NCBI GenBank assembly: GCA_947473125.1 | Contig: CANJDH010000008.1 | Span: 1 to 64,000, forward strand | Direction of reading: 5' to 3' | From: Burkholderiales bacterium | GTDB lineage: Bacteria > Pseudomonadota > Gammaproteobacteria > Burkholderiales > JAEUOS01 | DNA length: 64,000 nucleotides | Shown here: positions 1 through 64,000 of the stretch, piece by piece | How positions within the stretch are numbered: the stretch's first letter is position 1 | Layout: every line of letters begins with the position of its first letter | Program-made: the position numbers and the translations under genes | Notes under the pieces: model-generated | What the model saw: the letters and a program-made list of their open reading frames with translations, nothing else | Database searches by the model: none | What the model was told of the DNA's origin: nothing

Positions 1-837
1 GACATAGCGGCACGCCTGGTCGCGCAAAAATTGAGCGGTGCACTCGGCCAGCAGGTCGTCGTGGACAACAAGCCCGGCGCTGGCGCACGCATCGGTGCAG
101 AAGCGGTCGCGCGGTCGCCGGCCGACGGCTATACGCTGCTGTACGCCAATTCGATTACGCATGGCACGCTTCCCGCTACATCCAAGGCCCTGCCGTACGA
201 TCCAATCAAGGACTTCGCTCCGGTGGCGCAACTGGTTTGGTACGCCTCGACTCTGGTGTGCCATCCGTCGGTGCCGGCCAGCAACGTGGCGGAACTGATC
301 GCCTTGGCCAGGAAGCAGCCACATACGCTCAGCTATGCCAGCGCCGGGCCCGGTAGCGGCAATCATTTCTCCGGGGAGCTGTTTAACACCATGGCGGGTG
401 TCGACATGCTGCACGTTCCCTACAAGGGCAGCGGCCCGGCGATGCAGGACGTGATGGCCGGTACCGTAAGTTGCACGCATGAAGGTGCGGCCAAACAGTA
501 CGTGGATGGCGGTCGCGTCAAGGCGCTCGCCACGACCGGCACCCAACGCGACCCGCGCTTCCCCAACCTGCCCACGGTCGAAGAAGGCGGACTCAAGGGC
601 TACAACATGACCTGGTGGCAGGGCATCGTTGCGCCGACCGGCACACCGCCCGAAATTCTGATGCGGCTGGTACAAGCCACCCAATCCATCGCCAACGACG
701 TCGACTTCAAGGCCAAAGCCTACGACATTGGTCTCAATGTCAAAGCGGGATCACCCGCCCAGTTGGCGAGAGTCATCGCGGACGACATCGAAAAATTCCG
801 CAAAATCGCCGTCAACGCAAAGTTGGCGCTTGAATAA
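1..837 (+). CDS. Bug-family tripartite tricarboxylate transporter receptor, 5' partial
   Basis: Periplasmic solute-binding protein of the Bug/TctC family, which captures carboxylates or related small molecules. The frame is open from base 1 (it begins [10 protein letters not shown]), so the signal peptide and the usual YPPGG-type N-terminal motif lie outside the window. Visible family blocks are [46 protein letters not shown] and [17 protein letters not shown], ending [15 protein letters not shown]. No TctA or TctB membrane subunit is present, which is normal for the expanded orphan Bug set of Burkholderiales. A cupin gene follows after 20 bp. The substrate cannot be read from the sequence. 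Confidence 0.93.
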
Positions 838-857
838 TTTCCGTCAAGGACCCACTC

Positions 858-1454
858 ATGCCGACACTTACTCCCAGCTCGGACGAAATGCGCAGCCGTA
901 CGGTTCGGTTCGACGCAATCCAACCCAAAAAAGCACGGCTTGACGCCGGCGAAGGCGTGCCGGCGGAACTGCTCGAGAAAATCGCCGCCAACGCGATTTA
1001 CCTGTACATGGCGCCGGCCGGCATGGGCGGCACCAACCAGAACCCGGGCATCACCGGTCCGAGCGGCCTGACCGTCAACGTCTGCCGCTGCCCGCCAGGC
1101 GACGGCCCCCTGCTGCATGCCCACGATCGCACCACTGAGACTTTCATGACGATCAAGGGGGCGTTCGACATATCCTGGGGCGACCGGGGCGAGCACTCAA
1201 CGCGCCTGAATGCCTTCGACATGATTTCGATCCCGCCAAAAGTGATGCGCACTTTTCGCAACACCGAAAACGAAGAATCGGTGCTGCTGGTGCTGATCCA
1301 GGGCGATAACCGCGATGTCGCAGCGGACATCCAGTACGCGCCCGAGGTGGGCATGGATGTCGAACGAGACTACGGCATCGCCGCGCGCAAAAAGCTGGAA
1401 AGCTTCGGCTGGCGGTTCGACGCCCAGCTCGGCTCGAAACAGGCGGTCGAGTAG
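858..1454 (+). CDS. Cupin-domain protein
   Basis: A single-domain cupin of 198 aa, starting at ATG 858 with AAGGA about 8 bases upstream. Cupin motif 1 is complete: H87, H89 and E94 followed by the six-residue spacing to G (around LLHAHDRTTETFMTIKG). In motif 2 the usual histidine appears to be Arg (IPPKVMRTFRN), so the metal site, if any, has only three of the four classical ligands. It sits between a Bug receptor and a ThDP-dependent enzyme on the same strand, which suggests a role in the same catabolic block. Such proteins may be dioxygenases, isomerases or binding proteins; the function here is unknown. Confidence 0.85.
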   Translation: MPTLTPSSDEMRSRTVRFDAIQPKKARLDAGEGVPAELLEKIAANAIYLYMAPAGMGGTNQNPGITGPSGLTVNVCRCPPGDGPLLHAHDRTTETFMTIKGAFDISWGDRGEHSTRLNAFDMISIPPKVMRTFRNTENEESVLLVLIQGDNRDVAADIQYAPEVGMDVERDYGIAARKKLESFGWRFDAQLGSKQAVE

Positions 1455-1570
1455 CCGCAGGTAGAATACCTTCGCTTGTTTGGACCAAGTTCAGGCGCAT
1501 CCGCGCCGGTCTTGGCACTTCCGGCGCGCGCAAGCGGGTGCCGGTGTCGCTGTTTCCCATAACCTACACA

Positions 1571-3283
1571 ATGACCAATTCCCTCAAATCTCGCACCGGC
1601 GGCGAAATCCTTGTCGACCAGCTCAAGATCCACGGCGTGCAGCATGCCTTTTGCGTACCCGGTGAATCCTATCTTGCGGTACTCGACGCGCTCTACGGCG
1701 CGCGCGACACGATCGAGCTGATCGTCGCGCGCCAGGACGGCGGCGCCGGTTTCATGGCCGGCGCCTACGGCAAGATGACCGGCAAGCCCGGCATCTGCTT
1801 TGTTACGCGCGGGCCCGGCGCCACCAACGCCAGCATCGCCGTGCACACCGCCTTCCAGGATTCCGACCCGATGATCCTGTTTGTCGGACAGGTCGCCTCC
1901 GATCAGGTTGAGCGCGAAGCCTTTCAGGAGATGGACTACCGCCGCATGTTCGGCCAGATGACCAAATGGGTCGCGCAGATCGACCGCGCCGACCGCATCC
2001 CCGAATATGTGAGCCACGCGTTTCATACTGCGGTATCGGGCCGTCCCGGGCCGGTGGTGCTGGCCTTGCCGGAGGACATGCTCACTTCGATGGCAACTGT
2101 GCCTGACGCAGGCTGCTTCAAGACCGTGCAGGCGTCCCCCAACCCGGCCGACATGGCGCGGCTGAAATCCTTGGTGGGAGCGGCTGAGAGGCCGATGGTC
2201 ATTCTCGGCGGTGCCGGCTGGAATGCACAGGGCATCGCCGATTTGCGCGCCTTTGTCGAAAACTTCGAGCTGCCCGCCGGCTGCTCGTTCCGCTTTCAGG
2301 ATTTGTACGACAACCGCCTGCCCAACTACGTCGGCGATGTCGGCATCGGCATCAATCCGCTGCTGGCCGCGCGCGTCAAGGACGCCGACGTGATCCTCGC
2401 GATCGGCGCACGCCTGGGCGAGATGACCACTTCGGGCTACACCCTGCTCACTTCGCCGGTGCCAACCCAGAAGCTGATCCACATCCACAACGACCCGAAC
2501 GAACTGGGGCGCGTGTATCAAGGCGAACTATTGATCGCCTCGGGCATGAACGAATTTGCCGCTGCGGCCCAGGCGCTGGGCAAACCCACGGCGCCTAAAT
2601 ACGCTGCCGCCACCAAGCAGGCGCGTGCCGAATACGAGACCTGGCAAGGCAGTGCCTACAAGGGCATGCCGGGCAAGGTGGAGTTGCGCGAGATCATCCG
2701 CACCATGGAAGCCATGCTGCCGGAAGACACGGTCTACACCAACGGCGCCGGTAATTTCTCCGGCTGGCTGCACCGCTTTCACCGCTACACCGGGCATCGC
2801 ACCCAGTTGGCCCCCACCGCCGGCTCGATGGGCTATGGCGTCCCGGCCGCGATTGCCGCAAAAACGGCCGACCGCAAGCGCACGGTGGTCTCGTTCAACG
2901 GCGACGGCTGCTACATGATGAACGGCCAGGAGCTGGCCACCGCCGTGCACCACGAGCTCAACGTGATTTTCGTGATCGTCAACAACGGTATCTACGGCAC
3001 CATCCGCATGCACCAGGAGCGCGATTACCCGGAGCGCGTCCATGGCACCAGCTTCACCAACCCCGACTTTGCTGCCCTCGCGAAGGCCTACGGTGCGCAC
3101 GGCGAAACCGTCACCGAGACGGCGCAGTTTGCCGATGCCCTCAAACGCTGCGTGGCCAGCGGCTTGCCCTCGGTGATCGAAGTCGTGATCGACCCGAACG
3201 CGATCACGACACAGACCACCATCAGCGCACTGCGCGAAAAGGCACTGAAACAGCGCGACTGGAAAGCGGCGAGTTTCAACTAG
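1571..3283 (+). CDS. Thiamine-diphosphate-dependent enzyme, acetolactate synthase-like
   Basis: A protein of 570 aa with the three-domain layout of acetolactate synthase/benzoylformate decarboxylase enzymes: an N-terminal pyrimidine domain (about 12-180), a central domain (about 200-330) and a C-terminal PP domain (about 390-545). The ThDP diphosphate motif is clear, GDGCYMMNGQELATAV ending in NN of IVNNGIYG. At the place of the catalytic Glu (RHEQGAA in ALS) it has RQDGGAG, that is Asp56. I chose ATG 1571 (MTNSLKSRTGGEILVDQL) because family homology starts just after it; an upstream GTG at 1538 is in frame. The substrate is probably a 2-oxo acid. It lies 13 bp upstream of the ureidoglycolate lyase gene and is probably cotranscribed with it. 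Confidence 0.9.
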   Translation: MTNSLKSRTGGEILVDQLKIHGVQHAFCVPGESYLAVLDALYGARDTIELIVARQDGGAGFMAGAYGKMTGKPGICFVTRGPGATNASIAVHTAFQDSDPMILFVGQVASDQVEREAFQEMDYRRMFGQMTKWVAQIDRADRIPEYVSHAFHTAVSGRPGPVVLALPEDMLTSMATVPDAGCFKTVQASPNPADMARLKSLVGAAERPMVILGGAGWNAQGIADLRAFVENFELPAGCSFRFQDLYDNRLPNYVGDVGIGINPLLAARVKDADVILAIGARLGEMTTSGYTLLTSPVPTQKLIHIHNDPNELGRVYQGELLIASGMNEFAAAAQALGKPTAPKYAAATKQARAEYETWQGSAYKGMPGKVELREIIRTMEAMLPEDTVYTNGAGNFSGWLHRFHRYTGHRTQLAPTAGSMGYGVPAAIAAKTADRKRTVVSFNGDGCYMMNGQELATAVHHELNVIFVIVNNGIYGTIRMHQERDYPERVHGTSFTNPDFAALAKAYGAHGETVTETAQFADALKRCVASGLPSVIEVVIDPNAITTQTTISALREKALKQRDWKAASFN

Positions 3284-3296
3284 GCGCGCAACGACC

Positions 3297-3788
3297 ATGC
3301 GCGCGCAATCCCTTACCTCAGAGGCGTTCGAGCCCTTCGGCCAGGTGTTCGAGGCCTTGGGCCACGCCAGTGCGGCCAACCAGGGGCGCGCGCAGCGTTT
3401 CGACACACCGCTCGACATGGCCGGCACCGATGCCCGCGCCGCGCGCCTGCATACCGCGATTTACCGCATCCGCAAGAGCGCATTGCCGTTCGAGCTCAAG
3501 CTGGTCGAGCGGCACCCGCTGTCGCCGCAGCTGTTCTTTCCCAACTCGGGAGCACGCTTCCTCATCTGTGCCTGCCCGGCGCTCGGCAACGGCGACCCCG
3601 ACCTCGATGGCTTGCGGGCCTTCATCGGGATGCGCACCCAGGGCATCGTATGGCGCACCGGCGTCTGGCATTCACCGTTCGCCGCGCTCGATGCCGATGG
3701 CGATTTCCTGATGCAGCAATGGCAGTGCGGCGGGCCGCAAGACTGCGAGGAGCGCCCGCTCGCAACGTCGATCATGATTGACGCCTGA
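3297..3788 (+). CDS. allA: Ureidoglycolate lyase family protein
   Basis: A protein of 163 aa, matching the roughly 160-170 aa of AllA (PF04115), which splits ureidoglycolate into glyoxylate and urea in purine degradation. Family features are the N-terminal LTSEAFEPFGQVFEA, the central VERHPLSPQLFFPN, and GIVWRTGVWHSPFAAL with the conserved W..G.WH segment near the end. The glyoxylate it would yield could feed the ThDP enzyme upstream if that is a carboligase, but no allantoicase or allantoinase gene is in the window. Homologues occur in other carboxylate pathways, so the exact substrate is uncertain. Confidence 0.85.
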   Translation: MRAQSLTSEAFEPFGQVFEALGHASAANQGRAQRFDTPLDMAGTDARAARLHTAIYRIRKSALPFELKLVERHPLSPQLFFPNSGARFLICACPALGNGDPDLDGLRAFIGMRTQGIVWRTGVWHSPFAALDADGDFLMQQWQCGGPQDCEERPLATSIMIDA

Positions 3789-3804
3789 CCTCCGGAGACG
3801 CGCC

Positions 3805-4581
3805 GTGGCCTACGAACTGCTCACCCTGACGCTGGAGCCGCGCCTGGCCCTGGTACGCCTCGACCGCCCGGCCGCGCGCAATGCGCTGTCGCGCGCGCTG
3901 ATGCGCGAGCTCATATCCGTGGCGCGCGAGCTCTCGGACCGCACCGACATTGACGTCGTCATCCTCACCGGCAGCGACGTGTGCTTCTCCGCCGGCGCCG
4001 ACCTGAAAGACGCCAACGCCTGGGCCGACGATTCGCTCTCGACCATCGAGCGCCGCGAAATCGCCTCGACCGGCTTCAAGCTGTGCAAGGCCTGGGAAGA
4101 AATGCCGCAGATCACGATCGCCGCGATCGAAGGCTATGCCGTCGGCGGCGGGCTCGCGCTATCGCTCGCATGTGACTGGCGCGTCGCCGCCGAAGACGCG
4201 TTCGTTTCACTGCCCGAGATCGCATTGGGGATTCCGCTCACCTGGGGCACGATTCCGCGGCTCACCAACCTGCTCGGGCCTGCCAAGGCGAAGCGCCTGA
4301 CCATTTTGTGCGAACGTTTTTCCGCACCCGACGCGCTGGCGATGGGTGTGATCGACTACACGGCGCCCAAGGGCCAGGCGCTGGCAAAGGCGCGCGAAGT
4401 GGCGGCACAGACACTCGCCAAGCCGGCTGCAGCCGTGCGCATGAGCAAGGAATCGGTCAACGCCGTGGCCACTGCACTCAACCATGCTGCCGGCTACATG
4501 GCGCACGACCAGATTGCCCTGGCGGCGGCCAGCCCGGAATCGCGCGCCGCTCGCGCGGCTGCGCTCAAACCACGCAACTAA
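3805..4581 (+). CDS. Enoyl-CoA hydratase/isomerase (crotonase) family protein
   Basis: A crotonase-fold protein of 258 aa. I chose GTG 3805 because GGAGA lies 8 bases upstream; a TTG at 3778 would overlap the allA homologue. Oxyanion-hole segments are visible (VCFSAGADLKDA and EGYAVGGGLALSLACD). Of the two hydratase glutamates, the second is kept in LPEIALGIPLTWG, while the position after GGG that is Glu in classical hydratases is Leu/Ala here. It may therefore be an isomerase, lyase or other crotonase-fold enzyme rather than a standard hydratase. It is the last gene of the left + strand cluster and converges on the DUF2889 gene. Confidence 0.88.
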   Translation: MAYELLTLTLEPRLALVRLDRPAARNALSRALMRELISVARELSDRTDIDVVILTGSDVCFSAGADLKDANAWADDSLSTIERREIASTGFKLCKAWEEMPQITIAAIEGYAVGGGLALSLACDWRVAAEDAFVSLPEIALGIPLTWGTIPRLTNLLGPAKAKRLTILCERFSAPDALAMGVIDYTAPKGQALAKAREVAAQTLAKPAAAVRMSKESVNAVATALNHAAGYMAHDQIALAAASPESRAARAAALKPRN

Positions 4582-4655
4582 GGATCACTGCTTGTGGCGT
4601 CGTGCCCGCAGCGCATCCCGCTGTCGCAGCGCTTCAGGTTGACTACGGGTTTCCG

Positions 4656-5225
4656 CTATGGCCGTTCTGCCGCCACCGGCCCGTCGTAATGTTCGGGCCA
4701 GCGCACCCGCACCATGTCGCGGTGGCTGGCGTAGGCGTAACAACTGTCGATCTTGAGGGGGCGGCCGTTGGCGTCAAGCGGCCCGGTCACGGCGATACGC
4801 TCCGGCGCGAGCGTCTGAAACGCCACCGTTGCCATTTGCGCGAGCAGTTCAGAGAGGTGCGTGCAGCCTTTCGCACCGCCCAGTTTCTCGCGGATCGCAC
4901 GATTCCAGCCGGCGCCGATCGTCAAGCCCTTGAGCTGCGCAATCGACGCCGCTGCCGACGGGCAGACCAGGTGCGGCGCAGCCTCGGTAACGGCCAGCGC
5001 CTCGTGAATCAGGTACGCCTTGTCGACGGTCAGGCGAATCGTCATGTCATGCAGATGCTCGCCTGGCGGCAAGGTTCTGCCCTGGCTGCCGACTTCGAAC
5101 GGCAAGGATTTGGTATCGACGATGTGCGCTTCGATGTCAAGGAGGCCGTCGTGTCGAAGAAAGCCGCGCACCTCGATGCGTCGCAGGTGCAGTTCATCGC
5201 GGGGCTGGGGGGGAGGTAGCGGCAT
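4656..5225 (-). CDS. DUF2889 domain protein
   Basis: A protein of 189 aa, starting at the ATG whose complement is 5223-5225 (MPLPPPQPRDELHLRRIEV). The open frame extends upstream in that direction but without family-like sequence. It matches the DUF2889 pattern: an RRIEVRGFLRHDGLLDIEAHI opening, then a segment on mode of clearing the initiation of the domain (PPGEHLHDMTIRLTVD), a Cys/Pro region and C-terminal WPEHYDGP. The biochemical role of this family is not known. It is divergent from the CoA-transferase gene (163 bp between starts) and members are often found beside CoA-dependent catabolic genes. Confidence 0.82.
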   Translation of the reverse strand: MPLPPPQPRDELHLRRIEVRGFLRHDGLLDIEAHIVDTKSLPFEVGSQGRTLPPGEHLHDMTIRLTVDKAYLIHEALAVTEAAPHLVCPSAAASIAQLKGLTIGAGWNRAIREKLGGAKGCTHLSELLAQMATVAFQTLAPERIAVTGPLDANGRPLKIDSCYAYASHRDMVRVRWPEHYDGPVAAERP

Positions 5226-5388
5226 GGCGGCGTTCCTGAGGCGGGTACAGAGGGCTACGCGAATGGTCGCGACGCCCGCAAGTGTACGAAAAACTGCGCA
5301 TCCGCTCCTGACCGACCCGCAACTCCACGAACCAACAGCCGAGCTTGTGCGATGATTGGCGCACTTTTCGACTACGCCTGAAACGACC

Positions 5389-6537
5389 ATGGGACCCTTG
5401 TCCGGACTCAAGATCCTCGAATTCGAAGCCATCGGCCCGGGGCCGTTCTGCGGCATGATGCTCGCCGACATGGGCGCCGATGTGCTGCTGCTCGATCGCC
5501 CCGGCGACTCGGGTCTGGGACTGGGCAGCAACCGCGCCACCGACGTCATGATGCGCGGCCGGCGTTCGGTCACCCTTGACCTCAAGTCCAGGGAAGGCGT
5601 GGCGGCGGCGCTGCAACTCGCAGACAAGGCCGACGCCATCATCGAAGGCTTTCGGCCCGGCGTGATGGAGCGCCTCGGCCTGGGACCCGACACCCTACTG
5701 GCGCGCAACCCGAAACTGGTCTACGGCCGCATGACCGGCTGGGGCCAGGAGGGGCCGCTTAGCGCCCGTGCCGGCCACGACATCAATTACATCGCCCTCA
5801 CCGGCGTGCTGCACGCAATCGGCCGCAAGGGTGAAGCCCCGGTTCCCCCTCTCAATCTGGTCGGCGATTTCGGCGGCGGCGGCATGCTGCTCGCCTTCGG
5901 CATCGCCTGCGGCATCATCGAGGCGCAGCGTTCCGGCAAAGGGCAGGTAGTCGATGCAGCCATGGTGGACGGTGCCTCGACACTCGCCGCCATGTTTGCC
6001 GGCATGATGGCGCGCAATCAATGGAACGAAACCCGCGGCGACAACCTGCTCGACACCGGCGCGCCCTGGTACGACACCTACGAGACCAAAGATGGCAAGT
6101 ACGTTGCCATCGGCGCCATCGAACCGAAGTTCTACGCCGAACTGCTCGAACGCATGGGGCTGGCGCATGAGGCCTTGCCCAAGCAGAACGACCGCGCGCG
6201 CTGGCCCGCGCTGCGTGAGCGTTTTGCAGCCACATTCAAGACTCGTACCCGCGACGAATGGGACAGCGCATTCGACGGCTCCGACGCCTGTTTCGCACCG
6301 GTACTGACGTTCAGCGAAGCGCGCAGCCATCCGCACATGGCCGGACGGGGCACCTTCATCGACGTGGGCAAGGTGAACCAGCCCGCTCCCTCACCACGTT
6401 TCTCGCGCACGCCGGGCGCCGTGCGCGGTACCGCACCGGAGCGCGGCCAGCGCGGGCGCGAAGCGCTGGCCGATTGGGGCTTCTCGGCGCAGGAAGTTGA
6501 AACTCTCACAAATCTGGGGCTCGGCTGCGTCGACTAG
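5389..6537 (+). CDS. CaiB/BaiF CoA-transferase family protein, alpha-methylacyl-CoA racemase-like
   Basis: A family III CoA-transferase fold protein of 382 aa. The start is ATG 5389 ([20 protein letters not shown]); the frame is open further upstream without homology. The [18 protein letters not shown] block, with the His-Asp pair used by alpha-methylacyl-CoA racemases, and the later [17 protein letters not shown] block (Glu) point to the racemase branch (Amacr/MCR) rather than formyl-CoA transferase. It would interconvert (R)- and (S)-2-methylacyl-CoA esters before beta-oxidation. No partner gene directly follows; an MgtC/DUF4010 membrane protein starts 75 bp downstream. Confidence 0.9.
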
Positions 6538-6612
6538 CTTGACCTGCGCTTCGGGCCGCATCGTCGAGCGCGCCGATTTCCTCGCGCGCGCTGCATCGGC
6601 TATGCTCCACGC

Positions 6613-7860
6613 GTGAACGAACACCTCACCGCCCTCCTGGTGGCGCTCGGCTGCGGCCTCCTGATGGGGCTTGAGCGCGAGCGGCGCAAAGGCAGCGGCA
6701 GCACCCGCAGCCTGGCCGGCATCCGCACCTTCGCACTCGTCAGCCTCGCCGGCGCCATGGCCGAGATCAGCGGCATTCCCGGGCTATCGCTGCTCGGCGC
6801 GGCACTGGTGGCGGGCCTTGCTCTGGTGGCGCACTGGCGCGACCGTTCCGACGACCCGGGCGTCACCACCGAGCTCGCTTTGTTCGTCGCCTATCTGGTC
6901 GGCGTGACCGCCGTGGCCGAACCGGTGCTAGCCGCCGCCACCGGCGCGGTGGTCACCATCCTGCTCGCCGCGCGCGAGCACCTGCATCGCTTCTCCACCC
7001 ATTGGCTGACGCAATCCGAATTGCGCGATTTGCTGATCCTCACCGGCCTCGCACTGGTTCTGCTACCCCTGCTGCCCAACCGTCCGCTGGTCGGCGAATT
7101 TTTCAACCCGCGCGCATTGGCGCGGCTGGTCGCGATACTGCTGACGATCCAGGCCGCCGGCCACATTGCGCAACGGCTGCTCGGCGACCGCCACGGCCTG
7201 GTGCTGGCCGGTCTCGCTTCAGGTTTCGTATCGAGCACCGCCACCATCGCCGCGATGGGTGCGCGTTCGCGCGAACACCCCGACGAGCTCGGGCCCTGCG
7301 TGCGTGCCGCAGCGGCATCCAACATCGCCACCATGCTGCAGTTGTTGCTGGTGGCCGCGGCCATCCAGCCGGCATGGCTCGCCACGCTGTGGCTGCCGAC
7401 CTTGTGCGGCACGCTTGTCGCCATCCTGTTTTCGGTGTTCGGGCACAACCTCGGGCAGGCCGCACCCGATCCGCCGGGACATGAACACAAGGCCATCCGC
7501 CTGCGCGATGCGCTGATCATTGCAGGGCTGATTACTGCGGTGCAGATCGCGGCACAATTGCTGAAGGGGTGGTTCGGTGAAGCCGGCCTGATCGCCGCAG
7601 CGGCAGTGGCGGGCTTTGCCGACGTGCACGCGCCGGCCGCCGCACTGTTCAGCCAGGCGGTGCCGATCGAGGCACGCGAAGCGGCGCGGCTCCTGGTGCT
7701 ACCGCTGATTGCCGCCGTCCTGACGAACACCACCAGCAAGCTGGTCGGCGCCTATGTGGCGGGTGGTGCGCGCTTTGTGGTGCGCGTGGCGCCGGGCGTC
7801 CTGACGATCAGTACCGTATTTTCCGCTGCCCTGTGGGCAGGCGCTGCCATGTGGCGGTAG
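6613..7860 (+). CDS. MgtC/SapB N-terminal domain plus DUF4010 integral membrane protein
   Basis: A membrane protein of 415 aa starting at GTG 6613. The N-terminal third carries the MgtC/SapB signature GLLMGLERERRKGSGSTRSLAGIRTF followed by hydrophobic segments. From about residue 175 the DUF4010 region contains GLASGFVSSTATIAAMGARS and further helices to the C-terminus (VLTNTTSKLVGAYVAGG). About 11-12 transmembrane segments are apparent. MgtC proteins are linked to Mg2+ limitation and F-type ATPase control, but the DUF4010 fusion has no defined role that I know of. It converges on gor. Confidence 0.88.
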   Translation: MNEHLTALLVALGCGLLMGLERERRKGSGSTRSLAGIRTFALVSLAGAMAEISGIPGLSLLGAALVAGLALVAHWRDRSDDPGVTTELALFVAYLVGVTAVAEPVLAAATGAVVTILLAAREHLHRFSTHWLTQSELRDLLILTGLALVLLPLLPNRPLVGEFFNPRALARLVAILLTIQAAGHIAQRLLGDRHGLVLAGLASGFVSSTATIAAMGARSREHPDELGPCVRAAAASNIATMLQLLLVAAAIQPAWLATLWLPTLCGTLVAILFSVFGHNLGQAAPDPPGHEHKAIRLRDALIIAGLITAVQIAAQLLKGWFGEAGLIAAAAVAGFADVHAPAAALFSQAVPIEAREAARLLVLPLIAAVLTNTTSKLVGAYVAGGARFVVRVAPGVLTISTVFSAALWAGAAMWR

Positions 7861-7914
7861 TGCGCGCCGGTTCCGCTGCCGCATGCAAAGGCAGTGGCGA
7901 CGGAAATCGACGCG

Positions 7915-9279
7915 TTACGCCTGTCTCAGCACTTTCTCTTTCATGGTGACAAACTCCTCCGCCGCCGTCGGGTGGATGCCGACGGTTTCGTCGAACTGCT
8001 GTTTGGTGAGCCCGGCCACCACGGCGATGCCGATGCCCTGGATGATTTCCGGTGCGTCGCCTCCCACCATGTGCACGCCCACCACCTTCTGCGTGTTCGG
8101 CTCCACCAGCAACTTCATGTAAGACTTTTCGCCGCGGCCGGAGAGCGTGTGTTTCATCGGTCGGAAGGTCGATTGATACACCTCGACCTGGCCATATTTC
8201 GCCAGCGCCTGTGCCTCCGTATCACCGACGGTGCCGATCGGCGGCTGGCTGAACACCGCGCTGGGAATGTTGTTGTGGGTCACCGACACCGGGCGCGCGC
8301 CAAACAGGGTTTGCGCGACCGCATTACCCTCTCGTATCGCCACCGGCGTCAACTGCACGCGGTCGGTCACATCGCCCACGGCGTAAATGTTTTCCACCGA
8401 AGTGCGCGAGAATGCGTCGACCACGACCGCACCGCCATCGTCAAGCTTGACGCCTGCTTGCTGCAGGCCGAGGTTGGCGGTATTGGGGATTCTGCCGGTG
8501 GCAAACATCACGGCATCGACCGTCAGGTCCGGCGCGCCCTTCGCGCAACGCACTCGCAACCCAGGGCCATTGCGTTCGATCGCCGCCACCTGGTGCCCGA
8601 GCAGTACCTTGATGCCTTTGGCTTCGAGCTCGCCGCGCAAGTGCTTGCGCACGTCGTCATCAAAGCCGCGCAGGATTTCTTCACCGCGATACGACAGCGT
8701 CACCTCGGCGCCGAGGCCGTGGAAGATGCCGGCAAACTCCACGGCAATGTAGCCGCCACCGACCATCAATACCCGCTTGGGCAGGTCGGTGAGTTCAAAC
8801 GCCTCATTCGAGGTGATGCCCAGCTCGGCGCCGGGGATCGCAGGCTTGGCAGGCCAGCCGCCGGTGGCGATCAGGATGTTCTTGGCCGTGATGCGCTTGC
8901 CGTCGATCTCGACTGTGTGGGCATCAGCCAGCGTGGCGCGACCGCGCATCAGGGTCACGCCGGCGTTGGCGAGCAGCTTTTCGTAGATGCCTTCGAGCCT
9001 TGCAATTTCGCGATTTTTGGCCGCCATCAATACCGGCCAGGAAAAATTGGCTTCGGGTACGGTCCAGCCGTAGCCGCGCGCATCTTCAAAATCCTCATGA
9101 AAGTGCGCCGCGTACACCATCAGTTTCTTGGGCACGCAGCCGCGAATCACGCAGGTGCCGCCCGGGCGATATGCCTCCGCCACCGCGACGCGCGCACCGA
9201 GCGAAGCGGCAATGCGGCTGGCGCGTACGCCGCCGGAGCCGGCGCCAATCACGAAAAGGTCGTAGTCAAACTTATCCAT
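7915..9279 (-). CDS. gor: Glutathione-disulfide reductase
   Basis: A cytoplasmic FAD/NADPH flavoprotein of 454 aa that reduces GSSG to GSH. Visible features are the N-terminal FAD motif GAGSGGVRASRIAASLGA, the redox-active disulfide GGTCVIRGCVPKKLMVYAA (Cys-x4-Cys), the NAD(P) motif GGGYIAVEFAGIFHGLGAEV with downstream SYRGE, the second FAD motif IYAVGDVTD, and the C-terminal dimer-interface catalytic HPTAAEEFVTMK. An AGGAGG site precedes the ATG at 9279. The length matches GorA of E. coli (450 aa). A gamma-glutamyltranspeptidase and an Atm1-type exporter further along suggest active glutathione metabolism in this organism. Confidence 0.96.
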   Translation of the reverse strand: MDKFDYDLFVIGAGSGGVRASRIAASLGARVAVAEAYRPGGTCVIRGCVPKKLMVYAAHFHEDFEDARGYGWTVPEANFSWPVLMAAKNREIARLEGIYEKLLANAGVTLMRGRATLADAHTVEIDGKRITAKNILIATGGWPAKPAIPGAELGITSNEAFELTDLPKRVLMVGGGYIAVEFAGIFHGLGAEVTLSYRGEEILRGFDDDVRKHLRGELEAKGIKVLLGHQVAAIERNGPGLRVRCAKGAPDLTVDAVMFATGRIPNTANLGLQQAGVKLDDGGAVVVDAFSRTSVENIYAVGDVTDRVQLTPVAIREGNAVAQTLFGARPVSVTHNNIPSAVFSQPPIGTVGDTEAQALAKYGQVEVYQSTFRPMKHTLSGRGEKSYMKLLVEPNTQKVVGVHMVGGDAPEIIQGIGIAVVAGLTKQQFDETVGIHPTAAEEFVTMKEKVLRQA

Positions 9280-9451
9280 TCACTGCCTCCTGAATCCTGC
9301 GTCAATTCCTCACATCACCAGTATGGGCGCCACCACGCACCACCGCGTACCACAACGCACATTCACGCATATTCACGCACATGCACACAAGAGCGCCCGG
9401 CACCTGCCTGCTCGTTGCGTCCGGCGCGCGCCGGCCCGGCTTGTACCGCCA

Positions 9452-10393
9452 TCAGCGCAAGCTCAGGCCCATCGCCCAGCAGAGCGCCGAAAAACTGAAA
9501 AAGGCCAGGGCCGTCGACACCAGGATCGAGCCCGAAATCGCGTCCGAATCGCTGCCGGCGCGTTCTGCGAACAGGAACACCGAGCCCGCTACCGGCAACG
9601 CCGCCATCAGCACCAGCACATGCATCTCGAACGCCGACAAGCCGAACAGGTGGATCGCGACGATGGCCACAATGTAAGGCTGCAACAGCAGTTTGCCGCC
9701 GGTGATCATCATCACGTCGGCACGCAGCACCGGCACGCCGGGCCGGTAGAGCGACACGCCGATCGCAAACAGTGCCACCGGCACCGCCGCGCTCCCCAGC
9801 AGTTTCACCAGCTGGTCGGGCGCAGCCGGCAGGGTCAGCCCGGCTGCGGATCCGATTGCCCCGAGGATCACTGCCCAGATCATCGGGTTCTTCACCACCC
9901 GCAATACCGCACCGAGCGCGATGGCCTTGGCGGAGCTGTGGCCGGACGCGCCACTGCCCAATGCCAGCCCCACCGACAAGACCACGAAAAGATCGGCCAT
10001 GCCGCCGGCCACGATGATCGGCAGCGCTTCCTTGCCCAACAGCGCCGGGATCAGGGCAAACCCCATATAGCCCCAGTTCGACCAGGACACCGCCAAGCCA
10101 GGATAAGCGCCGTGGCGCAGCCGGCTCATGCTGGCATAGCGATAAGAAGCTACAAAGACCGCAAAGGTGATCAACCCCGCCACCATGTAGGCCAGAAACA
10201 CGTGGGCCGAGAAGATCTGCGCGAACGGTGTTTCGAGCGTGAAACGAAACATCATGCACGGCAGGGCAAAGTACAGCACGAATGTATTGAGCGCCGGGAC
10301 GGCGTTGTCCGGCAGCAGGCGGTATCGGCAGGCGGCGTAACCGCAGGCGATCAGGGCAAAAAACGGCGCCGTGACATTCAGGATCGCGAGCAT
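9452..10393 (-). CDS. AEC (auxin efflux carrier) family permease
   Basis: An inner-membrane protein of 313 aa with about ten hydrophobic helices, typical of AEC transporters (PF03547) such as malonate or malate carriers. The N-terminus LAILNVTAPFFALIACGYAA and the mid region PGLAVSWSNWGYMGFALIPALLGKEA (the conserved N-x-G-F/Y-x-G-x-P-L region) support this, as does the C-terminal VLVLMAALPVAGSVFLFAERAG. Its ATG shares one base with the TGA of the upstream DUF3025 gene, so the two are probably translationally coupled. The substrate is unknown. Confidence 0.9.
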   Translation of the reverse strand: MLAILNVTAPFFALIACGYAACRYRLLPDNAVPALNTFVLYFALPCMMFRFTLETPFAQIFSAHVFLAYMVAGLITFAVFVASYRYASMSRLRHGAYPGLAVSWSNWGYMGFALIPALLGKEALPIIVAGGMADLFVVLSVGLALGSGASGHSSAKAIALGAVLRVVKNPMIWAVILGAIGSAAGLTLPAAPDQLVKLLGSAAVPVALFAIGVSLYRPGVPVLRADVMMITGGKLLLQPYIVAIVAIHLFGLSAFEMHVLVLMAALPVAGSVFLFAERAGSDSDAISGSILVSTALAFFSFSALCWAMGLSLR

Positions 10394-11205
10394 CAGGCCA
10401 CCCTGCGCCGCCCGGGGCGGAACTGTCGCGCGTCGCGGTAATAGTCTTCCTGTTCATTGGCGTCATCCCAACCCGGCACCCCCTTGATCGGCACCGGATG
10501 CAGCAGGGCGGTGTCGTTCAGGTGCGCGGGTTCGGCGAGCAGTGCAACGAGCCGTGCATCAAGATGCTGCACGCGGCCGGCGATCGGCCAGTCGAAGTAG
10601 GCCGGCTCCACCTGCAGCAACACGCCGCGCCCGGTGCTGCCGTAGTGCATCGACAGGGAGCGCTCATACAGGGCGTGGCCGAAGATGACGAAATCCATGT
10701 CGCGCAGCACTGCTGCACGCTGCTGCCAGAACAGTTCATGCCACGCAAAACCGCGCAGCAAGCCGAGCAGCGCCGGATTGCTGCTCGTGACGACGATGCC
10801 GCCTTCATCGATCAGCGTCAGGATGTTGCGCAGCACGCTGCGCCGGTTCGGCGTATTGTCCAGCCCGTCTTCAATGTGCAGCGCGTTGATGCGCGCCTTG
10901 GCGGCGGGAAACGTCAGCCAGGTGCAGGCATGGAACGCGTCGTGCCAGGTCGCGGCGCGCGTTTCGACTTCACCGCGCTCGAAAATGCGCTGTTCGAATG
11001 CCAACGCCGACGGCGGCGGGTTTGCCGATGCCACGAACGAGAGTCGCGCACCGCGCGCATTTTTCACTTCACGGGCAGCCGCCAGCCCGCTCCAGTCAAG
11101 GGTCTCCGGCCATCTATCGTGGGGAAGCGCTTCCACCAAGGGTTTCAGCGGCATGCACGGCGGCGCAAGCGCCTGACTGCGCCACTCGGGCCAGGACAGC
11201 GCCAT
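10393..11205 (-). CDS. DUF3025 domain protein
   Basis: A cytoplasmic protein of 270 aa of the DUF3025 family. Recognisable features are the central WHDAFHACTWLTFPAAKARINALH block followed by NRRSVLRNILTLIDEGGIVV and a tail with YDWP-like and PLHPVPIKGVPGWD-like segments (here HPVPIKGVPGWDDANEQEDYYRDARQFRPGRR). No biochemical role is established. It directly abuts pyrC upstream and overlaps the AEC permease downstream by one base, so pyrC, DUF3025 and AEC look like one transcription unit. Confidence 0.85.
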   Translation of the reverse strand: MALSWPEWRSQALAPPCMPLKPLVEALPHDRWPETLDWSGLAAAREVKNARGARLSFVASANPPPSALAFEQRIFERGEVETRAATWHDAFHACTWLTFPAAKARINALHIEDGLDNTPNRRSVLRNILTLIDEGGIVVTSSNPALLGLLRGFAWHELFWQQRAAVLRDMDFVIFGHALYERSLSMHYGSTGRGVLLQVEPAYFDWPIAGRVQHLDARLVALLAEPAHLNDTALLHPVPIKGVPGWDDANEQEDYYRDARQFRPGRRRVA

Positions 11206-12237
11206 TCAGGCGACCAGTTTCCAGTGCAGGGTTTCGCCGGCGCGCAGGGGCACGATGCCGGAGGCATCGAGGTAGGGCAGTGTCTCCGGCACCGCCCAGT
11301 CTTCGCGTTTGAGCGTGACGGTGCCGGTGTTGCGCGGCAAGCCGTAAAAGTCCGGGCCGTGGAACGAGGCGAAGGCTTCGAATTTGTCGAGCGCGTTGGC
11401 AGCCTCGAACACCTCGGCGTACAGTTCCAGGGCATGCGGCGCGGTGTAGCAGCCGGCGCAGCCGCAGGCAATTTCCTTGGTGTTGCGCGCATGCGGCGCC
11501 GAATCGGTGCCGAGAAAAAACTTGGCACTGCCCGAAGTGGCCGCCTTGACCAGCGCCACGCGATGCTCCTCCCGTTTGAGCACCGGCAGGCAGTAAAAGT
11601 GCGGGCGGATGCCGCCCTTGAAAATTTCGTTTCGGTTGTACAGCAGATGCTGCGGCGTGATGGTCGCGCCGACGTTGGCAGGCGCGGCAGTCACATACTC
11701 GGCGGCCTGGCGCGTGGTGATGTGCTCAAACACCACCCGCAACTGCGGCAGGCGTTTCATCAGCGGTTCAAAGACACGCTCGATGAACACCGCCTCGCGG
11801 TCAAACACGTCGACCGCCGGATCGGTTACCTCGCCGTGCATCAGCAGCGGAATACCGAGCGCTGCCATGGCTTCGAGCGCCTTCATCGGCTTCATGATGT
11901 CGGTGACGCCCGCGTCCGAATTGGTGGTGGCGCCAGCCGGGTAATACTTGAGCGCCTTGACAAAGCCCGACTCGGCGACCCGCCTGATCTCGTCCGCCGG
12001 CGTGTTGTCGGTGAGATACAGGGTCATCAAGGGTTCGAAGTCGGCGCCCTTCGGCGTCGCCGCGAGGATACGGTCACGATACGCCGCCGCTTCGGCCACG
12101 GTGCGCACCGGCGGCTTGAGGTTGGGCATGATGATGGCGCGGCGGAACTGGCGCGTCGTGGCGGGCAATACTGCGGCCAGGGCGGCGCCGTCGCGCACAT
12201 GGAGGTGCCAGTCGTCCGGCGTGGTGATCTTGAGCAT
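11206..12237 (-). CDS. pyrC: Dihydroorotase
   Basis: A class II dihydroorotase of 343 aa catalysing the reversible cyclisation of carbamoyl aspartate to dihydroorotate in pyrimidine synthesis. The zinc-site residues are all present: [10 protein letters not shown] (HxH), [14 protein letters not shown] (the Lys that is carboxylated), [16 protein letters not shown] and the catalytic Asp in [13 protein letters not shown]. The length fits the E. coli enzyme (348 aa). It is preceded by the glycerate kinase gene (24 bp) and abuts the DUF3025 gene, an arrangement I do not associate with pyrimidine regulation; no attenuator was seen. Confidence 0.96.
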
Positions 12238-12261
12238 GCCTGGATTATCCCATCCGCGCTT

Positions 12262-13560
12262 TCACGCAATCAGGATGACGCGATAGTCGTTGACGTTGGT
12301 GCGTGTCGGCCCGGTGGTGATGAGGCTGCCGGCGCTCTCGAAGAACCCCCACGCGTCGTTGGCTTCTAGCAGCCTGTCGGCCCGCAGGCCTTGTGCCGCA
12401 ACGGTTTTCAGGGCATCCGGCCCGAAATACGCGCCGGCATTGGTTTCCGAGCCGTCAATGCCGTCGGTATCGGCGGCGAGCCCGTACACGCCAGGTGCGC
12501 CGTTCATCTCGATGGCGAGCGACAGCAGATACTCGGTGCAGCGGCCGCCGCGACCCGCTGTGCCGCCAGCAACGTTCTTGAGGGTGACGGTGCATTCGCC
12601 CCCCGAAATCAGCGCCACCGGCTTCTTGAATGGCTGCGCGTAATCCAGGATTTCGCGCGCGATGGCGGCGTGGACCTTGCCCACTTCGCGCGCCTCGCCG
12701 GTGACGGTGTCTCCCAGAATCACCGGCGTCACGCCGGCGGCGCGAAATACGTCGGCGGCCGCTTCGAGGCTGCGATGCGCGGTGGCAATCACATGCGTTT
12801 CGGCCCGGGCAAACACCGGCGCGCCCGGCTTGGGCGTTTCTGCAATGGCGCCGCGCGCGCCCGATTCGAGGTGGGCACGTACGCTGGCCGGCACGTCACA
12901 TTCGAACCTGGCGAGGATGTCGAGCGCGTCCTGGTAGGTGGAGGGGTCGGGCACGGTCGGGCCGCTGGCGATATGCGTGGGCGCGTCGCCGGTCACGTCC
13001 GAAATCACCAGCGAGACGATGCGCGCCTTGCACATCGCGGCGAGCTTGCCGCCCTGGATCAGGGACAGGTGCTTTCTGACCACGTTCATGTCCTGGATCG
13101 GCGCGCCGCAGCGCAGCAGCTCGCGCGTCGTGGCCTTGAGGTCGGCCATCGAAATGGTCTCGACCGGCAGGGCCAGCAGGCTTGAGCCGCCGCCCGACAC
13201 CAGCGCGAGCAGCAAATCGTCAGGTCCCAATGCCTGTACGCGCCGGGCAATGTCACGCGCTGCCGCCTCACCCGACTCGTCCGGCACCGGGTGGCCGGCT
13301 TCGATGACGCGGATGCGTTTGAGCGCCTCGGCACCGGCGTAGCCGTGCGCATAGCGCGTGATGACAACACCTTCCAGGCTTGCATCGGCGGGCCAATGGT
13401 CTTCCACCGCCTTGGCCATCGCTGCCGCCGCCTTGCCCGCACCGATCACCAGCGTCATGCCCTTGCCGGGGCTTGGCAGGTGCGGCGGCACGATCTTGCG
13501 CGGGTCGGCCGCCGCCACGGCGGCCATGAAGCTTTGCTGCAGGAGCGCGGTTGGATGCAT
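12262..13560 (-). CDS. Glycerate 2-kinase (MOFRL/DUF4147 family; TtuD/GckA type)
   Basis: A protein of 432 aa with the N-terminal DUF4147 domain (GKGMTLVIGAGKAAAAMAKAVE, then LLALVSGGGSSLLALP) and a C-terminal MOFRL domain (ISGGECTVTL, GRGGRCTEYLLSLA, GLAADTDGIDGSETNAGAY). Older annotations name such proteins hydroxypyruvate reductase (TtuD); the characterised activity is phosphorylation of glycerate to 2-phosphoglycerate. It starts 84 bp from the divergent TetR gene, and the TAACCA-N4-GTTACA site lies in that shared gap, so it could belong to the same regulon and drain the end product of the sugar-acid-like pathway encoded on the other side. Confidence 0.93.
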   Translation of the reverse strand: MHPTALLQQSFMAAVAAADPRKIVPPHLPSPGKGMTLVIGAGKAAAAMAKAVEDHWPADASLEGVVITRYAHGYAGAEALKRIRVIEAGHPVPDESGEAAARDIARRVQALGPDDLLLALVSGGGSSLLALPVETISMADLKATTRELLRCGAPIQDMNVVRKHLSLIQGGKLAAMCKARIVSLVISDVTGDAPTHIASGPTVPDPSTYQDALDILARFECDVPASVRAHLESGARGAIAETPKPGAPVFARAETHVIATAHRSLEAAADVFRAAGVTPVILGDTVTGEAREVGKVHAAIAREILDYAQPFKKPVALISGGECTVTLKNVAGGTAGRGGRCTEYLLSLAIEMNGAPGVYGLAADTDGIDGSETNAGAYFGPDALKTVAAQGLRADRLLEANDAWGFFESAGSLITTGPTRTNVNDYRVILIA

Positions 13561-13610
13561 TGTCCGATTTTACCCGTGCGCGCCAGCGCAGCTTCAATCC
13601 GGACGGTGAT

Positions 13611-13638
13611 TTGCCATTTTTAACCAGACAGTTACAAT
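13611..13638 (+). promoter_or_regulatory. Predicted sigma-70 promoter of the TetR gene
   Basis: A -35 box TTGCCA (13611-13616) and a -10 box TACAAT (13633-13638) are separated by 16 bp. The ATG of the regulator is only 7 bases beyond the -10 box, so the transcript would be leaderless or nearly so. The operator-like palindrome fills the spacer and runs into the -10 box. This is a prediction from sequence only. Confidence 0.55.
13621..13636 (+). promoter_or_regulatory. Predicted TetR operator, site 1 (TAACCA-GACA-GTTACA)
   Basis: This is the first of three matches to TAACCA-N4-GTTACA in the window; its core TAAC-N6-GTTA is an inverted repeat. It lies between the -35 and -10 boxes of the regulator gene, where binding would block RNA polymerase, as expected for an autorepressing TetR protein. 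It also lies in the shared gap with the divergent glycerate 2-kinase gene. Confidence 0.65.
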
Positions 13639-13644
13639 CTATCC

Positions 13645-14337
13645 ATGGCCTCAGTGAAACCCGCCGCCGGCAAACCCCGCAAAACCCCCAAGGGTGCGGC
13701 GCGCCAGCCGACACCAAAGCCGACGCGCGACCCGGAGCGCACGCGCGCGCGCATCCTCGACGCGGCCAAAGCCGAATTCGCCGCGCACGGCCTGGGCGGC
13801 GCACGGGTCGACCGCATCGCCGCCAATGCCGATGCCAACAAGCGCATGCTGTACTACTATTTCGGCAACAAGGACGACCTGTTCCTCGCGGTGCTCGAAG
13901 GCGCCTATGCGCACATCCGTGACGCCGAGAAGGAACTGCGCCTCACCGAGATTGACCCGCCCGAGGCGATCCGCCGTTTGGTGGCGTTCACGTGGGAGTA
14001 TTACCTCGAGCACCCGGAGTTCATGAACCTGCTCAACAGCGCCAACCTGCACCAGGGACGGCACCTGAAAAAGTCGGCCAAGGTACGCACCATGCACTCA
14101 CCCTTTGTGGCGATGATCGAAGAGGTGCTCGAACGCGGCCGCAAGTCCGGCGTGTTCCGCGCCGGCGTGGACCCGGTGCAGCTCTACATTTCGATTGCGG
14201 CGCTGACCTACTTCTACCTCGGCAACAAGTTCACGCTCTCCGAGATCTTCGGGCGCGACCTGCTATCGCCGCGCGCCAAGGCCGAGCGCCTGGGCCACAT
14301 GGGCGAACTGGTGCTCGGCTTCCTGTTCAAGCACTAG
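13645..14337 (+). CDS. TetR/AcrR family transcriptional regulator
   Basis: A regulator of 230 aa with a basic, Pro/Lys-rich N-terminal tail (about 1-28) before the TetR DNA-binding domain: ARILDAAKAEFAAHGLGGARVDRIAANADANKRMLYYYFGNKDDLFLAVLEGAYAHI is the family pattern, with the recognition helix in ANKRMLYYYFGNK. The C-terminal ligand and dimer domain resembles the group with EYYLEHPEFMNLLNSANLHQGRHLK. It is divergent from the glycerate kinase gene and convergent with the MetE-like gene. Identical motif copies in its own promoter and in the intergenic region at 15430-15587 make it the likely repressor of the ten-gene operon. The inducer is unknown. Confidence 0.93.
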   Translation: MASVKPAAGKPRKTPKGAARQPTPKPTRDPERTRARILDAAKAEFAAHGLGGARVDRIAANADANKRMLYYYFGNKDDLFLAVLEGAYAHIRDAEKELRLTEIDPPEAIRRLVAFTWEYYLEHPEFMNLLNSANLHQGRHLKKSAKVRTMHSPFVAMIEEVLERGRKSGVFRAGVDPVQLYISIAALTYFYLGNKFTLSEIFGRDLLSPRAKAERLGHMGELVLGFLFKH

Positions 14338-14345
14338 ACAGGCGT

Positions 14346-14361
14346 GGCGCCGGCCGGCGCC
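14346..14361. terminator. GC palindrome between convergent genes, possible bidirectional terminator
   Basis: GGCGCCGGCCGGCGCC is a perfect 16-bp palindrome between the stops of the TetR gene and the MetE-like gene. It could fold with six-base arms around GGCC in either direction. There is no T-tract on either side, so intrinsic termination is doubtful. Confidence 0.3.
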
Positions 14362-14374
14362 GCAGAATCCTCGT

Positions 14375-15379
14375 CTAGCTTTTCACGCCCTCGAACAAAT
14401 CGCGGCCCTTGGCCAGCACCGCGATCTTCGCATCCGCAATCGAGCGCTTCAGCATCCAGAAGCCGCAGTCCGGATGGATGTATTTGACCCGGCCGGCGCC
14501 CAGGGTTTTCTCGGCGCGCTCAATCGCGCGCGCCACGTCGCTGGCCGCTTCGGTCTCGGTGTGCTTGATGTCGATCACGCCAAGGCCGAAGCCGATGCTC
14601 GCTCGCAGTTCCTTGAACACTTCGAGCTCTTCGACCGGCCGGTGCGCACATTCCATCACAACATGGTCGACATGCAGGGCATTCAGGTACTTGATCAGGC
14701 TGGCCCAGCCGCCTTTCTGGATGCTTTGCCCGCCGTAATTGCCGAAGCACAGGTGTACTGCCGGCACCGTCTTGACGGCATCGAGCACGCGGTTCAGCGA
14801 CGAGGCGGCCCACTCCCACTCGTCGGGGGCGCCAGGCAGGTTGGCTTCGTCGAGCTGGATGATGTCGGCGTCGATGTGGCGCACCTGCTCGGCGAGCACG
14901 TCGGCCAGCGCATGCGCCAGTGCCGGGGTGTCGGGGTAGTGCTTGTTCATCAGCATCTTGGCCAGCATGTGCGGGCCGGTCACGGTGAATTTGAAAGGTT
15001 TGGTGGCAAGCACTGCGGCGCGCCGACAGGCCAGCGGCAGATCCAGCGTGCCGCTGCCGAGCGGCCCTTCGACGACGCCCGGCGGGCGGGTGCGAAAGCG
15101 CGTCGCCTCGGCCTTGCGATAGTTGAGCCGCTCCTCGAACGTCATGCGAAAACCAACCCCGTCCATCGGCCGCACGAAGTACTCGATCATGCCGTTGGTC
15201 TCGGGGTGGTTGATGTCGAAGCGGTACAGCTCGCCGTCGCAGACCACGTCGACCCCGGCCTCCTCCTGGCTCGAGATCACGACGCGGGTGGCATCGATCA
15301 GTGCCTGCTCGGACGGCGCGGCCACCAGCCAGTCCGGGACCGGGTACGAGCCAACCACGGTGGTCTTGATACGGGGCAT
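14375..15379 (-). CDS. Short cobalamin-independent methionine synthase-like (MetE C-terminal domain) protein
   Basis: A protein of 334 aa equal to only the catalytic C-terminal (beta/alpha)8 barrel of MetE (about 750 aa). The start is the ATG complement of 15377-15379 (MPRIKTTVVGSYPVPDW), with GGAG 8 bases upstream. The zinc-ligand pattern is kept: HLCFGNYGG (His-x-Cys), an acidic residue after VDHVVMECAH, and Cys in HPDCGFWMLKRS. Without the N-terminal folate domain it probably uses another methyl or alkyl donor/acceptor. A predicted promoter overlapping a TAACCA-N4-GTTACA site drives it, tying it to the divergent enolase/ABC operon. Confidence 0.9.
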   Translation of the reverse strand: MPRIKTTVVGSYPVPDWLVAAPSEQALIDATRVVISSQEEAGVDVVCDGELYRFDINHPETNGMIEYFVRPMDGVGFRMTFEERLNYRKAEATRFRTRPPGVVEGPLGSGTLDLPLACRRAAVLATKPFKFTVTGPHMLAKMLMNKHYPDTPALAHALADVLAEQVRHIDADIIQLDEANLPGAPDEWEWAASSLNRVLDAVKTVPAVHLCFGNYGGQSIQKGGWASLIKYLNALHVDHVVMECAHRPVEELEVFKELRASIGFGLGVIDIKHTETEAASDVARAIERAEKTLGAGRVKYIHPDCGFWMLKRSIADAKIAVLAKGRDLFEGVKS

Positions 15380-15429
15380 GTGTCTCTCCTTTGAAGGGTA
15401 GTGTCGATTCGGCGGCATCCTAGCACAAG

Positions 15430-15445
15430 TAACCATATCGTTACA
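15430..15445 (+). promoter_or_regulatory. Predicted TetR operator, site 2 (TAACCA-TATC-GTTACA)
   Basis: This is the second copy of the shared motif; its arms extend to GTAAC/GTTAC (15429-15444). It overlaps the predicted -10 box (15432-15437) of the leftward promoter for the MetE-like gene, a position fit for repression. Confidence 0.65.
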
Positions 15446-15460
15446 TTATCCTTGTTGCAA
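15432..15460 (-). promoter_or_regulatory. Predicted promoter of the MetE-like gene
   Basis: Read on the minus strand there is TTGCAA (complement of 15455-15460), a 17-bp spacer and TATGGT (complement of 15432-15437). The start codon is about 50 bases further on. The -10 box is inside operator site 2. This is a prediction only. Confidence 0.45.
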
Positions 15461-15571
15461 CGCCCGAACGGACGAGTGCCCCGGTGCCGGCCGCATCACA
15501 TTCCCGTCTGAACTGATTACGGCAACGCAGCATTGCATGATTGGACAGGGTTCGGAACGACTGTTAACATT

Positions 15572-15587
15572 TAACCATTCAGTTACA
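15572..15587 (+). promoter_or_regulatory. Predicted TetR operator, site 3 (TAACCA-TTCA-GTTACA)
   Basis: This is the third copy of the motif, 31 bases before the start of the first gene of the ten-gene operon and in the same orientation as sites 1 and 2. The TTACAC within it may form part of a -10 region, by analogy with TTACAAT at site 1, but I could not place a convincing -35 box. Confidence 0.62.
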
Positions 15588-15617
15588 CTCATCCGGATTT
15601 CCGCCAAAAAGGCCGCA

Positions 15618-16760
15618 ATGAGCAGGATCGTACGCGTCGAGGTCGGCTGGCGGGACTACCCGCTGGTCGGCGATTTCAAGTTCTTCAAATCGGGGCAGCG
15701 GCCCACGGTGCTGGTGCGCCTGACCGATGAAGACGGCAGGCAGGGCATCGGCCAGTCGGTGCCGGTGGAGACCTGGACCTACGAAACCGTCGAAAGCGTC
15801 GACACCACGTTGCGCCACTACCTGGCCCCGGCGGTGCTGGGCGCCGACCCGTCCGACCTGGCCGACGTGCATGCGCGCATGGAACGCGCGATCCGTCCGT
15901 CGTTCTCGATCGGTCAGCCGCTCGCCAAGGCCGCCATCGACCTGGCCTGTTACGACCTATGGGGCCGGCGGGCCGGCAAGCCGGTGCATGCGCTGCTCGG
16001 AAGCCCCGGCGCCCGACCCGCTGTGCCTGCCACGGAAATTCGCCTCAGCTGGACCATCAATACCACCAGCCTCGATGCGGCCGGGAAACTCCTCGAGCAG
16101 GGCCGCGGCCTCGGCTATGACAGTTTCAACATCAAGCTCGGGCCGCCGCAGTCGGCCGCCTTCGACCTCGACCTGGTGCGCCTGGTCACGCAGTTTTCAC
16201 CGCTGGGGTTTCACTGGTGCGACGCGAACACCAGCTACGACATCGACACCGCACTCGCCCAGGCGCCACGGCTCGCAGACCTGGGCTTGCGTGCGCTCGA
16301 GTCGCCACTGCCGCCGAACCGGATCCGCGATTACCAGCGCCTGCGGCAGCAGGGCGCATTGCCGATTCTGATGGACGAAGGCATCGTCTCGCCGGTCGAA
16401 GCGGCGGAGTTCGCGGCGCTCGGCATGCTCGACGGCATCGCCATGAAGGTGGCGCGCTGCGGCGGGCTCTGGCACGCCTCGAACATTGTCGAAGGCATGC
16501 GCCGCGACGGCCTCACGCTGTTCGCCTCGGGCCTGACCGACCCGGAGCTGTCGCTGGCGGCTTCGGTGCATTTGTTCGCCTGGGCCGGCCTGACTTTGCC
16601 TGCGGCCCTGAACGGTCCACAATATCTGGCCGAACGCGGCACCACCGATGGCGCGTTCCGCGCCGTCGCCGACCGCATCCGGGTACCCAACGGCCCCGGC
16701 CTCGGCATCCACCCCGATTCCACCGCACTGCAATCCTTCACCCTGGCAGCGTCGACATGA
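15618..16760 (+). CDS. Enolase-superfamily (mandelate racemase/muconate lactonizing) enzyme 1
   Basis: A protein of 380 aa; I chose ATG 15618 (MSRIVRVEVGWRDYPLVGDF) over an upstream in-frame ATG at 15537, because 15537 would place operator site 3 inside the coding region. N-terminal capping domain about 1-130, then the barrel. Metal ligands fit D in HWCDANTSYD, E in RALESPLPPN and E/D in ILMDEGIVSP; a Lys follows in AIAMKVARCGG. On the second strand the usual K-x-K is N-I-K (SFNIKLG), so only one of the two lysines is kept. Probably abstracts the alpha-proton of a carboxylate (dehydratase, racemase or cycloisomerase). First gene of the operon; its stop overlaps the permease ATG by 4 bp. Confidence 0.9.
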   Translation: MSRIVRVEVGWRDYPLVGDFKFFKSGQRPTVLVRLTDEDGRQGIGQSVPVETWTYETVESVDTTLRHYLAPAVLGADPSDLADVHARMERAIRPSFSIGQPLAKAAIDLACYDLWGRRAGKPVHALLGSPGARPAVPATEIRLSWTINTTSLDAAGKLLEQGRGLGYDSFNIKLGPPQSAAFDLDLVRLVTQFSPLGFHWCDANTSYDIDTALAQAPRLADLGLRALESPLPPNRIRDYQRLRQQGALPILMDEGIVSPVEAAEFAALGMLDGIAMKVARCGGLWHASNIVEGMRRDGLTLFASGLTDPELSLAASVHLFAWAGLTLPAALNGPQYLAERGTTDGAFRAVADRIRVPNGPGLGIHPDSTALQSFTLAAST

Positions 16761-17524
16761 GCAAACTTTCTCCCCTGGCCGGCATCCTGGTGTTCCTCGC
16801 GATCTGGGAGCTCGGCGTGTACCTGTTCAATGTGCCGGCCTACCTGATGCCGCCACCGACCGCGGTCGCAAAAACCTTCGTCCAGGAGTTTCCCAAGCTG
16901 CTGTTCCACGGCTGGGTGACCACCTACGAAATGCTGCTCGGCTACGTGCTTGCCGTGGTGATCGCGATCCCGCTGGCGATCGGCATCACCTCGTCGCACC
17001 GCTTCGACCGCTTCATCACGCCGCAACTGCTGTTTTTCCAGGTGGTGCCGAAGGTCGCGATCGCGCCCTTGTTCCTGGTCTGGTTCGGCGTCGGCACCAC
17101 GCCCAAGGTGCTGGTGGCCTTCCTGATTTCGTTTTTCCCGATCGTGATCGATGCCGCCGTCGGGCTGCGCTCGATGTCGTCCGAAATGACCGACTTGGCG
17201 CGCTCGATGGGCGCAACGCGCTGGCAGCTGTTCGCGCGCTTTCGCCTGCCGACCAGCCTGCCCTACCTGTTCAGCGGCCTCAAGGTCGCCGCCACGCTCT
17301 CGGTGGCCGGTGCCGTGGTCGGCGAGTTCGTCGGCGCCGACAAGGGCCTGGGCTACCTGCTGCTGGTCACCAACTCAAACATGGAGACCGCCCTGATGTT
17401 CGCGACAATCGTGGCGCTGACCGTGATTGGCCTGGTGTTCTTTTACGTGGTCGAGTTTCTTGAAGCATTCCTGATCCCCTGGCACGTGACCCATCGCGTG
17501 CGCGAAGGCTCGGGAACAATGTAG
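16757..17524 (+). CDS. ABC transporter permease (nitrate/sulfonate/taurine type)
   Basis: A permease of 255 aa starting at ATG 16757, overlapping the enolase gene's TGA. About six transmembrane segments are visible, and the cytoplasmic EAA-like loop that docks the ATPase is clear: MTDLARSMGATRWQLFARFRLPTSLPYLFSGLKVA. It belongs to the SsuC/TauC/ThiX-like group of BPD_transp_1 permeases. It forms one importer with the binding protein and ATPase that follow. The placement of the permease before the binding protein and ATPase is a common order for this group. Confidence 0.93.
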   Translation: MSKLSPLAGILVFLAIWELGVYLFNVPAYLMPPPTAVAKTFVQEFPKLLFHGWVTTYEMLLGYVLAVVIAIPLAIGITSSHRFDRFITPQLLFFQVVPKVAIAPLFLVWFGVGTTPKVLVAFLISFFPIVIDAAVGLRSMSSEMTDLARSMGATRWQLFARFRLPTSLPYLFSGLKVAATLSVAGAVVGEFVGADKGLGYLLLVTNSNMETALMFATIVALTVIGLVFFYVVEFLEAFLIPWHVTHRVREGSGTM

Positions 17525-17569
17525 TCAACGCAGTTTTTCCATCCTGTTTTGCCAAACCAAGGAGACAAC

Positions 17570-18580
17570 ATGAAAAACAGACTGTTGCTGGTGATATTGC
17601 TCTTGTTCTGCAGCCAGGCGTTCGCGCAGCCCAAGCTGGAGAAATTTCCGTTCCGGCTCAACTGGACGCTGTATGGCGAGCACGCGCCGTTCTTCGTCGC
17701 GCGCGACAAGGGTTTTTACGCAGCCGAAGGCCTGGATGTCGAAATCCAGGAGGGCAGCGGTTCCACTACCGTGGCGCAACTGGTCGCGAGCAGCAACAGC
17801 CCGGTGGCCTATGTCGATGCCGCCACCATGATGCGCGGCATCTCCAACGGCATGCCGATCAAGGCGGTCGGCGTGACCTTGCAGCAAAGCCCGATGGCCT
17901 TCATCTACCGCGCCGACGCGGCGCGTCCGACCAAGCTCTCCGAGATCAAGGGCAGCCGCATCGCCTTGACGGCGGGAGACGCCAGCCTGACGATCTTCAC
18001 CGCCTTCATGGGCAAGGTCGGCATGAAGCTCGAAGACGTGCAGATGATCACGGTGGCCAACCCGCAGGGCAAGGAGCAGGCGGTGCTGAACAAGCAGGCC
18101 GACGCGCTGCTCGGCTACTTCATGGACCAGGGCCCGCGCATGCAGCTGCAGACCGGCGTCAAGATGGGCTGGACCCGCCTCTATGACCTCGGCGGCGTCA
18201 GCACCCTGTCGAGCGCAATGATCGCCAACAACAACTGGCTAAAGGACGCCAAGAACCAGGACCTGCTGCGACGCTTCCTGCGCGCCTCGCAGCGCGGCTG
18301 GCAATACACCTTTGACAACCGCGCCGAGGCCGCCGAGATTTTCCGCAAGGCGGCGCCCGCGTTCACCCAGGAAATCGCTCTGCTCGAAGTCGACGGCACG
18401 ATGAGCATCATCCGCACCGATCGCACCAAGGGCAAGCCGATCGCCTGGTCCGACGTCGGCGACTGGCGCGACTCGCAAGACCTGCTGGCCAAGTACGCCA
18501 AGCTCAACCCGCAGTCCGACCTGAACGCGTATTTCACCAACGAATACCTCTCTGAACCGCCCTACATGCCGAAAAAATAA
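17570..18580 (+). CDS. ABC transporter substrate-binding protein (NMT1/SsuA-like)
   Basis: A periplasmic protein of 336 aa with a signal peptide (MKNRLLLVILLLFCSQAFA, cleavage expected after AQA/FAQ) and the NMT1/THI5-like fold: FRLNWTLYGEHAPFFVARDKGFYAAEGLDVEIQEGSGSTTVAQLVASS. The start ATG 17570 has AAGGAGA 7 bases upstream. NMT1-type proteins bind pyrimidines, thiamine precursors, sulfonates or aromatic carboxylates; the family does not tell the ligand here. Its TAA shares a base with the ATPase ATG. Confidence 0.93.
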   Translation: MKNRLLLVILLLFCSQAFAQPKLEKFPFRLNWTLYGEHAPFFVARDKGFYAAEGLDVEIQEGSGSTTVAQLVASSNSPVAYVDAATMMRGISNGMPIKAVGVTLQQSPMAFIYRADAARPTKLSEIKGSRIALTAGDASLTIFTAFMGKVGMKLEDVQMITVANPQGKEQAVLNKQADALLGYFMDQGPRMQLQTGVKMGWTRLYDLGGVSTLSSAMIANNNWLKDAKNQDLLRRFLRASQRGWQYTFDNRAEAAEIFRKAAPAFTQEIALLEVDGTMSIIRTDRTKGKPIAWSDVGDWRDSQDLLAKYAKLNPQSDLNAYFTNEYLSEPPYMPKK

Positions 18581-19359
18581 TGGCAGCAGAAGCCTACATC
18601 CAGCTCGACGACGTCAGCAAGGTCTACCGCGCCAAGGCCGGCCAGGTCGAGGCCTGCGGCGAGATCAACCTCGACATCCGCGAGTCCGAGTTCGTTGCCA
18701 TCGTCGGTCCGAGCGGCTGCGGCAAGACCACCATCCTGAAGATGGTGGCCGGGCTGCAGCCGCGCAGTTCCGGCTCGATCACGGTCGGCGGGCGCAGCGT
18801 CGATCGGCCCCAGACCGATCTTGGCATCGTGTTCCAGGATGCGATCCTGCTCGACTGGCGCAGCGTGCTCGACAACGTGATGCTGCAGGTGGATATTCGC
18901 AACCTCGACCGCGCCACCTACGAGCCGATCGCACGCCACCTGCTCGAATTGACCGGCCTCAAGGGGTTCGAGCATCACAAGCCGTTCGAACTGTCGGGCG
19001 GCATGCGCCAGCGCGTGTCGATCTGCCGCGCACTGGTGCACGACCCGCCGCTGCTGTTGATGGACGAGCCGTTCGGTGCCCTCGACGCGCTCACGCGCGA
19101 GCAGATCTCGATGGACATCCAGCGCGTCTGGATGGAAAAGCGCAAGACCGCGCTGTTCATCACGCACAGCATTCCCGAGGCGGTGCTGCTGGCCGACCGC
19201 GTGGTGGTGATGAGCCCGCGCCCGGGACGCATCGTCGAGATCATCGACATCGACCTGCCGCGCCCGCGCAAGCTCGACAGCATGCCGGAGAAATTTTCTG
19301 AATACACCGGACGCATCCGCAGCATCTTCAAGGCGTCCGGCGTGCTGGCAATGGACTGA
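18580..19359 (+). CDS. ABC transporter ATP-binding protein (SsuB/TauB-like)
   Basis: A nucleotide-binding subunit of 259 aa. All motifs are present: Walker A GPSGCGKTT, Q-loop GIVFQD, signature LSGGMRQRVSICRAL, Walker B LLLMDEPFGALD and H-loop FITHSI. The closest general type is the nitrate/sulfonate/taurine importer ATPases. Its start overlaps the stop of the binding-protein gene by one base, giving translational coupling. It completes the importer of this operon. Confidence 0.95.
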   Translation: MAAEAYIQLDDVSKVYRAKAGQVEACGEINLDIRESEFVAIVGPSGCGKTTILKMVAGLQPRSSGSITVGGRSVDRPQTDLGIVFQDAILLDWRSVLDNVMLQVDIRNLDRATYEPIARHLLELTGLKGFEHHKPFELSGGMRQRVSICRALVHDPPLLLMDEPFGALDALTREQISMDIQRVWMEKRKTALFITHSIPEAVLLADRVVVMSPRPGRIVEIIDIDLPRPRKLDSMPEKFSEYTGRIRSIFKASGVLAMD

Positions 19360-19378
19360 GTCGCGCGCCGGAGATTCG

Positions 19379-20845
19379 ATGCACACCAACCAGGGCCGCG
19401 CGCACGGCGAAGCTGCGTCGTTTTCGGTTTGCGCGATCGAGCTGTTCGAACGGCCGGTGGTGCTGCGCCTGCCGTTCCGCTTTGGCGTGGTGACCCTGAC
19501 GCATTGCCCGCAGGCGTTCGTGCGGGTGCGTATCCGCATGCCCGACGGCCGCGAGGTCAGCGGCGCCGCCGCCGAAATGATGGCGCCCAAGTGGTTCGAC
19601 AAGAACCTTGCCTTGTCCAACGAAGACAATTTCAACCAGTTGCGCGACGTGCTGCACCTGGCGCGCGAGGCCTACCTTTCGGACCCGGCGCCGGACACCG
19701 CGTTCGGCCACTTTGCACGCCACTACGACGCCCACCAGCTTGCCGGCGCCGCACGCGGCTACAACCCCTTGCTCGCCAACCACGGCCCGGCATTGATCGA
19801 CCGCGCCATTCTCGACGCGCTGTGTCGCGCGCATGGCACCTCGTTCTACCTGGCGATGCAGCGCAATCTACCCGGCATCGGCTCAACACGCAACGAGTTC
19901 GCCGCCCTAGACATCGAACGCTTCCTCGCTGCGCTCAAACCTGCACCCTCAATCGAGGCGCGCCACACGGTGGGCCTGGTCGATGCGATCACGGCCGCCG
20001 ACCTCAAGGAGCCGGTCGACGACGGCCTGCCCGAGACCCTTGAACAGGTCGTCGCGCATTACGGCCATCGCTATTTCAAGCTCAAGGTCGGCGGCGATCT
20101 CGACGCCGATGTGGCGCGCCTGACGGCGATTGCGGCCGTGCTTGATCGCGCCGCACCGCCCTATTTCGCCTCGCTGGACGGCAACGAGCAGTACGAAACC
20201 GCGGAGCAGGTACGGGAGTTGCTGGCGCGCATGCGCGGCACGCCGACCCTGCAACGCCTGACGGCGTCGATCCTCTTTGTGGAGCAGCCGATTGGCCGGA
20301 AAACCGCTCTGGAAGCCGATTTCCGCGGTAATGCCCTGGGGCTGCCGGTGATCATCGACGAGTCCGACGGCAGCCTCGACACCTTTGTCGCGGCACGCGA
20401 GCGCGGCTACAGCGGCGTGTCGAGCAAGACCTGCAAGGGCCTGTACAAGTCGATCCTGAACGCGGCGCGCTGCGCGCAATGGAATGCCGAAGCGAATGCC
20501 GAAGCCGGGGCGACGCGTTTTTTCATGTCGGCCGAGGACCTCACCACCCAGGCAGGCCTCGCGGTGCAGCAAGACCTCGCGCTGGTCAGCTTCCTCGGCA
20601 TCACCCATGTCGAGCGCAACGGCCATCACTACGTGAACGGCATGGCGGCCCTGCCACAAGGCGAGCAGCGTTCCTTCCTGGCTGCGCACCCCGATGTCTA
20701 CGAACAATCGCACGGCGCCGTACGGCTCAGGATCAATCATGGGCGCATCGCACTCGCCTCGCTCGACTGCGCCGGCTATGCCAGTGCGGCAATGCCGGAT
20801 TTTTCGGCGATGAACTCGATCACTCCGGCCGCACAACCCGTTTAA
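19379..20845 (+). CDS. Enolase-superfamily enzyme 2, long form
   Basis: A protein of 488 aa, roughly 100 aa longer than usual for the superfamily. The barrel shows a complete set of active-site positions: K-x-K in RYFKLKVGGDLDADVARL, Asp in FASLDGNEQYE, Glu in ILFVEQPIGR, Asp-Glu in VIIDESDGSLDT and Lys in GVSSKTCKGLYKS. It starts at ATG 19379 with GGAG 9 bases upstream. Extra length is spread through insertions and a long C-terminal part (THVERNGHHYVNGMAALPQ). The two enolase-superfamily enzymes of the operon are dissimilar and probably catalyse different steps. The substrate is unknown. Confidence 0.87.
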   Translation: MHTNQGRAHGEAASFSVCAIELFERPVVLRLPFRFGVVTLTHCPQAFVRVRIRMPDGREVSGAAAEMMAPKWFDKNLALSNEDNFNQLRDVLHLAREAYLSDPAPDTAFGHFARHYDAHQLAGAARGYNPLLANHGPALIDRAILDALCRAHGTSFYLAMQRNLPGIGSTRNEFAALDIERFLAALKPAPSIEARHTVGLVDAITAADLKEPVDDGLPETLEQVVAHYGHRYFKLKVGGDLDADVARLTAIAAVLDRAAPPYFASLDGNEQYETAEQVRELLARMRGTPTLQRLTASILFVEQPIGRKTALEADFRGNALGLPVIIDESDGSLDTFVAARERGYSGVSSKTCKGLYKSILNAARCAQWNAEANAEAGATRFFMSAEDLTTQAGLAVQQDLALVSFLGITHVERNGHHYVNGMAALPQGEQRSFLAAHPDVYEQSHGAVRLRINHGRIALASLDCAGYASAAMPDFSAMNSITPAAQPV

Positions 20846-20865
20846 CCAATTTACACGGACTATCT

Positions 20866-22029
20866 ATGGCAATTCAACGACTCGGCATCATCATGAACGG
20901 CGTGACCGGACGCATGGGCATGAACCAGCACCTGATCCGCTCGATCGTGGCAATCCGCGCGCAGGGCGGCGTGGCGCTGGCCAACGGCGACCGCGTCATG
21001 CCCGATCCGATCCTGATCGGCCGCAACGCCGACAAAATCGCCGCGCTCGCCAAGGCGCACGGCATCGAACGCTGGGGCACCGACCTCGACAAAGCCCTGG
21101 CAAACAAGGACGACACGCTGTTCTTTGACGCCGCCACCACCCAGATGCGCCCCGGCCTGCTCGCCAAAGCGATCCATGCCGGCAAGGACATCTACTGCGA
21201 GAAGCCGGTCGCGACCAACCTGAAGGAAGCGACCGACATCTATCACCTCGCCAAAGCCAAAGGCATCAAGCACGGCGTGGTGCAGGACAAGCTGTTCCTG
21301 CCCGGACTGATGAAGCTCAGGATGCTGCGCGATGCCGGCTTCTTCGGCCGCATGTTGTCGGTGCGCGGCGAGTTCGGCTACTGGGTATTCGAAGGCGACC
21401 TGCAGCCGGCCCAACGCCCGTCGTGGAACTATCGCTCCGAAGACGGCGGCGGCATGATCCTCGACATGGTGTGCCACTGGCGCTACGTGCTCGACAACCT
21501 GTTCGGTGAAGTCAAGTCGGTGTCCTGCCTGGGCGCGACCCATATCCCGGAGCGTTTCGACGAGGCCGGCAAGAAATACCAGGCGACCGCTGACGATGCT
21601 GCTTACGCCACCTTTGAACTGGTCGCACCGGACGGCAGCCCGGTGATCGCGCAGATCAACATGTCGTGGACCACGCGCGTGCGCCGCGACGACCTCGTCA
21701 CCTTCCACGTCGACGGCACGCACGGCTCGGCCGTCGCCGGCCTGACTGATTGTCGCAGCCAGGCGCGCGTCAACACCCCCAAGCCGGTGTGGAACCCGGA
21801 CGTGAAGCAGCCGTTCAACTTTTTCGACCACTGGCAGCCGGTGCCCGAGTACACGACCTTCGATAACGGCTTCAAGGTGCAGTGGGAAATGTTCATCCGC
21901 CACCTCGCTGAGGGCACGCCGTTCAAATGGAACCTGCTCGAAGGCGCCAAGGGCGTGCAGCTGGTTGAGTGCGCGCTGCAATCATCGAAGGAGCGGCGCT
22001 GGGTCGACGTGCCGGCGCTGGCAGCGTAA
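20866..22029 (+). CDS. Gfo/Idh/MocA family NAD(P)-dependent oxidoreductase
   Basis: A protein of 387 aa; the start is ATG 20866 (MAIQRLGIIMNGVTGRMGMNQHLIRS). N-terminal Rossmann domain about 1-150 with the family motif EKPVATNLKEATD following YC; C-terminal alpha/beta domain with NYRSEDGGGMILDMVCHWRYVLDNLFGEVKSV, where the conserved D...H pair of the active site can be seen. Members oxidise or reduce sugars, inositols and sugar acids. The glycine-rich loop reads MNGVTGRMG, so the nucleotide motif is not the classic GxGxxG. It lies 20 bp after the second enolase gene. Confidence 0.92.
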   Translation: MAIQRLGIIMNGVTGRMGMNQHLIRSIVAIRAQGGVALANGDRVMPDPILIGRNADKIAALAKAHGIERWGTDLDKALANKDDTLFFDAATTQMRPGLLAKAIHAGKDIYCEKPVATNLKEATDIYHLAKAKGIKHGVVQDKLFLPGLMKLRMLRDAGFFGRMLSVRGEFGYWVFEGDLQPAQRPSWNYRSEDGGGMILDMVCHWRYVLDNLFGEVKSVSCLGATHIPERFDEAGKKYQATADDAAYATFELVAPDGSPVIAQINMSWTTRVRRDDLVTFHVDGTHGSAVAGLTDCRSQARVNTPKPVWNPDVKQPFNFFDHWQPVPEYTTFDNGFKVQWEMFIRHLAEGTPFKWNLLEGAKGVQLVECALQSSKERRWVDVPALAA

Positions 22030-22088
22030 TCCGGCCACGACCATCGGCCGGCAAGCCTTGGACCACAATGCTTTTCAGGGCAATGCTG

Positions 22089-22117
22089 TGAAAACCCGCT
22101 CCCACCAAAGGTTTTCA
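22089..22117. repeat. REP-like repeat copy with hairpin (copy A)
   Basis: TGAAAACC (22089-22096) and GGTTTTCA (22110-22117) are perfect inverted arms around CGCTCCCACCAAA. Read on the minus strand, 22091-22115 is AAAACCTTTGGTGGGAGCG plus GGTTTT, which matches the intergenic repeat found at 36195, 37653, 39549 and 39589. It sits between the oxidoreductase and DUF993 genes and could affect mRNA stability within the operon. Confidence 0.6.
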
Positions 22118-22141
22118 GAGCATGCCTAAAGGAGAAATTGA

Positions 22142-23326
22142 ATGAACGCCCCCGAACGCCTCAGCAATACGATCAAGCTCCCCACCACCGACGGCCGCCT
22201 CGAAGACTTCCGCCTGTCGGTGCCGCGCGACTTCCCGTCCAGGGCGCAAGGCGTATTCACGCGCATCGCCTACTCGGCGGCGCATGTCGTCTCCGACCCG
22301 TTGCGAGAACAGGATCCCTGGCTCGATTGCGCGATCGACTGGGACGCTACCATCGCCTACCGCCGCCACCTGTGGCAGCTCGGCATGGGCGTGGCCGAGG
22401 CGATGGACACGGCGCAGCGCGGCATGGGCATGGACTGGCCGACTTCGCTCGAACTGATCCGGCGCTCGATCGACGCCTCCAAAGACATCAAGGGCGCGTT
22501 TCTCGCCAGCGGCGCCGGCACCGACCACCTGGCGCCCGAGAATGCGAAATCGATCGACGACGTGATCCGCGCCTACGAAGCGCAGGTCGGCGCAATTGAA
22601 AAACTCGGCGGCAGGATCATCCTGATGGCGTCGCGCGCGCTAGCGCGCGTAGCGAAGTCGCCTGACGATTACCACAAGGTCTACGACCGCATCCTCTCGC
22701 AGGTGAAGGAGCCGGTGATCATCCATTGGCTCGGTGAAATGTTCGACCCGGCCCTGGCCGGCTATTGGGGCAACGCCGACCACATGAAAGCCATGGATGC
22801 TGCTGTCGAGGCGATCAACCGCAACGCTGCCAAAGTCGACGGCGTGAAGGTGTCGCTGCTCGACAAGGACAAGGAAATCGCGATGCGCCGGCGCCTCGCC
22901 AAGGGCGTAAAAATGTATACCGGCGACGATTTCAACTACGCCGAATTGATCGAAGGCGACAGCGAAGGCTACAGCCACGCCCTGCTCGGCATCTTCGACG
23001 CAATTGCTCCTGCCGCGTCCGCCGCGCTCACTGCATTGGCGAAGAACGACAACAAGACCTTCAACGAGATCCTTGCACCCACGGTGCCGCTGTCGCGCCA
23101 CATCTTCAAGTCGCCGACGCGTTTCTACAAGACCGGTGTGGTGTTCATGGCCTACCTCAACGGCCAGCAGGACCACTTCACCATGGTCGGCGGGCAGCAG
23201 AGCACGCGCTCCATCGGGCATCTGGCCCAATTGTTCCGCCTCGCCGACCAGGCTGGCCTGCTGCACGACCCCGATCTCGCCTGCAGCCGCATGCGTGCCA
23301 CGCTGGCCGTGCATGGCATCGTCTGA
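22142..23326 (+). CDS. DUF993 family protein (dihydrodipicolinate synthase-like)
   Basis: A protein of 394 aa starting at ATG 22142 with AAGGAGA 9 bases upstream. It matches DUF993: WLDCAIDWDATIAYRRHLWQLGMGVAEAMDTAQRGMGMDW near the start, GGRIILMASRALARVA, VKEPVIIHWLGEMFDPALAGYWG and VDGVKVSLLDKDKEIAMRRRL. The last segment carries a Lys on a predicted barrel strand, compatible with a Schiff-base aldolase-type chemistry, but no activity is established for the family. Its position next to a Gfo/Idh/MocA oxidoreductase and a TIM-barrel isomerase argues for a role in carbohydrate-like breakdown. Confidence 0.88.
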   Translation: MNAPERLSNTIKLPTTDGRLEDFRLSVPRDFPSRAQGVFTRIAYSAAHVVSDPLREQDPWLDCAIDWDATIAYRRHLWQLGMGVAEAMDTAQRGMGMDWPTSLELIRRSIDASKDIKGAFLASGAGTDHLAPENAKSIDDVIRAYEAQVGAIEKLGGRIILMASRALARVAKSPDDYHKVYDRILSQVKEPVIIHWLGEMFDPALAGYWGNADHMKAMDAAVEAINRNAAKVDGVKVSLLDKDKEIAMRRRLAKGVKMYTGDDFNYAELIEGDSEGYSHALLGIFDAIAPAASAALTALAKNDNKTFNEILAPTVPLSRHIFKSPTRFYKTGVVFMAYLNGQQDHFTMVGGQQSTRSIGHLAQLFRLADQAGLLHDPDLACSRMRATLAVHGIV

Positions 23327-23354
23327 CAAATACTGCAATAGCAAGGAGCCACCC

Positions 23355-24314
23355 ATGAAGCGCCTGTTGATGTCATGTCTCACCGCCTGTCTCGCTGCCA
23401 CGGCTTTCACGGCGTCGGCACAACCGTATCCGAACCGCCCGGTGAAGATCATCATCCCGTTCCCGCCAGGGGGCACGCTCGACATCGTCGGGCGCATGCT
23501 GGCCCTCAAATTGGGCGAGCAGACCGGCCAGCAGTTCGTGGTGGAAAATCGTGCCGGCGGCAACGCCACCATCGGCGCCACCGCGGTGGTCAAGTCGCCC
23601 GCTGACGGCTACACCCTGCTGTTCAACGCCTCCACGCTCGTCACCGGCCCGCTGGTGATGGCAACGCCGCCCTACAGCATCGCCAACGACTTCACCGCGA
23701 TCGCGCTGGTGGCCAAGGCGCCGCTGTCGGTGGCGATCAACAAGAACCTGCCGATCACTGACATGAAAGGCTTGTTCACCTATGCCAGGGCCAATCCCGG
23801 CAAGCTGTCGTTTGCGATCGGCTCGGTATCTTCCGCGGGCCACCTCGCCACGGAACTGCTCAAGCGCGGCGGCGGTGGCGACTATCAAATCGTGCCTTAC
23901 AAGGGTTCAACCCCCGCCTACCAGGACCTGATCGGCGGCTCGATCGCCGGCTTTGTCGACCCGGTGCTGGGCGCGGTGCAGCACCACAAGGCCGGCAACC
24001 TGCGCATCCTCGCAGTGACCTCGTCGACGCGCCTGCCGACCCTGCCCGACGTGCCGACCGTGGCCGAAACCCTGCCCGGCTTCGAATTCACCAGCTGGTA
24101 CGGCCTGTGGGGCCCGGCCAAACTGCCCGCCGACATCACGCAGCGCCTCAACGACGAGGTCAACAAGGCGCTCGCCGGCGAGATGCGCGACAAGCTGCTG
24201 GCGCAGGGTATCCTGCTCGGCGGCGGCAGCGTCGCCGAATTCAACAAGTATCAGCAGGACTACATCAAAGAGATGGGCAAGCTGATCGCGGACGCGAAGA
24301 TACGTGTCGAGTAA
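23355..24314 (+). CDS. Bug-family tripartite tricarboxylate transporter receptor
   Basis: A periplasmic receptor of 319 aa; start ATG 23355 with AAGGAG 9 bases upstream. Signal peptide MKRLLMSCLTACLAATAFTASAQ, then the family hallmark [51 protein letters not shown] and VPYKGSTPAYQDLIGG. It adds a second uptake component to an operon that already has a full ABC importer; no TctAB genes are in the window. It overlaps the following dehydrogenase gene by 11 bp. Confidence 0.95.
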   Translation: MKRLLMSCLTACLAATAFTASAQPYPNRPVKIIIPFPPGGTLDIVGRMLALKLGEQTGQQFVVENRAGGNATIGATAVVKSPADGYTLLFNASTLVTGPLVMATPPYSIANDFTAIALVAKAPLSVAINKNLPITDMKGLFTYARANPGKLSFAIGSVSSAGHLATELLKRGGGGDYQIVPYKGSTPAYQDLIGGSIAGFVDPVLGAVQHHKAGNLRILAVTSSTRLPTLPDVPTVAETLPGFEFTSWYGLWGPAKLPADITQRLNDEVNKALAGEMRDKLLAQGILLGGGSVAEFNKYQQDYIKEMGKLIADAKIRVE

Positions 24315-25251
24315 TACGGCGAAGCCGGTCGGCACCGTAGGGATCATAGGCTTGGGCCTGGTCGGTTCCGCCATCGCACAACGCCTGCAAGGCGCGGGCT
24401 ACGCCTGCGTCGGCTTCGACATCGCCGTGCAGACCTACGAACATTTCGCCGCGATCGGCGGCAAGGTCGCCACCTCGGCGCGCGACGTCGGCCAGAAGGC
24501 CGCGGTCCTGATCACTGCAGTATTCGACACCAACGACGTGCTGAAAGTCATCGAGGGCCCCAATGGAGCGCTCGAAGGCGCGGGAGCGCTCGAAGGCGCG
24601 GGAGCGCTCGAAGGCGCGGGAGCCCTTGAAGGCGGCAAGCCGCAAGTCATCATCGATTGCTCCACCGGCGACCCGGAACTGCTGACCTGGTTCGCAGACC
24701 GCCTGCGTGTGCGCGGCATCGAATTCATTGAAGCGCCGCTGTCAGGATCGAGCGCGCAGATCGCTGCCGGCGAAGCCACCATGCTGCTCGGCGGCGACGC
24801 GAACACCATCGCCGCGCATGCAGCGCTGCTTGATGCCATTGCGCCGAAGCGCTTGCACGCCGGTGGCGCCGGCATGGGCGCGCGCGCCAAACTCGCGACC
24901 AATCTCGTGCTGGGCCTGAACCGCGCCGCGTTTGCAGAAGGCCTGGCGTTTGCCGAAAAGCTCGGCATCGCGCCGGGGAAATTTCTCGAACTGGTGCTCG
25001 CCTCGCCGGCGCGCTCCGACGCGGCTGCGGTCAAGGGGCCGCTGATGGTGTCGGGAGAGTTTACGCCGCAGTCACGGATTCGCCAGCACCTCAAGGATGT
25101 CGACATGATGCTCGAACACGCGCGCCGCGCCCACCAGCGCCTGCCACTCTCGGAAGCCCACGCGGCCCTGATGCGCGCCGCCATCGAAGCCGGTGATGGC
25201 GAGCTCGACAACGCCGCCATCGTGCGCCAGATCCGGCGCGAAACCAGTTAA
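24304..25251 (+). CDS. NAD(P)-dependent beta-hydroxyacid dehydrogenase (3-hydroxyisobutyrate dehydrogenase-like)
   Basis: A protein of 315 aa starting at GTG 24304 inside the end of the Bug gene. N-terminal Rossmann motif VGIIGLGLVGSAIAQRL; substrate-binding motif FIEAPLSGSSAQIAAGEATMLLGGD; catalytic Lys in RAKLATNLVLGLNR. Between residues 88 and 111 there is an insert of four tandem GALEGA-type units encoded by an 18-bp repeat, in the loop where the family normally runs straight from the D-V-L segment to the D-x-S/T strand (IIDCSTGDPE). Such enzymes oxidise 3-hydroxyisobutyrate, tartronate semialdehyde-related or similar acids. Confidence 0.9.
   Translation: MSSNTAKPVGTVGIIGLGLVGSAIAQRLQGAGYACVGFDIAVQTYEHFAAIGGKVATSARDVGQKAAVLITAVFDTNDVLKVIEGPNGALEGAGALEGAGALEGAGALEGGKPQVIIDCSTGDPELLTWFADRLRVRGIEFIEAPLSGSSAQIAAGEATMLLGGDANTIAAHAALLDAIAPKRLHAGGAGMGARAKLATNLVLGLNRAAFAEGLAFAEKLGIAPGKFLELVLASPARSDAAAVKGPLMVSGEFTPQSRIRQHLKDVDMMLEHARRAHQRLPLSEAHAALMRAAIEAGDGELDNAAIVRQIRRETS
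24565..24636 (+). repeat. In-frame 18-bp tandem repeat inside the dehydrogenase gene
   Basis: Three perfect units of GGAGCGCTCGAAGGCGCG (24565-24582, 24583-24600, 24601-24618) are followed by a fourth, diverged unit (24619-24636). Each encodes Gly-Ala-Leu-Glu-Gly-Ala or nearly so, giving GALEGA repeats at residues 88-111. Perfect identity of three units points to recent slippage or unequal exchange. Confidence 0.95.
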
Positions 25252-25269
25252 GCCTGCCTTCACTGACCC

Positions 25270-26133
25270 ATGCGCGATTTCTCACGCAGCCACGAATGGC
25301 TCTCGATCAACACCGCCACAGTGCGCAAGCAGTGGCCGCTAGATCGCATCATCGACGAATGCGCAAAGCGCGGCATCCGCGCGATCAGCCCGTGGCGCGA
25401 TCAGGTGGCAGAGGTCGGGCTCGACAAGATCGCGGCGCTGCTGCGCGCCACCAGCATCACGTTATCGGGCTATTGCCGCGGCGGCTTCTTTCCCGCAAGC
25501 GATGCTGCGGGCCTGAAAGCGGCGATCAACGACAACATAAAGGCCATCGACGAAGCCAAGACTCTCGATGCGCCGTGCCTGGTGCTGGTGGTGGGCTCGC
25601 TGCCCGGCGCCCTCAGCGGCAAGCCTGTGCACCACGACATCACGCGCGCGCGCAACGAAGTGCGCGACGGCATCGCCGCGTCACTCGAATACGCGCGCAA
25701 GGTCGGCATGCCGCTGGCCATCGAACCCCTGCATCCGATGCAGGCAGCGGAACGCGCCTGCGTCAACACTCTCGAGCACGCGCTCGACCTGTGCGACGAA
25801 CTCGACCCCGACGAGACCGGCGCACTCGGCGTCGCGGTGGACATGTATCACGTCTGGTGGGACCCGAAGCTGCAACAACAGATCACGCGCGCAGGCAAAA
25901 TGCGATTGCTCGCGTTTCACGTGTGCGACTGGTTGATCCCGACGCGCGACCTGCTCAACGACCGCGGCATGATGGGCGACGGCGTGATCGAGTTGCAGAA
26001 GGCGCGCGGCTGGGTCGAAGACGCCGGATTCGCCGGCTTTGCCGAAGTCGAGATTTTTTCGGGGCACTGGTGGGCGCAGCCCGGCGGCGACGTGCTCGAC
26101 ACCTGCATTGCACGGCATCGCGCAACCGTCTGA
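25270..26133 (+). CDS. TIM-barrel sugar phosphate isomerase/epimerase family protein
   Basis: A protein of 287 aa of the AP-endonuclease-2-like TIM-barrel family (xylose isomerase-like). Strand-end acidic and histidine residues typical for the metal site can be seen: MPLAIEPLHPMQ (Glu), VAVDMYHVWWDP (Asp/His), LLAFHVCDWLIP (His/Asp) and FAEVEIFSGHWW (Glu). It is the last gene of the ten-gene operon, 18 bp after the dehydrogenase. Likely an isomerase or epimerase acting on a sugar, sugar acid or inositol-like intermediate; the substrate is not identifiable. Confidence 0.9.
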   Translation: MRDFSRSHEWLSINTATVRKQWPLDRIIDECAKRGIRAISPWRDQVAEVGLDKIAALLRATSITLSGYCRGGFFPASDAAGLKAAINDNIKAIDEAKTLDAPCLVLVVGSLPGALSGKPVHHDITRARNEVRDGIAASLEYARKVGMPLAIEPLHPMQAAERACVNTLEHALDLCDELDPDETGALGVAVDMYHVWWDPKLQQQITRAGKMRLLAFHVCDWLIPTRDLLNDRGMMGDGVIELQKARGWVEDAGFAGFAEVEIFSGHWWAQPGGDVLDTCIARHRATV

Positions 26134-26142
26134 TTGGCGCTA

Positions 26143-26173
26143 TTTTTGATACGGTATAATACCGTATCAAAAA
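26143..26173. promoter_or_regulatory. 31-bp palindromic operator overlapping the toxin-antitoxin promoter
   Basis: Perfect 15-bp arms TTTTTGATACGGTAT (26143-26157) and its complement (26159-26173) surround one A. A consensus -10 box TATAAT lies at 26155-26160 across the centre of symmetry; TTGGCG at 26134-26139 is a possible -35 box with a short 15-bp spacer. The antitoxin ATG is 19 bases after the palindrome. Autorepression by the DUF1778 antitoxin, with or without the toxin, is the natural reading. Confidence 0.85.
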
Positions 26174-26191
26174 ACATTGGTAAAACACGCC

Positions 26192-26464
26192 ATGTCCGCC
26201 ACCGCCCGCTTCGATCTGAAAATGGATGCCGCCGAAAAGGATCTGGTGGCACGCGCGGCCGCGCTAATGGGCACCACCATGGCTGGATTCGTCCGCGCGG
26301 CAGCCAAGGAGAAGGCCGTAACCCTGCTGGATCGGGAAACGCGCGTCACAATGTCAAAGGGAGACTTTGACGCACTGATGAAAGCGCTGGATCGCCCGTT
26401 CACTCCGAACAAGGCACTCAAGCGCGCACTGGCCCAGGCCGCCGCCAAAGTACGCAGTGTTTGA
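26192..26464 (+). CDS. DUF1778-family antitoxin (TacA-like)
   Basis: A protein of 90 aa; I chose ATG 26192 (MSATARFDLKMDAAEKDLV) rather than GTG 26177. The N-terminal half fits a ribbon-helix-helix DNA-binding domain (ATARFDLKMDAAEKDLVARAAALMGTTMAGFVRAAAKEKA), and the C-terminal half (SKGDFDALMKALDRPFTPNKALKRALAQ) is the DUF1778 toxin-neutralising tail with the FDALMKALD..P..N..L pattern. It overlaps the GNAT gene by 8 bp and is preceded by a palindromic operator, the usual set-up for a type II antitoxin. Confidence 0.92.
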   Translation: MSATARFDLKMDAAEKDLVARAAALMGTTMAGFVRAAAKEKAVTLLDRETRVTMSKGDFDALMKALDRPFTPNKALKRALAQAAAKVRSV

Positions 26465-26942
26465 AGATGGTGTGCTCGATCCGGAGCGGCATGATCGCGC
26501 CGGATTTTCCTGTGGCGTGCCCGAGCTTGATGAATATCTGCAACGATTCGCGCACCAGCACTGGCGCCGCGGCATCAGTACGACGTATGTGTTAGTGGAG
26601 CCGGCGCAACCTCGACTGATTCTGGGTTATTACACACTGAGCGCCGCGCAAATCGATATCGCGCAGCTGGCTGACCTTGACCGGCGCAGACTGCCACGCT
26701 ATCCGGTGCCCTGCTTTCGCATGGGGCGCCTTGCATGCAGGGCGGATCAGCGCGGGCGGGGACTGGGAACACTGCTGATTGGCCGCGCCGTGACGCGCTG
26801 CCTGGAGGCGCGCCGCCAAGTGGCGGCATTTGCACTCATCGTAGACGCGAAGGACGCCGTGGCAAAAGGCTTTTACACGCGCCATGGATTTACACCCTTC
26901 AGCGCCGCCCCACTATCGCTTTACCTGCCCTTACCGGGATAG
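26457..26942 (+). CDS. GNAT-type toxin (TacT-like N-acetyltransferase)
   Basis: A protein of 161 aa with the features of toxin acetyltransferases that acetylate aminoacyl-tRNA: an opening with F.CG.PELDEYL (FSCGVPELDEYLQRFA), TYVLVEPAQPRLILGYYTLS, RLPRYPVPCFRMGRLA, the acetyl-CoA-binding loop RGRGLGTLLIGRA, VDAKDAVAKGFYTRHGF with the catalytic Tyr, and a hydrophobic end. The start at 26457 overlaps the antitoxin gene. The position normally Val/Asp in LAVD is LACRAD here, a small deviation. The target tRNA cannot be read from sequence. Confidence 0.92.
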   Translation: MFEDGVLDPERHDRAGFSCGVPELDEYLQRFAHQHWRRGISTTYVLVEPAQPRLILGYYTLSAAQIDIAQLADLDRRRLPRYPVPCFRMGRLACRADQRGRGLGTLLIGRAVTRCLEARRQVAAFALIVDAKDAVAKGFYTRHGFTPFSAAPLSLYLPLPG

Positions 26943-26963
26943 CTGGCGGCCGGCATGCCGCCC

Positions 26964-28451
26964 TCAGGCGAGGTTGGCCGCCTTCTTGACCTGCGTCAGC
27001 CGCACCATCTCAGGTGACTTCTTGTAGTGGGTGTCGAGCGGGTAGCAACCCGACACCATGCCGTTGCGCGGCGCGGTGGTGCAGTCGCTGAAGGTGCGGC
27101 ACAGGCGCTTGCGCTGCATCGCACGCCCGGCGAGTACGTCGGCCGGAAGCTCCGGGTAGGCCAGCACCATGCGCCCCAGGCCGACCATGTCGACCCAGCC
27201 TTCGCGCACCACCGCCTGCGCCACGTGCGGCAAAAATTCCTGCAGGTAGGTATAGCCGCTGCCGACGAACGCGAGGTCGGGGCAGGCGCGTTTCAGGTCG
27301 CGCACGGTTTCAAGATGGCGCATCACGCCGATCAGCGGGTCTTCGGGCGGCTGGTAGCCGTCGGAAGGCGGATACAGCGCCGGGCGCGTGAGGTGCGGGT
27401 TGTAATACGGGCTGCCCAGCGTGACGTTGATCAGGCGAATGCCCAGGCCCTTGACCACGTCGAGAAACGCGCGGGTCTCGGCGAGATCGGGCTTGACCGG
27501 GTCGGCTTCGTCAACGCCGAAGCCGTAGCGATACGGCAGGCATTGTGCGTAGTTGTCCGGCACGCCAGGGCCCAGTATTTTGGTATCGGCGTTGGCATCG
27601 CCATGGGCCGGGTCGGGCTTGTAGGGCACGAGGTCGAGCGCGGAGAGGCGCACGCCCATTTCGAGCCTGGGCACTTCGGCGCGAATGCCGGCCACCAGCT
27701 CGGCGAGAAAGCGCGTGCGATTCGCCAGCGAACCGCCGAACTCGCCGTCGCGGGTTTTCGCCGACAGGAACTCGTGGCCGAGGTAGCCGTGGCAATGCTT
27801 GAGGTCAACGAACTGGTAGCCGCATTCGTACGCGCGCTTGGCGGCGATCACGTAATCGTCGATCAGCGCACGGATCTCGCCGTCGGTAAACAGCGGGTGG
27901 TCTGCGGCGATGCGGAACTTGCGATCGAGGATCGGGTGGCGATACAGGATGCGCGGTTCCATGCGCGCCTTGTCGTTGGGCTTGCAAAAGCGCCCCGAGT
28001 GGGTCAGCTGCAGGCCGACCACCAGCCCCTTGTCGTCGCCCATCGCCTCACGGTGCGCGGCCACCAGCGTCTCGCGCAATGCGGCGATGCTTGACTGGCT
28101 GGCGGCGGTCATGGTGAGCTGGTTCGGGTTGGCGCGGCCGTCATGGCGCACCGCCACCGCTTCGCCGCCCCAGATCATCTTGGCGCCGGAGAGCCCGAAA
28201 TTGCGCCAGCGGCGAATCGTGTTCGCGGAAGGCTTGCCATCCTCTTCGCCGTCCCAGCCTTCCATCGGCTGGATCGCGAAGCGGTTGCCGATGGTGAACG
28301 GCCCAGCCTGCAATGCCGTGCCCAGCGGCGATGCCGGCCCGGAAGCGACGATGTCGTCGCAGGGCATCGCCAGCCCGAGGCGTTGCAGGTTGTCCTTGAA
28401 TCCGGCGCTGGTCTGCAGGGATTTTATTTTTGCGAAGTCGCCGAATTTCAC
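26964..28451 (-). CDS. NADH:flavin oxidoreductase, Old Yellow Enzyme family
   Basis: An FMN-dependent TIM-barrel reductase of 495 aa, clearly longer than the roughly 360 aa of simple OYEs. Visible: GPFTIGNRFAIQPMEGWDGEEDGKPS (FMN/active-site strand), KMIWGGEAVAV, LVVGLQLTHSGRF (the Q-L-x-H-x-G motif), YVIAAKRAYECGYQFVDLKHCHGYLGHEFLS with the His/His and Leu-x-x-FLS block, and near the C-terminus VGSGYTYLQEF and VDMVGLGRMVLAYP. The C-terminal tail has several Cys (RLCRTFSDCTTAPRNGMVSGC), unusual for OYE and possibly a metal or Fe-S site. It is cotranscribed with the cupin upstream (23-bp gap). Confidence 0.9.
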   Translation of the reverse strand: MKFGDFAKIKSLQTSAGFKDNLQRLGLAMPCDDIVASGPASPLGTALQAGPFTIGNRFAIQPMEGWDGEEDGKPSANTIRRWRNFGLSGAKMIWGGEAVAVRHDGRANPNQLTMTAASQSSIAALRETLVAAHREAMGDDKGLVVGLQLTHSGRFCKPNDKARMEPRILYRHPILDRKFRIAADHPLFTDGEIRALIDDYVIAAKRAYECGYQFVDLKHCHGYLGHEFLSAKTRDGEFGGSLANRTRFLAELVAGIRAEVPRLEMGVRLSALDLVPYKPDPAHGDANADTKILGPGVPDNYAQCLPYRYGFGVDEADPVKPDLAETRAFLDVVKGLGIRLINVTLGSPYYNPHLTRPALYPPSDGYQPPEDPLIGVMRHLETVRDLKRACPDLAFVGSGYTYLQEFLPHVAQAVVREGWVDMVGLGRMVLAYPELPADVLAGRAMQRKRLCRTFSDCTTAPRNGMVSGCYPLDTHYKKSPEMVRLTQVKKAANLA

Positions 28452-28474
28452 GCGCGTGGCTCCTGGTCAGGAAA

Positions 28475-28849
28475 TCAGTAGAACGTATTGGGCTTGAGGA
28501 AAAAGCCGAGCACCAGCGCGCCATTCGGCGCGTGCGCCACATGGCGGCTGCCCGGCGGGCGCCAGACAAAGTTGCCGGCAGTGGCTTCGCCTTCGTGGTC
28601 CACCAGGCTGCCTTCGAGGATCCAGCTTTGCTCGATGTTCACATGCATGTGGTCGGTCAGCACCGTGCCCGGGGCCATGCGCGTGAGCACCGTCTGCAGG
28701 CCGGTGTCGGGGTCTTCCATCAGCACCTTGATTTCGATGCCGGGAAAACGCGTCGGCTGCCAGGGCAGCGACTCGACGTTGATGTAGCGCGACGACAGCG
28801 GCGCCAGTTTGGCGTGCTGCTCCTGCAATCCAGGCGTCTGATGGGCCAT
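28475..28849 (-). CDS. Small cupin (ChrR-like) protein
   Basis: A cupin of 124 aa starting at the ATG complement of 28847-28849 (MAHQTPGLQEQHAKL), with GGAGA 10 bases upstream; the longer open frame upstream has no homology. Motif 1 is well conserved: PGTVLTDHMHVNIEQSWILEGSL with HxH and the following Glu, and motif 2 is VWRPPGSRHVAHAPNG with His. It could be a metal-dependent oxygenase, isomerase or sensor. It is divergent from the SMP-30 gene (105 bp apart) and sits directly upstream of the OYE-type reductase. Confidence 0.88.
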   Translation of the reverse strand: MAHQTPGLQEQHAKLAPLSSRYINVESLPWQPTRFPGIEIKVLMEDPDTGLQTVLTRMAPGTVLTDHMHVNIEQSWILEGSLVDHEGEATAGNFVWRPPGSRHVAHAPNGALVLGFFLKPNTFY

Positions 28850-28954
28850 GCTGGGGTCTCCTGAAATCGGCGAAACCGTGAGCATACCTGCAAGCGACGC
28901 GATAAACTCCTGCCTGCTCTTCCCGCTGTTCAATAATCCCCGCTGGGTGAACCC

Positions 28955-29893
28955 ATGTCCGACTGGCAAGCTTCGCAACGCTACCCCGACCCGTGCATCG
29001 TCAGCGTTGACGCTGCATTCGACAAATACCGCCTGCCACTCTCCAAGGTGGAGCGCATTGCCCATGGCATGCGCTGGGCCGAAGGCCCGGTGTGGCTCGG
29101 CGACAGCCGCAAGCTGGTGTGGAGCGACGTGCCCGGCAATGTCATGTACCAGTGGGACGAAGAGACCGGCGCCACTTCCGCTTTCCGCAAGCCCTCAAAC
29201 AACGGCAATGGCAATACGCGCGATCGCCAGGGCCGCATCATCACCTGCGAGCACCTGACGCGGCGCGTGACGCGCACCGAATACGACGGCCGCATCACGG
29301 TGCTGGCCAATGCGTTCGAGGGCAAGCGCCTCAATTCACCCAACGACGTGGTGGTGAAGTCCGACGGCTCGATCTGGTTCACCGACCCGATATTCGGCAT
29401 CACCGGCTTTTATGAGGGCGAGAAGGACGAGCCGCAGTTGTCACCCAACGTGTACCGCATTGATGCCGACGGCTCGATCAGCATCGTCATGGAGGGCATC
29501 AACCAGCCCAACGGCCTGGCGTTCTCCCCGGATGAATCGATCCTCTACGTGGTCGAGTCGCGTTCGGTGCCGCGCAAGATCCTGGCCTTCGACGTGGCCG
29601 GCGGCCGCACCCTGCAAAACCGCCGGGTCGCTGTAGACGCCGGGCCGGGCACACCCGACGGCTTTCGCTGCGACATCGACGGCAACCTGTGGTGTGGCTG
29701 GGGCATGGGCCAGGCCGGGCTCGACGGCGTGCACATCTTCAACCCGGCAGGCAAGCTGATCGGCCGCATTGACCTGCCGGAGCGCTGCGCCAACTTGTGC
29801 TTTGGCGGGGTACACCGCAACCGCCTTTTCATGGCGGCGAGCACCTCGGTGTATTCGCTGTACGTCAACACCCAGGGCGTCCCGTACTGCTGA
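28955..29893 (+). CDS. SMP-30/gluconolactonase family protein
   Basis: A six-bladed beta-propeller hydrolase of 312 aa. Metal-site residues of the family can be followed: AEGPVWLGDSRKLVWSD (Glu), NGNGNTRDRQGRIITCEH (Asn), LNSPNDVVVKSDGSIWFTDP (Asn in SPND) and NGLAFSPDESILYVVES (Asn/Asp), with GTPDGFRCDIDGNLWCG for the last Asp. Members hydrolyse sugar-acid lactones. It probably shares its promoter region with the divergent cupin/OYE pair, and the CNBD/MBL fusion gene follows after about 96 bp. Confidence 0.93.
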   Translation: MSDWQASQRYPDPCIVSVDAAFDKYRLPLSKVERIAHGMRWAEGPVWLGDSRKLVWSDVPGNVMYQWDEETGATSAFRKPSNNGNGNTRDRQGRIITCEHLTRRVTRTEYDGRITVLANAFEGKRLNSPNDVVVKSDGSIWFTDPIFGITGFYEGEKDEPQLSPNVYRIDADGSISIVMEGINQPNGLAFSPDESILYVVESRSVPRKILAFDVAGGRTLQNRRVAVDAGPGTPDGFRCDIDGNLWCGWGMGQAGLDGVHIFNPAGKLIGRIDLPERCANLCFGGVHRNRLFMAASTSVYSLYVNTQGVPYC

Positions 29894-29917
29894 CAAAAGA
29901 GCGACCCCGCCCGCGAC

Positions 29918-29952
29918 TGCCAGCACGACACTTGGGCGCGCGACTGCTGGCA
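29918..29952 (+). other. Hairpin between the SMP-30 and CNBD/MBL genes
   Basis: TGCCAGCA (29918-29925) and TGCTGGCA (29945-29952) are perfect 8-bp inverted arms separated by 19 bp. No T-tract follows. It may be an mRNA structure or an operator for the next gene, whose start is 38 bases downstream. Confidence 0.4.
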
Positions 29953-29989
29953 TACTGCGGGAATTCCCAGTTGCGAGCAGTGGCATAGC

Positions 29990-32185
29990 ATGGCGCTTTC
30001 GGCATTCCGAAAAATTCCGGTCAGCCCGGGCATCTACTGGCTGGAGATTCCTGCGGCTGACCTGCGCATCCTGTGCGGCTGCCCGGTCGATTCGGTCAAG
30101 CACCTGCTCAAGCTGCGCCTGATCGTCACCACCGAGATCAACGGCCAGCCCTGCCAGACCGGCCCCAACTCGATCCTGCTGTCTGATCTGTCGATCCAGA
30201 ACGGCCGCGCCTGCAATCGCGCCGAATTCCCGGTGCTGCAGATGCTGTACCTGCAAGGGCAGATCATCCCCGGCCACCCGGGCAACACCGGCCAGCGGCC
30301 GCGCATCCTGGGCTCGGAGAACCAGGTGCAGGCGCAGATGGAGTATCTGTACCGCGGCAACTACGGCCTGGCCTCGCGCGAGGAGCTGATCGAGGCTGGC
30401 GTCGAGCCGTCACTGGCTGACGACATGATGCGCATGAAGCTGGCCTTCGCGTTCGGTCGCATTCTGCCGATGGATGAGCTGGTGCAACCGGTAGTCATTG
30501 ACAACACGACGGTTCAGATTGGCGGCGGCGCCACGGTGTGCCGCTTGCGCACCAACGTGTTCGAGTTTGCCTACGCCGGCGAAACGATTGAAATCGATCT
30601 CAACCTGGCCCCGAGCGACATCTACGAGTGCCCCTACTCGCTCGACAAGCATGTGCCGACACGCAGCTACTTCGCCGTGATCCACACCGGCGACGGCGAT
30701 GGCTGGGACATGAACCGCCCCACCATGGGAAGCATCGTGCTGTTCCAGGGGCACGTTTACCTGGTCGATGCCGGCCCCAACATCGACCACGCCCTGACGG
30801 CGCTGGGTATCAGCGTCAACGAGATCGACGGCATCTTCCATACCCATTGCCATGATGACCACCAGTCCGGCCTCACGGCCCTGATCCGCGGCGAAAAACG
30901 ACTCGCCTACTACGCGGTGCCGATGGTGCGCGCCTCCGCGTTCAAGAAACTGGCCGCCGTCATGCGCGTGCCCGAAGACGAGTTTCACAAGCTGTTCGAT
31001 GTGCATGACCTGACGATCGATACCTGGAATGACATCGAAGGCCTCGAAGTGCGGCCGATCCTGTCGCCGCACCCTGTGGAGACCACCATCCTGCAGTTTC
31101 GCGTGTTGTGGGAAGGCGGTTACCGCACCTATGCGCACCTCGCCGACGTTGCCTCGCAAGACGTCATGCGCAAGATGATCACCAGCGACAGCACGGCCCC
31201 GGGTATCAGCCAGGCGTTCTTTGAACGCACCGTGGCGGCCTATGCGGAGCCTGCCGACATCAAGAAAATCGACATCGGCGGTGGTTTGATCCACGGCGTT
31301 GCAGAAGACTTCCGGCACGACCAGTCGGGCAAGGTGATGCTCGCCCACATTGCCCGGCGCCTCACCGAAGCCGAGCGGGCGATTGGCTCCGGCGCGCCCT
31401 TCGGCACCATGGACGTGCTGATCGAAGGCGAGTCCGATTCCCTGCGTCGCCGCGCCTTCCACATGGTGGCGAACTACTTTCCGGCGGCACCGCTGTTCCG
31501 GGTCCGGCACCTGATCAATTCGCCGATCAGGGTGTTCAACCCGGAAGAGTTTTTGTACAAGGAAGGCCATACGACCGAGTTTGTTTACCTGGTGGTGACG
31601 GGCTCGGTGGAGTTGCTGCGGCAGGACGGGCGCGGCGTGAGCATGCTTTCCACCGGCTCGATCCTGGGTGAAGCGGCAGCACTGCGCAAAACCGCGGCAC
31701 CGGAAACCTGCCGCGCCCTGTGCTTCGTGCAGGCAATGTGCATTCCCTACGACCTGTATCTGGATTTCGTCGGCCGGCTCTTGCCCGCTGCGGAATGGCT
31801 GCAGGCACGCAGCGAGATCGATTTTCTGCGCACCTGCTGGCTGTTTTCCGAAGGCATTTCATGCGTCAAGCTGGGCAGCCTGGTGCGCGCATCGAGCGTG
31901 GCGCAGTTTGCGACAGGCAGCGTGATCAGCGTCCCCAGGGACGAAGTGCTGGTACTCCAGTCAGGTGCAGGGGTGCTGCAGACACCCTCCGGTTTCAATG
32001 AGCCATTGGGCATCGGCGATCACATCGGCACCGCATTCCTGCGGGCGCAGGCTGCGGACGGCGCAGAAGTACGCTTCACCCAACCCACCAATGTACGCCG
32101 CGTGCCGGTGTCCAATATTGCGGATATTCCGGTGGTGCGTTGGAAACTCCTCGAAACCCACCTGCGCCGCTTTATCGATCATTGA
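29990..32185 (+). CDS. Metallo-beta-lactamase domain fused to cyclic-nucleotide-binding domain(s)
   Basis: A large protein of 731 aa with an unusual architecture. Residues 1-220 are an N-terminal region of no recognised family. About 225-440 is an MBL-fold domain: GSIVLFQGHVYLVDAGP, then HTHCHDDHQSG at 284 onward giving the H-x-H-x-D-H metal motif (H286, H288, D290, H291), with later candidate ligands in ILSPHPVETTI, YAHLADVAS and GGLIHGVAED. About 505-610 is a cNMP-binding domain (FLYKEGHTTEFVYLVVTGSVELL, then the phosphate-binding cassette GSILGEAAALR...CRAL), and 640-731 looks like a second, degenerate beta-roll. There is no signal peptide or membrane segment. It may be a ligand-controlled MBL hydrolase or redox sensor; its function is unknown. 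Confidence 0.82.
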   Translation: MALSAFRKIPVSPGIYWLEIPAADLRILCGCPVDSVKHLLKLRLIVTTEINGQPCQTGPNSILLSDLSIQNGRACNRAEFPVLQMLYLQGQIIPGHPGNTGQRPRILGSENQVQAQMEYLYRGNYGLASREELIEAGVEPSLADDMMRMKLAFAFGRILPMDELVQPVVIDNTTVQIGGGATVCRLRTNVFEFAYAGETIEIDLNLAPSDIYECPYSLDKHVPTRSYFAVIHTGDGDGWDMNRPTMGSIVLFQGHVYLVDAGPNIDHALTALGISVNEIDGIFHTHCHDDHQSGLTALIRGEKRLAYYAVPMVRASAFKKLAAVMRVPEDEFHKLFDVHDLTIDTWNDIEGLEVRPILSPHPVETTILQFRVLWEGGYRTYAHLADVASQDVMRKMITSDSTAPGISQAFFERTVAAYAEPADIKKIDIGGGLIHGVAEDFRHDQSGKVMLAHIARRLTEAERAIGSGAPFGTMDVLIEGESDSLRRRAFHMVANYFPAAPLFRVRHLINSPIRVFNPEEFLYKEGHTTEFVYLVVTGSVELLRQDGRGVSMLSTGSILGEAAALRKTAAPETCRALCFVQAMCIPYDLYLDFVGRLLPAAEWLQARSEIDFLRTCWLFSEGISCVKLGSLVRASSVAQFATGSVISVPRDEVLVLQSGAGVLQTPSGFNEPLGIGDHIGTAFLRAQAADGAEVRFTQPTNVRRVPVSNIADIPVVRWKLLETHLRRFIDH

Positions 32186-32263
32186 AAATGGCGCCAGGCT
32201 TGCAGCCCACGCTGCGAACCATCGCATCATTACCGGCCAACCACCCCCATCGGAGTCCGCATC

Positions 32264-33184
32264 ATGACCCAACGCATCAAGGGCGTTTTATCGCCCGTCG
32301 TCACTCCCTTCAAACGCGATTACGCACCCGACACCGAGCGCTTTGTGCGCCATTGCAAATGGCTGCTCGCGCATGGCTGTTCGGGCCTGGCGGTGTTCGG
32401 CACCAACAGCGAGGCCAATTCCCTGTCGGTCGACGAGCGCATGATGCTGCTCGATGCACTGGTCAAAGGCGGCGTACCGGCGGCACAACTGATGCCTGGC
32501 ACCGGCTGCTCGGCGCTGACCGATTCGGTTGCGCTCACCGCACACGCGGTCAAGCTCGGCTGCGCCGGCGTATTGATGCTGCCGCCGTTCTATTACAAGG
32601 GCGTTCCCGACGAAGGCCTGTACCGCAATTTTGCCGAAGTCATCGAACGCGTCGGCGATGCGCGCCTGCAGCTGTACCTGTATCACATCCCGCCCGTATC
32701 GCAGGTGGCGATCACCCTCGGGCTGATCGAGCGCCTCCTCAAGGCCTACCCGAAAAGCGTCGCCGGCATCAAGGATTCGTCGGGCGACTGGAGCAACACC
32801 AAGGCGGTGCTCGATGCCTTCGCCAAGTCCGGCTTCGACGTATTCGCCGGCAGCGAAACCTTCCTGCTCGACAACATGCGCAACGGCGGCGTCGGCTGCA
32901 TCACCGCCACCGGCAACGTCAACCCCGGCGCCATCGACCATGTGTATCGCAACTGGCAATCGGCCGATGCCGATGCATTGCAGGCGGGCATCACCACCAC
33001 GCGCATGGCGGTACAAAAGGTGCCGATGATCCCGGCCCTGAAGGCCATCGTCGGCCGCTTTACCGGGCACGCGGATTGGGGCGTGGTACGCCCGCCGCTG
33101 GTCGAGCTGACCCAGGCGCAACGCGACGGACTGTTTGCCGACCTCGACGCCCTGCACTTCGACATGCCCGGCATCAAGGCCTGA
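32264..33184 (+). CDS. DapA-family (dihydrodipicolinate synthase/N-acetylneuraminate lyase) aldolase
   Basis: A class I aldolase-fold protein of 306 aa. N-terminal GVLSPVVTPFKRDYAPDTERFVRH, then the GLAVFGTNSEANSLSVDERMML block (G-T-N-S-E is the carboxylate-binding loop, corresponding to GTTGE), the Tyr in LYLYHIPP and the Schiff-base Lys in VAGIKDSSGDW. The departures from true DapA suggest another 2-oxo-acid substrate, as in many DapA-like genes of catabolic clusters. It follows the CNBD/MBL gene by 78 bp on the same strand. Confidence 0.92.
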   Translation: MTQRIKGVLSPVVTPFKRDYAPDTERFVRHCKWLLAHGCSGLAVFGTNSEANSLSVDERMMLLDALVKGGVPAAQLMPGTGCSALTDSVALTAHAVKLGCAGVLMLPPFYYKGVPDEGLYRNFAEVIERVGDARLQLYLYHIPPVSQVAITLGLIERLLKAYPKSVAGIKDSSGDWSNTKAVLDAFAKSGFDVFAGSETFLLDNMRNGGVGCITATGNVNPGAIDHVYRNWQSADADALQAGITTTRMAVQKVPMIPALKAIVGRFTGHADWGVVRPPLVELTQAQRDGLFADLDALHFDMPGIKA

Positions 33185-33280
33185 GGCACGCCGTCGGCGC
33201 GCGCGCGGCGCAAGTGTGGATGGGCTGCAGTGAATGAGCTGCAGCGTAACTGCGGAAGAAGGGCCGTATGCGCCGCGGCA

Positions 33281-34249
33281 CTAGTCGCCCTTGATGCCGG
33301 CCTTCCTGATCACCTCGCCCCAGCGCGGCGTATCGCGCGCGATCACCTCGGCAAACTCGTCGGGCGTGGTGCCGGTGACCAGCAAGCCGTACTTGAGGAT
33401 CTGCTCGCGCCCTTCCGGGCTCTGGATCAGTTTGTTGATCTCGGCACTCATGCGCTCAACGATCGCCTTCGGGGTGCCGGCCGGCGCCTGGATGCCGTTC
33501 CAGCCGGCGATGTCGAGGGCATAGCCCTGCTCGGCAAAGGTGGGCAGGTTGGGCAGCGCAGGCCAGCGCTTCGGCCCGGTGACTGCGAGCGCCACCAGGC
33601 GTCCAGAAGACAAACCTGCCGCAACGGAAGCCAAATCGTGAATGCCCATTTGCGCGTGGCTGGCCATGATGTCCTGCACCGCCGGACCGGCGCCCTTGTA
33701 GGCCACGTGCACCATGTCGATGCCGGCGGCGCCCTTGAGCATTTCGCCGTACACGTGCGAGCTTGAGCCGTTGCCGAACGACGCGAAACTGACCTTGCCG
33801 GGGTTGCGTTTTGTGTAGTCGATGAATTCCGCCAGGGTCCTGATGTTGAGCGACGTCGGCACCACCATCGCCAGCACCGACAGCCCCAATTGGGTGACGG
33901 TGGCGAAATCACGCAGCCCGTCATACGGCAGGTTGGTCTGGATGTGCGGGTTGATCGAGATGTTCGAGACGTTGGTATAGACAAACGTATAGCCGTCCGG
34001 TGGCGCCGTTTTGGCTGCCTGCAGGCCAACGCTGCCCTGCGCACCGGCGCGATTTTCGGCCACCACTGCCTGCCCCAGCACGGGCGTGAGCTTCTCGGCC
34101 AGCCAGCGCGAAATGAGGTCGGTCTGCCCGCCGGGCGGGTAGGGAATGATCAGGCGAACCGGTTTCGCGGGCCAGGCCTGGGCCAGTGCCGGGAGCGGCA
34201 GCGCAAACACCAGCAACAACGCGATCAAGCGCCGATACAGACAGTTCAT
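33281..34249 (-). CDS. Bug-family tripartite tricarboxylate transporter receptor
   Basis: A periplasmic receptor of 322 aa with signal peptide MNCLYRRLIALLLVFALPLPALAQ and family motifs KPVRLIIPYPPGGQTDLISRWLA, VVAENRAGAQGSVGL, PPDGYTFVYTN, LPYDGLRDFATVTQLG and HVAYKGAGPAVQDIMA. A GGAGGG site is 8 bases before the ATG at 34249. It lies downstream of the NIPSNAP gene, but a terminator and a strong palindrome separate them, so it is likely to have its own control. No TctAB partner is nearby. Confidence 0.95.
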   Translation of the reverse strand: MNCLYRRLIALLLVFALPLPALAQAWPAKPVRLIIPYPPGGQTDLISRWLAEKLTPVLGQAVVAENRAGAQGSVGLQAAKTAPPDGYTFVYTNVSNISINPHIQTNLPYDGLRDFATVTQLGLSVLAMVVPTSLNIRTLAEFIDYTKRNPGKVSFASFGNGSSSHVYGEMLKGAAGIDMVHVAYKGAGPAVQDIMASHAQMGIHDLASVAAGLSSGRLVALAVTGPKRWPALPNLPTFAEQGYALDIAGWNGIQAPAGTPKAIVERMSAEINKLIQSPEGREQILKYGLLVTGTTPDEFAEVIARDTPRWGEVIRKAGIKGD

Positions 34250-34301
34250 GGCAATGCCCTCCGGTTAAGGTACGGCTGCACAACGCTGACGGGAACCTGC
34301 A

Positions 34302-34330
34302 ACGACCGATGCAGACCCTGCACCGGTCGT
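34302..34330. promoter_or_regulatory. Long inverted repeat upstream of the Bug gene
   Basis: ACGACCGATGCAG (34302-34314) and CTGCACCGGTCGT (34318-34330) are 13-bp arms with one mismatch and a 3-base loop, 53 bases upstream of the Bug start codon on the minus strand. It has no T-tract. It could be an operator for an unlinked regulator or a stable leader hairpin of the Bug mRNA. Confidence 0.55.
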
Positions 34331-34335
34331 TCGAT

Positions 34336-34358
34336 GAAAAATGGCTCCAGGAGCCATT
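34336..34358 (-). terminator. Rho-independent terminator of the NIPSNAP gene
   Basis: AATGGCTCC and its complement (34340-34348 and 34350-34358) form 9-bp arms around a single base. On the minus strand this hairpin starts about 8 bases after the NIPSNAP stop and is followed by a TTTTT run (complement of 34336-34340 region). Confidence 0.7.
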
Positions 34359-34365
34359 CTCATGG

Positions 34366-34695
34366 CTATTTCATTTTTGAGTAGGCAGTCGGTGCCAGCA
34401 TCGAATTCTCGACCCGCGCCACGATCTGGCCGTCTTTTTCAGTCTCGGCGCGCGCCTTGTGCCAGGCCGGGTCGGAGGCAAACTTGTTCCACTTTTCTTC
34501 GCGCTCGGCCAGGCTTTTCCACTCGAGGATGTAGGTCAGCTTGTTGTTGCAGTTGTCGCCGATGTAGTCGGTAAAAAAGCCGACCTGGCGGATGCCGTGC
34601 TTTTTCCACATCTTGAGCGTGACGTTGGCAAAGCGTGCGTTGAGAGCGGCCAGGCGCCCCGGCACGGTATGGTAAATGCGCATTTCATAAATCAT
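34366..34695 (-). CDS. NIPSNAP family protein
   Basis: A small protein of 109 aa of the NIPSNAP (dimeric ferredoxin-like) family: MIYEMRIYHTVPGRLAALNARF at the start and KLTYILEWKSLAEREEKWNKFASDPAWHKARAETEKDG in the middle are typical. AAAGGA lies 10 bases before the ATG (complement of 34693-34695). The role of bacterial NIPSNAPs is not established; they are often encoded beside Bug receptors and other catabolic genes in Burkholderiales. It is divergent from the D-amino-acid dehydrogenase gene. Confidence 0.9.
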   Translation of the reverse strand: MIYEMRIYHTVPGRLAALNARFANVTLKMWKKHGIRQVGFFTDYIGDNCNNKLTYILEWKSLAEREEKWNKFASDPAWHKARAETEKDGQIVARVENSMLAPTAYSKMK

Positions 34696-34850
34696 GCTGA
34701 CGATTCCTTTGGTGGTGTGAGGGAGTACCGGAACAGGCGCACCGCTTTTTTCCGTCTGCTTGGCGTGCGGCGGCGGCTGCGTTCAAGTGTAGCGCAAGGC
34801 ATGGTGATTGCTTGACCCACAGCACCACCTCGCTCACACTGCACCCCATC

Positions 34851-36158
34851 ATGCGCATCGCGATTCTCGGCGCCGGCATTGCCGGCCTCACCACCGCCTG
34901 GTACCTCGCGCGCGACGGCCACGAGGTCGAGGTGATCGAGCGCAACCAGGGCGTGGCGCTTGAAACCAGCTTTGCCAACGGTGCGCAACTGTCGTATTCG
35001 TATGTGGCGCCGCTGGCCGGCCCGGGCGTCTTGCCCAAGGTGCCGCCGTGGCTGTTGCGGCGCGATTCGCCGCTGCGCTTTTACCCGGCGATTGATCCGC
35101 ACCAGTGGCGCTGGCTGCTCGAATTCGTCGGCGCCTGCAATCGCGCCACCAGCGACCTGACCACGCGGCGCCTGCTGACGCTGTCGTTTTACAGCCGCAC
35201 GCTGATGCACCAGTTCGTGGCCGACCAAGGAGAACGGGTCAACCGCGGGCTCAACGATGTGATCGACTTCGGTTACGCCAAGAACGGCAAGCTGGTGGTG
35301 TTTTCCGACCAGGCCGGCTTCGACGCTGCGCGGCGCCTGCTCGACTATCAACGCGCGCTCGGTTGCGAGCAGGATGCGCTGAGCCGCGCCCAGTGCATCG
35401 CCCTCGAGCCGGCGTTGGGCGACCCGGCCTCGGCCTTGCACAAGCGCCTGGTGGGCGGCATCCATACGCCCAGCGAAGAGGTGGGCGACTGCTATCGTTT
35501 TTGCCTTGGCCTGGAGGCGCGGCTGCGCGGCATGGGCGTGCGGTTTCGCTTTGGCACGGCAATCACGGCGCTGCACACCGCAGCCGGCCGCATCACGCGC
35601 ATCGACACCGATGCAGGCGACATTGCCAGCGACGCCTGCGTGCTCACGCTCGGCGCGCAAAGCCCGTTTCTGGTCCGGCCGCTCGGCCTGCGGCTGCCGA
35701 TCTACCCCTTGAAGGGTTACAGCCTGACGCTGCCGGCTGCGGCGCAGGCGCCGCGCATCAGCATCACCGATTTCAAACGCAAGGTGGTGTACGCGCCGCT
35801 GGAGAACCAGGGTGTGCAGCAGTTGCGCGTCGCCGGCATGGCCGACATCGCCGGTTACTCGCACGCCATCGACCCGGTGCGCCTCCGCCAACTGGTCAAG
35901 GAATCCAGGCAGGCATTCCCGGCCGCCACCGATTACACGCAAAGCACCGAGCTGATGCAGCCCTGGGCCGGGTTGCGCCCGGCGACGCCCAAGGGCACGC
36001 CGATCCTGGGAACCACACCCTATAACAACCTGCTCCTGAACTGCGGCCACGGCGCGCTCGGCTGGACCCTGGCGCTGGGCAGCGCACGCATCGTCGCCGA
36101 CCTGCTCAACGGCGCCAGGCCCGCGATTGCGCTCGATGGCTTCGCCGTCGACACCTGA
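34851..36158 (+). CDS. D-amino-acid dehydrogenase/FAD-dependent amine oxidase (DadA family)
   Basis: An FAD-dependent oxidoreductase of 435 aa. ATG 34851 (MRIAILGAGIAGLTTAWYLARDGHEVEVIER) starts right at the FAD dinucleotide-binding motif; the open frame extends 13 codons upstream to a TTG. DadA-type blocks follow: ETSFANGAQLSYSYVAPLAGPGVLPKVPPWLL, RFYPAIDPHQWRWLLEF and near the end AGLRPATPKGTPILGTTPYNNLLLNCGHGALGWTLALGSA. It would oxidatively deaminate D-amino acids to 2-oxo acids at the inner membrane. The true substrate may differ. The usual partner alanine racemase (dadX) is not adjacent. Confidence 0.92.
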   Translation: MRIAILGAGIAGLTTAWYLARDGHEVEVIERNQGVALETSFANGAQLSYSYVAPLAGPGVLPKVPPWLLRRDSPLRFYPAIDPHQWRWLLEFVGACNRATSDLTTRRLLTLSFYSRTLMHQFVADQGERVNRGLNDVIDFGYAKNGKLVVFSDQAGFDAARRLLDYQRALGCEQDALSRAQCIALEPALGDPASALHKRLVGGIHTPSEEVGDCYRFCLGLEARLRGMGVRFRFGTAITALHTAAGRITRIDTDAGDIASDACVLTLGAQSPFLVRPLGLRLPIYPLKGYSLTLPAAAQAPRISITDFKRKVVYAPLENQGVQQLRVAGMADIAGYSHAIDPVRLRQLVKESRQAFPAATDYTQSTELMQPWAGLRPATPKGTPILGTTPYNNLLLNCGHGALGWTLALGSARIVADLLNGARPAIALDGFAVDT

Positions 36159-36194
36159 CCAGCCGCTTCGGAAGCCTCACTGAAACCCGCCCTG

Positions 36195-36218
36195 AAACCG
36201 TTGGTGGGAGCGGCTTCC
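36195..36218 (+). repeat. REP-like intergenic repeat (copy B)
   Basis: AAACCGTTGGTGGGAGCG followed by GCTTCC. Upstream CGGAAGCC (36169-36176) pairs with GGCTTCCG (36212-36219), so the element can fold into a hairpin just after the DadA-like gene. Confidence 0.65.
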
Positions 36219-36308
36219 GGCGATGGCCAGCGGGGTTATCGCGTGGCTCCCTGCCTCACTGACTGCAACGAAATATAATGCTCCACACCTTTTACTGAGC
36301 TATTGACC

Positions 36309-36686
36309 ATGTCTTTTCGCGGCCTCAATGTTCTTGGCGCACCCCTCAAGGATTGCAGCCATGACCCGCTCACCGGTTTCACCCGCAGCGGCTGCTGCGA
36401 GACCGGCCCGCAAGACGCCGGCTCGCATACGGTGTGCACCATCATGACCACCGAGTTCCTCGCGTTCAGCAAGTCGCGCGGCAATGATTTGTCGACGCCG
36501 GCACCGCAGTGGGGTTTTGCCGGCCTGAAGGCCGGGGATCGCTGGTGTCTGTGTGCGAGCCGCTGGCTCGAGGCCTATGCCGAAGGTTGCGCACCGATGG
36601 TGGCGCTCGACGCGACCCACGAAAAGGCACTCGACATCATCCCGCTGGCGGCCCTGCAGGAACGCGCCCAGACGGTCGAGTCCTGA
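36309..36686 (+). CDS. DUF2237 family protein
   Basis: A protein of 125 aa; I chose ATG 36309. The whole length fits DUF2237: NVLGAPLKDCSHDPLTGFTRSGCCETGPQDAGSHTVCTIMTTEFLAFSKSRGNDLSTP, then FAGLKAGDRWCLCASRWLEAYAEGCAPMVALDATHEKAL. Six or more conserved cysteines and several His/Asp suggest a metal-binding fold, but the role of the family is unknown. It stands alone between the DadA-like gene and the converging glyoxalase-II-like gene. Confidence 0.92.
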   Translation: MSFRGLNVLGAPLKDCSHDPLTGFTRSGCCETGPQDAGSHTVCTIMTTEFLAFSKSRGNDLSTPAPQWGFAGLKAGDRWCLCASRWLEAYAEGCAPMVALDATHEKALDIIPLAALQERAQTVES

Positions 36687-36772
36687 TCAGCCGCGATGGA
36701 TGGGCTGCAGCGCCCAGCGCTGCGCCCACCATGCCGGCCCGCTGTTTCCGGCCGCGGTGCTAACCGCGGCGC

Positions 36773-37564
36773 TCACCAACTGTTGCGCAACTCGCGCAAT
36801 TTCAAAAACACGGTTTTGGCGTCCGGATTGGCCGGCAGGTCGGGAAACGACTCGCGCAGCCTGGCAATTACGCTCGGGTTGCTGAGACGAAAGAAGGTAT
36901 TGAAGGTGCGCTCGGCCGCCATGGTGGTGACGTGCGCCTTGGTCAGGTCCTGCCCGGCGAGCTTGTCGAGCATCGCCTGGGCGACGCCATTATCCGGCTC
37001 GCGGTTGAGGGTGAAGCGCAGGTTGTTCTCGATGTAGTCGTGGCCCGGATAGATCAGCGTGTTCTCGGGCAGCTTGTCGAGCTGCTCCGCAAACGTCTTG
37101 AACATTTCGGGCGCGCTGCCGCCGTTGTGGCAATTGCCGGCCCCGGCATTGAACATGGTGTCGCCGGAAAACAGCGCCGGCTGCTCGGTGTGCGAGCGCA
37201 GGCAGATGTGGCACATGGTGTGGCCCGGAGTATCCATGGCTTCGAGCTCGACCGTCTTGCCGACCTTGATGATGTCGCCGGCGGAGAGCCCGCGCGACAC
37301 GTTGGCGATCTTGTCCTTGGCGTTTTTGTGGGCCAGAATCTTCGCCCCCGTGGCCTTGACCACGGCCTCGTTGCCGCCGGTGTGGTCGTTGTGCTCGTGG
37401 GTGTTCAATACCTGCGTGATGTCCCAGCCTTCATCCTTGGCCGCCTTGAGGCACTTGTCGCTGTCGAGCGGGTCGATCGCCAGCGCCTCACCGGACTCTT
37501 TGCAGGCGATCAGGTAATTGAAATTGCGGTAGTTATTGCCGGTCCAGATTTGCTTGACGATCAC
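36773..37564 (-). CDS. Hydroxyacylglutathione hydrolase-like MBL-fold protein (glyoxalase II family)
   Basis: A protein of 263 aa starting at the GTG complement of 37562-37564 (MIVKQIWTGNNYRNFNYLI). It has the glyoxalase II metal motif VLNTHEHNDHTGGNEAV (T-H-x-H-x-D-H), DTPGHTMCHICL (His), ALFSGDTMFNAGAGNCHNG (bridging Asp and the F.aGcGr region, here GAGNC) and IYPGHDYIENNLRFTL (final His). The C-terminal helical domain (RTFNTFFRLSNPSVIARLRE) resembles the glutathione-binding domain. It would hydrolyse S-D-lactoylglutathione or a related thioester. Confidence 0.9.
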   Translation of the reverse strand: MIVKQIWTGNNYRNFNYLIACKESGEALAIDPLDSDKCLKAAKDEGWDITQVLNTHEHNDHTGGNEAVVKATGAKILAHKNAKDKIANVSRGLSAGDIIKVGKTVELEAMDTPGHTMCHICLRSHTEQPALFSGDTMFNAGAGNCHNGGSAPEMFKTFAEQLDKLPENTLIYPGHDYIENNLRFTLNREPDNGVAQAMLDKLAGQDLTKAHVTTMAAERTFNTFFRLSNPSVIARLRESFPDLPANPDAKTVFLKLRELRNSW

Positions 37565-37652
37565 GATGGCCTCGATGCGGTGGTGGTGTAAAAACCTGCT
37601 TTGTGATTGTAGAGTATTGCCGCGCCCCTGCAATGCACCAGGGATGGGCCGG

Positions 37653-37670
37653 AAACCGTTGGTGGGAGCG
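37653..37670 (+). repeat. REP-like intergenic repeat (copy C)
   Basis: AAACCGTTGGTGGGAGCG, identical over 18 bases to the start of the copy at 36195. It lies between the glyoxalase-II-like gene and the VOC gene. Confidence 0.65.
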
Positions 37671-37693
37671 ACTCGCAGCCGTGCAGCCTCGCG

Positions 37694-38116
37694 CTAGGCA
37701 GTCTGCACGATCTCGATGCTGACGCCGTCGGGCGCGGCCACATAGCACAGCAGCAGGCCCGGCTTGAACTCCCACGGCTCCACCGCCATGCGCACGCCCT
37801 TTTGCTTGAGCTGGTCGCAAAACGCAAGCAGATCACCCCGATAGGTAAACCCGAAGTGATCGATGCCCCACTCCTCGTGGCTGGAATAGGCGTTGAAGTG
37901 CTGCATGGGTTTGGTCTCGGCCGGCTGCTCGCCGGTCCGCTGGCCGCGAATCAGGAGCGTCAGGCCATTCACCTTCACATCGATCTGCGGCGCGCCGCGC
38001 AGGTTGTCTTGCGCGGCGGTGATCTCGCCGTCGAAGATGTCGCAATACCACTTGGCTGCGGCGTGGGCGTCGCGGCTGATCAGGTGGATGTGGTCGATGG
38101 CCAGCAGTTCATTCAT
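37694..38116 (-). CDS. VOC (glyoxalase/dioxygenase superfamily) protein
   Basis: A protein of 140 aa; start at the ATG complement of 38114-38116 (MNELLAIDHIHLISRDAHAAAKWY) with AGGAG 9 bases upstream. The beta-alpha-beta-beta-beta pattern of the vicinal oxygen chelate fold is clear, with likely metal ligands in AIDHIHLI (His), GIDHFGFTY (His) and GVSIEIVQT (Glu). The mid part has an NAYSSHEEWGIDHF insertion. Being next to a glyoxalase-II-like gene raises a lactoylglutathione-lyase-like role, but this is only context. Confidence 0.9.
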   Translation of the reverse strand: MNELLAIDHIHLISRDAHAAAKWYCDIFDGEITAAQDNLRGAPQIDVKVNGLTLLIRGQRTGEQPAETKPMQHFNAYSSHEEWGIDHFGFTYRGDLLAFCDQLKQKGVRMAVEPWEFKPGLLLCYVAAPDGVSIEIVQTA

Positions 38117-38235
38117 GTGATTCTCCTGGCCCTCAGTTGGGCACGAAAAAGTAGTCAAAATCCGCCCTTGTCACATTCGCACCCCAAGTACGTGTCCAAA
38201 GCGGCTGGCCGAAGGCCTGCTCGCCTGAGGAGAGA

Positions 38236-38688
38236 TCAGGCGCCATTGTGCCGTGCCACCACGGCAACGCCAAGAGCGAGCAGCAAACAAAGAGGTGAAA
38301 AGACAAAAGTATCGAGCGTGGCAAATCTGCTATCGCGCACAGGCTTGAAGAACCCGACATATTTGAAGTCCCCTACCGCTCGCGCCAGCAAGCCGGCGGC
38401 GAGCGCATAGCAAAGCCAGGAAAGCACGTCCTCAGGCACGCCCGCGTCCACCATGCGAGCGGTGGCAGCAACGAGGACAGCGAACAGGAGCAGGACGATG
38501 CCGACCGCGACTGTGGCTGCGCGCGACGGAACGAACAAGGGCTTGCCTTGCACGCTGGGTACCGCTCCGGACATGCCGAACCAGGGCAGAAACGCCATGG
38601 TGAAGTGCCAGAGCGCGAGCGCGACGAACACAGATGAGATGACCAACGCGACGGGGTTGTTCATGGCGTCCGACGTGCTAATTGACAT
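38236..38688 (-). CDS. DUF3995-type small membrane protein
   Basis: A hydrophobic protein of 150 aa with four apparent transmembrane helices (about 11-33, 58-80, 87-107 and 123-145). The pattern fits DUF3995: an N-terminal HFTMAFLPWFG.. segment, VPSVQGKPLFVPSRAATVAVGIVLLL and GDFKYVGFFKP...SRFATLDTFVFSPLCLLLA. The function is unknown. It lies 28 bp beyond the stop of the HTH gene on the same strand. Confidence 0.82.
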   Translation of the reverse strand: MSISTSDAMNNPVALVISSVFVALALWHFTMAFLPWFGMSGAVPSVQGKPLFVPSRAATVAVGIVLLLFAVLVAATARMVDAGVPEDVLSWLCYALAAGLLARAVGDFKYVGFFKPVRDSRFATLDTFVFSPLCLLLALGVAVVARHNGA

Positions 38689-38716
38689 GAATCCTCCAGC
38701 GCGGGCGATGTTCAGT

Positions 38717-39076
38717 TCATGCGCTCGCGAGAATCTTGAAATCTGTCGCTTTCACCACCGGTGTCTTGGAGAGTGTTCCCGCGTTTTTGCGCAACTCGAC
38801 GAAACCGTAGCGCGCCATCGTCGAAAGGGTGCGGGAAAGATTGCTCGGATGTTTACCAGTGATTGCCGCCAAGTCCGCTATCGATTCGGGTTTGGCGTCG
38901 CAGATGACTTTGAGCAATGCGCGATTGTCCTCACTCAGCACTTCCGCAAGCGAGCGCAGCGAGGTGAACCAGATTTTGGGTTCGCCCGGCTTGGGGTGAT
39001 ATTTCCCGCTGGCGATGGCGAGCATTCGCGCACGGATTTTCTCTTGCGGCAAGATGCCGATGGTGATGGGTTTCAT
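38717..39076 (-). CDS. Winged-helix DNA-binding protein, probable antitoxin or regulator
   Basis: A protein of 119 aa with a MarR/HVO_A0114-like winged helix: SLRSLAEVLSEDNRALLKVICDAKPESIADLAAITGKHPSNLSRTLSTMARYGFVELRKN. The N-terminal part (MKPITIGILPQEKIRARMLAIASG) is seen in putative DNA-binding proteins encoded downstream of DUF6516 genes. Its start is 3 bp after the DUF6516 stop, so the two are translationally linked. The pair looks like a toxin-antitoxin or autoregulated two-gene unit. Confidence 0.82.
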   Translation of the reverse strand: MKPITIGILPQEKIRARMLAIASGKYHPKPGEPKIWFTSLRSLAEVLSEDNRALLKVICDAKPESIADLAAITGKHPSNLSRTLSTMARYGFVELRKNAGTLSKTPVVKATDFKILASA

Positions 39077-39079
39077 GGT

Positions 39080-39442
39080 TTATCTCCTTTTTGCATCTTC
39101 CAGAACCTTGTCTGCTTCCAGGAAAAAATCGCTCAACAATTGATGGGCGTCGGTAAATTCGTAAGGCACGCCCCTGTCACTTGCGTGCCGGTGACGATGA
39201 TCATAGGTAAACCGTTGTCCCGCAAACTTGAACTTTTTCGGCGGCTTGACGCCATGTGCGTTGTCGTATCCCAGAATGCGTTTGCCCGACGGGTTATGCA
39301 AGGTCAGCGAGTAGCGCACACCGTGCGGAATGTCTGCCGAAGGATCAACCGCATGCGCTTCAATCTTGATCCAATAGCCATGCTCCTGATCAAGAATGCT
39401 GCCGTTAAGCTCCAGCAGCGTGTCGATTCCGGGAGAACGCAT
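39080..39442 (-). CDS. DUF6516-like protein, putative toxin partner
   Basis: A protein of 120 aa with LLELNGSILDQEHGYWIKIEAHAV, RYSLTLHNPSGKRILGYDNAHG and a conserved histidine cluster FTYDHRHRHASDRGVPYEFTDAHQLLSDFF. This layout, with a DH.H and F.d...ll..F tail, fits DUF6516, a family I associate with a following HTH gene; the toxin role is unproved. Upstream on the minus strand is a short AT-rich region with the palindrome ATCAATTGAT (39456-39465), a possible operator. Confidence 0.72.
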   Translation of the reverse strand: MRSPGIDTLLELNGSILDQEHGYWIKIEAHAVDPSADIPHGVRYSLTLHNPSGKRILGYDNAHGVKPPKKFKFAGQRFTYDHRHRHASDRGVPYEFTDAHQLLSDFFLEADKVLEDAKRR

Positions 39443-39455
39443 GGTCTATCATATC

Positions 39456-39465
39456 ATCAATTGAT
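39456..39465. promoter_or_regulatory. AT-rich palindrome ATCAATTGAT upstream of the DUF6516 gene
   Basis: A perfect 10-bp palindrome 14 bases from the start codon, within an AT-rich island (about 39445-39475) in otherwise GC-rich DNA. A minus-strand TATGAT (complement of 39448-39453) could be a -10 box, which would give a very short leader. A likely control site for the two-gene unit. Confidence 0.4.
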
Positions 39466-39548
39466 ATATTTATGATGCGCATTGGCAAGCACCTCAACTT
39501 CGCTCCCCAGACGTGCCAAAAACGCAAAGTTGAACAGACGCTGCCCGC

Positions 39549-39625
39549 AAACCTTTGGTGGAAACCATCCTTAGGGACAATGCCATCTAAACCTTTGATG
39601 GGAGCGCTTCCTAGCACTGCCATCT
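39549..39625 (+). repeat. Tandem pair of REP-like repeats (copies D and E)
   Basis: Two imperfect direct copies with a 40-bp period: 39549-39588 begins AAACCTTTGGTGG and ends TGCCATCT; 39589-39625 begins AAACCTTTGATGGGAGCG, then CTTCC, and also ends TGCCATCT. The second runs up to the stop of the DMT permease gene. Related single copies occur at 22091, 36195 and 37653. Confidence 0.75.
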
Positions 39626-40478
39626 ATGCAGATTGCTTCTTCCACATCACCAGCGCAATGCCGCCCAAAATCGCCACCGACGAGAGCGTCAGGCGCAGCG
39701 TGATCGATTCGCCAAGAAAGATCACGCCGCCCAGCGCAGCGATGGCCGGCACGCTCAATTGCACCGTCGCCGCGCTGGTGGCTTTAAGGCCGCGCATTGC
39801 CGTGTACCAGACGGAGTAGCCGATGCCCGATGCCAGCGCGCCCGAGGCGAGTGCGTAGAGCATACCTGCGGTGTCTAGCGCCGCCCAAGGCCAGGCTGCC
39901 GCGCTGAGGACGAGTGTCATGGGTATCGTGCGCAGGAAGTTGCCGGCTGTGGCGCAGGTGGGGTCGCCCGCTCCTTTGCCGCGCAGTGAGTAGATGCCCC
40001 ACGCCACGCCCGCGCTGAGCATGAGGGCGGAGCCGATAAGGGGCGGCGCAAAGGTGCCGGGCGTGAGCAGGCCGATCAGGCCGCCGAGGGCGCAGGCGAG
40101 GCCCAGCCATTGCTGTGGCGAGAAGCGCTCACCACTCCACAGCCCGTAGCCGATCATGCTGGTTTGCACTGCGCCGAACAGGAGCAAGGCCCCGGTGCCG
40201 GCATCGAGGCTAACGTAGGCATACGAGAAGGCTACCGCGTAAGCGAACAGTGCCAGCGCGGAGCGCCAGCTGCCGAGCGGCTGGTTGTGTTCGCTGCGCA
40301 GGCGCACTATCGCGTACAGCGTGAGTGCACCGGCAATCAGGCGGATCGACGTGAAGCTGGCGGCGTCGATGCTGGTGTGTTTGAGCGCAAGGCGGCACAG
40401 CAGCGAGTTGGAGGCGAACGCCACCAGCGTGAGCAGCGTGAGCGCGAAGACGCGCAGGGGCGACATGGATGAAAGCAT
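39624..40478 (-). CDS. EamA/DMT-family permease
   Basis: An inner-membrane protein of 284 aa with ten predicted helices in two EamA repeats (drug/metabolite transporter superfamily). First repeat: LTLLTLVAFASNSLLCRLALKHTSIDAASFTSIRLIAGALTL; second: PLIGSALMLSAGVAWGIYSLRGKG and ATVQLSVPAIAALGGVIFLGESITLRLTLSS. I chose the ATG complement of 40476-40478 (MLSSMSPLRVF); the frame is open further upstream, and a second ATG at 40466 is possible. The substrate is unknown. Confidence 0.88.
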   Translation of the reverse strand: MLSSMSPLRVFALTLLTLVAFASNSLLCRLALKHTSIDAASFTSIRLIAGALTLYAIVRLRSEHNQPLGSWRSALALFAYAVAFSYAYVSLDAGTGALLLFGAVQTSMIGYGLWSGERFSPQQWLGLACALGGLIGLLTPGTFAPPLIGSALMLSAGVAWGIYSLRGKGAGDPTCATAGNFLRTIPMTLVLSAAAWPWAALDTAGMLYALASGALASGIGYSVWYTAMRGLKATSAATVQLSVPAIAALGGVIFLGESITLRLTLSSVAILGGIALVMWKKQSA

Positions 40479-40805
40479 CGGATTGACGAGCCTTGCATCG
40501 TAGCCGATGCAAGCGCAACCATCAGGCGTGTTGCCCGCCTTGTACCGCGTGCGCTTCTTCAAGCAGCCAGGTGCGAAACGCAGTTACCGTGGGCGTGCCA
40601 TGGCCGGGTAGCTCAGCACCACGCCGACGCCAATCAGCGCTTAGCTTTTCTTTGGGCCAGGCTCACATTGAATGACTTGTTGCAATGCGGCAATTATGCC
40701 CCAATATGGTGAGAATGAAGCAGTAAAACGTGTTTATATATCAACGATATTAGTATAAACATACTAAAAGTGCAATGCACCATTTTTACTCAGAAAGGGC
40801 TCACC
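40479..40805. other. 327-bp region without a supported gene
   Basis: The left part is the 5' flank of the permease gene; a short open frame at 40493-40675 has no support. From about 40676 the composition becomes AT-rich, as expected for the promoter region of the small rightward gene. Inverted repeats at 40732-40766 are described separately. No tRNA or clear terminator was seen. Confidence 0.6.
40732..40766. promoter_or_regulatory. Two interlocking inverted repeats upstream of the DUF3563-like gene
   Basis: GTTTATA (40732-40738) pairs with TATAAAC (40754-40760), and TAGTAT (40751-40756) pairs with ATACTA (40761-40766) across AAAC. They share the TAT at 40754-40756. The site is AT-rich and ends 40 bases before the ATG, so it probably holds the promoter and an operator. 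Confidence 0.5.
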
Positions 40806-41117
40806 ATGCAAGCCATCCATCACGCCTCCCCGATCATTTCCCTGCGCAAACTGGCGCCCGGATCGTGGCTCGCCGCATCCGGCCTGAACGAAGGCGAACT
40901 GGCTCTCGCCAAGATTCACCGGCGCAGTGCCGAGCGCCTGGTTGAAGTTTTTTTCAAGCTGCAAACCTTGCCTGCGCGCATCCGCGCGGGTGTGAAGTCA
41001 TTGCTGCGCAGCCCGATCAACCGGGAGTACGAGCAGTATCTGGCGGGTTCAGCCGATCGCTTCGACCTGGAACGCCGCATGCAGCAATGGGAGCGCCGCC
41101 CGAAATCGCTGCTTTGA
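40806..41117 (+). CDS. Small DUF3563-like protein
   Basis: A protein of 103 aa starting at ATG 40806 (MQAIHHASPIISLRKLAPGSW). The C-terminal part EYEQYLAGSADRFDLERRMQQWERR matches the short DUF3563 motif (YLA.s.D..DLE.RMr..er) common in Burkholderiales. The N-terminal 60 residues are basic and have no recognised domain. It has no signal peptide or membrane segment. It stands alone, convergent with gltL, behind an AT-rich control region with inverted repeats. Confidence 0.75.
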   Translation: MQAIHHASPIISLRKLAPGSWLAASGLNEGELALAKIHRRSAERLVEVFFKLQTLPARIRAGVKSLLRSPINREYEQYLAGSADRFDLERRMQQWERRPKSLL

Positions 41118-41133
41118 TGTAAGGCCTGATGCC

Positions 41134-41868
41134 TTAGTGCGCGAGGATTTTCGACAGAAAATTCTTGGCCCGGTCCGAACGCGCATCGGGGTTGCCGAAG
41201 AACTCTTCTTTCGCGCAATCCTCGACGATCTTGCCCTGGTCCATGAAGATGACGCGGTTCGAGACCTTGCGCGCAAAGCCCATTTCGTGGGTCACGCACA
41301 TCATGGTCATGCCCTCCTGTGCGAGCTGCACCATGACGTCGAGCACCTCGCCGACCATTTCCGGGTCGAGCGCCGAGGTCGGCTCGTCGAACAGCATGCA
41401 GATCGGGTCCATCGAGAGGCCGCGTGCGATTGCCACACGCTGCTGCTGGCCGCCGGAGAGCTGGCCGGGGAACTTGTCTTTCTGGGCGATCAGGCCGACG
41501 CGGTCGAGGTATTTGAGGCCCTTTTCGTTCGCCTCGGCCTGGCTCCGGCCCAGCACCTTGATCTGGGCAATGGTCAGGTTTTCGGTCACCGTCATGTGCG
41601 GGAACAGTTCAAAGTTCTGGAACACCATGCCGACCCGCGAGCGCAGCTTGGGCAGATCGGTTTTCGGGTCGCCCACCGAAATGTTGTCGAGGAAGATCTC
41701 GCCTTTTTGAAACGGCTCAAGCCCGTTGACCGCCTTGATCAAGGTGGATTTGCCCGAGCCCGACGGGCCGCAAACCACGACCACGTCGCCCTTTTTGACC
41801 GAGGTGGTGCAATCGGTCAATACCTGGAAGCTGCCGTACCACTTGCTGACGTTTTTGATTTCAATCAT
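41134..41868 (-). CDS. gltL: Glutamate/aspartate ABC transporter ATP-binding protein
   Basis: A polar amino-acid importer ATPase of 244 aa, starting at the ATG complement of 41866-41868 ([20 protein letters not shown]). Motifs: Walker [12 protein letters not shown]-loop [14 protein letters not shown], signature [15 protein letters not shown], Walker [17 protein letters not shown] and H-loop VTHEMGFA. The [11 protein letters not shown] segment is typical of the GltL/GlnQ group. It is the last gene of gltIJKL. The frame is open far upstream, but homology begins at this ATG. Confidence 0.95.
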
Positions 41869-41971
41869 TCTGGCGCCCTTTGAATAAATTGTCTGTTCGT
41901 TTTTGATCAGTCGGGGACAGCGCTTTCGGGAGCCGCAAATCGGCACGCCACAAGGTCTGTCCCGCAATCGT

Positions 41972-42664
41972 TTATCTGATGATCGCGATTCTGCTTTGCA
42001 ATTGTTTGACCGCGCTCGACAGCCCGTAGCACAGTACAAAGTACACCAGGGCCACGAACAGGTACATCTCGACCAGGCGGCCATCGCGCTGCGCCACTTT
42101 GGATGCCGCCCCGACAAAATCGGTGATCGACAGCACATAGACCAGCGACACGTCCTGGAACAGCACCACCGTCTGTGTGAGCAGCACTGGCGTCATGTTG
42201 CGAAACGCCTGCGGCAGCACGATGCTGCCCATGGTCTGCCAGTAGTTGAGGCCGAGCGCGTAACCGGCCCACACCTGGCCGCGCGAGATCGACTGAATCC
42301 CGGCACGCATGATCTCGCAGTAGTAGCAGGCCTCAAACATGATGAAGGTGATCAGGCACGAGGAGAACGCACCGACCTTGACGGGTTGCGGCGAGCCGAT
42401 GATCCAGGCGCCGATATAAGGCACCAGAAAATAAAACCAGAAGATCACCAACACCAGCGGGATCGAGCGCACCAGGTTGACATAGCCGCCCGCCACGGTC
42501 GAGAGCACCTTGAACTTGGAGAGCCGGCACAGAGCCAGCAGCGTGCCGACGACGATGCCGCCGATCATCGCCAGCGCCGTCAGTTGCAGCGTGAACGCCA
42601 TGCCGTCGAAGAACAGGTACTTCCACGAGCGCTCGATGACGTTGAAATCGAAGTTGGAGAACAT
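41972..42664 (-). CDS. gltK: Glutamate/aspartate ABC transporter permease GltK
   Basis: A permease of 230 aa of the His/Glu/Gln/Arg/opine family with about five transmembrane helices. N-terminal [44 protein letters not shown]-like loop [34 protein letters not shown]; tail [40 protein letters not shown] precedes the ATG by 9 bases. It pairs with GltJ as the heterodimeric channel. Confidence 0.95.
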
Positions 42665-42795
42665 GAGGGCTCCTGGATCAAATGCCCGACTTGTTCCCGG
42701 ATTTCGGAGCCCGGTGCAAGTCAGTCATGGAGATATTGATCGGAGAGGTATCCATACCTGCGCGTTTGATTCGGGAATCCATGTGTGGTCCTCCT

Positions 42796-43548
42796 TTAGT
42801 GTCCGGCGCCCATCATGCCGCCGCCACCAATGAGCCCCGGCACGGCAATCTTCTTCTCAAGCAGGCGCATCAGGTTGACGACGATGATGTTGACGATGAT
42901 GTAAATGAGCGTGGCGGCGGTAAAGGCCTCGAACACCTGGAACGAGAACTCCTGCATCGAGCGTGCCCGCGAAGTCAGCTCGACCAGGCCGATGGTGAGC
43001 GCCACGGCGCTGTTCTTGATGATGTTGAGAAACTCGGAGGTGAGCGGCGGGAGGATGATGCGGAACGCCTGCGGCAGCACCACGAAGCGATAGGTTTGCG
43101 GCAAGGTCAGGCCGAGCGCGGTACCGGCCATGGTCTGGCCACGCGGCAGCGAGCCGATGCCGGCTTTCACCTGCTCGGCGACGCGGGCGGAGGTAAAGAA
43201 ACCCAGGCAGATCACGGCTGTGATAAACGGCGCATTGGGCAGCTGCTTCAACCAATCACCCATGCCCTTGGGCACCAGCTCGGGCATCACGAAGAACCAC
43301 AGGAACATCTGCACCAGCAGCGGAATGTTGCGAAACAGCTCGACGTAGGCATTGCCGACCACCACCATCCATTTGATCGGTGTGGTGCGCATGGTGCCAA
43401 CCAGCGCACCAAGTGTGAGCGCGATGCACCAGGCGATCAGCGCGGTCGAGAGGGTCCAGCCCAGCCCCCCGAGGAGCGCTGTCATGTAGGTGCCGGTGCC
43501 CTCGGGGTGCGCATCCCAGAAGATTTTCCAGTTCCAGTTGTAATTCAT
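42796..43548 (-). CDS. gltJ: Glutamate/aspartate ABC transporter permease GltJ
   Basis: A permease of 250 aa with N-terminal NYNWNWKIFWDAHPEGTGTYMTALLGGLGWTLSTAL, the VELFRNIPLLVQMFLWFFVMPELVP block typical of GltJ/AatQ, the EAA loop LPRGQTMAGTALGLTLPQTYRFVVLPQAFRIILPPL and a Gly-rich C-terminal end. It lies between gltI and gltK; the 130-bp gap to gltK is longer than usual for the operon but I saw no clear terminator in it. Confidence 0.95.
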   Translation of the reverse strand: MNYNWNWKIFWDAHPEGTGTYMTALLGGLGWTLSTALIAWCIALTLGALVGTMRTTPIKWMVVVGNAYVELFRNIPLLVQMFLWFFVMPELVPKGMGDWLKQLPNAPFITAVICLGFFTSARVAEQVKAGIGSLPRGQTMAGTALGLTLPQTYRFVVLPQAFRIILPPLTSEFLNIIKNSAVALTIGLVELTSRARSMQEFSFQVFEAFTAATLIYIIVNIIVVNLMRLLEKKIAVPGLIGGGGMMGAGH

Positions 43549-43630
43549 GGTGCGGCCCCCGTTGTGTCGCGTGATCGCGTTAGCTATTTATCCATATGCT
43601 GCAATGCAAACAAAGTGCCAGGGTGAAACA

Positions 43631-43660
43631 AAACGGGGAACTCTTGCGAGTCCCCCGTTT
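43631..43660 (-). terminator. Stem-loop after gltI (attenuating terminator)
   Basis: AAACGGGG-A-ACTC (43631-43643) and GAGTCCCCCGTTT (43648-43660) form a 13-base stem with one mismatch and a TTGC loop. On the minus strand, the direction of transcription, it is followed by TTTTGTTT. It lies 23 bp after the gltI stop, so it probably lowers expression of gltJKL relative to the binding protein. Confidence 0.7.
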
Positions 43661-43683
43661 GTTTACATCTGTGGTTTTGCGGT

Positions 43684-44577
43684 TTAGTACTTGGTCGGGT
43701 CGCCCGAATCGGTCGGGTTGGCTATCGTCTTTTTGAGCGAAGCGCTCATCGGCAGGTTTAGGTTGATACCCTTGGGCGGGATCGGCGACATGAACCACTT
43801 GTTGTAGATTTTTTCGATCTCGCCGCTCTTCATCAGATTGATGACCGCAGTGTCGACCACTTTCTTGAATGCGGCATCGTCCTTGCGCATCATCACGCCG
43901 TAGGGCTCGACCGACAGCGCCTCATTGGTGATCATGTAATCAGCCGGGGCCTTGGAGCTGGCCACCAGCGAGTAGAGCAGGATGTCGTCCATCGCAAACG
44001 CGACGGCGCGGCCGGTTTCGACCATCAAGAAGGCCTCGGCGTGGTCTTTGGCGGCGGCGATGTTCATGCCGAGGCCGCGCTTCGCATTCTCTTCAGTGAC
44101 CTGCTTGAGGTTGGTGGTGCCGGAAGTGGAGACCAGCGCCTTGCCTTTCATGTCGTCGAGCTTGGTGATGTTCGACGCCTTCTTGGCAGCCAGGCGGTTG
44201 GCCGTCACAAAGGTGGTGGGGGCGAATGCCACTTGTTTCTGGCGGTCGATGTTGTTGGTGGTCGAGCCGCACTCAAGATCGATGGTGCCATTGGCCATCA
44301 GCGGGATGCGCGTGGCCGACGTCACCGGATTGAGGTTGACCTTCAGATTGGGCAGCTTCAACTCGGCCTTGACCGCATCGGCAATCTTCATGCAGATGTC
44401 CATCGAGTAACCGATCGGCTGCTGCTTGTCATCAAAATACGAAAACGGGATCGACGCATCGCGATGGCCAATCGTGATCGCGCCGTCTTTCTTGATCTTG
44501 TCGAGGGTTTGCGCGCCGGCACCGGCGGCAAATCCGACGGCCACGACTGCGGCAACTACGGTCACAAGTTTCTTCAT
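43684..44577 (-). CDS. gltI: Glutamate/aspartate ABC transporter substrate-binding protein
   Basis: A periplasmic binding protein of 297 aa with signal peptide MKKLVTVVAAVVAVGFAAGAGAQ. Typical GltI text follows: TLDKIKKDGAITIGHRDASIPFSYFDDKQQPIGYSMDICMKIADAV, TIDLECGSTTNNIDRQKQVAFAPTTFVTANRLAAKKAS and ALSVEPYGVMMRKDDAAFKKVVDTAV. AAGGAGA precedes the ATG by 8 bases. First gene of gltIJKL. It lies downstream of the Asp/Glu racemase gene with a 221-bp gap. Confidence 0.95.
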   Translation of the reverse strand: MKKLVTVVAAVVAVGFAAGAGAQTLDKIKKDGAITIGHRDASIPFSYFDDKQQPIGYSMDICMKIADAVKAELKLPNLKVNLNPVTSATRIPLMANGTIDLECGSTTNNIDRQKQVAFAPTTFVTANRLAAKKASNITKLDDMKGKALVSTSGTTNLKQVTEENAKRGLGMNIAAAKDHAEAFLMVETGRAVAFAMDDILLYSLVASSKAPADYMITNEALSVEPYGVMMRKDDAAFKKVVDTAVINLMKSGEIEKIYNKWFMSPIPPKGINLNLPMSASLKKTIANPTDSGDPTKY

Positions 44578-44798
44578 TGCACTGTCTCCTTGGTTGAATT
44601 CAATTGGTTATGCAACATACCGAAAATGCCTTGGCATGCGCCCCAAATGGTTGTTGAACGGACAATATTACAGATTAATCAGTCACTACGCTGTCACTTT
44701 GGCCGGTTGGCCATCCGCCTCGGGCATTGGCGCCGACGCGACCCTGCTTACGCTAGCAAGTGGCGTTCCAGCGCCGTGTCGAGCCTGCGGCCGCGCGA

Positions 44799-45512
44799 TC
44801 AACCCGCCCGACCGTGGTTACGGTCTCGCAGGCACGTCGCCGCGGCGATCGTGGCGCGCGCCAACGCGTCGGTGGCGTCGATCATCGGCACCGACGCGTC
44901 ACCCGGCCGGAGCGCAAGCGGGATTTCGGTGCAACCGAGCACCAGCACATCAATGCCGCGCCGCGCCAGGCTGATTGCCGCCAGGCGCAACAGCTCAGCC
45001 GCTTCGGCCATCTGATTGCGTTTGACCGCCGCCACGCCGGGCATCACGTAACGCGTCATGTCGTCATCCGTCGGGAGCAGCCATTCATGCGCGTTGCCAA
45101 TGCGCCGCTGATACAGGCCCGAACGCAGTGTCGCGCTGGTCCCCATCAGGCCGACACGGCACGCACCGCCAAGGTGCCCGGCCACCGCGTCTGCGATATG
45201 CAGCACGGGGAGCGGCGTGCCGGCACACAAGGCGTCATGCCACAAGTGCGCGGTGTTGCAGGGCATGGCAATCAGGTCGCAGCCGGCCCGCCCCAGGCGC
45301 TGCGCCACGGCCAGCAGGGCAGGCAATGGATCTTCGCCACGCCCTTCCAGGGCGGCGACGCGGTCCGGGATCTGCGGCGCCGATTCGACCGTGACCGGAA
45401 AATGGTCCTGGTCGCGCGTCGCCGCGGTGGCGTGCGTGAGCTTGGCGAGAAAATCGGCAGTGGCCAGCGGGCCCATGCCGCCGAGGATGCCGATGCGCGG
45501 TAGACGATGCAT
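44799..45512 (-). CDS. Aspartate/glutamate racemase family protein
   Basis: A PLP-independent amino-acid racemase fold protein of 237 aa; start at the ATG complement of 45510-45512 (MHRLPRIGILGGMGPLATADF). Both catalytic cysteines are present, in IAMPCNTAHLWHD and LVLGCTEIPLAL, and GGMGPLAT is the RacD-type N-terminal motif. It probably interconverts L- and D-Asp or Glu, or a hydantoin-like compound. It directly follows the gamma-glutamyltranspeptidase gene (4-base gap). Confidence 0.92.
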   Translation of the reverse strand: MHRLPRIGILGGMGPLATADFLAKLTHATAATRDQDHFPVTVESAPQIPDRVAALEGRGEDPLPALLAVAQRLGRAGCDLIAMPCNTAHLWHDALCAGTPLPVLHIADAVAGHLGGACRVGLMGTSATLRSGLYQRRIGNAHEWLLPTDDDMTRYVMPGVAAVKRNQMAEAAELLRLAAISLARRGIDVLVLGCTEIPLALRPGDASVPMIDATDALARATIAAATCLRDRNHGRAG

Positions 45513-45516
45513 CACC

Positions 45517-47286
45517 TTATTCGCCCCTCGCGGTTCCTTCACGACGCGGATCGACCGCGCCGCTCAGGCCGGCGGAAGTCATTGCAATCCCGGTATAGCC
45601 GCTGGTGAAGTCGATCACACTGACCTCATGCCCGAGCGCTTGCAACGGCAGCGCCAGGCGCTCGATCGCAGTACCCTTCTCGAGCTCGGTAGCGCGATTG
45701 CGGCTGCCGTAGTGCGGCTGCGCGAAGGTGGCGGCGAGGTCAAGCTTCCAGTCGATCAGCCCCACCAGCGCCTTGGCGACGTAGTTGATGATGGCCGGGC
45801 CGCCGGGCGAGCCGAGTACGTATTCGAGCTTGCCGGCGGCACCGAACACCAGGGTCGGCGCCATCGCGCTGCGCGGCCGTTTGCCGCCGGCGACACTGTT
45901 GGCCGCAGCCGGGCTGCCGGGTTGAACGCCTGTTTCGCCGCCTGCCTCGATCCACGAAAAATCGGTCAGCTGGTTGTTGAGCAGGAAGCCGCGCACCATG
46001 ATGCGCGCGCCGAAAGCGGATTCGATGGTGGTGGTCATCGCCACCGCGTTGCCGTCCGCATCGATGATCGACAGATGGCTGGTGCCGGCGGCTTCGATGG
46101 TGGCATCGGCGCCGTGCGCCACGCTTGCGCCGGGCGGCGTGCCGTGCAATGCGCGGCCCATGGAGCGCTCCGGTTTGATCAACGCGCTGCGACTTTTCAG
46201 ATAGGCCGGTTCCACCAGGCCCTGCGTCGGCACACGCACCAGGTCAGGATCGGCCACATAGTGGTCGCGGTCGGCGTACGCGAGCCGCCCGGCTTCGGCA
46301 ATCAGGTGCACAGCCTGGGTCGAATCGGGCCGGAGCGAGGCCAGATCGAATCGCTCCAGCATGCCCAGCATCGACAGCACCGCAATGCCTCCCGAGCTCG
46401 GCGGTGCCATGCCGCAAATGCGCCGCAGGCGATAGGTGCCACACACCGGTTCGCGCTCCTTGGCAGCATAGCCGGCCAGGTCGGCGCCGCTCATTTCGCC
46501 GGGGCGTTCGTGCCCGTTCACGATGGCAACGATCGCCTGTGCGATGTCGCCGCGATAAAACGCGTCCGCGCCTTCCCGCGCCAGCGTGCGCAGCGTCGCG
46601 GCATAGTCCGGGTTGCGCAGCAAGGTGCCGACCGGTTTGGCCTTGCCGTCATCGGCATAGAAATAGGCCAGCGCCGCAGCATCGCCCCGCAGCAGCGGGT
46701 CGCGCGCGAGCAGGGCATGCAGGCGCGGCGACAGTGCAAACCCCGATTGCGCAATGTTGATTGCCGGCGCAAACAGGCGCGCCCAGGGCAGCTTGCCGTG
46801 GCGCTTGTGGGCCAGCTCCATCACTCGCAGCGCCCCCGGCACGCCCACCGACAAACCGCTGCCGACGGCTGCGGCGTAGGACAGCAGCTTGCCGTCGGCA
46901 CCGATGAAACGGTCGGCCTTGCCCGACGCAGGTGCGGTTTCACGGCCGTCGTAGCTGCGCACCTGGTTGGCGCGCGGGTCAAAGTGCAGGATGAAAGCGC
47001 CACCGCCCAGGCCGGAGGATTGCGGCTCGGTCAGGCCCAGCACCAGTTGCGCGGCAATCGCCGCATCGACCGCAGTGCCGCCGACCTTGAGGATTTCATG
47101 CGCTGCGTTGGTCGCGTGTCGATTCGCCGTGGCCGCCATGAAACGCCTGGCATGCACCACCGGACGCATTGCGAAACCGCTGGCGCCTTCGGGCGCCTCT
47201 GCGGTCTGCGCGCCTGCCGGCGAGGCGCACAGAACGAGCGCCGCGGCCAGCAGCGCACGTTGCACTGCAGGCAGCCCCTGCCTCAC
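45517..47286 (-). CDS. ggt: Gamma-glutamyltranspeptidase
   Basis: A periplasmic N-terminal nucleophile hydrolase of 589 aa that cleaves the gamma-glutamyl bond of glutathione. I chose the GTG complement of 47284-47286 (MRQGLPAVQRALLAAALVLCASPAGAQ, a good signal peptide), whose first bases overlap the upstream TGA. The self-processing Thr nucleophile is in EAAGTSHLSIIDADGNAVAMTTTIE, preceded by the DAATIEA-type segment. Other blocks: ANRHATNAAHEILKVGGTAVDAAIAAQLVLGLTEPQSSGLGGGAF and APTLVFGAAGKLEYVLGSPGGPAIINYV. Family members also act as cephalosporin or other acylases, so glutathione is likely but not certain. Confidence 0.93.
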   Translation of the reverse strand: MRQGLPAVQRALLAAALVLCASPAGAQTAEAPEGASGFAMRPVVHARRFMAATANRHATNAAHEILKVGGTAVDAAIAAQLVLGLTEPQSSGLGGGAFILHFDPRANQVRSYDGRETAPASGKADRFIGADGKLLSYAAAVGSGLSVGVPGALRVMELAHKRHGKLPWARLFAPAINIAQSGFALSPRLHALLARDPLLRGDAAALAYFYADDGKAKPVGTLLRNPDYAATLRTLAREGADAFYRGDIAQAIVAIVNGHERPGEMSGADLAGYAAKEREPVCGTYRLRRICGMAPPSSGGIAVLSMLGMLERFDLASLRPDSTQAVHLIAEAGRLAYADRDHYVADPDLVRVPTQGLVEPAYLKSRSALIKPERSMGRALHGTPPGASVAHGADATIEAAGTSHLSIIDADGNAVAMTTTIESAFGARIMVRGFLLNNQLTDFSWIEAGGETGVQPGSPAAANSVAGGKRPRSAMAPTLVFGAAGKLEYVLGSPGGPAIINYVAKALVGLIDWKLDLAATFAQPHYGSRNRATELEKGTAIERLALPLQALGHEVSVIDFTSGYTGIAMTSAGLSGAVDPRREGTARGE

Positions 47287-49172
47287 GCCACGGCGCGCAG
47301 GGCGCTGGCGGGGCCGGGCAATGCTGCGTCGTCTTTCTCTTCTTCTTCCTGTTGCTGCAAGGCCCACATCTGCGCGTAGGCGCCGTTGCGTTCGAGCAGT
47401 TCGGCGTGGGTACCGGTTTCGATCACCCGGCCGTGGTCCATGACGATGATGCGATGCGCGTCCGAAATGGTTGAAAGCCGGTGCGCAATTACCAAGGTGG
47501 TGCGGTTCTCGGCGATGCGCTTCAACTCGGCCTGGATCGCCTTCTCGGTCTTCGAGTCGAGCGCCGAGGTGGCTTCGTCGAAAATCAGGATCGCCGGGTT
47601 CTTCAGGATGGCGCGGGCAATCGCCACGCGCTGCTTTTCCCCACCGGAAAGTTTCAGGCCGCGCTCGCCAACCATGGTTTCGTATTTGAGCGGCAGGGTT
47701 TCGACGAAATCGTGGATCGAGGCGGCGCGTGCCGCAGCGATCACTTCGTCGCGTGATGCGTGGGTGTTGCCGTAGGCGATGTTGTAGTAGATCGTGTCGT
47801 TGAACAGCACCGTATCCTGCGGCACGATGCCGATGGCGCCGCGCAACGAGGCCTGGGTGACCGCGCGAATGTCCTGCCCGTTGATCATGAGGCGCCCGCC
47901 GGGCACGCCATTGACCTCGGCGTTGACGTCGTAAAAGCGGAACAAGAGGCGTGCCAAGGTGGATTTGCCCGAGCCGCTGTGCCCGACCACGGCCACGGTT
48001 TTGCCGGCCGGCACACTGAAATCAACGTCGAACAGGATCTGGCGGTTGGTCTCGTAACTGAAGTTGACATGCTCGAAATGGATCGATGCGCCGCCCACCG
48101 CGAGCGCCGGCGCGGCCGGTCGGTCAGCCACTTCACGATGCTGGTTGAGCAGCGTGAACATGCGCTCCATGTCGGCCAGGCTCTGTTTGATCTCCCGGTA
48201 CAGCACGCCCAGGAAATTGAGCGGGATGTAAAGCTGGATCATGAAGGCGTTGACCAGCACCAGATCCCCCAATGTCATGGTGCCGTTGACCACCCCAAGG
48301 GTGGCGCGCCACATGATGGCGGTAACGGCGCAGGCGATGATCACGCTCTGCCCGGTGTTGAGCAAGGAGAGCGAGGTCTGGCTCTTGATCGCCGCCGTCT
48401 CCCAGCTGGCCATGCTGGCGTCGTAGCGCTTCGCTTCGTATTCCTCGTTGCCGAAATACTTGACGGTTTCGTAATTGAGCAGCGAATCGATCGCCTTGAC
48501 ATTGGCTTTTGAATCCAGGTCGTTCATGGTGCGGCGGAAGTTGGTGCGCCACTCGGTCACGGCGATCGACCAGGTGATGTAGCTGGCCAGCGCAATCACG
48601 GTGATGCCGGTGAACCAGAATTCGTATTTCAGCGCCAGGATCGACAGCACCAGCGTGATCTCGACCAGGGTAGGCAGGATGCTGTAGAGCGTGTACGACA
48701 CCAGCGACGAGACGCCGCGCGAGCCGCGTTCGATGTCGCGCGTCATGCCGCCGGTCTGGCGCTCCAGGTGGAAGCGCAGGCTGAGCGAATGCAGGTGGCG
48801 AAACACCTGCAGGGCGATCTTGCGCACTGCCGATTGCGTCACCTTGGCAAACACGAACTCGCGCAGTTCGGTGAAGAAAGTGGTGCAGATGCGCAACAGG
48901 CCATAGGCGACCAGCATCGCGGCGGGCAGCACCACGATGGCACGCGGATCGCGCAGGTTGATCGAGAGCGCGTCGACGATCTCTTTCATCACCAGCGGCA
49001 CGCCGACGTTGGCCAGCTTGGCCGACAACAAAAACACCAGCGCCAGCAGCACGCGGCCACGGTACTCCCAGAGGTAGGGAATCAGGGTGGCAAGGGTCTG
49101 CCAGCCGCTTTTGCTGCGCCTGCGTAGGTCAGCAGGCGAGCTTGGCTCGGAGGGGGCGGGGAAGCGGCGCAT
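47283..49172 (-). CDS. Atm1/HMT-type ABC exporter (fused permease/ATPase)
   Basis: A half-transporter of 629 aa with an N-terminal six-helix membrane domain (about 30-330) and a C-terminal ATPase. Motifs: Walker [22 protein letters not shown]-loop GIVPQDTVLFNDTIYYNI, signature LSGGEKQRVAIARAIL, Walker B ILIFDEATSALDSKTEKAIQ and H-loop IAHRLST. TLIPYLWEYRGRVLLALVFLLSAKLANVGVPLVMKEIVDAL is characteristic of the Atm1/HMT group, which exports glutathione-sulfur or glutathione-metal complexes. ATG complement of 49170-49172 is used. It overlaps the gamma-glutamyltranspeptidase gene downstream, supporting a glutathione link. Confidence 0.94.
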   Translation of the reverse strand: MRRFPAPSEPSSPADLRRRSKSGWQTLATLIPYLWEYRGRVLLALVFLLSAKLANVGVPLVMKEIVDALSINLRDPRAIVVLPAAMLVAYGLLRICTTFFTELREFVFAKVTQSAVRKIALQVFRHLHSLSLRFHLERQTGGMTRDIERGSRGVSSLVSYTLYSILPTLVEITLVLSILALKYEFWFTGITVIALASYITWSIAVTEWRTNFRRTMNDLDSKANVKAIDSLLNYETVKYFGNEEYEAKRYDASMASWETAAIKSQTSLSLLNTGQSVIIACAVTAIMWRATLGVVNGTMTLGDLVLVNAFMIQLYIPLNFLGVLYREIKQSLADMERMFTLLNQHREVADRPAAPALAVGGASIHFEHVNFSYETNRQILFDVDFSVPAGKTVAVVGHSGSGKSTLARLLFRFYDVNAEVNGVPGGRLMINGQDIRAVTQASLRGAIGIVPQDTVLFNDTIYYNIAYGNTHASRDEVIAAARAASIHDFVETLPLKYETMVGERGLKLSGGEKQRVAIARAILKNPAILIFDEATSALDSKTEKAIQAELKRIAENRTTLVIAHRLSTISDAHRIIVMDHGRVIETGTHAELLERNGAYAQMWALQQQEEEEKDDAALPGPASALRAVA

Positions 49173-49320
49173 GGGCAATCAAATGGTGATTATTGCCCAA
49201 TTCACAAGCTGGCACGCCGAGCCCCCTCTTCTCGGTGATTGAATCGCGCCCCCCGTAGGCGTAGCATGGTCGATGCGACACGATTTACCGTAGGCGCATG
49301 GCGCGCCGGGAGGAACCAGC

Positions 49321-51837
49321 ATGATGGGGTGGATTGCCTGCAGCGCGCTCGTGGCGCTACTGTTCCTGGCGTACGTCAACGCCTCGGGCCTGGCCTGGAC
49401 AGCCGTGCTCGGCGCCCTGCTGGTACTGGTGTCGTGGTTCCTGCCGCTGTCCCAGACGGCCATGAGTACTGCGCTACTGGTGTTTGCGCTGCTTGCGGCC
49501 GTGCTCAACATTGCCGCGCTGCGCCAGCGCGTGGTGTCCAATCCGCTGCTGGCGCTGTATCGGCGCATCCTGCCGCCGATGTCGCAGACCGAGCAGGAAG
49601 CCATCGACGCGGGCACGGTGTGGTGGGAGGGCCAGCTGTTTTCGGGCAAGCCGGACTGGAACGTGTTGCATGCCTACCCGCAGCCGCGCCTGTCCCCCGC
49701 AGAAATCGCTTTTCTCGACAATGAAGTCGAGCAGCTGTGCGCCATGGTGACCGACTGGGAAACCGCGCATGTCTATCAGGACTTGCCGCCGCACGTCTGG
49801 CAATTCGTCAAGGACAAGGGCTTCCTCGGCATGATCATCCCGAAGAAGTATGGCGGCCTGGAGTTCTCGGCCTACCTGCACTCGCAGGTGGTGATGAAGC
49901 TTGGTTCGCGCTCCTGCACCCTGGCAGTGTCGGTGATGGTGCCGAACTCGCTCGGGCCGGCCGAATTGCTGATTCACTACGGTACCGACGCGCAGAAGGA
50001 ATACTACCTGCCGCGCCTGGCCCGCGGCATCGACGTGCCGGCATTCGCGCTCACCAACCCGATGGCGGGCTCGGATGCAGCGGCGATCCCCGACGTCGGC
50101 ATCGTCTGCAAGGGCATGTGGGAAGGCAAGGAAGTGCTTGGCATGCGCGTCACCTGGGACAAACGCTACATCACGCTCGGGCCGATCTGCACCGTGCTCG
50201 GGCTCGCGATCAAGCTGCACGACCCCGACCACCTGCTGGGGGACCAGACCGACCTGGGCATCACCTGCGCACTGGTGCCGACGCACACGCCGGGCGTGCA
50301 CATCGGCCGGCGCCACTGGCCGCTCAACGCCACGTTCCAGAACGGGCCGAACTGGGGCACCGACGTGTTCATGCCGCTCGACTGGATCATCGGCGGGCCG
50401 CAGATGGCCGGCCAGGGCTGGCGCATGCTGATGGAGTGCCTGGCCGCTGGGCGCTCGATCTCGCTGCCGTCGCTCTCGACCGGCTTCGCGAAACTCGCGG
50501 CGCGCTCGGTGGGTGCCTATGCGCGGGTGCGCAGCCAGTTCAAGACGCCGATCGGCAAGTTCGAAGGCGTCGAAGAGGCGCTGACGCGCATCGCCGCCGG
50601 CACCTACATGATGGACGCCACGCGCATCATGACCGCCGCGGCGGTGGACCTGGGCGAAAAGCCCGCCGTGGCCTCCGCCATCGCCAAGCTGCATGTCACC
50701 GAAACCTGCCGCCATCTGGTGATCGACGCGATGGACATCCTTGGCGGCAAGGGCATCATGCTCGGGCCCAACAACCTGCTCGGGCGCGCCTACGAGCAGG
50801 TGCCGATCGGCATCACGGTCGAAGGCGCCAACATCCTGACGCGCTCGCTGATCGTGTTCGGCCAGGGCGCGATTCGCTGCCATCCGTTTGTGTTGAAGGA
50901 GATCGAGGCCACCCGCGAGACGGATGCGAAGAAAGCGTCGGCGCAGTTCGATGCGGCGCTGTTCGGCCATGTACGCTTCGCCGTGAGCAACCTGGCGCGC
51001 TCGCTGATGATGGGCCTGACCGGCTCGCATTTCGTGCGCACGCCGCAGGCGATCGACCCGCGCACACGGCGCTACTACCAGCAGTTGACGCGCATGTCGG
51101 CAAGCTTCGCCTTCCTGTCCGACGTGTCGATGCTGGTGATGGGGGGCGGCCTGAAACGCCGCGAAAAACTCTCCGCACGCCTCGGCGACGTGCTCTCACA
51201 AATGTACATGTGCTCGGCGGCGCTGAAGCGCTACGAGGGCCAGGGACGCAATGCCGCCGATGCGCCGCTGCTGCACTGGGCCATCTGGGACGCCCTCTAC
51301 AAGGCGCAAACTGCCATGTACGGCGTGATGTCGAATTACCCCAATCGCCTGGTCGGCTGGTGCCTGCGCCGCGTGATTTATCCGCTCGGCTCGATGTTCC
51401 ATGTGCCGTCGGACGATCTGGGCCGACAGGCAGCGCGCCTCCTGATCGAACCCTCCAGCGATACCAACAAGGGCCGCGACCGGCTGACCGCCGGCATGTA
51501 TCTGCCCGCGCCCGGCGCCGGCGAAGATATCCCGGCCGAACCGCTTGCCGCGCTGGAAGCCGCTCTGGGAGCGGCTCTTGGGGCCGAGGCCGTCGATGCC
51601 AAACTGCGCGAGGCGCACAAAGCCGGGCGCCTGCCGCAAATGGCGCACAATGATGCGGTGCGACGCGCCTTGGCCGAGGGTATCATCACTGCAGAAGAGG
51701 TGGCCGGGCTTGAGCGTTTCACGCGCCTGCGCGCCGAGGTGGTCCGGGTGGACCACTTTGCGCAGGATTTTGAACGCGCCCAATTGGCCAGCATGGCCAG
51801 CGCGGCAACCAGTGCTCCCGCACGCGCGGCAGCATGA
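49321..51837 (+). CDS. fadE: FadE-type acyl-CoA dehydrogenase
   Basis: A protein of 838 aa, near the 814 aa of E. coli FadE and about twice the length of ordinary acyl-CoA dehydrogenases. It starts with one or two N-terminal membrane helices (about 1-60). Dehydrogenase core: IIPKKYGGLEFSAYLHSQVVMKLGSRS, NPMAGSDAAAIPDVGIV, GRSISLPSLSTGFAKLAAR, QFKTPIGKFEGVEEALTRIAAGTYMMDATR and DILGGKGIMLGPNNLLGRAYEQVPIGITVEGANILTRSL, where the catalytic Glu lies. The C-terminal 250 residues are the DUF1974 extension. AGGA lies 9 bases before the ATG. It does the first step of fatty-acid beta-oxidation. Confidence 0.95.
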   Translation: MMGWIACSALVALLFLAYVNASGLAWTAVLGALLVLVSWFLPLSQTAMSTALLVFALLAAVLNIAALRQRVVSNPLLALYRRILPPMSQTEQEAIDAGTVWWEGQLFSGKPDWNVLHAYPQPRLSPAEIAFLDNEVEQLCAMVTDWETAHVYQDLPPHVWQFVKDKGFLGMIIPKKYGGLEFSAYLHSQVVMKLGSRSCTLAVSVMVPNSLGPAELLIHYGTDAQKEYYLPRLARGIDVPAFALTNPMAGSDAAAIPDVGIVCKGMWEGKEVLGMRVTWDKRYITLGPICTVLGLAIKLHDPDHLLGDQTDLGITCALVPTHTPGVHIGRRHWPLNATFQNGPNWGTDVFMPLDWIIGGPQMAGQGWRMLMECLAAGRSISLPSLSTGFAKLAARSVGAYARVRSQFKTPIGKFEGVEEALTRIAAGTYMMDATRIMTAAAVDLGEKPAVASAIAKLHVTETCRHLVIDAMDILGGKGIMLGPNNLLGRAYEQVPIGITVEGANILTRSLIVFGQGAIRCHPFVLKEIEATRETDAKKASAQFDAALFGHVRFAVSNLARSLMMGLTGSHFVRTPQAIDPRTRRYYQQLTRMSASFAFLSDVSMLVMGGGLKRREKLSARLGDVLSQMYMCSAALKRYEGQGRNAADAPLLHWAIWDALYKAQTAMYGVMSNYPNRLVGWCLRRVIYPLGSMFHVPSDDLGRQAARLLIEPSSDTNKGRDRLTAGMYLPAPGAGEDIPAEPLAALEAALGAALGAEAVDAKLREAHKAGRLPQMAHNDAVRRALAEGIITAEEVAGLERFTRLRAEVVRVDHFAQDFERAQLASMASAATSAPARAAA

Positions 51838-51847
51838 AAGGAACACG

Positions 51848-52186
51848 ATGCAAACCGTAGACAACCTGATCGCCGGCCTGCCCTACAAACACCAGCCCAC
51901 CGTGCAACGGTTACGGCTGATGATCCTCAAGGCCGACCCCGGCGTGGTTGAAACGGTCAAGTGGGGCACGCCGGTGTACTCGCGCGGACGCAACCTGATC
52001 TCGATCGTTCCCAATGAGGTGAACATCGAGCTCAAGCTGTGGGAAGGCGGCCTGCTGGCGCGCAAGCACAAATGCATCGAGGGCAAGGGCAAGGGCATGC
52101 GCCACATCACGGTGCCGTATGAAGGCGCCACCAACCTCGACGCAATTGAAAGCGTGATCACAGCGATCATCAAGAAGCCCGCCTGA
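51848..52186 (+). CDS. DUF1801 (YdhG/SufT-like fold) protein
   Basis: A small protein of 112 aa; ATG 51848 with AAAGGA 6 bases upstream. Matches DUF1801: VDNLIAGLPYKHQPTVQRLRLMILKADPGVVETVKWGTPVYSRGRNLISIVPNEVNIELKLWEGG, with the W.TP.Y and later HITV tail. The function is not established; these are small cytoplasmic proteins. It is 10 bp downstream of the FadE gene and 15 bp upstream of the SDR gene, on the same strand. Confidence 0.88.
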   Translation: MQTVDNLIAGLPYKHQPTVQRLRLMILKADPGVVETVKWGTPVYSRGRNLISIVPNEVNIELKLWEGGLLARKHKCIEGKGKGMRHITVPYEGATNLDAIESVITAIIKKPA

Positions 52187-52201
52187 GCGCGGGCGGCGCG
52201 C

Positions 52202-53005
52202 ATGGATTTTTCCGGCAAGGTGATCGTCATTACCGGTGCCTCGGAGGGCATCGGCGCCGAACTCGCCAGGCAACTGGCACCACACCGCCCGAAGCTGGTG
52301 CTGGCCGCACGGCGGCTTGACGTACTCGAGGCGGTCGCACGGCAATGCACCCTGGCCGGCGCCGACGCGATCGCGGTGCGCTGCGATGTCGGCATCGAAG
52401 CTGATTGTGCGGCCCTCGCGAAATCGGCCCTCGACACCTACGGGCGCATCGACATCCTGGTCAACAACGCCGGCGTATCCGGCCACACTTTGTTTGAGGA
52501 GGTCAGCGACTTTGGCTGGTATCAGGACATGATGCGCGTCAACTTCATGGGCTCGCTCTGGTGCACGCGCCACGCACTGGCGGCAATCCGGCAGTCGAAA
52601 GGCCTAATCGTCGGGGTCGCCAGCCTGGCCGGCAAGGTCGGCGTGCCGGGTCGTACCGCCTACTCGCCCTCGAAGTTTGCCCAGGCCGGTTTTTTCGAAG
52701 CCCTGCGCTCCGAACTGCACGGCAGCGGCGTCGACGTGACCGTGGTGTTCCCCGGGGTGGTGGCCACCAACATCCGTTATCACGGCTACGGCGCCGATGG
52801 CGGCGCTGCGGGAAAATCAGGCCTCAAGGAAGACGGCGCCATGAGCGTCGAAGAATGTGTGCGGCAGATCGTCGGCGCAATGCGCAGCCGCCGGCGCGAG
52901 CTGGTCATGACCGGCCGCGCGCGACTGGGCATGTGGCTCAAGCTGATCGCCCCGGGCCTGGTGGACCGCATGACGCGGGCCGCGCTCAAAAAGGACGGCC
53001 ACTGA
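52202..53005 (+). CDS. Short-chain dehydrogenase/reductase
   Basis: A classical SDR of 267 aa: cofactor motif TGASEGIGAELA, structural NNAGVSG, catalytic Ser in VGVASLAGKVGVPG and the YSPSKFA (Y-x3-K) motif. RRLD after strand 2 favours NADPH over NADH. The C-terminal extension (RARLGMWLKLIAPGLVDRMTRAALKKDGH) resembles SDRs that act on long-chain or membrane-near substrates. It probably belongs to the fadE operon and might reduce a fatty acyl or ketone intermediate. Confidence 0.93.
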   Translation: MDFSGKVIVITGASEGIGAELARQLAPHRPKLVLAARRLDVLEAVARQCTLAGADAIAVRCDVGIEADCAALAKSALDTYGRIDILVNNAGVSGHTLFEEVSDFGWYQDMMRVNFMGSLWCTRHALAAIRQSKGLIVGVASLAGKVGVPGRTAYSPSKFAQAGFFEALRSELHGSGVDVTVVFPGVVATNIRYHGYGADGGAAGKSGLKEDGAMSVEECVRQIVGAMRSRRRELVMTGRARLGMWLKLIAPGLVDRMTRAALKKDGH

Positions 53006-53095
53006 GGTCCTTCGGCCAGCGCGCCCCGGCAGGACTGGGCTTGACCGGTTTGGGCTTGTAGCGCAACATAGCGCAATGACAAGCGCATACAATTC

Positions 53096-53121
53096 GAGCG
53101 AGTCGGCGAGCGAGTCGGCGA
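53096..53121 (+). repeat. Short direct repeat upstream of the LivJ-type gene
   Basis: GAGCGAGTCGGC occurs twice in tandem, at 53096-53107 and 53108-53119, 30 to 50 bases before the start codon of the binding-protein gene. It may be a slippage product or a binding site. Confidence 0.5.
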
Positions 53122-53149
53122 CCAAGAATGCGCACCCCGAGGAGAAAGA

Positions 53150-54271
53150 ATGATATTGCTCAGAACCATCACGCTGGCCGCCGCCTGCTGGGCGCCGCTG
53201 GCCCTGTCTGCCGACCTGGCCATTGCCCATATCGGCCCCTTCACCGGCAGCCAGGCGCAGCGCGGGCCGGCCATCGCATTCGGTGCCAAGCTCTATTTCG
53301 ATGCCGTTAACGCCCAGGGCGGGGTCAACGGCAACAAGCTGGTGCTCAAAAGCCGTGACGACGCGTACGTGCCGGAGAAGACCGTCGCGCAATTGAAAGC
53401 GGCGCTTGCCGAAGACAAGCCGATCGCGATGTTTTCGCCGATCGGCACCAGCAATATGGCCGACATCGTCAAATCCAAGGTGCTCGAAGAGTCGGGCCTG
53501 CCGGTGGTCGGCTTCGGCAGCGGCCCGTATGCCGCGCACGACCCGGTGAACCTGCTGCTGTTCCACACGCGCGCGCACTATCGCGCCGAAGCCGAGAAAA
53601 TCGTCGAGCAGATGGTCACCACCGGCATCAGCAAGATTGCCGTGTTGTACCAGGATGACGGCCTGGGCAAGGATGGCCTGGCCGGCGTCGAAGGCGCGCA
53701 GAAAAAATTCAAGTTCGACATCGTCACCAAGGCGACCTTCGAGCGCAACACCGTCAAGGTGGAGGGCGCGGTGGCGCAGATCAAAAAGGCCGACCCGCAG
53801 GGCATCATCCTCGTCTCCAACACGGCGCCAAGCGCCGAGTTCGTCAAACAGGCCAAGGCGGCCGGCATCGGCGGCCAGATCATGGCCATTTCGATTACCG
53901 ACGGCGCCGACGTGGCCAAGCGCATCGGCAATGACAAGGCGATCGGCCTGGGAATTTCGCAGGTGATGCCCAACCCTTACCGGAAGATCCTGCCGATCGT
54001 CAGCGAAATGAACCGCCTGTGGGACAAATCGGACAAATCGGTGCCGGTTTCCTACACGATGATGGAAGGCTTCCTCAACGCCAAGGTCCTGGCCGAAGGC
54101 ATTCGGCGCGCCGGCAAGGACCCGACCCGCGACAAACTCGTCAGCGCGCTCGAAACCATGACCAACTATGACGCGGGCGGTTACACCGTCAGCTTCGGCA
54201 AGGGGCTGCGCTCGGGGTCGCGCTATGTCGAACTCTCGGTGGTGGGTGCAGGCGGCCGCATTTCGCAATAG
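53150..54271 (+). CDS. ABC transporter periplasmic ligand-binding protein (branched-chain amino-acid/LivJ type)
   Basis: A periplasmic protein of 373 aa of the Peripla_BP_6 family. Signal peptide about residues 1-20 (MILLRTITLAAACWAPLALSA), then IAHIGPFTGSQAQRGPAIAFGAKLYFDAVNAQGGVNGNKLVLKSRDD and KIAVLYQDDGLGKDGLAGVE. A GAGGAGA site is 10 bases upstream of the ATG. No LivH, LivM, LivG or LivF gene is near, so it is an orphan receptor or is served by a distant importer. The ligand is unknown. Direct repeats of GAGCGAGTCGGC lie just upstream of it (about 53096-53121). Confidence 0.93.
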   Translation: MILLRTITLAAACWAPLALSADLAIAHIGPFTGSQAQRGPAIAFGAKLYFDAVNAQGGVNGNKLVLKSRDDAYVPEKTVAQLKAALAEDKPIAMFSPIGTSNMADIVKSKVLEESGLPVVGFGSGPYAAHDPVNLLLFHTRAHYRAEAEKIVEQMVTTGISKIAVLYQDDGLGKDGLAGVEGAQKKFKFDIVTKATFERNTVKVEGAVAQIKKADPQGIILVSNTAPSAEFVKQAKAAGIGGQIMAISITDGADVAKRIGNDKAIGLGISQVMPNPYRKILPIVSEMNRLWDKSDKSVPVSYTMMEGFLNAKVLAEGIRRAGKDPTRDKLVSALETMTNYDAGGYTVSFGKGLRSGSRYVELSVVGAGGRISQ

Positions 54272-54373
54272 GCTTTCCCGGCGACATCTCACCGCGGAAT
54301 TCCCCGACGGGCCGCGACAAGGCGGAGCGGCATAGCCCTGAGAACCGCTCCAGCAGCGTCTCTCAGGACCACT

Positions 54374-55723
54374 CTACGCGCGCAGCGCCACCAGGCGGGC
54401 GCCCAGCCCGTACCAGTTCAGTTTACGCGTCGCGATCATCAGTGCCGCCAGCACGGCAAACACCAGCAATGCGCCGAGTAGCAGCGCGTGGTCTTCCGAC
54501 TGCAGCAACCCGTACAGCACGCCGAACAGCGCGACGCACGACGCCCCTGCCGACAGGCCACGCAAGGCCCCGCCGAGCACACCCATGGCGTACCAGGTCA
54601 CCAGGCTGACGCACGCCACGCTCGCCGCCAGGTAGGCGCGCATGAAGCCGATGTGCTCGGCGAGCGCGATCAGCAGGAGAAAGAACACGGCCAGCGCCAG
54701 GCCGATGAACCCGTATTGCATCGGGTGCACCCGCGCCGCGCCGGCAAATTCGTAGACCAGCACCAATATAAACAGCAGGCCAACGAACAGGAAGCCGTAT
54801 TGCACCGACCGGTACGACTGCGAATACAGGTTGACCGGTTCGACCAGTGCGATCGCCAGCGCGGCGGCCTGCCGCGGCGAACCGGCTTCGGCCGATGCCG
54901 GCTGGCCCGGGCGTGCGCCCTGCACCGCAAACTCGTTCATGCTCCACGCCGCTTCAAAACCGTTGCCGTTGATGGTTTTGGCATCCGGCAGGAAGTTGCC
55001 CGAGAAGCCCGGGTGCGGCCAGTTTGAAGTCAGTTTGATGCCGGTTTTCTTCGACAACGGGCCGAGCGAAAAATTTTCCATGCCGAGGAAATCGAGTTCA
55101 AATGCAAAATCGGCGACCTCGCCGGCCTTGATCCCGACCAGTGTCGCGTGAACCCCTTGCTGCAAGGCCGGCAGGCGCACGCCGGGCTGAAACTCGATGC
55201 GCTGTGTGCCGATACTCAGTACCGAGGCGTGTTTGATGCCCTGTACGCTGGTCAGGTCGATCGCAAAGAAGGTGCCCAGATGGCTGCGCCGGTGCGGGCC
55301 CGACAAATCCGGCTCGGTCAATTTGATTTGGCCCTCGACCTTCAAGCGCGCGGTGTACAGGCGCGCACTGAAGATGCCCTTGCGGCGCGGCTCGGCCTCG
55401 GCCTCGATGGCGCCGCTGACCTGCAGCGACTCGGGCACGACGCGCCCGCAGCCGACCTCGCGCTCGCGGGTGTCGCGCTGGGTCTGGTCGCGGTCGTTGA
55501 TGCGCACGGTTTTCTCCACCACGTAGGTTTCGCGGCACAGATGCTCGATCAGGGGCAGCACGATGCGCTGCGCACCGGCCGACGATTCGGCGATGTTGTG
55601 GCGCGCCTGGTTGTTCAGGTCTTGCCGCTCGGCAATCTTGCCTTGCGTCATGGTCAGCGGAACCAGCAGCAATGCCGCCACGCCGCCCACCGCGGCAAGC
55701 TTGGCCAGAAATGGAAAACGCAT
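54374..55723 (-). CDS. creD: CreD-family inner membrane protein
   Basis: A protein of 449 aa matching CreD (colicin E2 tolerance protein, about 450 aa). N-terminal membrane helix (LAKLAAVGGVAALLLVPLTMTQGKIAERQ), a periplasmic domain to about residue 300 (VQGIKHASVLSIGTQRIEFQPG, ENFSLGPLSKKTGIKLTSNWPHPGFSGNFLPDAKTINGNGFEAAWSMNEFAV) and about five C-terminal helices starting RSVQYGFLFVGLLFILVLVYEFAG. CreD is usually controlled by the CreBC two-component system; neither gene is adjacent. Overexpression of creD is linked to altered envelope and beta-lactam responses in other bacteria. Confidence 0.93.
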   Translation of the reverse strand: MRFPFLAKLAAVGGVAALLLVPLTMTQGKIAERQDLNNQARHNIAESSAGAQRIVLPLIEHLCRETYVVEKTVRINDRDQTQRDTREREVGCGRVVPESLQVSGAIEAEAEPRRKGIFSARLYTARLKVEGQIKLTEPDLSGPHRRSHLGTFFAIDLTSVQGIKHASVLSIGTQRIEFQPGVRLPALQQGVHATLVGIKAGEVADFAFELDFLGMENFSLGPLSKKTGIKLTSNWPHPGFSGNFLPDAKTINGNGFEAAWSMNEFAVQGARPGQPASAEAGSPRQAAALAIALVEPVNLYSQSYRSVQYGFLFVGLLFILVLVYEFAGAARVHPMQYGFIGLALAVFFLLLIALAEHIGFMRAYLAASVACVSLVTWYAMGVLGGALRGLSAGASCVALFGVLYGLLQSEDHALLLGALLVFAVLAALMIATRKLNWYGLGARLVALRA

Positions 55724-55908
55724 GGTGAACCCCTCTTCGATTGGAGGAGCCCAGCATGCGCGGCGCGTCGGGCAATGCGTCCGACCGCGTCTGGCAGCCG
55801 GCCGATCAATGCTGGCCGGATTCTGGCCGGAAAGCCCTCGGCTTTGCCGGGAAGCGCTGGGCCGAAACCCGGCGTGCTAGTCGCGTGCCAATACCTGGCA
55901 CTGAGCGC

Positions 55909-56163
55909 TTACTTGAGCGACTCGATCAGGTCGATGTATTCCTGCATGGCCTCGGGGCCGCTCTTGCCTTTTAGTTCGGCCCAGGCATCGAATTTCATGC
56001 GGCCGACCATGTCGGTGAAGCCGGGGCGCTTGCCGGCGTTGTCGCCCTCCGACGCCTGCTTGTACAGGCCGTAGATCTTGAGCAGGGTCTGGTTGTCAGG
56101 CTTCTCGGGAAGCTCCTTGGATTCCTTGACGGCTTTTTCAAATGCGGCTTTGATGTCGGCCAT
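55909..56163 (-). CDS. Acyl-CoA-binding protein
   Basis: A cytoplasmic protein of 84 aa, the normal ACBP size. The four-helix ACBP sequence is clear: ADIKAAFEKAVKESKELPEKPDNQTLLKIYGLYKQASEGDNAGKRPGFTDMVGRMKFDAWAELKGKSGPEAMQEYIDLIE, with the YGLYKQAS.GD and K.DAW..L.G motifs that bind the acyl-CoA. Such proteins are uncommon in bacteria and tend to be found with acyl-CoA-using genes; here the WS/DGAT gene starts 191 bp away on the other strand. Confidence 0.96.
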   Translation of the reverse strand: MADIKAAFEKAVKESKELPEKPDNQTLLKIYGLYKQASEGDNAGKRPGFTDMVGRMKFDAWAELKGKSGPEAMQEYIDLIESLK

Positions 56164-56354
56164 GGTGGCGCGCTCCCTTGGGTTGGATGGTGCAGGTTGG
56201 ACGGTGAGGATCGAATGCTGCAGGTGGCTTCTCGTGCAGTGGCAATGGCGCCCGAAGCGACGCCTGAATTCTAGCCCGAACCCGGATCACATCGGCTACC
56301 ATCGCAAAAAACTAGACGTTTGCAGCAAGTACGCAAGGCAATCGGAGACAAGCC

Positions 56355-58214
56355 ATGACCGCGCTCGAACAATTGATGAAACTGGCCGGCAACCTGCCGC
56401 TCGACAAGCTCGCCCAGTACCTGCAGCTGGACCGCCTGCCGCTCGACAAACTCGCCGGCAACGCGATGGGCAAGTTCGAGGAAATGAAAAACCGCGAACG
56501 CATGTCGAGCGTCGACACGGCCTGGCTGCGCATGGACACCCCGACCAACCTGATGATGATTGTCGGCGTGATGATGTTCGACGGGGCGCCAGACCTGGCG
56601 CGCATCAAGCGCACGCTGGAAGCGCGGCTGTCGCGCTATGCGCGGTTTCGCCAGCGGGTACTGCAAGACCCGTCGGGCGCCTACTGGGTGCACGACGAGC
56701 ACTTCGACATCGGCAACCATGTGCATGCGGTCAACCTCCCTGGCACGGGGGCGGCCGGCACCCAAAACAAAGAAGCCCTCGAACAATACGTGGCCGCGCT
56801 CACCACCCAATCGCTCGACTTCAACAAACCGCTCTGGCACATGACCCTGGTCGAGCGCTACCAGGGGGACGGCGTGATCGGGCATGCGCTGATCATCCGC
56901 ATCCATCATTGCATCGCCGACGGCATCGCGCTGATCGGCGTGATGTACTCGCTGTTCGACGAAGATGCCGACGCACCTGAAGAAGGGCAGGAACCGGAAG
57001 GTCTCAGGCGCGCGCGCGAAAAACGCGAGGCGAAGCGCGCCGAACACTCCGAGCGCGATTTCCTCGAGCAGGTGTTCGCACCGATTTCCGATGCCACCGG
57101 CAAGGCGCTGTCGGTGTCGGGCGATTTTGCGTCGCGCTACATGGACATGATGTCCAACCCGGAGAAGTTTGCCGACTACGCCAAGATCGCGGCCGCGGTC
57201 ACCGCCGAGATCGCCGAGCTTGCCACCATGCCGAACGACTCGGCGACGCGCTTCAAGGGCAAACCGACGGCCGTGAAACGCGTGGCGTGGAGCGCGCCCC
57301 TGCCGCTCACCGACATCAAGGCGGTATGCAAGGTGCTCGGCGTGTCGGTCAACGACATCCTGCTGGCGAGCGTGGCGGGTGCGATGCGCACCTACCTTGC
57401 GCAAAAAGGCGACGACACCGAGGGGCTGGAAGTGCGCGGCTTTGTGCCGGTCAACCTGAGGCCGAGCGGCGCCGAGCACAAGCTGGGCAACCATTTCGGC
57501 CTGGTCGCATTGGTGCTGCCGGTCGGCATTGAAAATCCGTTCGTGCGCCTGTTTGACGTCAAGCGGCGCATGGACGATCTGAAGAGTTCCTATCAGGCGG
57601 CGCTGTCGATGGGCATCCTCGGCACCGTCGGTTTCCTGCCGCGCACGATCCAGAAGCAGGTACTCGACATGTTTTCGAGCAAGGGCTCGGCGGTCATGAC
57701 CAACGTACCGGGCCCGCAAGTGGCGCTGCACATGGCCGGCGCGCGCCTGGCGCAGCAGATGTTCTGGGTGCCGCAATCGGGCGACATCGGCGTCGGCGTG
57801 TCGATCCTGTCGTACAACGGCCAGGTGCAGTTCGGCCTGGTCACCGACCGCAAGTTCGTCGACGATCCGCAGGCGATCGTCGACCGCTTCGAGCCGGAGT
57901 TCGAAAAACTGGTGTTGTGGCTGCTGCTCGAAGGAGCGCCGCCGGCAGATTCAAGCATGTCGATGCCCGCTGGACCGCCCGCACCAACGGGTTCGGACGA
58001 CATACCTTCAAAACCCGCGCCCCCCAAGGTTTCCAGGCCGGCGCCAGGTGCAAAAAAGGCCAGGCCGGCCGCGCGCAAGAAGCCGGCGCGCGCGGCGCCC
58101 ATTTCAGATACCGCGGCGGACACCTCATCTGCGTCCGAACCCGCCGCCGACGCGTCGCCGCCGGCACCGGCGCGCATGAAGAAAAAAGGATTGCTGGCGC
58201 GTGCCCGGGGCTGA
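56355..58214 (+). CDS. Wax ester synthase/diacylglycerol acyltransferase (WS/DGAT)
   Basis: An acyltransferase of 619 aa, longer than the typical 450-500 aa, that esterifies acyl-CoA with long-chain alcohols or diacylglycerol for storage lipid. The catalytic motif H184-H185-C-I-A-D-G190 is intact, and PLWHMTLVERYQG, NDILLASVAGAMRTYL and SKGSAVMTNVPGPQVALHMAGARL are typical. An N-terminal extension contains two LPLDKLA units (14-20 and 28-34), and residues from about 530 are a Pro/Ala/Lys-rich basic tail ending MKKKGLLARARG. The gamma-glutamylcyclotransferase gene overlaps its end by 14 bp. Confidence 0.94.
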   Translation: MTALEQLMKLAGNLPLDKLAQYLQLDRLPLDKLAGNAMGKFEEMKNRERMSSVDTAWLRMDTPTNLMMIVGVMMFDGAPDLARIKRTLEARLSRYARFRQRVLQDPSGAYWVHDEHFDIGNHVHAVNLPGTGAAGTQNKEALEQYVAALTTQSLDFNKPLWHMTLVERYQGDGVIGHALIIRIHHCIADGIALIGVMYSLFDEDADAPEEGQEPEGLRRAREKREAKRAEHSERDFLEQVFAPISDATGKALSVSGDFASRYMDMMSNPEKFADYAKIAAAVTAEIAELATMPNDSATRFKGKPTAVKRVAWSAPLPLTDIKAVCKVLGVSVNDILLASVAGAMRTYLAQKGDDTEGLEVRGFVPVNLRPSGAEHKLGNHFGLVALVLPVGIENPFVRLFDVKRRMDDLKSSYQAALSMGILGTVGFLPRTIQKQVLDMFSSKGSAVMTNVPGPQVALHMAGARLAQQMFWVPQSGDIGVGVSILSYNGQVQFGLVTDRKFVDDPQAIVDRFEPEFEKLVLWLLLEGAPPADSSMSMPAGPPAPTGSDDIPSKPAPPKVSRPAPGAKKARPAARKKPARAAPISDTAADTSSASEPAADASPPAPARMKKKGLLARARG

Positions 58215-58629
58215 ACCGACCCTGCTGTTCGTCTACGGCACGCTGCGGCGCGACGGCAGCAACGACATTGCGCGAATCGCGCCAGGCGCGCAGTTTGCGG
58301 GCATGGCCCGGTTGCGCGGCCGCCTCTATGATGTCAATGGACGCTGGCCGGCGCTGGTACTCGACAGTGCCGCCGGTTGGGTCACGGGCGAGTTGTACCG
58401 GGTTGCGCAGCACCAATGGCCGGCACTCGACGCGCTCGAAAACACCGTGACGCCGCATAACCCGAACGGGCATTACTTCAAGGTCGCGGCGCCGGTTGAA
58501 ACCGCCAATGCCGGCACGATGCACGTGACGGTCTACTCCGCCAACCCGGCCACAACGCGCCTGGTCGACCTGATTGCGTCAGGAGACTGGATCGACCACG
58601 CAGCGCACCTCGCAACGCCGGCGCGCTGA
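58201..58629 (+). CDS. Gamma-glutamylcyclotransferase-like protein (AIG2/GGCT fold)
   Basis: A protein of 142 aa starting at GTG 58201, overlapping the WS/DGAT gene. The substrate-binding motif YGTLR is in LLFVYGTLRRDGSND and the catalytic Glu is probably in WPALDALENTVTPHN, followed by YFKVAAPVETA and MHVTVYSANP. The family forms 5-oxoproline from gamma-glutamyl amino acids or amines, though many bacterial members are uncharacterised. With GGT and glutathione reductase elsewhere in the window it adds a further glutathione-related gene. Confidence 0.9.
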   Translation: MPGAEPTLLFVYGTLRRDGSNDIARIAPGAQFAGMARLRGRLYDVNGRWPALVLDSAAGWVTGELYRVAQHQWPALDALENTVTPHNPNGHYFKVAAPVETANAGTMHVTVYSANPATTRLVDLIASGDWIDHAAHLATPAR

Positions 58630-58646
58630 GGCGGCGGCGGCCGGCG

Positions 58647-59423
58647 CTATTCGAGTTCGGCCCTGGCCTGCTCCACGTCGAGCCGCTCCATCGCGTCCAG
58701 CGCCTTGAACTTGGCGGCCTCGGCGTACAGCTTTTCGGCGTCCTTGACCTTCGATTTGCCGAACAGCATGATCAGGCCGTTGGCCATTTCGATGCGCGCA
58801 ATCGCCGAATCGGGGTTGAGTTTCAAAGCCTTGGCAAACATGTCTTCGCCGGTTTCTTTTTTCGCGCCGTAGGTCAGGCCGCCGAGCATCGCGCCGACCG
58901 AGTCGATGATCTCGGCATGGTAGGTGCCCAGCCCGATGTGGGCATCGGCATGCTTGGGCGCCAGCTTGATCGCCGTATCGAGGGAATTCTTGACCTTGGT
59001 GCCGATACCCTCTTTCAACGCCTTGACGATCGAGATGCCCTGCGCATAGCGTCCCAGCGCGTACGCGTGCAGATAGTAGGCGTTGGCGTTCTTCGGATCC
59101 GTCTTTTGCTGCTTTTCACAACGCGCTGCAACGTCCTCGAAAATCGCCAGCTTGGCCTTGTCGTTCTCTTCAAGGTAATTGCCGTAAATGCACGCCGCCT
59201 TGTTGGCTGCGTTGAGCCCCGCATCTCCCGCTGCAAGGCCCAGCGCCGCCGCCTCTTCGAAGCGACCGGCGTGATACGCGATCCAGGCGTCGAGCGCCTT
59301 GGCATCCTTCGGCAGGGGCTCGCAATCGCCCTTGTGCAGACGCTCCCACGACTTCTTGATGCTCGCGGCGCTGTATTCGTAGGCTTTGTCAGCGTAGGGA
59401 AAATTTGCCCATTTTTTTGCCAT
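58647..59423 (-). CDS. Tetratricopeptide-like repeat protein
   Basis: A soluble protein of 258 aa with helical TPR-type repeats: ALDAWIAYHAGRFEEAAALGLAAGDAGLNAANKAACIYGNYLEEN, NAYYLHAYALGRYAQGISIVKALKEGIGTKVKNSLDTAIKLAPKHADAHIGLGTYHAEII, and EDMFAKALKLNPDSAIARIEMANGLIMLFG with DAEKLYAEAAKFKAL. There is no signal peptide or transmembrane segment. Probably a protein-interaction scaffold. It sits between the GGCT gene and the TetR gene and may be part of the lipid-related transcription unit on the minus strand. Confidence 0.85.
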   Translation of the reverse strand: MAKKWANFPYADKAYEYSAASIKKSWERLHKGDCEPLPKDAKALDAWIAYHAGRFEEAAALGLAAGDAGLNAANKAACIYGNYLEENDKAKLAIFEDVAARCEKQQKTDPKNANAYYLHAYALGRYAQGISIVKALKEGIGTKVKNSLDTAIKLAPKHADAHIGLGTYHAEIIDSVGAMLGGLTYGAKKETGEDMFAKALKLNPDSAIARIEMANGLIMLFGKSKVKDAEKLYAEAAKFKALDAMERLDVEQARAELE

Positions 59424-59456
59424 GCTGTCGTCTCCTTTTTGGTTTTGGGTTGCGCG

Positions 59457-60107
59457 TCAGGTGTTGTACTGGGCCGCGAGTTTTTCGAACAGGCGCCGCG
59501 CATCGCCTTTCAGGTAGGGCGCGACCATGCTCATCATCTGGTACACGCCGCGCCCCATGGCCGCGCTGTCCACCGGCTTGCGCGGCTCCTGCACGTATTC
59601 GAAGTTGAGCCAGTAGGTGGCGACCAGCACCATGTTGGTCGCGAGCGACTTGATCTGGGCATCGCTCGCCTCGAGTTCGCCGGCGGCGCGCATGCCGCCG
59701 GTCAGCGCCAGTGCGACCTTGTGGCTGTCGCCGAGGATGCGCTTGAAGTGGGTCTCGATGATGCGGTTGCGCGACAACAGGTCGGTAAGGTCGCGATAAA
59801 TGAAACGGTACTTCCAGATCAGCTCGAAAATCAGGTGCAGGAACAGCCACGCGTCTTCGACGTTGATCGACAGGCGCTTCGCCGGCAGCGACAGCAGGCC
59901 GTCCATTTCCTTTTCAAAGTCGGCAAAGATCGAGTTGACAATCTCGTCCTTGTTGGAGAAATGGTAGTAGAGGTTGCCGGGCGAGATGTTCATCTCGTCG
60001 GCGATAACGGTGGTCGTGACGTTCGGTTCGCCGAAGTCATTGAAGAGCTTGAGCGACAGCTCGAGGATGCGCTCACGCGTGCGGCGCTTTGGCTTCTTTT
60101 CCATCAT
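59457..60107 (-). CDS. TetR/AcrR family transcriptional regulator
   Basis: A regulator of 216 aa: basic N-terminus MMEKKPKRRTRERILELSLKLFNDFGEPNVTTTVIADEMNISPGNLYYHFSNKDEIVNSIF is a textbook TetR DNA-binding domain with recognition helix in SPGNLYYHFSNKDEI. The C-terminal region (ELIWKYRFIYRDLTDLLSRNRIIETHFKRIL) resembles regulators of fatty-acid or envelope lipid genes. Two ATGs lie in a row at the start (complement of 60102-60107). Its neighbours (WS/DGAT, patatin lipase, phasin) suggest control of storage-lipid genes. I found no copy of the TAACCA-N4-GTTACA motif nearby. Confidence 0.93.
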   Translation of the reverse strand: MMEKKPKRRTRERILELSLKLFNDFGEPNVTTTVIADEMNISPGNLYYHFSNKDEIVNSIFADFEKEMDGLLSLPAKRLSINVEDAWLFLHLIFELIWKYRFIYRDLTDLLSRNRIIETHFKRILGDSHKVALALTGGMRAAGELEASDAQIKSLATNMVLVATYWLNFEYVQEPRKPVDSAAMGRGVYQMMSMVAPYLKGDARRLFEKLAAQYNT

Positions 60108-60193
60108 GGCATCAGCATAGCACCGGCTTGCGCCGCCGAGAAGCGTGACGCAAGCGCACCGGCCATTGGTCCGGGAGCGGCGCGGCGATCGCC

Positions 60194-61483
60194 TTACGCC
60201 GCCGGGTCGCCGCGCCGTGCGCGCGCAACGCGCACGAATCGCTCGAGGTCTTCGAGGCTGTCTGACAGCTGTGCCAGGATCCTGCCCACCGGCAACAACG
60301 CGTTTTTTGCCAAAGGCGCGGCGGCCGGCTTGACCAGCGTCAGGTGGCGATCCTGCAGCACGCCCAGATTGAGGTGAATGCCGTGGCGCGCCAAAATCGG
60401 CTGCAGTTCATCGCGGCGTTGCCAGAGCTCGGCGCGGGTCTTCTGGTAGGCGTGTTCGCACAGGCGCCGCCGGCTTGAATACGAAAAAACATTGGTGAAG
60501 AACATGTCGGCATCGGCACGATTCGGTTCAAACAGCACGACATCGGCATTGCGATAGTCGTCGCCATACTGGCGCATGCCGATTTCCATGCGCGAGTGCA
60601 CCATGGCGCGCAGGGTTTGCGACAGCACCACCGGCAAGCCGCCTTCGATCAGGTGGCGCGCGCTGCCGGCCGCGGCAAGGCTGTCGTCGTACGGCACGAT
60701 CGGATTCAGGCACAGCACCAGGTCGGCGCCCTCCTTGAGGGCCACCGAGGCATGCATGGTGCGCTTGAGCGCCCCGTCAAGATAGCAGCGGCCGTCGATT
60801 TCAACTGGCGGAAACAACCCCGGCAACGCCGAGCTCGCCACTGCCGCGCGCGCGATCGGTACATGGTCGTGCCCGGGCGCACCGAACTGCACCGAGGCGC
60901 CCGAATCGAGGTCGGTCGCGACCAGGTACAGCTTGGCCTTGAGGGTACGAAAGTCATTGCTGCGCCCCGGCTGGGTGAACGCGGCGGTCAGGAAATCGAG
61001 CAGGCCTTGGTTGGAGAACACACCGGTGGGAATCGCCCGCGTGAGGCGCTGGAACGAATCGAAAAATCCTTGGCCACGGCGATTGGTGAGGTAATGCCAG
61101 ACCGCGCGCGCCAGCAGCGGCGGCACCTGCTGCATGCGCTCCCAGTATTCGCGAAATGCCGGCTGCATCAGGATCGACGGCTCGAAGGGCTCGTCCGATT
61201 CGTCCGATTCGATGAACATGTCGCTCATCTGGCGCGGCGTGATGCCGTTGGCCAAGCCGGCCCCGAGGATGCCCCCTGCCGAGACGCCGACGTAGATATC
61301 GAGGTCGTTCAGGTTCAGGCCGTCGAGCGCCTCGGACAGTGCCGTGAGGGCGCCGATTTCATAGATCGCCCCCAACGGTCCGCCGCCCGCCATGGCAAGC
61401 GCGATCTTGGGCTTGGCTGCCGCAGCCTTGCGCGTCGCAGCGCGCACAGGCCTGACTGGTTTTGCCGGTTTCCTGTTGGTCAT
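60194..61483 (-). CDS. Patatin-like phospholipase/lipase
   Basis: A Ser-Asp dyad lipase of 429 aa. Oxyanion loop ALAMAGGGPLGAIYEIGALTAL, nucleophile elbow VGVSAGG (G-x-S-x-G), and the catalytic Asp in YLDGALKRT (D-G-A/G). I chose the ATG complement of 61481-61483 (MTNRKPAKPVRPV); a GTG at 61504 is in frame. The N-terminal basic region of about 30 residues (KPAKPVRPVRAATRKAAAAKPK) is not a cleavable signal peptide. It may hydrolyse storage lipid or polyester. Neighbours are the TetR and phasin genes. Confidence 0.93.
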   Translation of the reverse strand: MTNRKPAKPVRPVRAATRKAAAAKPKIALAMAGGGPLGAIYEIGALTALSEALDGLNLNDLDIYVGVSAGGILGAGLANGITPRQMSDMFIESDESDEPFEPSILMQPAFREYWERMQQVPPLLARAVWHYLTNRRGQGFFDSFQRLTRAIPTGVFSNQGLLDFLTAAFTQPGRSNDFRTLKAKLYLVATDLDSGASVQFGAPGHDHVPIARAAVASSALPGLFPPVEIDGRCYLDGALKRTMHASVALKEGADLVLCLNPIVPYDDSLAAAGSARHLIEGGLPVVLSQTLRAMVHSRMEIGMRQYGDDYRNADVVLFEPNRADADMFFTNVFSYSSRRRLCEHAYQKTRAELWQRRDELQPILARHGIHLNLGVLQDRHLTLVKPAAAPLAKNALLPVGRILAQLSDSLEDLERFVRVARARRGDPAA

Positions 61484-61729
61484 CCTGGTGCCCGAAGCTT
61501 TCACACGTGGCCGGTTACAACGAAAAGCCGGTGCAACATCGCCGCACCGGCCTCATCGAATGGGTCCGCTCCCCGTGGGTTGTACCCAATGCGGGAGGGA
61601 GCAGCATACAAGGGCACTCCCCACGGATTGCGGATTGATGGTGGGGCAGACCGGCGCGTGCGTGACGCACCACCCCGCCCCCGGAGCATCGGCGCAGCCA
61701 TCGCTGCACACGCGCTCCGCGTGATCGAC

Positions 61730-62233
61730 TTACTTGGCCGCTTTGCGTACGGCCTTCTTGGCCGGCGCCTTCTTGGCCGCAGCACGGGCCGGCTTGCCTG
61801 CAATGCCGTTGACCGATGCGGTCAGTTCTTCAACGCGCTTGGCCAGGGCCTGCACGTCGCGCTGGGTCGGTACGCCCAGGCTGGTGAGGGCGCGCGCCAC
61901 ACGGTCTTCGAATACCTGCTCAAGCTTGTCCCAGGTTTCGGTGGCCGTGGATTGCGCCTTGCCCGACAGCTGGTTGGCCGCCTTGGTCCATTCGTTGGCT
62001 GCCTTGGCCACGCCACCGGTCATGCCGGCGAGCTTGTCTTCGGCCAGCGAGCGGGTCTTCTGTTGCAGGCCCACGCCCTCCTTGACCAGCGCTTCAAACA
62101 CTTTCGTGCCCTCGGCTTGCGCCTTGGAGAACGCGCCAAGGCCGGCCAGCCAGATTTCCTGTGCGGAATCGCGCACGGTCTGCTTGAGGTTGCCTTCGGC
62201 TCTGGATTTGAGGTTTTTCAGTTTGCTTGCCAT
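61730..62233 (-). CDS. Polyhydroxyalkanoate granule-associated phasin (PhaF/PhaI-like)
   Basis: A protein of 167 aa: amphipathic helical phasin domain (about 10-140) with VRDSAQEIWLAGLGAFSKAQAEGTKVFEALVKEGVGLQQKTR, the family signature, then a C-terminal leucine-rich coiled-coil VQALAKRVEELTASV, and an Ala/Lys-rich histone H1-like tail AAAKKAPAKKAVRKAAK. GAAGGGG lies 9 bases before the ATG. Such proteins coat polyhydroxyalkanoate granules and bind DNA to segregate them. No phaC synthase is in the window, so the granule role is inferred from the family. Confidence 0.94.
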   Translation of the reverse strand: MASKLKNLKSRAEGNLKQTVRDSAQEIWLAGLGAFSKAQAEGTKVFEALVKEGVGLQQKTRSLAEDKLAGMTGGVAKAANEWTKAANQLSGKAQSTATETWDKLEQVFEDRVARALTSLGVPTQRDVQALAKRVEELTASVNGIAGKPARAAAKKAPAKKAVRKAAK

Positions 62234-62439
62234 GGTGACGCCCCTTCAATCGTTGTGGTGTTCGGTGTCCTTCAGGCCTGGCTGCGGCTTGTGCCTTGTT
62301 CAGTTGCTGCCAGGGCGCTGCTTGACGATGATTGGAGTGTAGGCAGACGCGCTAGAGAGCGCACACTAAAAACCACCGGAATCGTAGAGGGTTCGCTCTA
62401 CAATGTATCGGTCGAAACAATCAGCAAAGGATCCCGGTC

Positions 62440-62856
62440 ATGCGCGTCACCCACATCGATCACTACAACATCCGCCTCAAGCAATCCGATCTGAAAGCCG
62501 TGCGTGACTTTTACGTCAACGTGATCGGCCTGACGGAAGGGGCGCGGCCCAAATTCCAGTTTCCCGGCTACTGGCTCTATGGCGGTTCGGAAGCGGCGAT
62601 CCTGCACCTGGCAGCCACCCTGCCCGATTCGGCCGACGGCATTTCGCCCACCAAGCCAACCGGCCAGTTCGACCACATCTCGCTCAAGGCATCCGACCAG
62701 GTCAGCGCCCGTGCCAGGCTCACGGCGGCCGGCGTTCCCTTTGACGAACGCCCGGTGCCCGGCTGGCGCATGAACCAGATCTTCTTTACGGACCCGGCGG
62801 GCCTGAAGGTCGAGCTGACCTTCGACATGGAACGCGAAGACCACATCGTCCGATGA
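62440..62856 (+). CDS. VOC (glyoxalase/dioxygenase superfamily) protein
   Basis: A protein of 138 aa: MRVTHIDHYNIRLKQSDLKAVRDFYVNVIGLTEGARPKF at the start and later GQFDHISLKASD, RPVPGWRMNQIFFTDPAGLKVELTFDM. Likely metal ligands are His in HIDHYN, His in FDHISL and Glu in KVELTF, the usual VOC triad. Activity is unknown; metal-dependent isomerase, lyase or dioxygenase are all possible. It is followed by the MetE-like gene on the same strand (53 bp). Confidence 0.92.
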   Translation: MRVTHIDHYNIRLKQSDLKAVRDFYVNVIGLTEGARPKFQFPGYWLYGGSEAAILHLAATLPDSADGISPTKPTGQFDHISLKASDQVSARARLTAAGVPFDERPVPGWRMNQIFFTDPAGLKVELTFDMEREDHIVR

Positions 62857-62909
62857 GGGTCACTTGCCGAGCCGCATGTCGTGTCGCGAGCGTCCTTCAT
62901 ACCTGATTG

Positions 62910-64000
62910 ATGCAAGCCGGTAGCGAGCGCATCCTCACCACCCACGTCGGCTCGATGCCGCGCGGGCAGGCGGTGGTTGACCTGCTGGCCAGGAAAGAGG
63001 GCGGCGAGCCTTACGATGCAGCCGCGTTTGACCGCGTCATGGCAGATGCCGTGCGCGACGTCGTGGCCAGGCAGCGGGCATGCGGCATCGACATCGTCAG
63101 CGACGGCGAGCAAAGCAAGCCCAGCTACGCCACCTACATCAAGGACCGGCTTACCGGATTCTCGGGCAACAGCAAGCCGGTACGCAGCGCCGATCTGGAT
63201 GACTTCCCGCAATTTCTCGCGCGGCTGATGTCGCGCCGCGCCGGGGCCGTCAAGCTTGCGCGCCCCTGCTGCACCGGCCCGATCGCAGTCAAGGACCGCG
63301 CCCCGCTGGAAGCAGACCTGGCGCGTTTTCGCGCCGCGCTGGTGCATGCCGGCGCCCGCGGCGAAATGCCCAGCGGGTTCATGAACGCGGCCTCCCCCGG
63401 TGTGATCGCGGTGTTTCAACCCGACGAGCACTACCACTCGCACGAGCGCTATCTCGAGGCGCTGGCCAACGCGATGCGCGACGAATACCAATCGATTGTC
63501 GATGCCGGCTTCCTGCTGCAGATCGACTGCCCGGATCTGGCGATGGGGCGGCACATTAGCTTCAAACACGAGACCGACGGCGAGTTCCTGCGCCACGCCG
63601 AAGCCCAGGTGGACGCCCTCAATACCGCGCTCGAAGACATTCCCGCCGAGCGCCTGCGCCTGCATCTGTGCTGGGGCAATTACGAAGGGCCGCACCATCG
63701 CGACATGCCGTTCGAGAAGCTGTTCGACATCGTCATGCGCGCCAAGCCGCAGGCCCTGCTGTTCGAAGCCGCCAACCCGCGCCATGCCCACGAGTGGGCG
63801 GTGTTTGCCGCACGCAAGCGCGACATTCCGGAAGACAAGGTCCTGATCCCCGGCGTCATCAGCTCCACCTCGAACTACATCGAACATCCCGAGCTGATCG
63901 CGCAGCGCATTGAAACCTTCGCCAACATCGTCGGGCGCGAACGCGTGATGGCCGGGTCCGATTGCGGCTTTTCCACTTTCGCCGGCGATGGCCTGGTGGA
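62910..64000 (+). CDS. Short MetE-like (cobalamin-independent methionine synthase C-terminal domain) protein, 3' partial
   Basis: The frame is open from ATG 62910 through the last base, 363 complete codons. It starts MQAGSERILTTHVGSMPRG, so it holds only the C-terminal MetE-type barrel. Family blocks are SDGEQSKPSYATYIKDR, the zinc-ligand His and Cys in LRLHLCWGNYEGPHH, a Glu in LLFEAANPRHAHEW, and the last Cys in MAGSDCGFSTFAG. It is a second gene of the type at 14375-15379 but the two are clearly diverged. Related proteins act as alkyl transferases on thiols or other acceptors. The 3' end lies outside the window. Confidence 0.9.
   Translation, partial: MQAGSERILTTHVGSMPRGQAVVDLLARKEGGEPYDAAAFDRVMADAVRDVVARQRACGIDIVSDGEQSKPSYATYIKDRLTGFSGNSKPVRSADLDDFPQFLARLMSRRAGAVKLARPCCTGPIAVKDRAPLEADLARFRAALVHAGARGEMPSGFMNAASPGVIAVFQPDEHYHSHERYLEALANAMRDEYQSIVDAGFLLQIDCPDLAMGRHISFKHETDGEFLRHAEAQVDALNTALEDIPAERLRLHLCWGNYEGPHHRDMPFEKLFDIVMRAKPQALLFEAANPRHAHEWAVFAARKRDIPEDKVLIPGVISSTSNYIEHPELIAQRIETFANIVGRERVMAGSDCGFSTFAGDGLV

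Follow-up and report, generated by a model that had tools for sequence, protein, structure and literature searches.

Three copies of one inverted repeat in the window (the whole stretch of 64,000 nucleotides analysed here) are, with high probability, operators of the adjacent TetR-family repressor, which would control its own gene, a metE-like gene and a ten-gene operon. A local TetR regulon is supported because the sites are unique genome-wide, conserved at promoters and enriched compared with control loci. The repressor circuit is very probably real but conventional. The features of the locus are listed below by coordinates and strand; the operators, being palindromic, are given without strand.

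13611..13638, plus: tetR promoter TTGCCA-N16-TACAAT (promoter scan, 10/12 consensus matches; spacing conserved in orthologues)
13621..13634: putative operator O1 (TAACCAGACAGTTA), filling the tetR −35/−10 spacer and overlapping the first 2 bases of the −10 box
13645..14337, plus: tetR, TetR-family repressor of 230 aa (TetR_N plus TetR_C_29)
14375..15379, minus: metE-like gene, short MetE C-domain (Meth_synt_2) protein of 334 aa (domain match)
15417..15425, minus: conserved extended −10 (TGCTAGGAT) of the metE-like promoter, 4 nt downstream of O2
15430..15443: putative operator O2 (TAACCATATCGTTA) of the metE-like gene (window motif and conservation)
15572..15585: putative operator O3 (TAACCATTCAGTTA) of the ten-gene operon (window motif and conservation)
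15584..15589, plus: candidate operon −10 TACACT, conserved in the alignment and overlapping the end of O3
15618..16760, plus: eno1, muconate-cycloisomerase-like enolase-superfamily enzyme, first gene of the operon
16757..19359, plus: ABC importer (domain matches), consisting of a permease (16757-17524), an NMT1-like binding protein (17549-18580, ATG probably at 17570) and an ATPase (18580-19359), all plus
19379..20845, plus: eno2, divergent enolase-superfamily protein
20863..22029, plus: Gfo/Idh/MocA oxidoreductase (closest solved relative 3oqb)
22142..23326, plus: DUF993 protein (closest solved relative 4dnh, uncharacterised)
23352..26133, plus: last three operon genes, coding for a TctC-type binding protein (23352-24314), a 3-hydroxyisobutyrate-dehydrogenase-like protein (24304-25251) and a TIM-barrel isomerase (25270-26133; solved relative 3ju2), all plus

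The exact motif is unique to this locus in the genome

As the preliminary description had reported, the pattern TAACCA-N4-GTTACA occurs exactly at 13621-13636, 15430-15445 and 15572-15587 of the plus strand, and a scan of the window places all three copies outside genes. The genome-wide count that it had proposed (4,877,126 bases; ~4.88 Mb) returned only these three exact copies, all inside the window and none at random places, and the next-best genomic sites differ by 1–2 mismatches. Its claim that three such sites are unlikely by chance is borne out by shuffled versions of the window, in which 0.00 copies of the exact 16-mer pattern are expected (three observed) and 0.04 copies of the shorter core TAAC-N6-GTTA (three observed). 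The core has seven copies genome-wide, three of them in the window; the other four fall inside long open frames and do not have the CCR/YGG inner bases (for the C45 copy by direct reading of the sequence), and they were rejected as regulon members. When scored with a matrix derived from cluster sites, those of the window included, the three sites reach 28.8–29.8, and the best of the remaining window sites reaches 3.6.

The symmetric operator consensus is GTAACCR-N2-YGGTTAC, a palindrome of 14–16 bp, and because it is symmetric, the asymmetric “TTACA” end of the 16-base pattern is in part the −10 boxes TACAAT (tetR) and TACACT (eno1). Of 399 genomes of the order, 101 contain the degenerate palindrome; on its own the motif is therefore not diagnostic and becomes meaningful only at promoters, and its bare count was dropped as a co-occurrence test across this set as too unspecific.

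Position of the sites in the three promoters

The tetR product matches the N-terminal helix-turn-helix of TetR proteins (PF00440, 53 bits against a cut-off of 24) and the C-terminal ligand/dimerisation domain TetR_C_29 (PF17938, 150 bits against 26.2), and, as is typical of the family, putative palindromic operators lie in its own promoter and in neighbouring ones. O1 sits between the −35 box (TTGCCA, 13611-13616) and the −10 box (TACAAT, 13633-13638), where the preliminary description had located it. Six nucleotides separate the −10 box from the ATG; given a normal discriminator, the transcript would begin at the start codon, which occupies the expected +1 and is not preceded by a Shine-Dalgarno site. 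The tetR mRNA is thus predicted to be a leaderless autorepressor transcript, with the A of the start codon as its probable first base. An ATG lies 10 nt past the operator in nine genomes (G000–G004, G179, G349, G395 and G085), 9 nt past it in G171 and 11 nt in G293; G179, G395 and G004 have an additional ATG triplet closer to the operator.

The start of the metE-like gene at 15379, behind AAGGAGAG, was preferred to a longer in-frame start from the mechanical ORF list. The protein keeps two motifs, H-x-C at residue 209 and PDC at residue 303, which resemble the zinc ligands of MetE. O2 had been placed over the −10 box of this gene; the conserved −10 TGCTAGGAT is instead found just downstream of the operator. 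In the promoter scan, the −35 regions of both the metE-like gene and eno1 match the consensus poorly. At eno1, the scan favours TGGACA-N17-TAACAT (15542-15570), just upstream of the candidate listed above and not conserved; with either −10 candidate, a bound repressor would block initiation. The operon spans 15618-26133 with short intergenic gaps, except for 112 nt upstream of the DUF993 gene. Its 3-hydroxyisobutyrate-dehydrogenase-like protein (24304-25251) carries about four tandem GALEGA-type repeats inside the NAD-binding domain.

This arrangement suggests a simple mechanism. A TetR dimer would bind GTAACCR-N2-YGGTTAC at the three promoters, where it would occupy the spacer and the −10 edge and so block RNA polymerase at tetR, the metE-like gene and the ten-gene catabolic/transport operon. 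A pathway intermediate probably frees TetR, so that the three units would be induced together, and negative feedback on tetR would adjust the repressor level. Of the single control unit initially proposed, tetR, the metE-like gene and the operon are supported by uniqueness, conservation and enrichment. The divergent glycerate 2-kinase, which had been suggested as a possible further member, is unsupported as a fourth target: it is the neighbour of tetR in three of six genomes (G000, G002 and G003, not G001, G004 and G179), and no good kinase promoter overlapping O1 was found.

Conservation and enrichment at orthologous loci

We compared five genomes of the family, including the one studied (G000–G004). 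Comparison with orthologous clusters, also proposed in the preliminary description, finds the motif conserved at corresponding promoters, although related genomes are non-independent samples in such counts. G002 and G001 carry the operator at the same three promoters (tetR, metE-like gene and eno1; in G001 split over two contigs), G003 at the tetR promoter, and G004 at tetR and ahead of the operon. In an alignment of the metE–eno1 intergenic region (G000, G001 and G002), conservation is concentrated in the two operators, their −10 boxes and the starts of the genes. Across this and other families of the order, the gene that leads the operon behind the operator varies, being eno1 in G000–G002, a TctC transporter gene in G004 and G171, eno2 in G013 and gfo in G104; the predicted operator thus stays with the operon whichever gene comes first.

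Rhizobiales MAGs that contain this cluster have the operator before a second metE-like gene (L080, L084 and L085) and also upstream of eno1 (L080 and L083–L085). The distant relatives L082, L133 and L136 show operator variants with few changed bases at matching places; in clusters with partial gene content, the exact core was not found in L134 and L135, and L129 is weak. G395 (exact core) and G085 (one-base variant) have a site at tetR, and DUF993 was not found in these two genomes at E ≤ 1e-80. TetR homologues lacking a recognisable site at their own gene occur in G380, G013, G270, G104 and the Rhizobiales.

As a control, loci were collected by protein similarity and searched for the core TAAC-N6-GTTA, whose definition came only from the window. 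The seven Eno1 orthologue loci, two of which come from genomes already in the conservation set, contain 12 cores (0.10 expected from shuffles), nine DUF993 loci with the cluster contain six (0.07 expected) and 13 TetR orthologue loci contain 10 (0.02 expected). No core was found in 13 loci of distant eno1 homologues, in 10 cluster-less DUF993 loci or in six loci of TetR paralogues and distant relatives. The recognition helix reads NKR(M/L) in all orthologues versus NERM in the four close paralogues, none of which has the operator at its promoter. This NKR/NER difference, a correlative observation, fits a changed DNA specificity. The paralogue G000:C20 was rejected as a competing binder on account of its missing promoter site, different recognition helix and unrelated neighbours.

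Alternative explanations

The operators might be real but recognised by another regulator whose gene lies elsewhere, with the neighbouring TetR just one of its targets. The Rhizobiales MAGs lend this some weight, as they keep the operators while their local TetR shares only 45–48% identity and its own gene has no site. We nevertheless consider it very improbable, since the site goes specifically with TetR orthologues (10 sites in 13 loci versus none in six paralogue or distant loci), lies at a fixed 10 nt ahead of a tetR ATG in nine genomes and is present at tetR in G395 (core) and G085 (variant), where DUF993 was not found at the threshold given above.

A few TetR-family proteins act as activators. 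That this one activates, or both activates and represses, at one of the three promoters would agree with the poor −35 matches at the metE-like gene and eno1, but each of the three sites reaches into the spacer or the −10 edge, where operators that act by steric repression usually lie, which makes this reading improbable. That an AT-rich palindrome recurs between genes by chance could draw on the degenerate form, which roughly one in four genomes of the order contains; this reading is contradicted by uniqueness in the genome, conservation at orthologous promoters and the shuffle controls, and its probability is negligible. Repression by the adjacent TetR thus remains the preferred reading.

Comparison with known systems and significance

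The best-scoring NCBIfam model for the window TetR is RutR, at 63.6 bits against an equivalog cut-off of 368, which excludes it from that equivalog family. The operator of RutR, the pyrimidine utilisation regulator of E. coli, is TTGACCA-N2-TGGTCAA, with the same arm and spacer geometry as here; RutR differs in that the window TetR has a TetR_C_29 C-terminal domain and a regulon without rut genes. The closest solved sequence is 3npi (E 7e-24), a TetR-family PDB entry without assigned function, for which we know of no described operator or ligand. In the literature search we found no paper naming DUF993 or tying the gene set together and, among the matches listed, none giving a GTAACCR-N2-YGGTTAC-type operator for a TetR.

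The closest precedent for the layout is AcuR of Rhodobacter sphaeroides (acuR-acuI-dddL), a TetR-family repressor with a leaderless mRNA and an inverted repeat, TAATAGAC-n6-GTCTATTA, that overlaps its own promoter; the inducer is acrylate (PMC3017554). Both systems combine a TetR-family protein, an inverted-repeat operator at its own promoter, a leaderless repressor mRNA (here predicted) and local catabolic genes. AcuR differs in its operator, in its known inducer and in the location of acuR in the same operon as its targets, and the window TetR scores 24.7 bits against the NCBIfam AcuR model (cut-off 247), well outside that equivalog. Classification of the window TetR as a new TetR regulon of conventional type is well supported, and its conserved, predicted leaderless autorepressor promoter would add another example of the AcuR-type layout.

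The regulation itself being conventional, the practical use of the operator lies in linking uncharacterised enzymes. One operator ties together enzymes whose closest solved relatives are functionally unnamed (DUF993/4dnh, TIM barrel/3ju2 and Gfo-type/3oqb), which argues for one pathway. We regard as evenly balanced the broader proposal that this TetR and GTAACCR-N2-YGGTTAC constitute an undescribed regulon in Burkholderiales and Rhizobiales, in which the short zinc-type MetE-like protein, the two enolase-superfamily enzymes, the Gfo/Idh dehydrogenase and DUF993 would act on one imported, possibly methylated, substrate. The ligand that releases TetR is likely a pathway compound and hence a handle for finding this substrate.

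Neighbouring genes and further sites

Flavin oxidoreductase and cupin genes (26964-29065) follow past the operon without an operator in the window. G002 and G003 have a TTAACGAAYTGGTTAA site directly ahead of the oxidoreductase homologue and in G001 the homologues of both genes are located inside the operon; the border of the regulon therefore varies. An identical TTTTAACGACCCGGTTAC site is found in G002 and G001 at a locus near ABC-transporter ATPases (L068:5083-5096 and L069:5779-5792), possibly a further target in that genus. Directly past the operon (26177-26942), a gene for a TacA-like antitoxin shares a few bases with one for a GNAT acetyltransferase, and the two are likely a toxin–antitoxin pair. 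Further downstream (29990-32185), an ORF of 731 aa fuses a metallo-beta-lactamase fold to a cyclic-nucleotide-binding domain.
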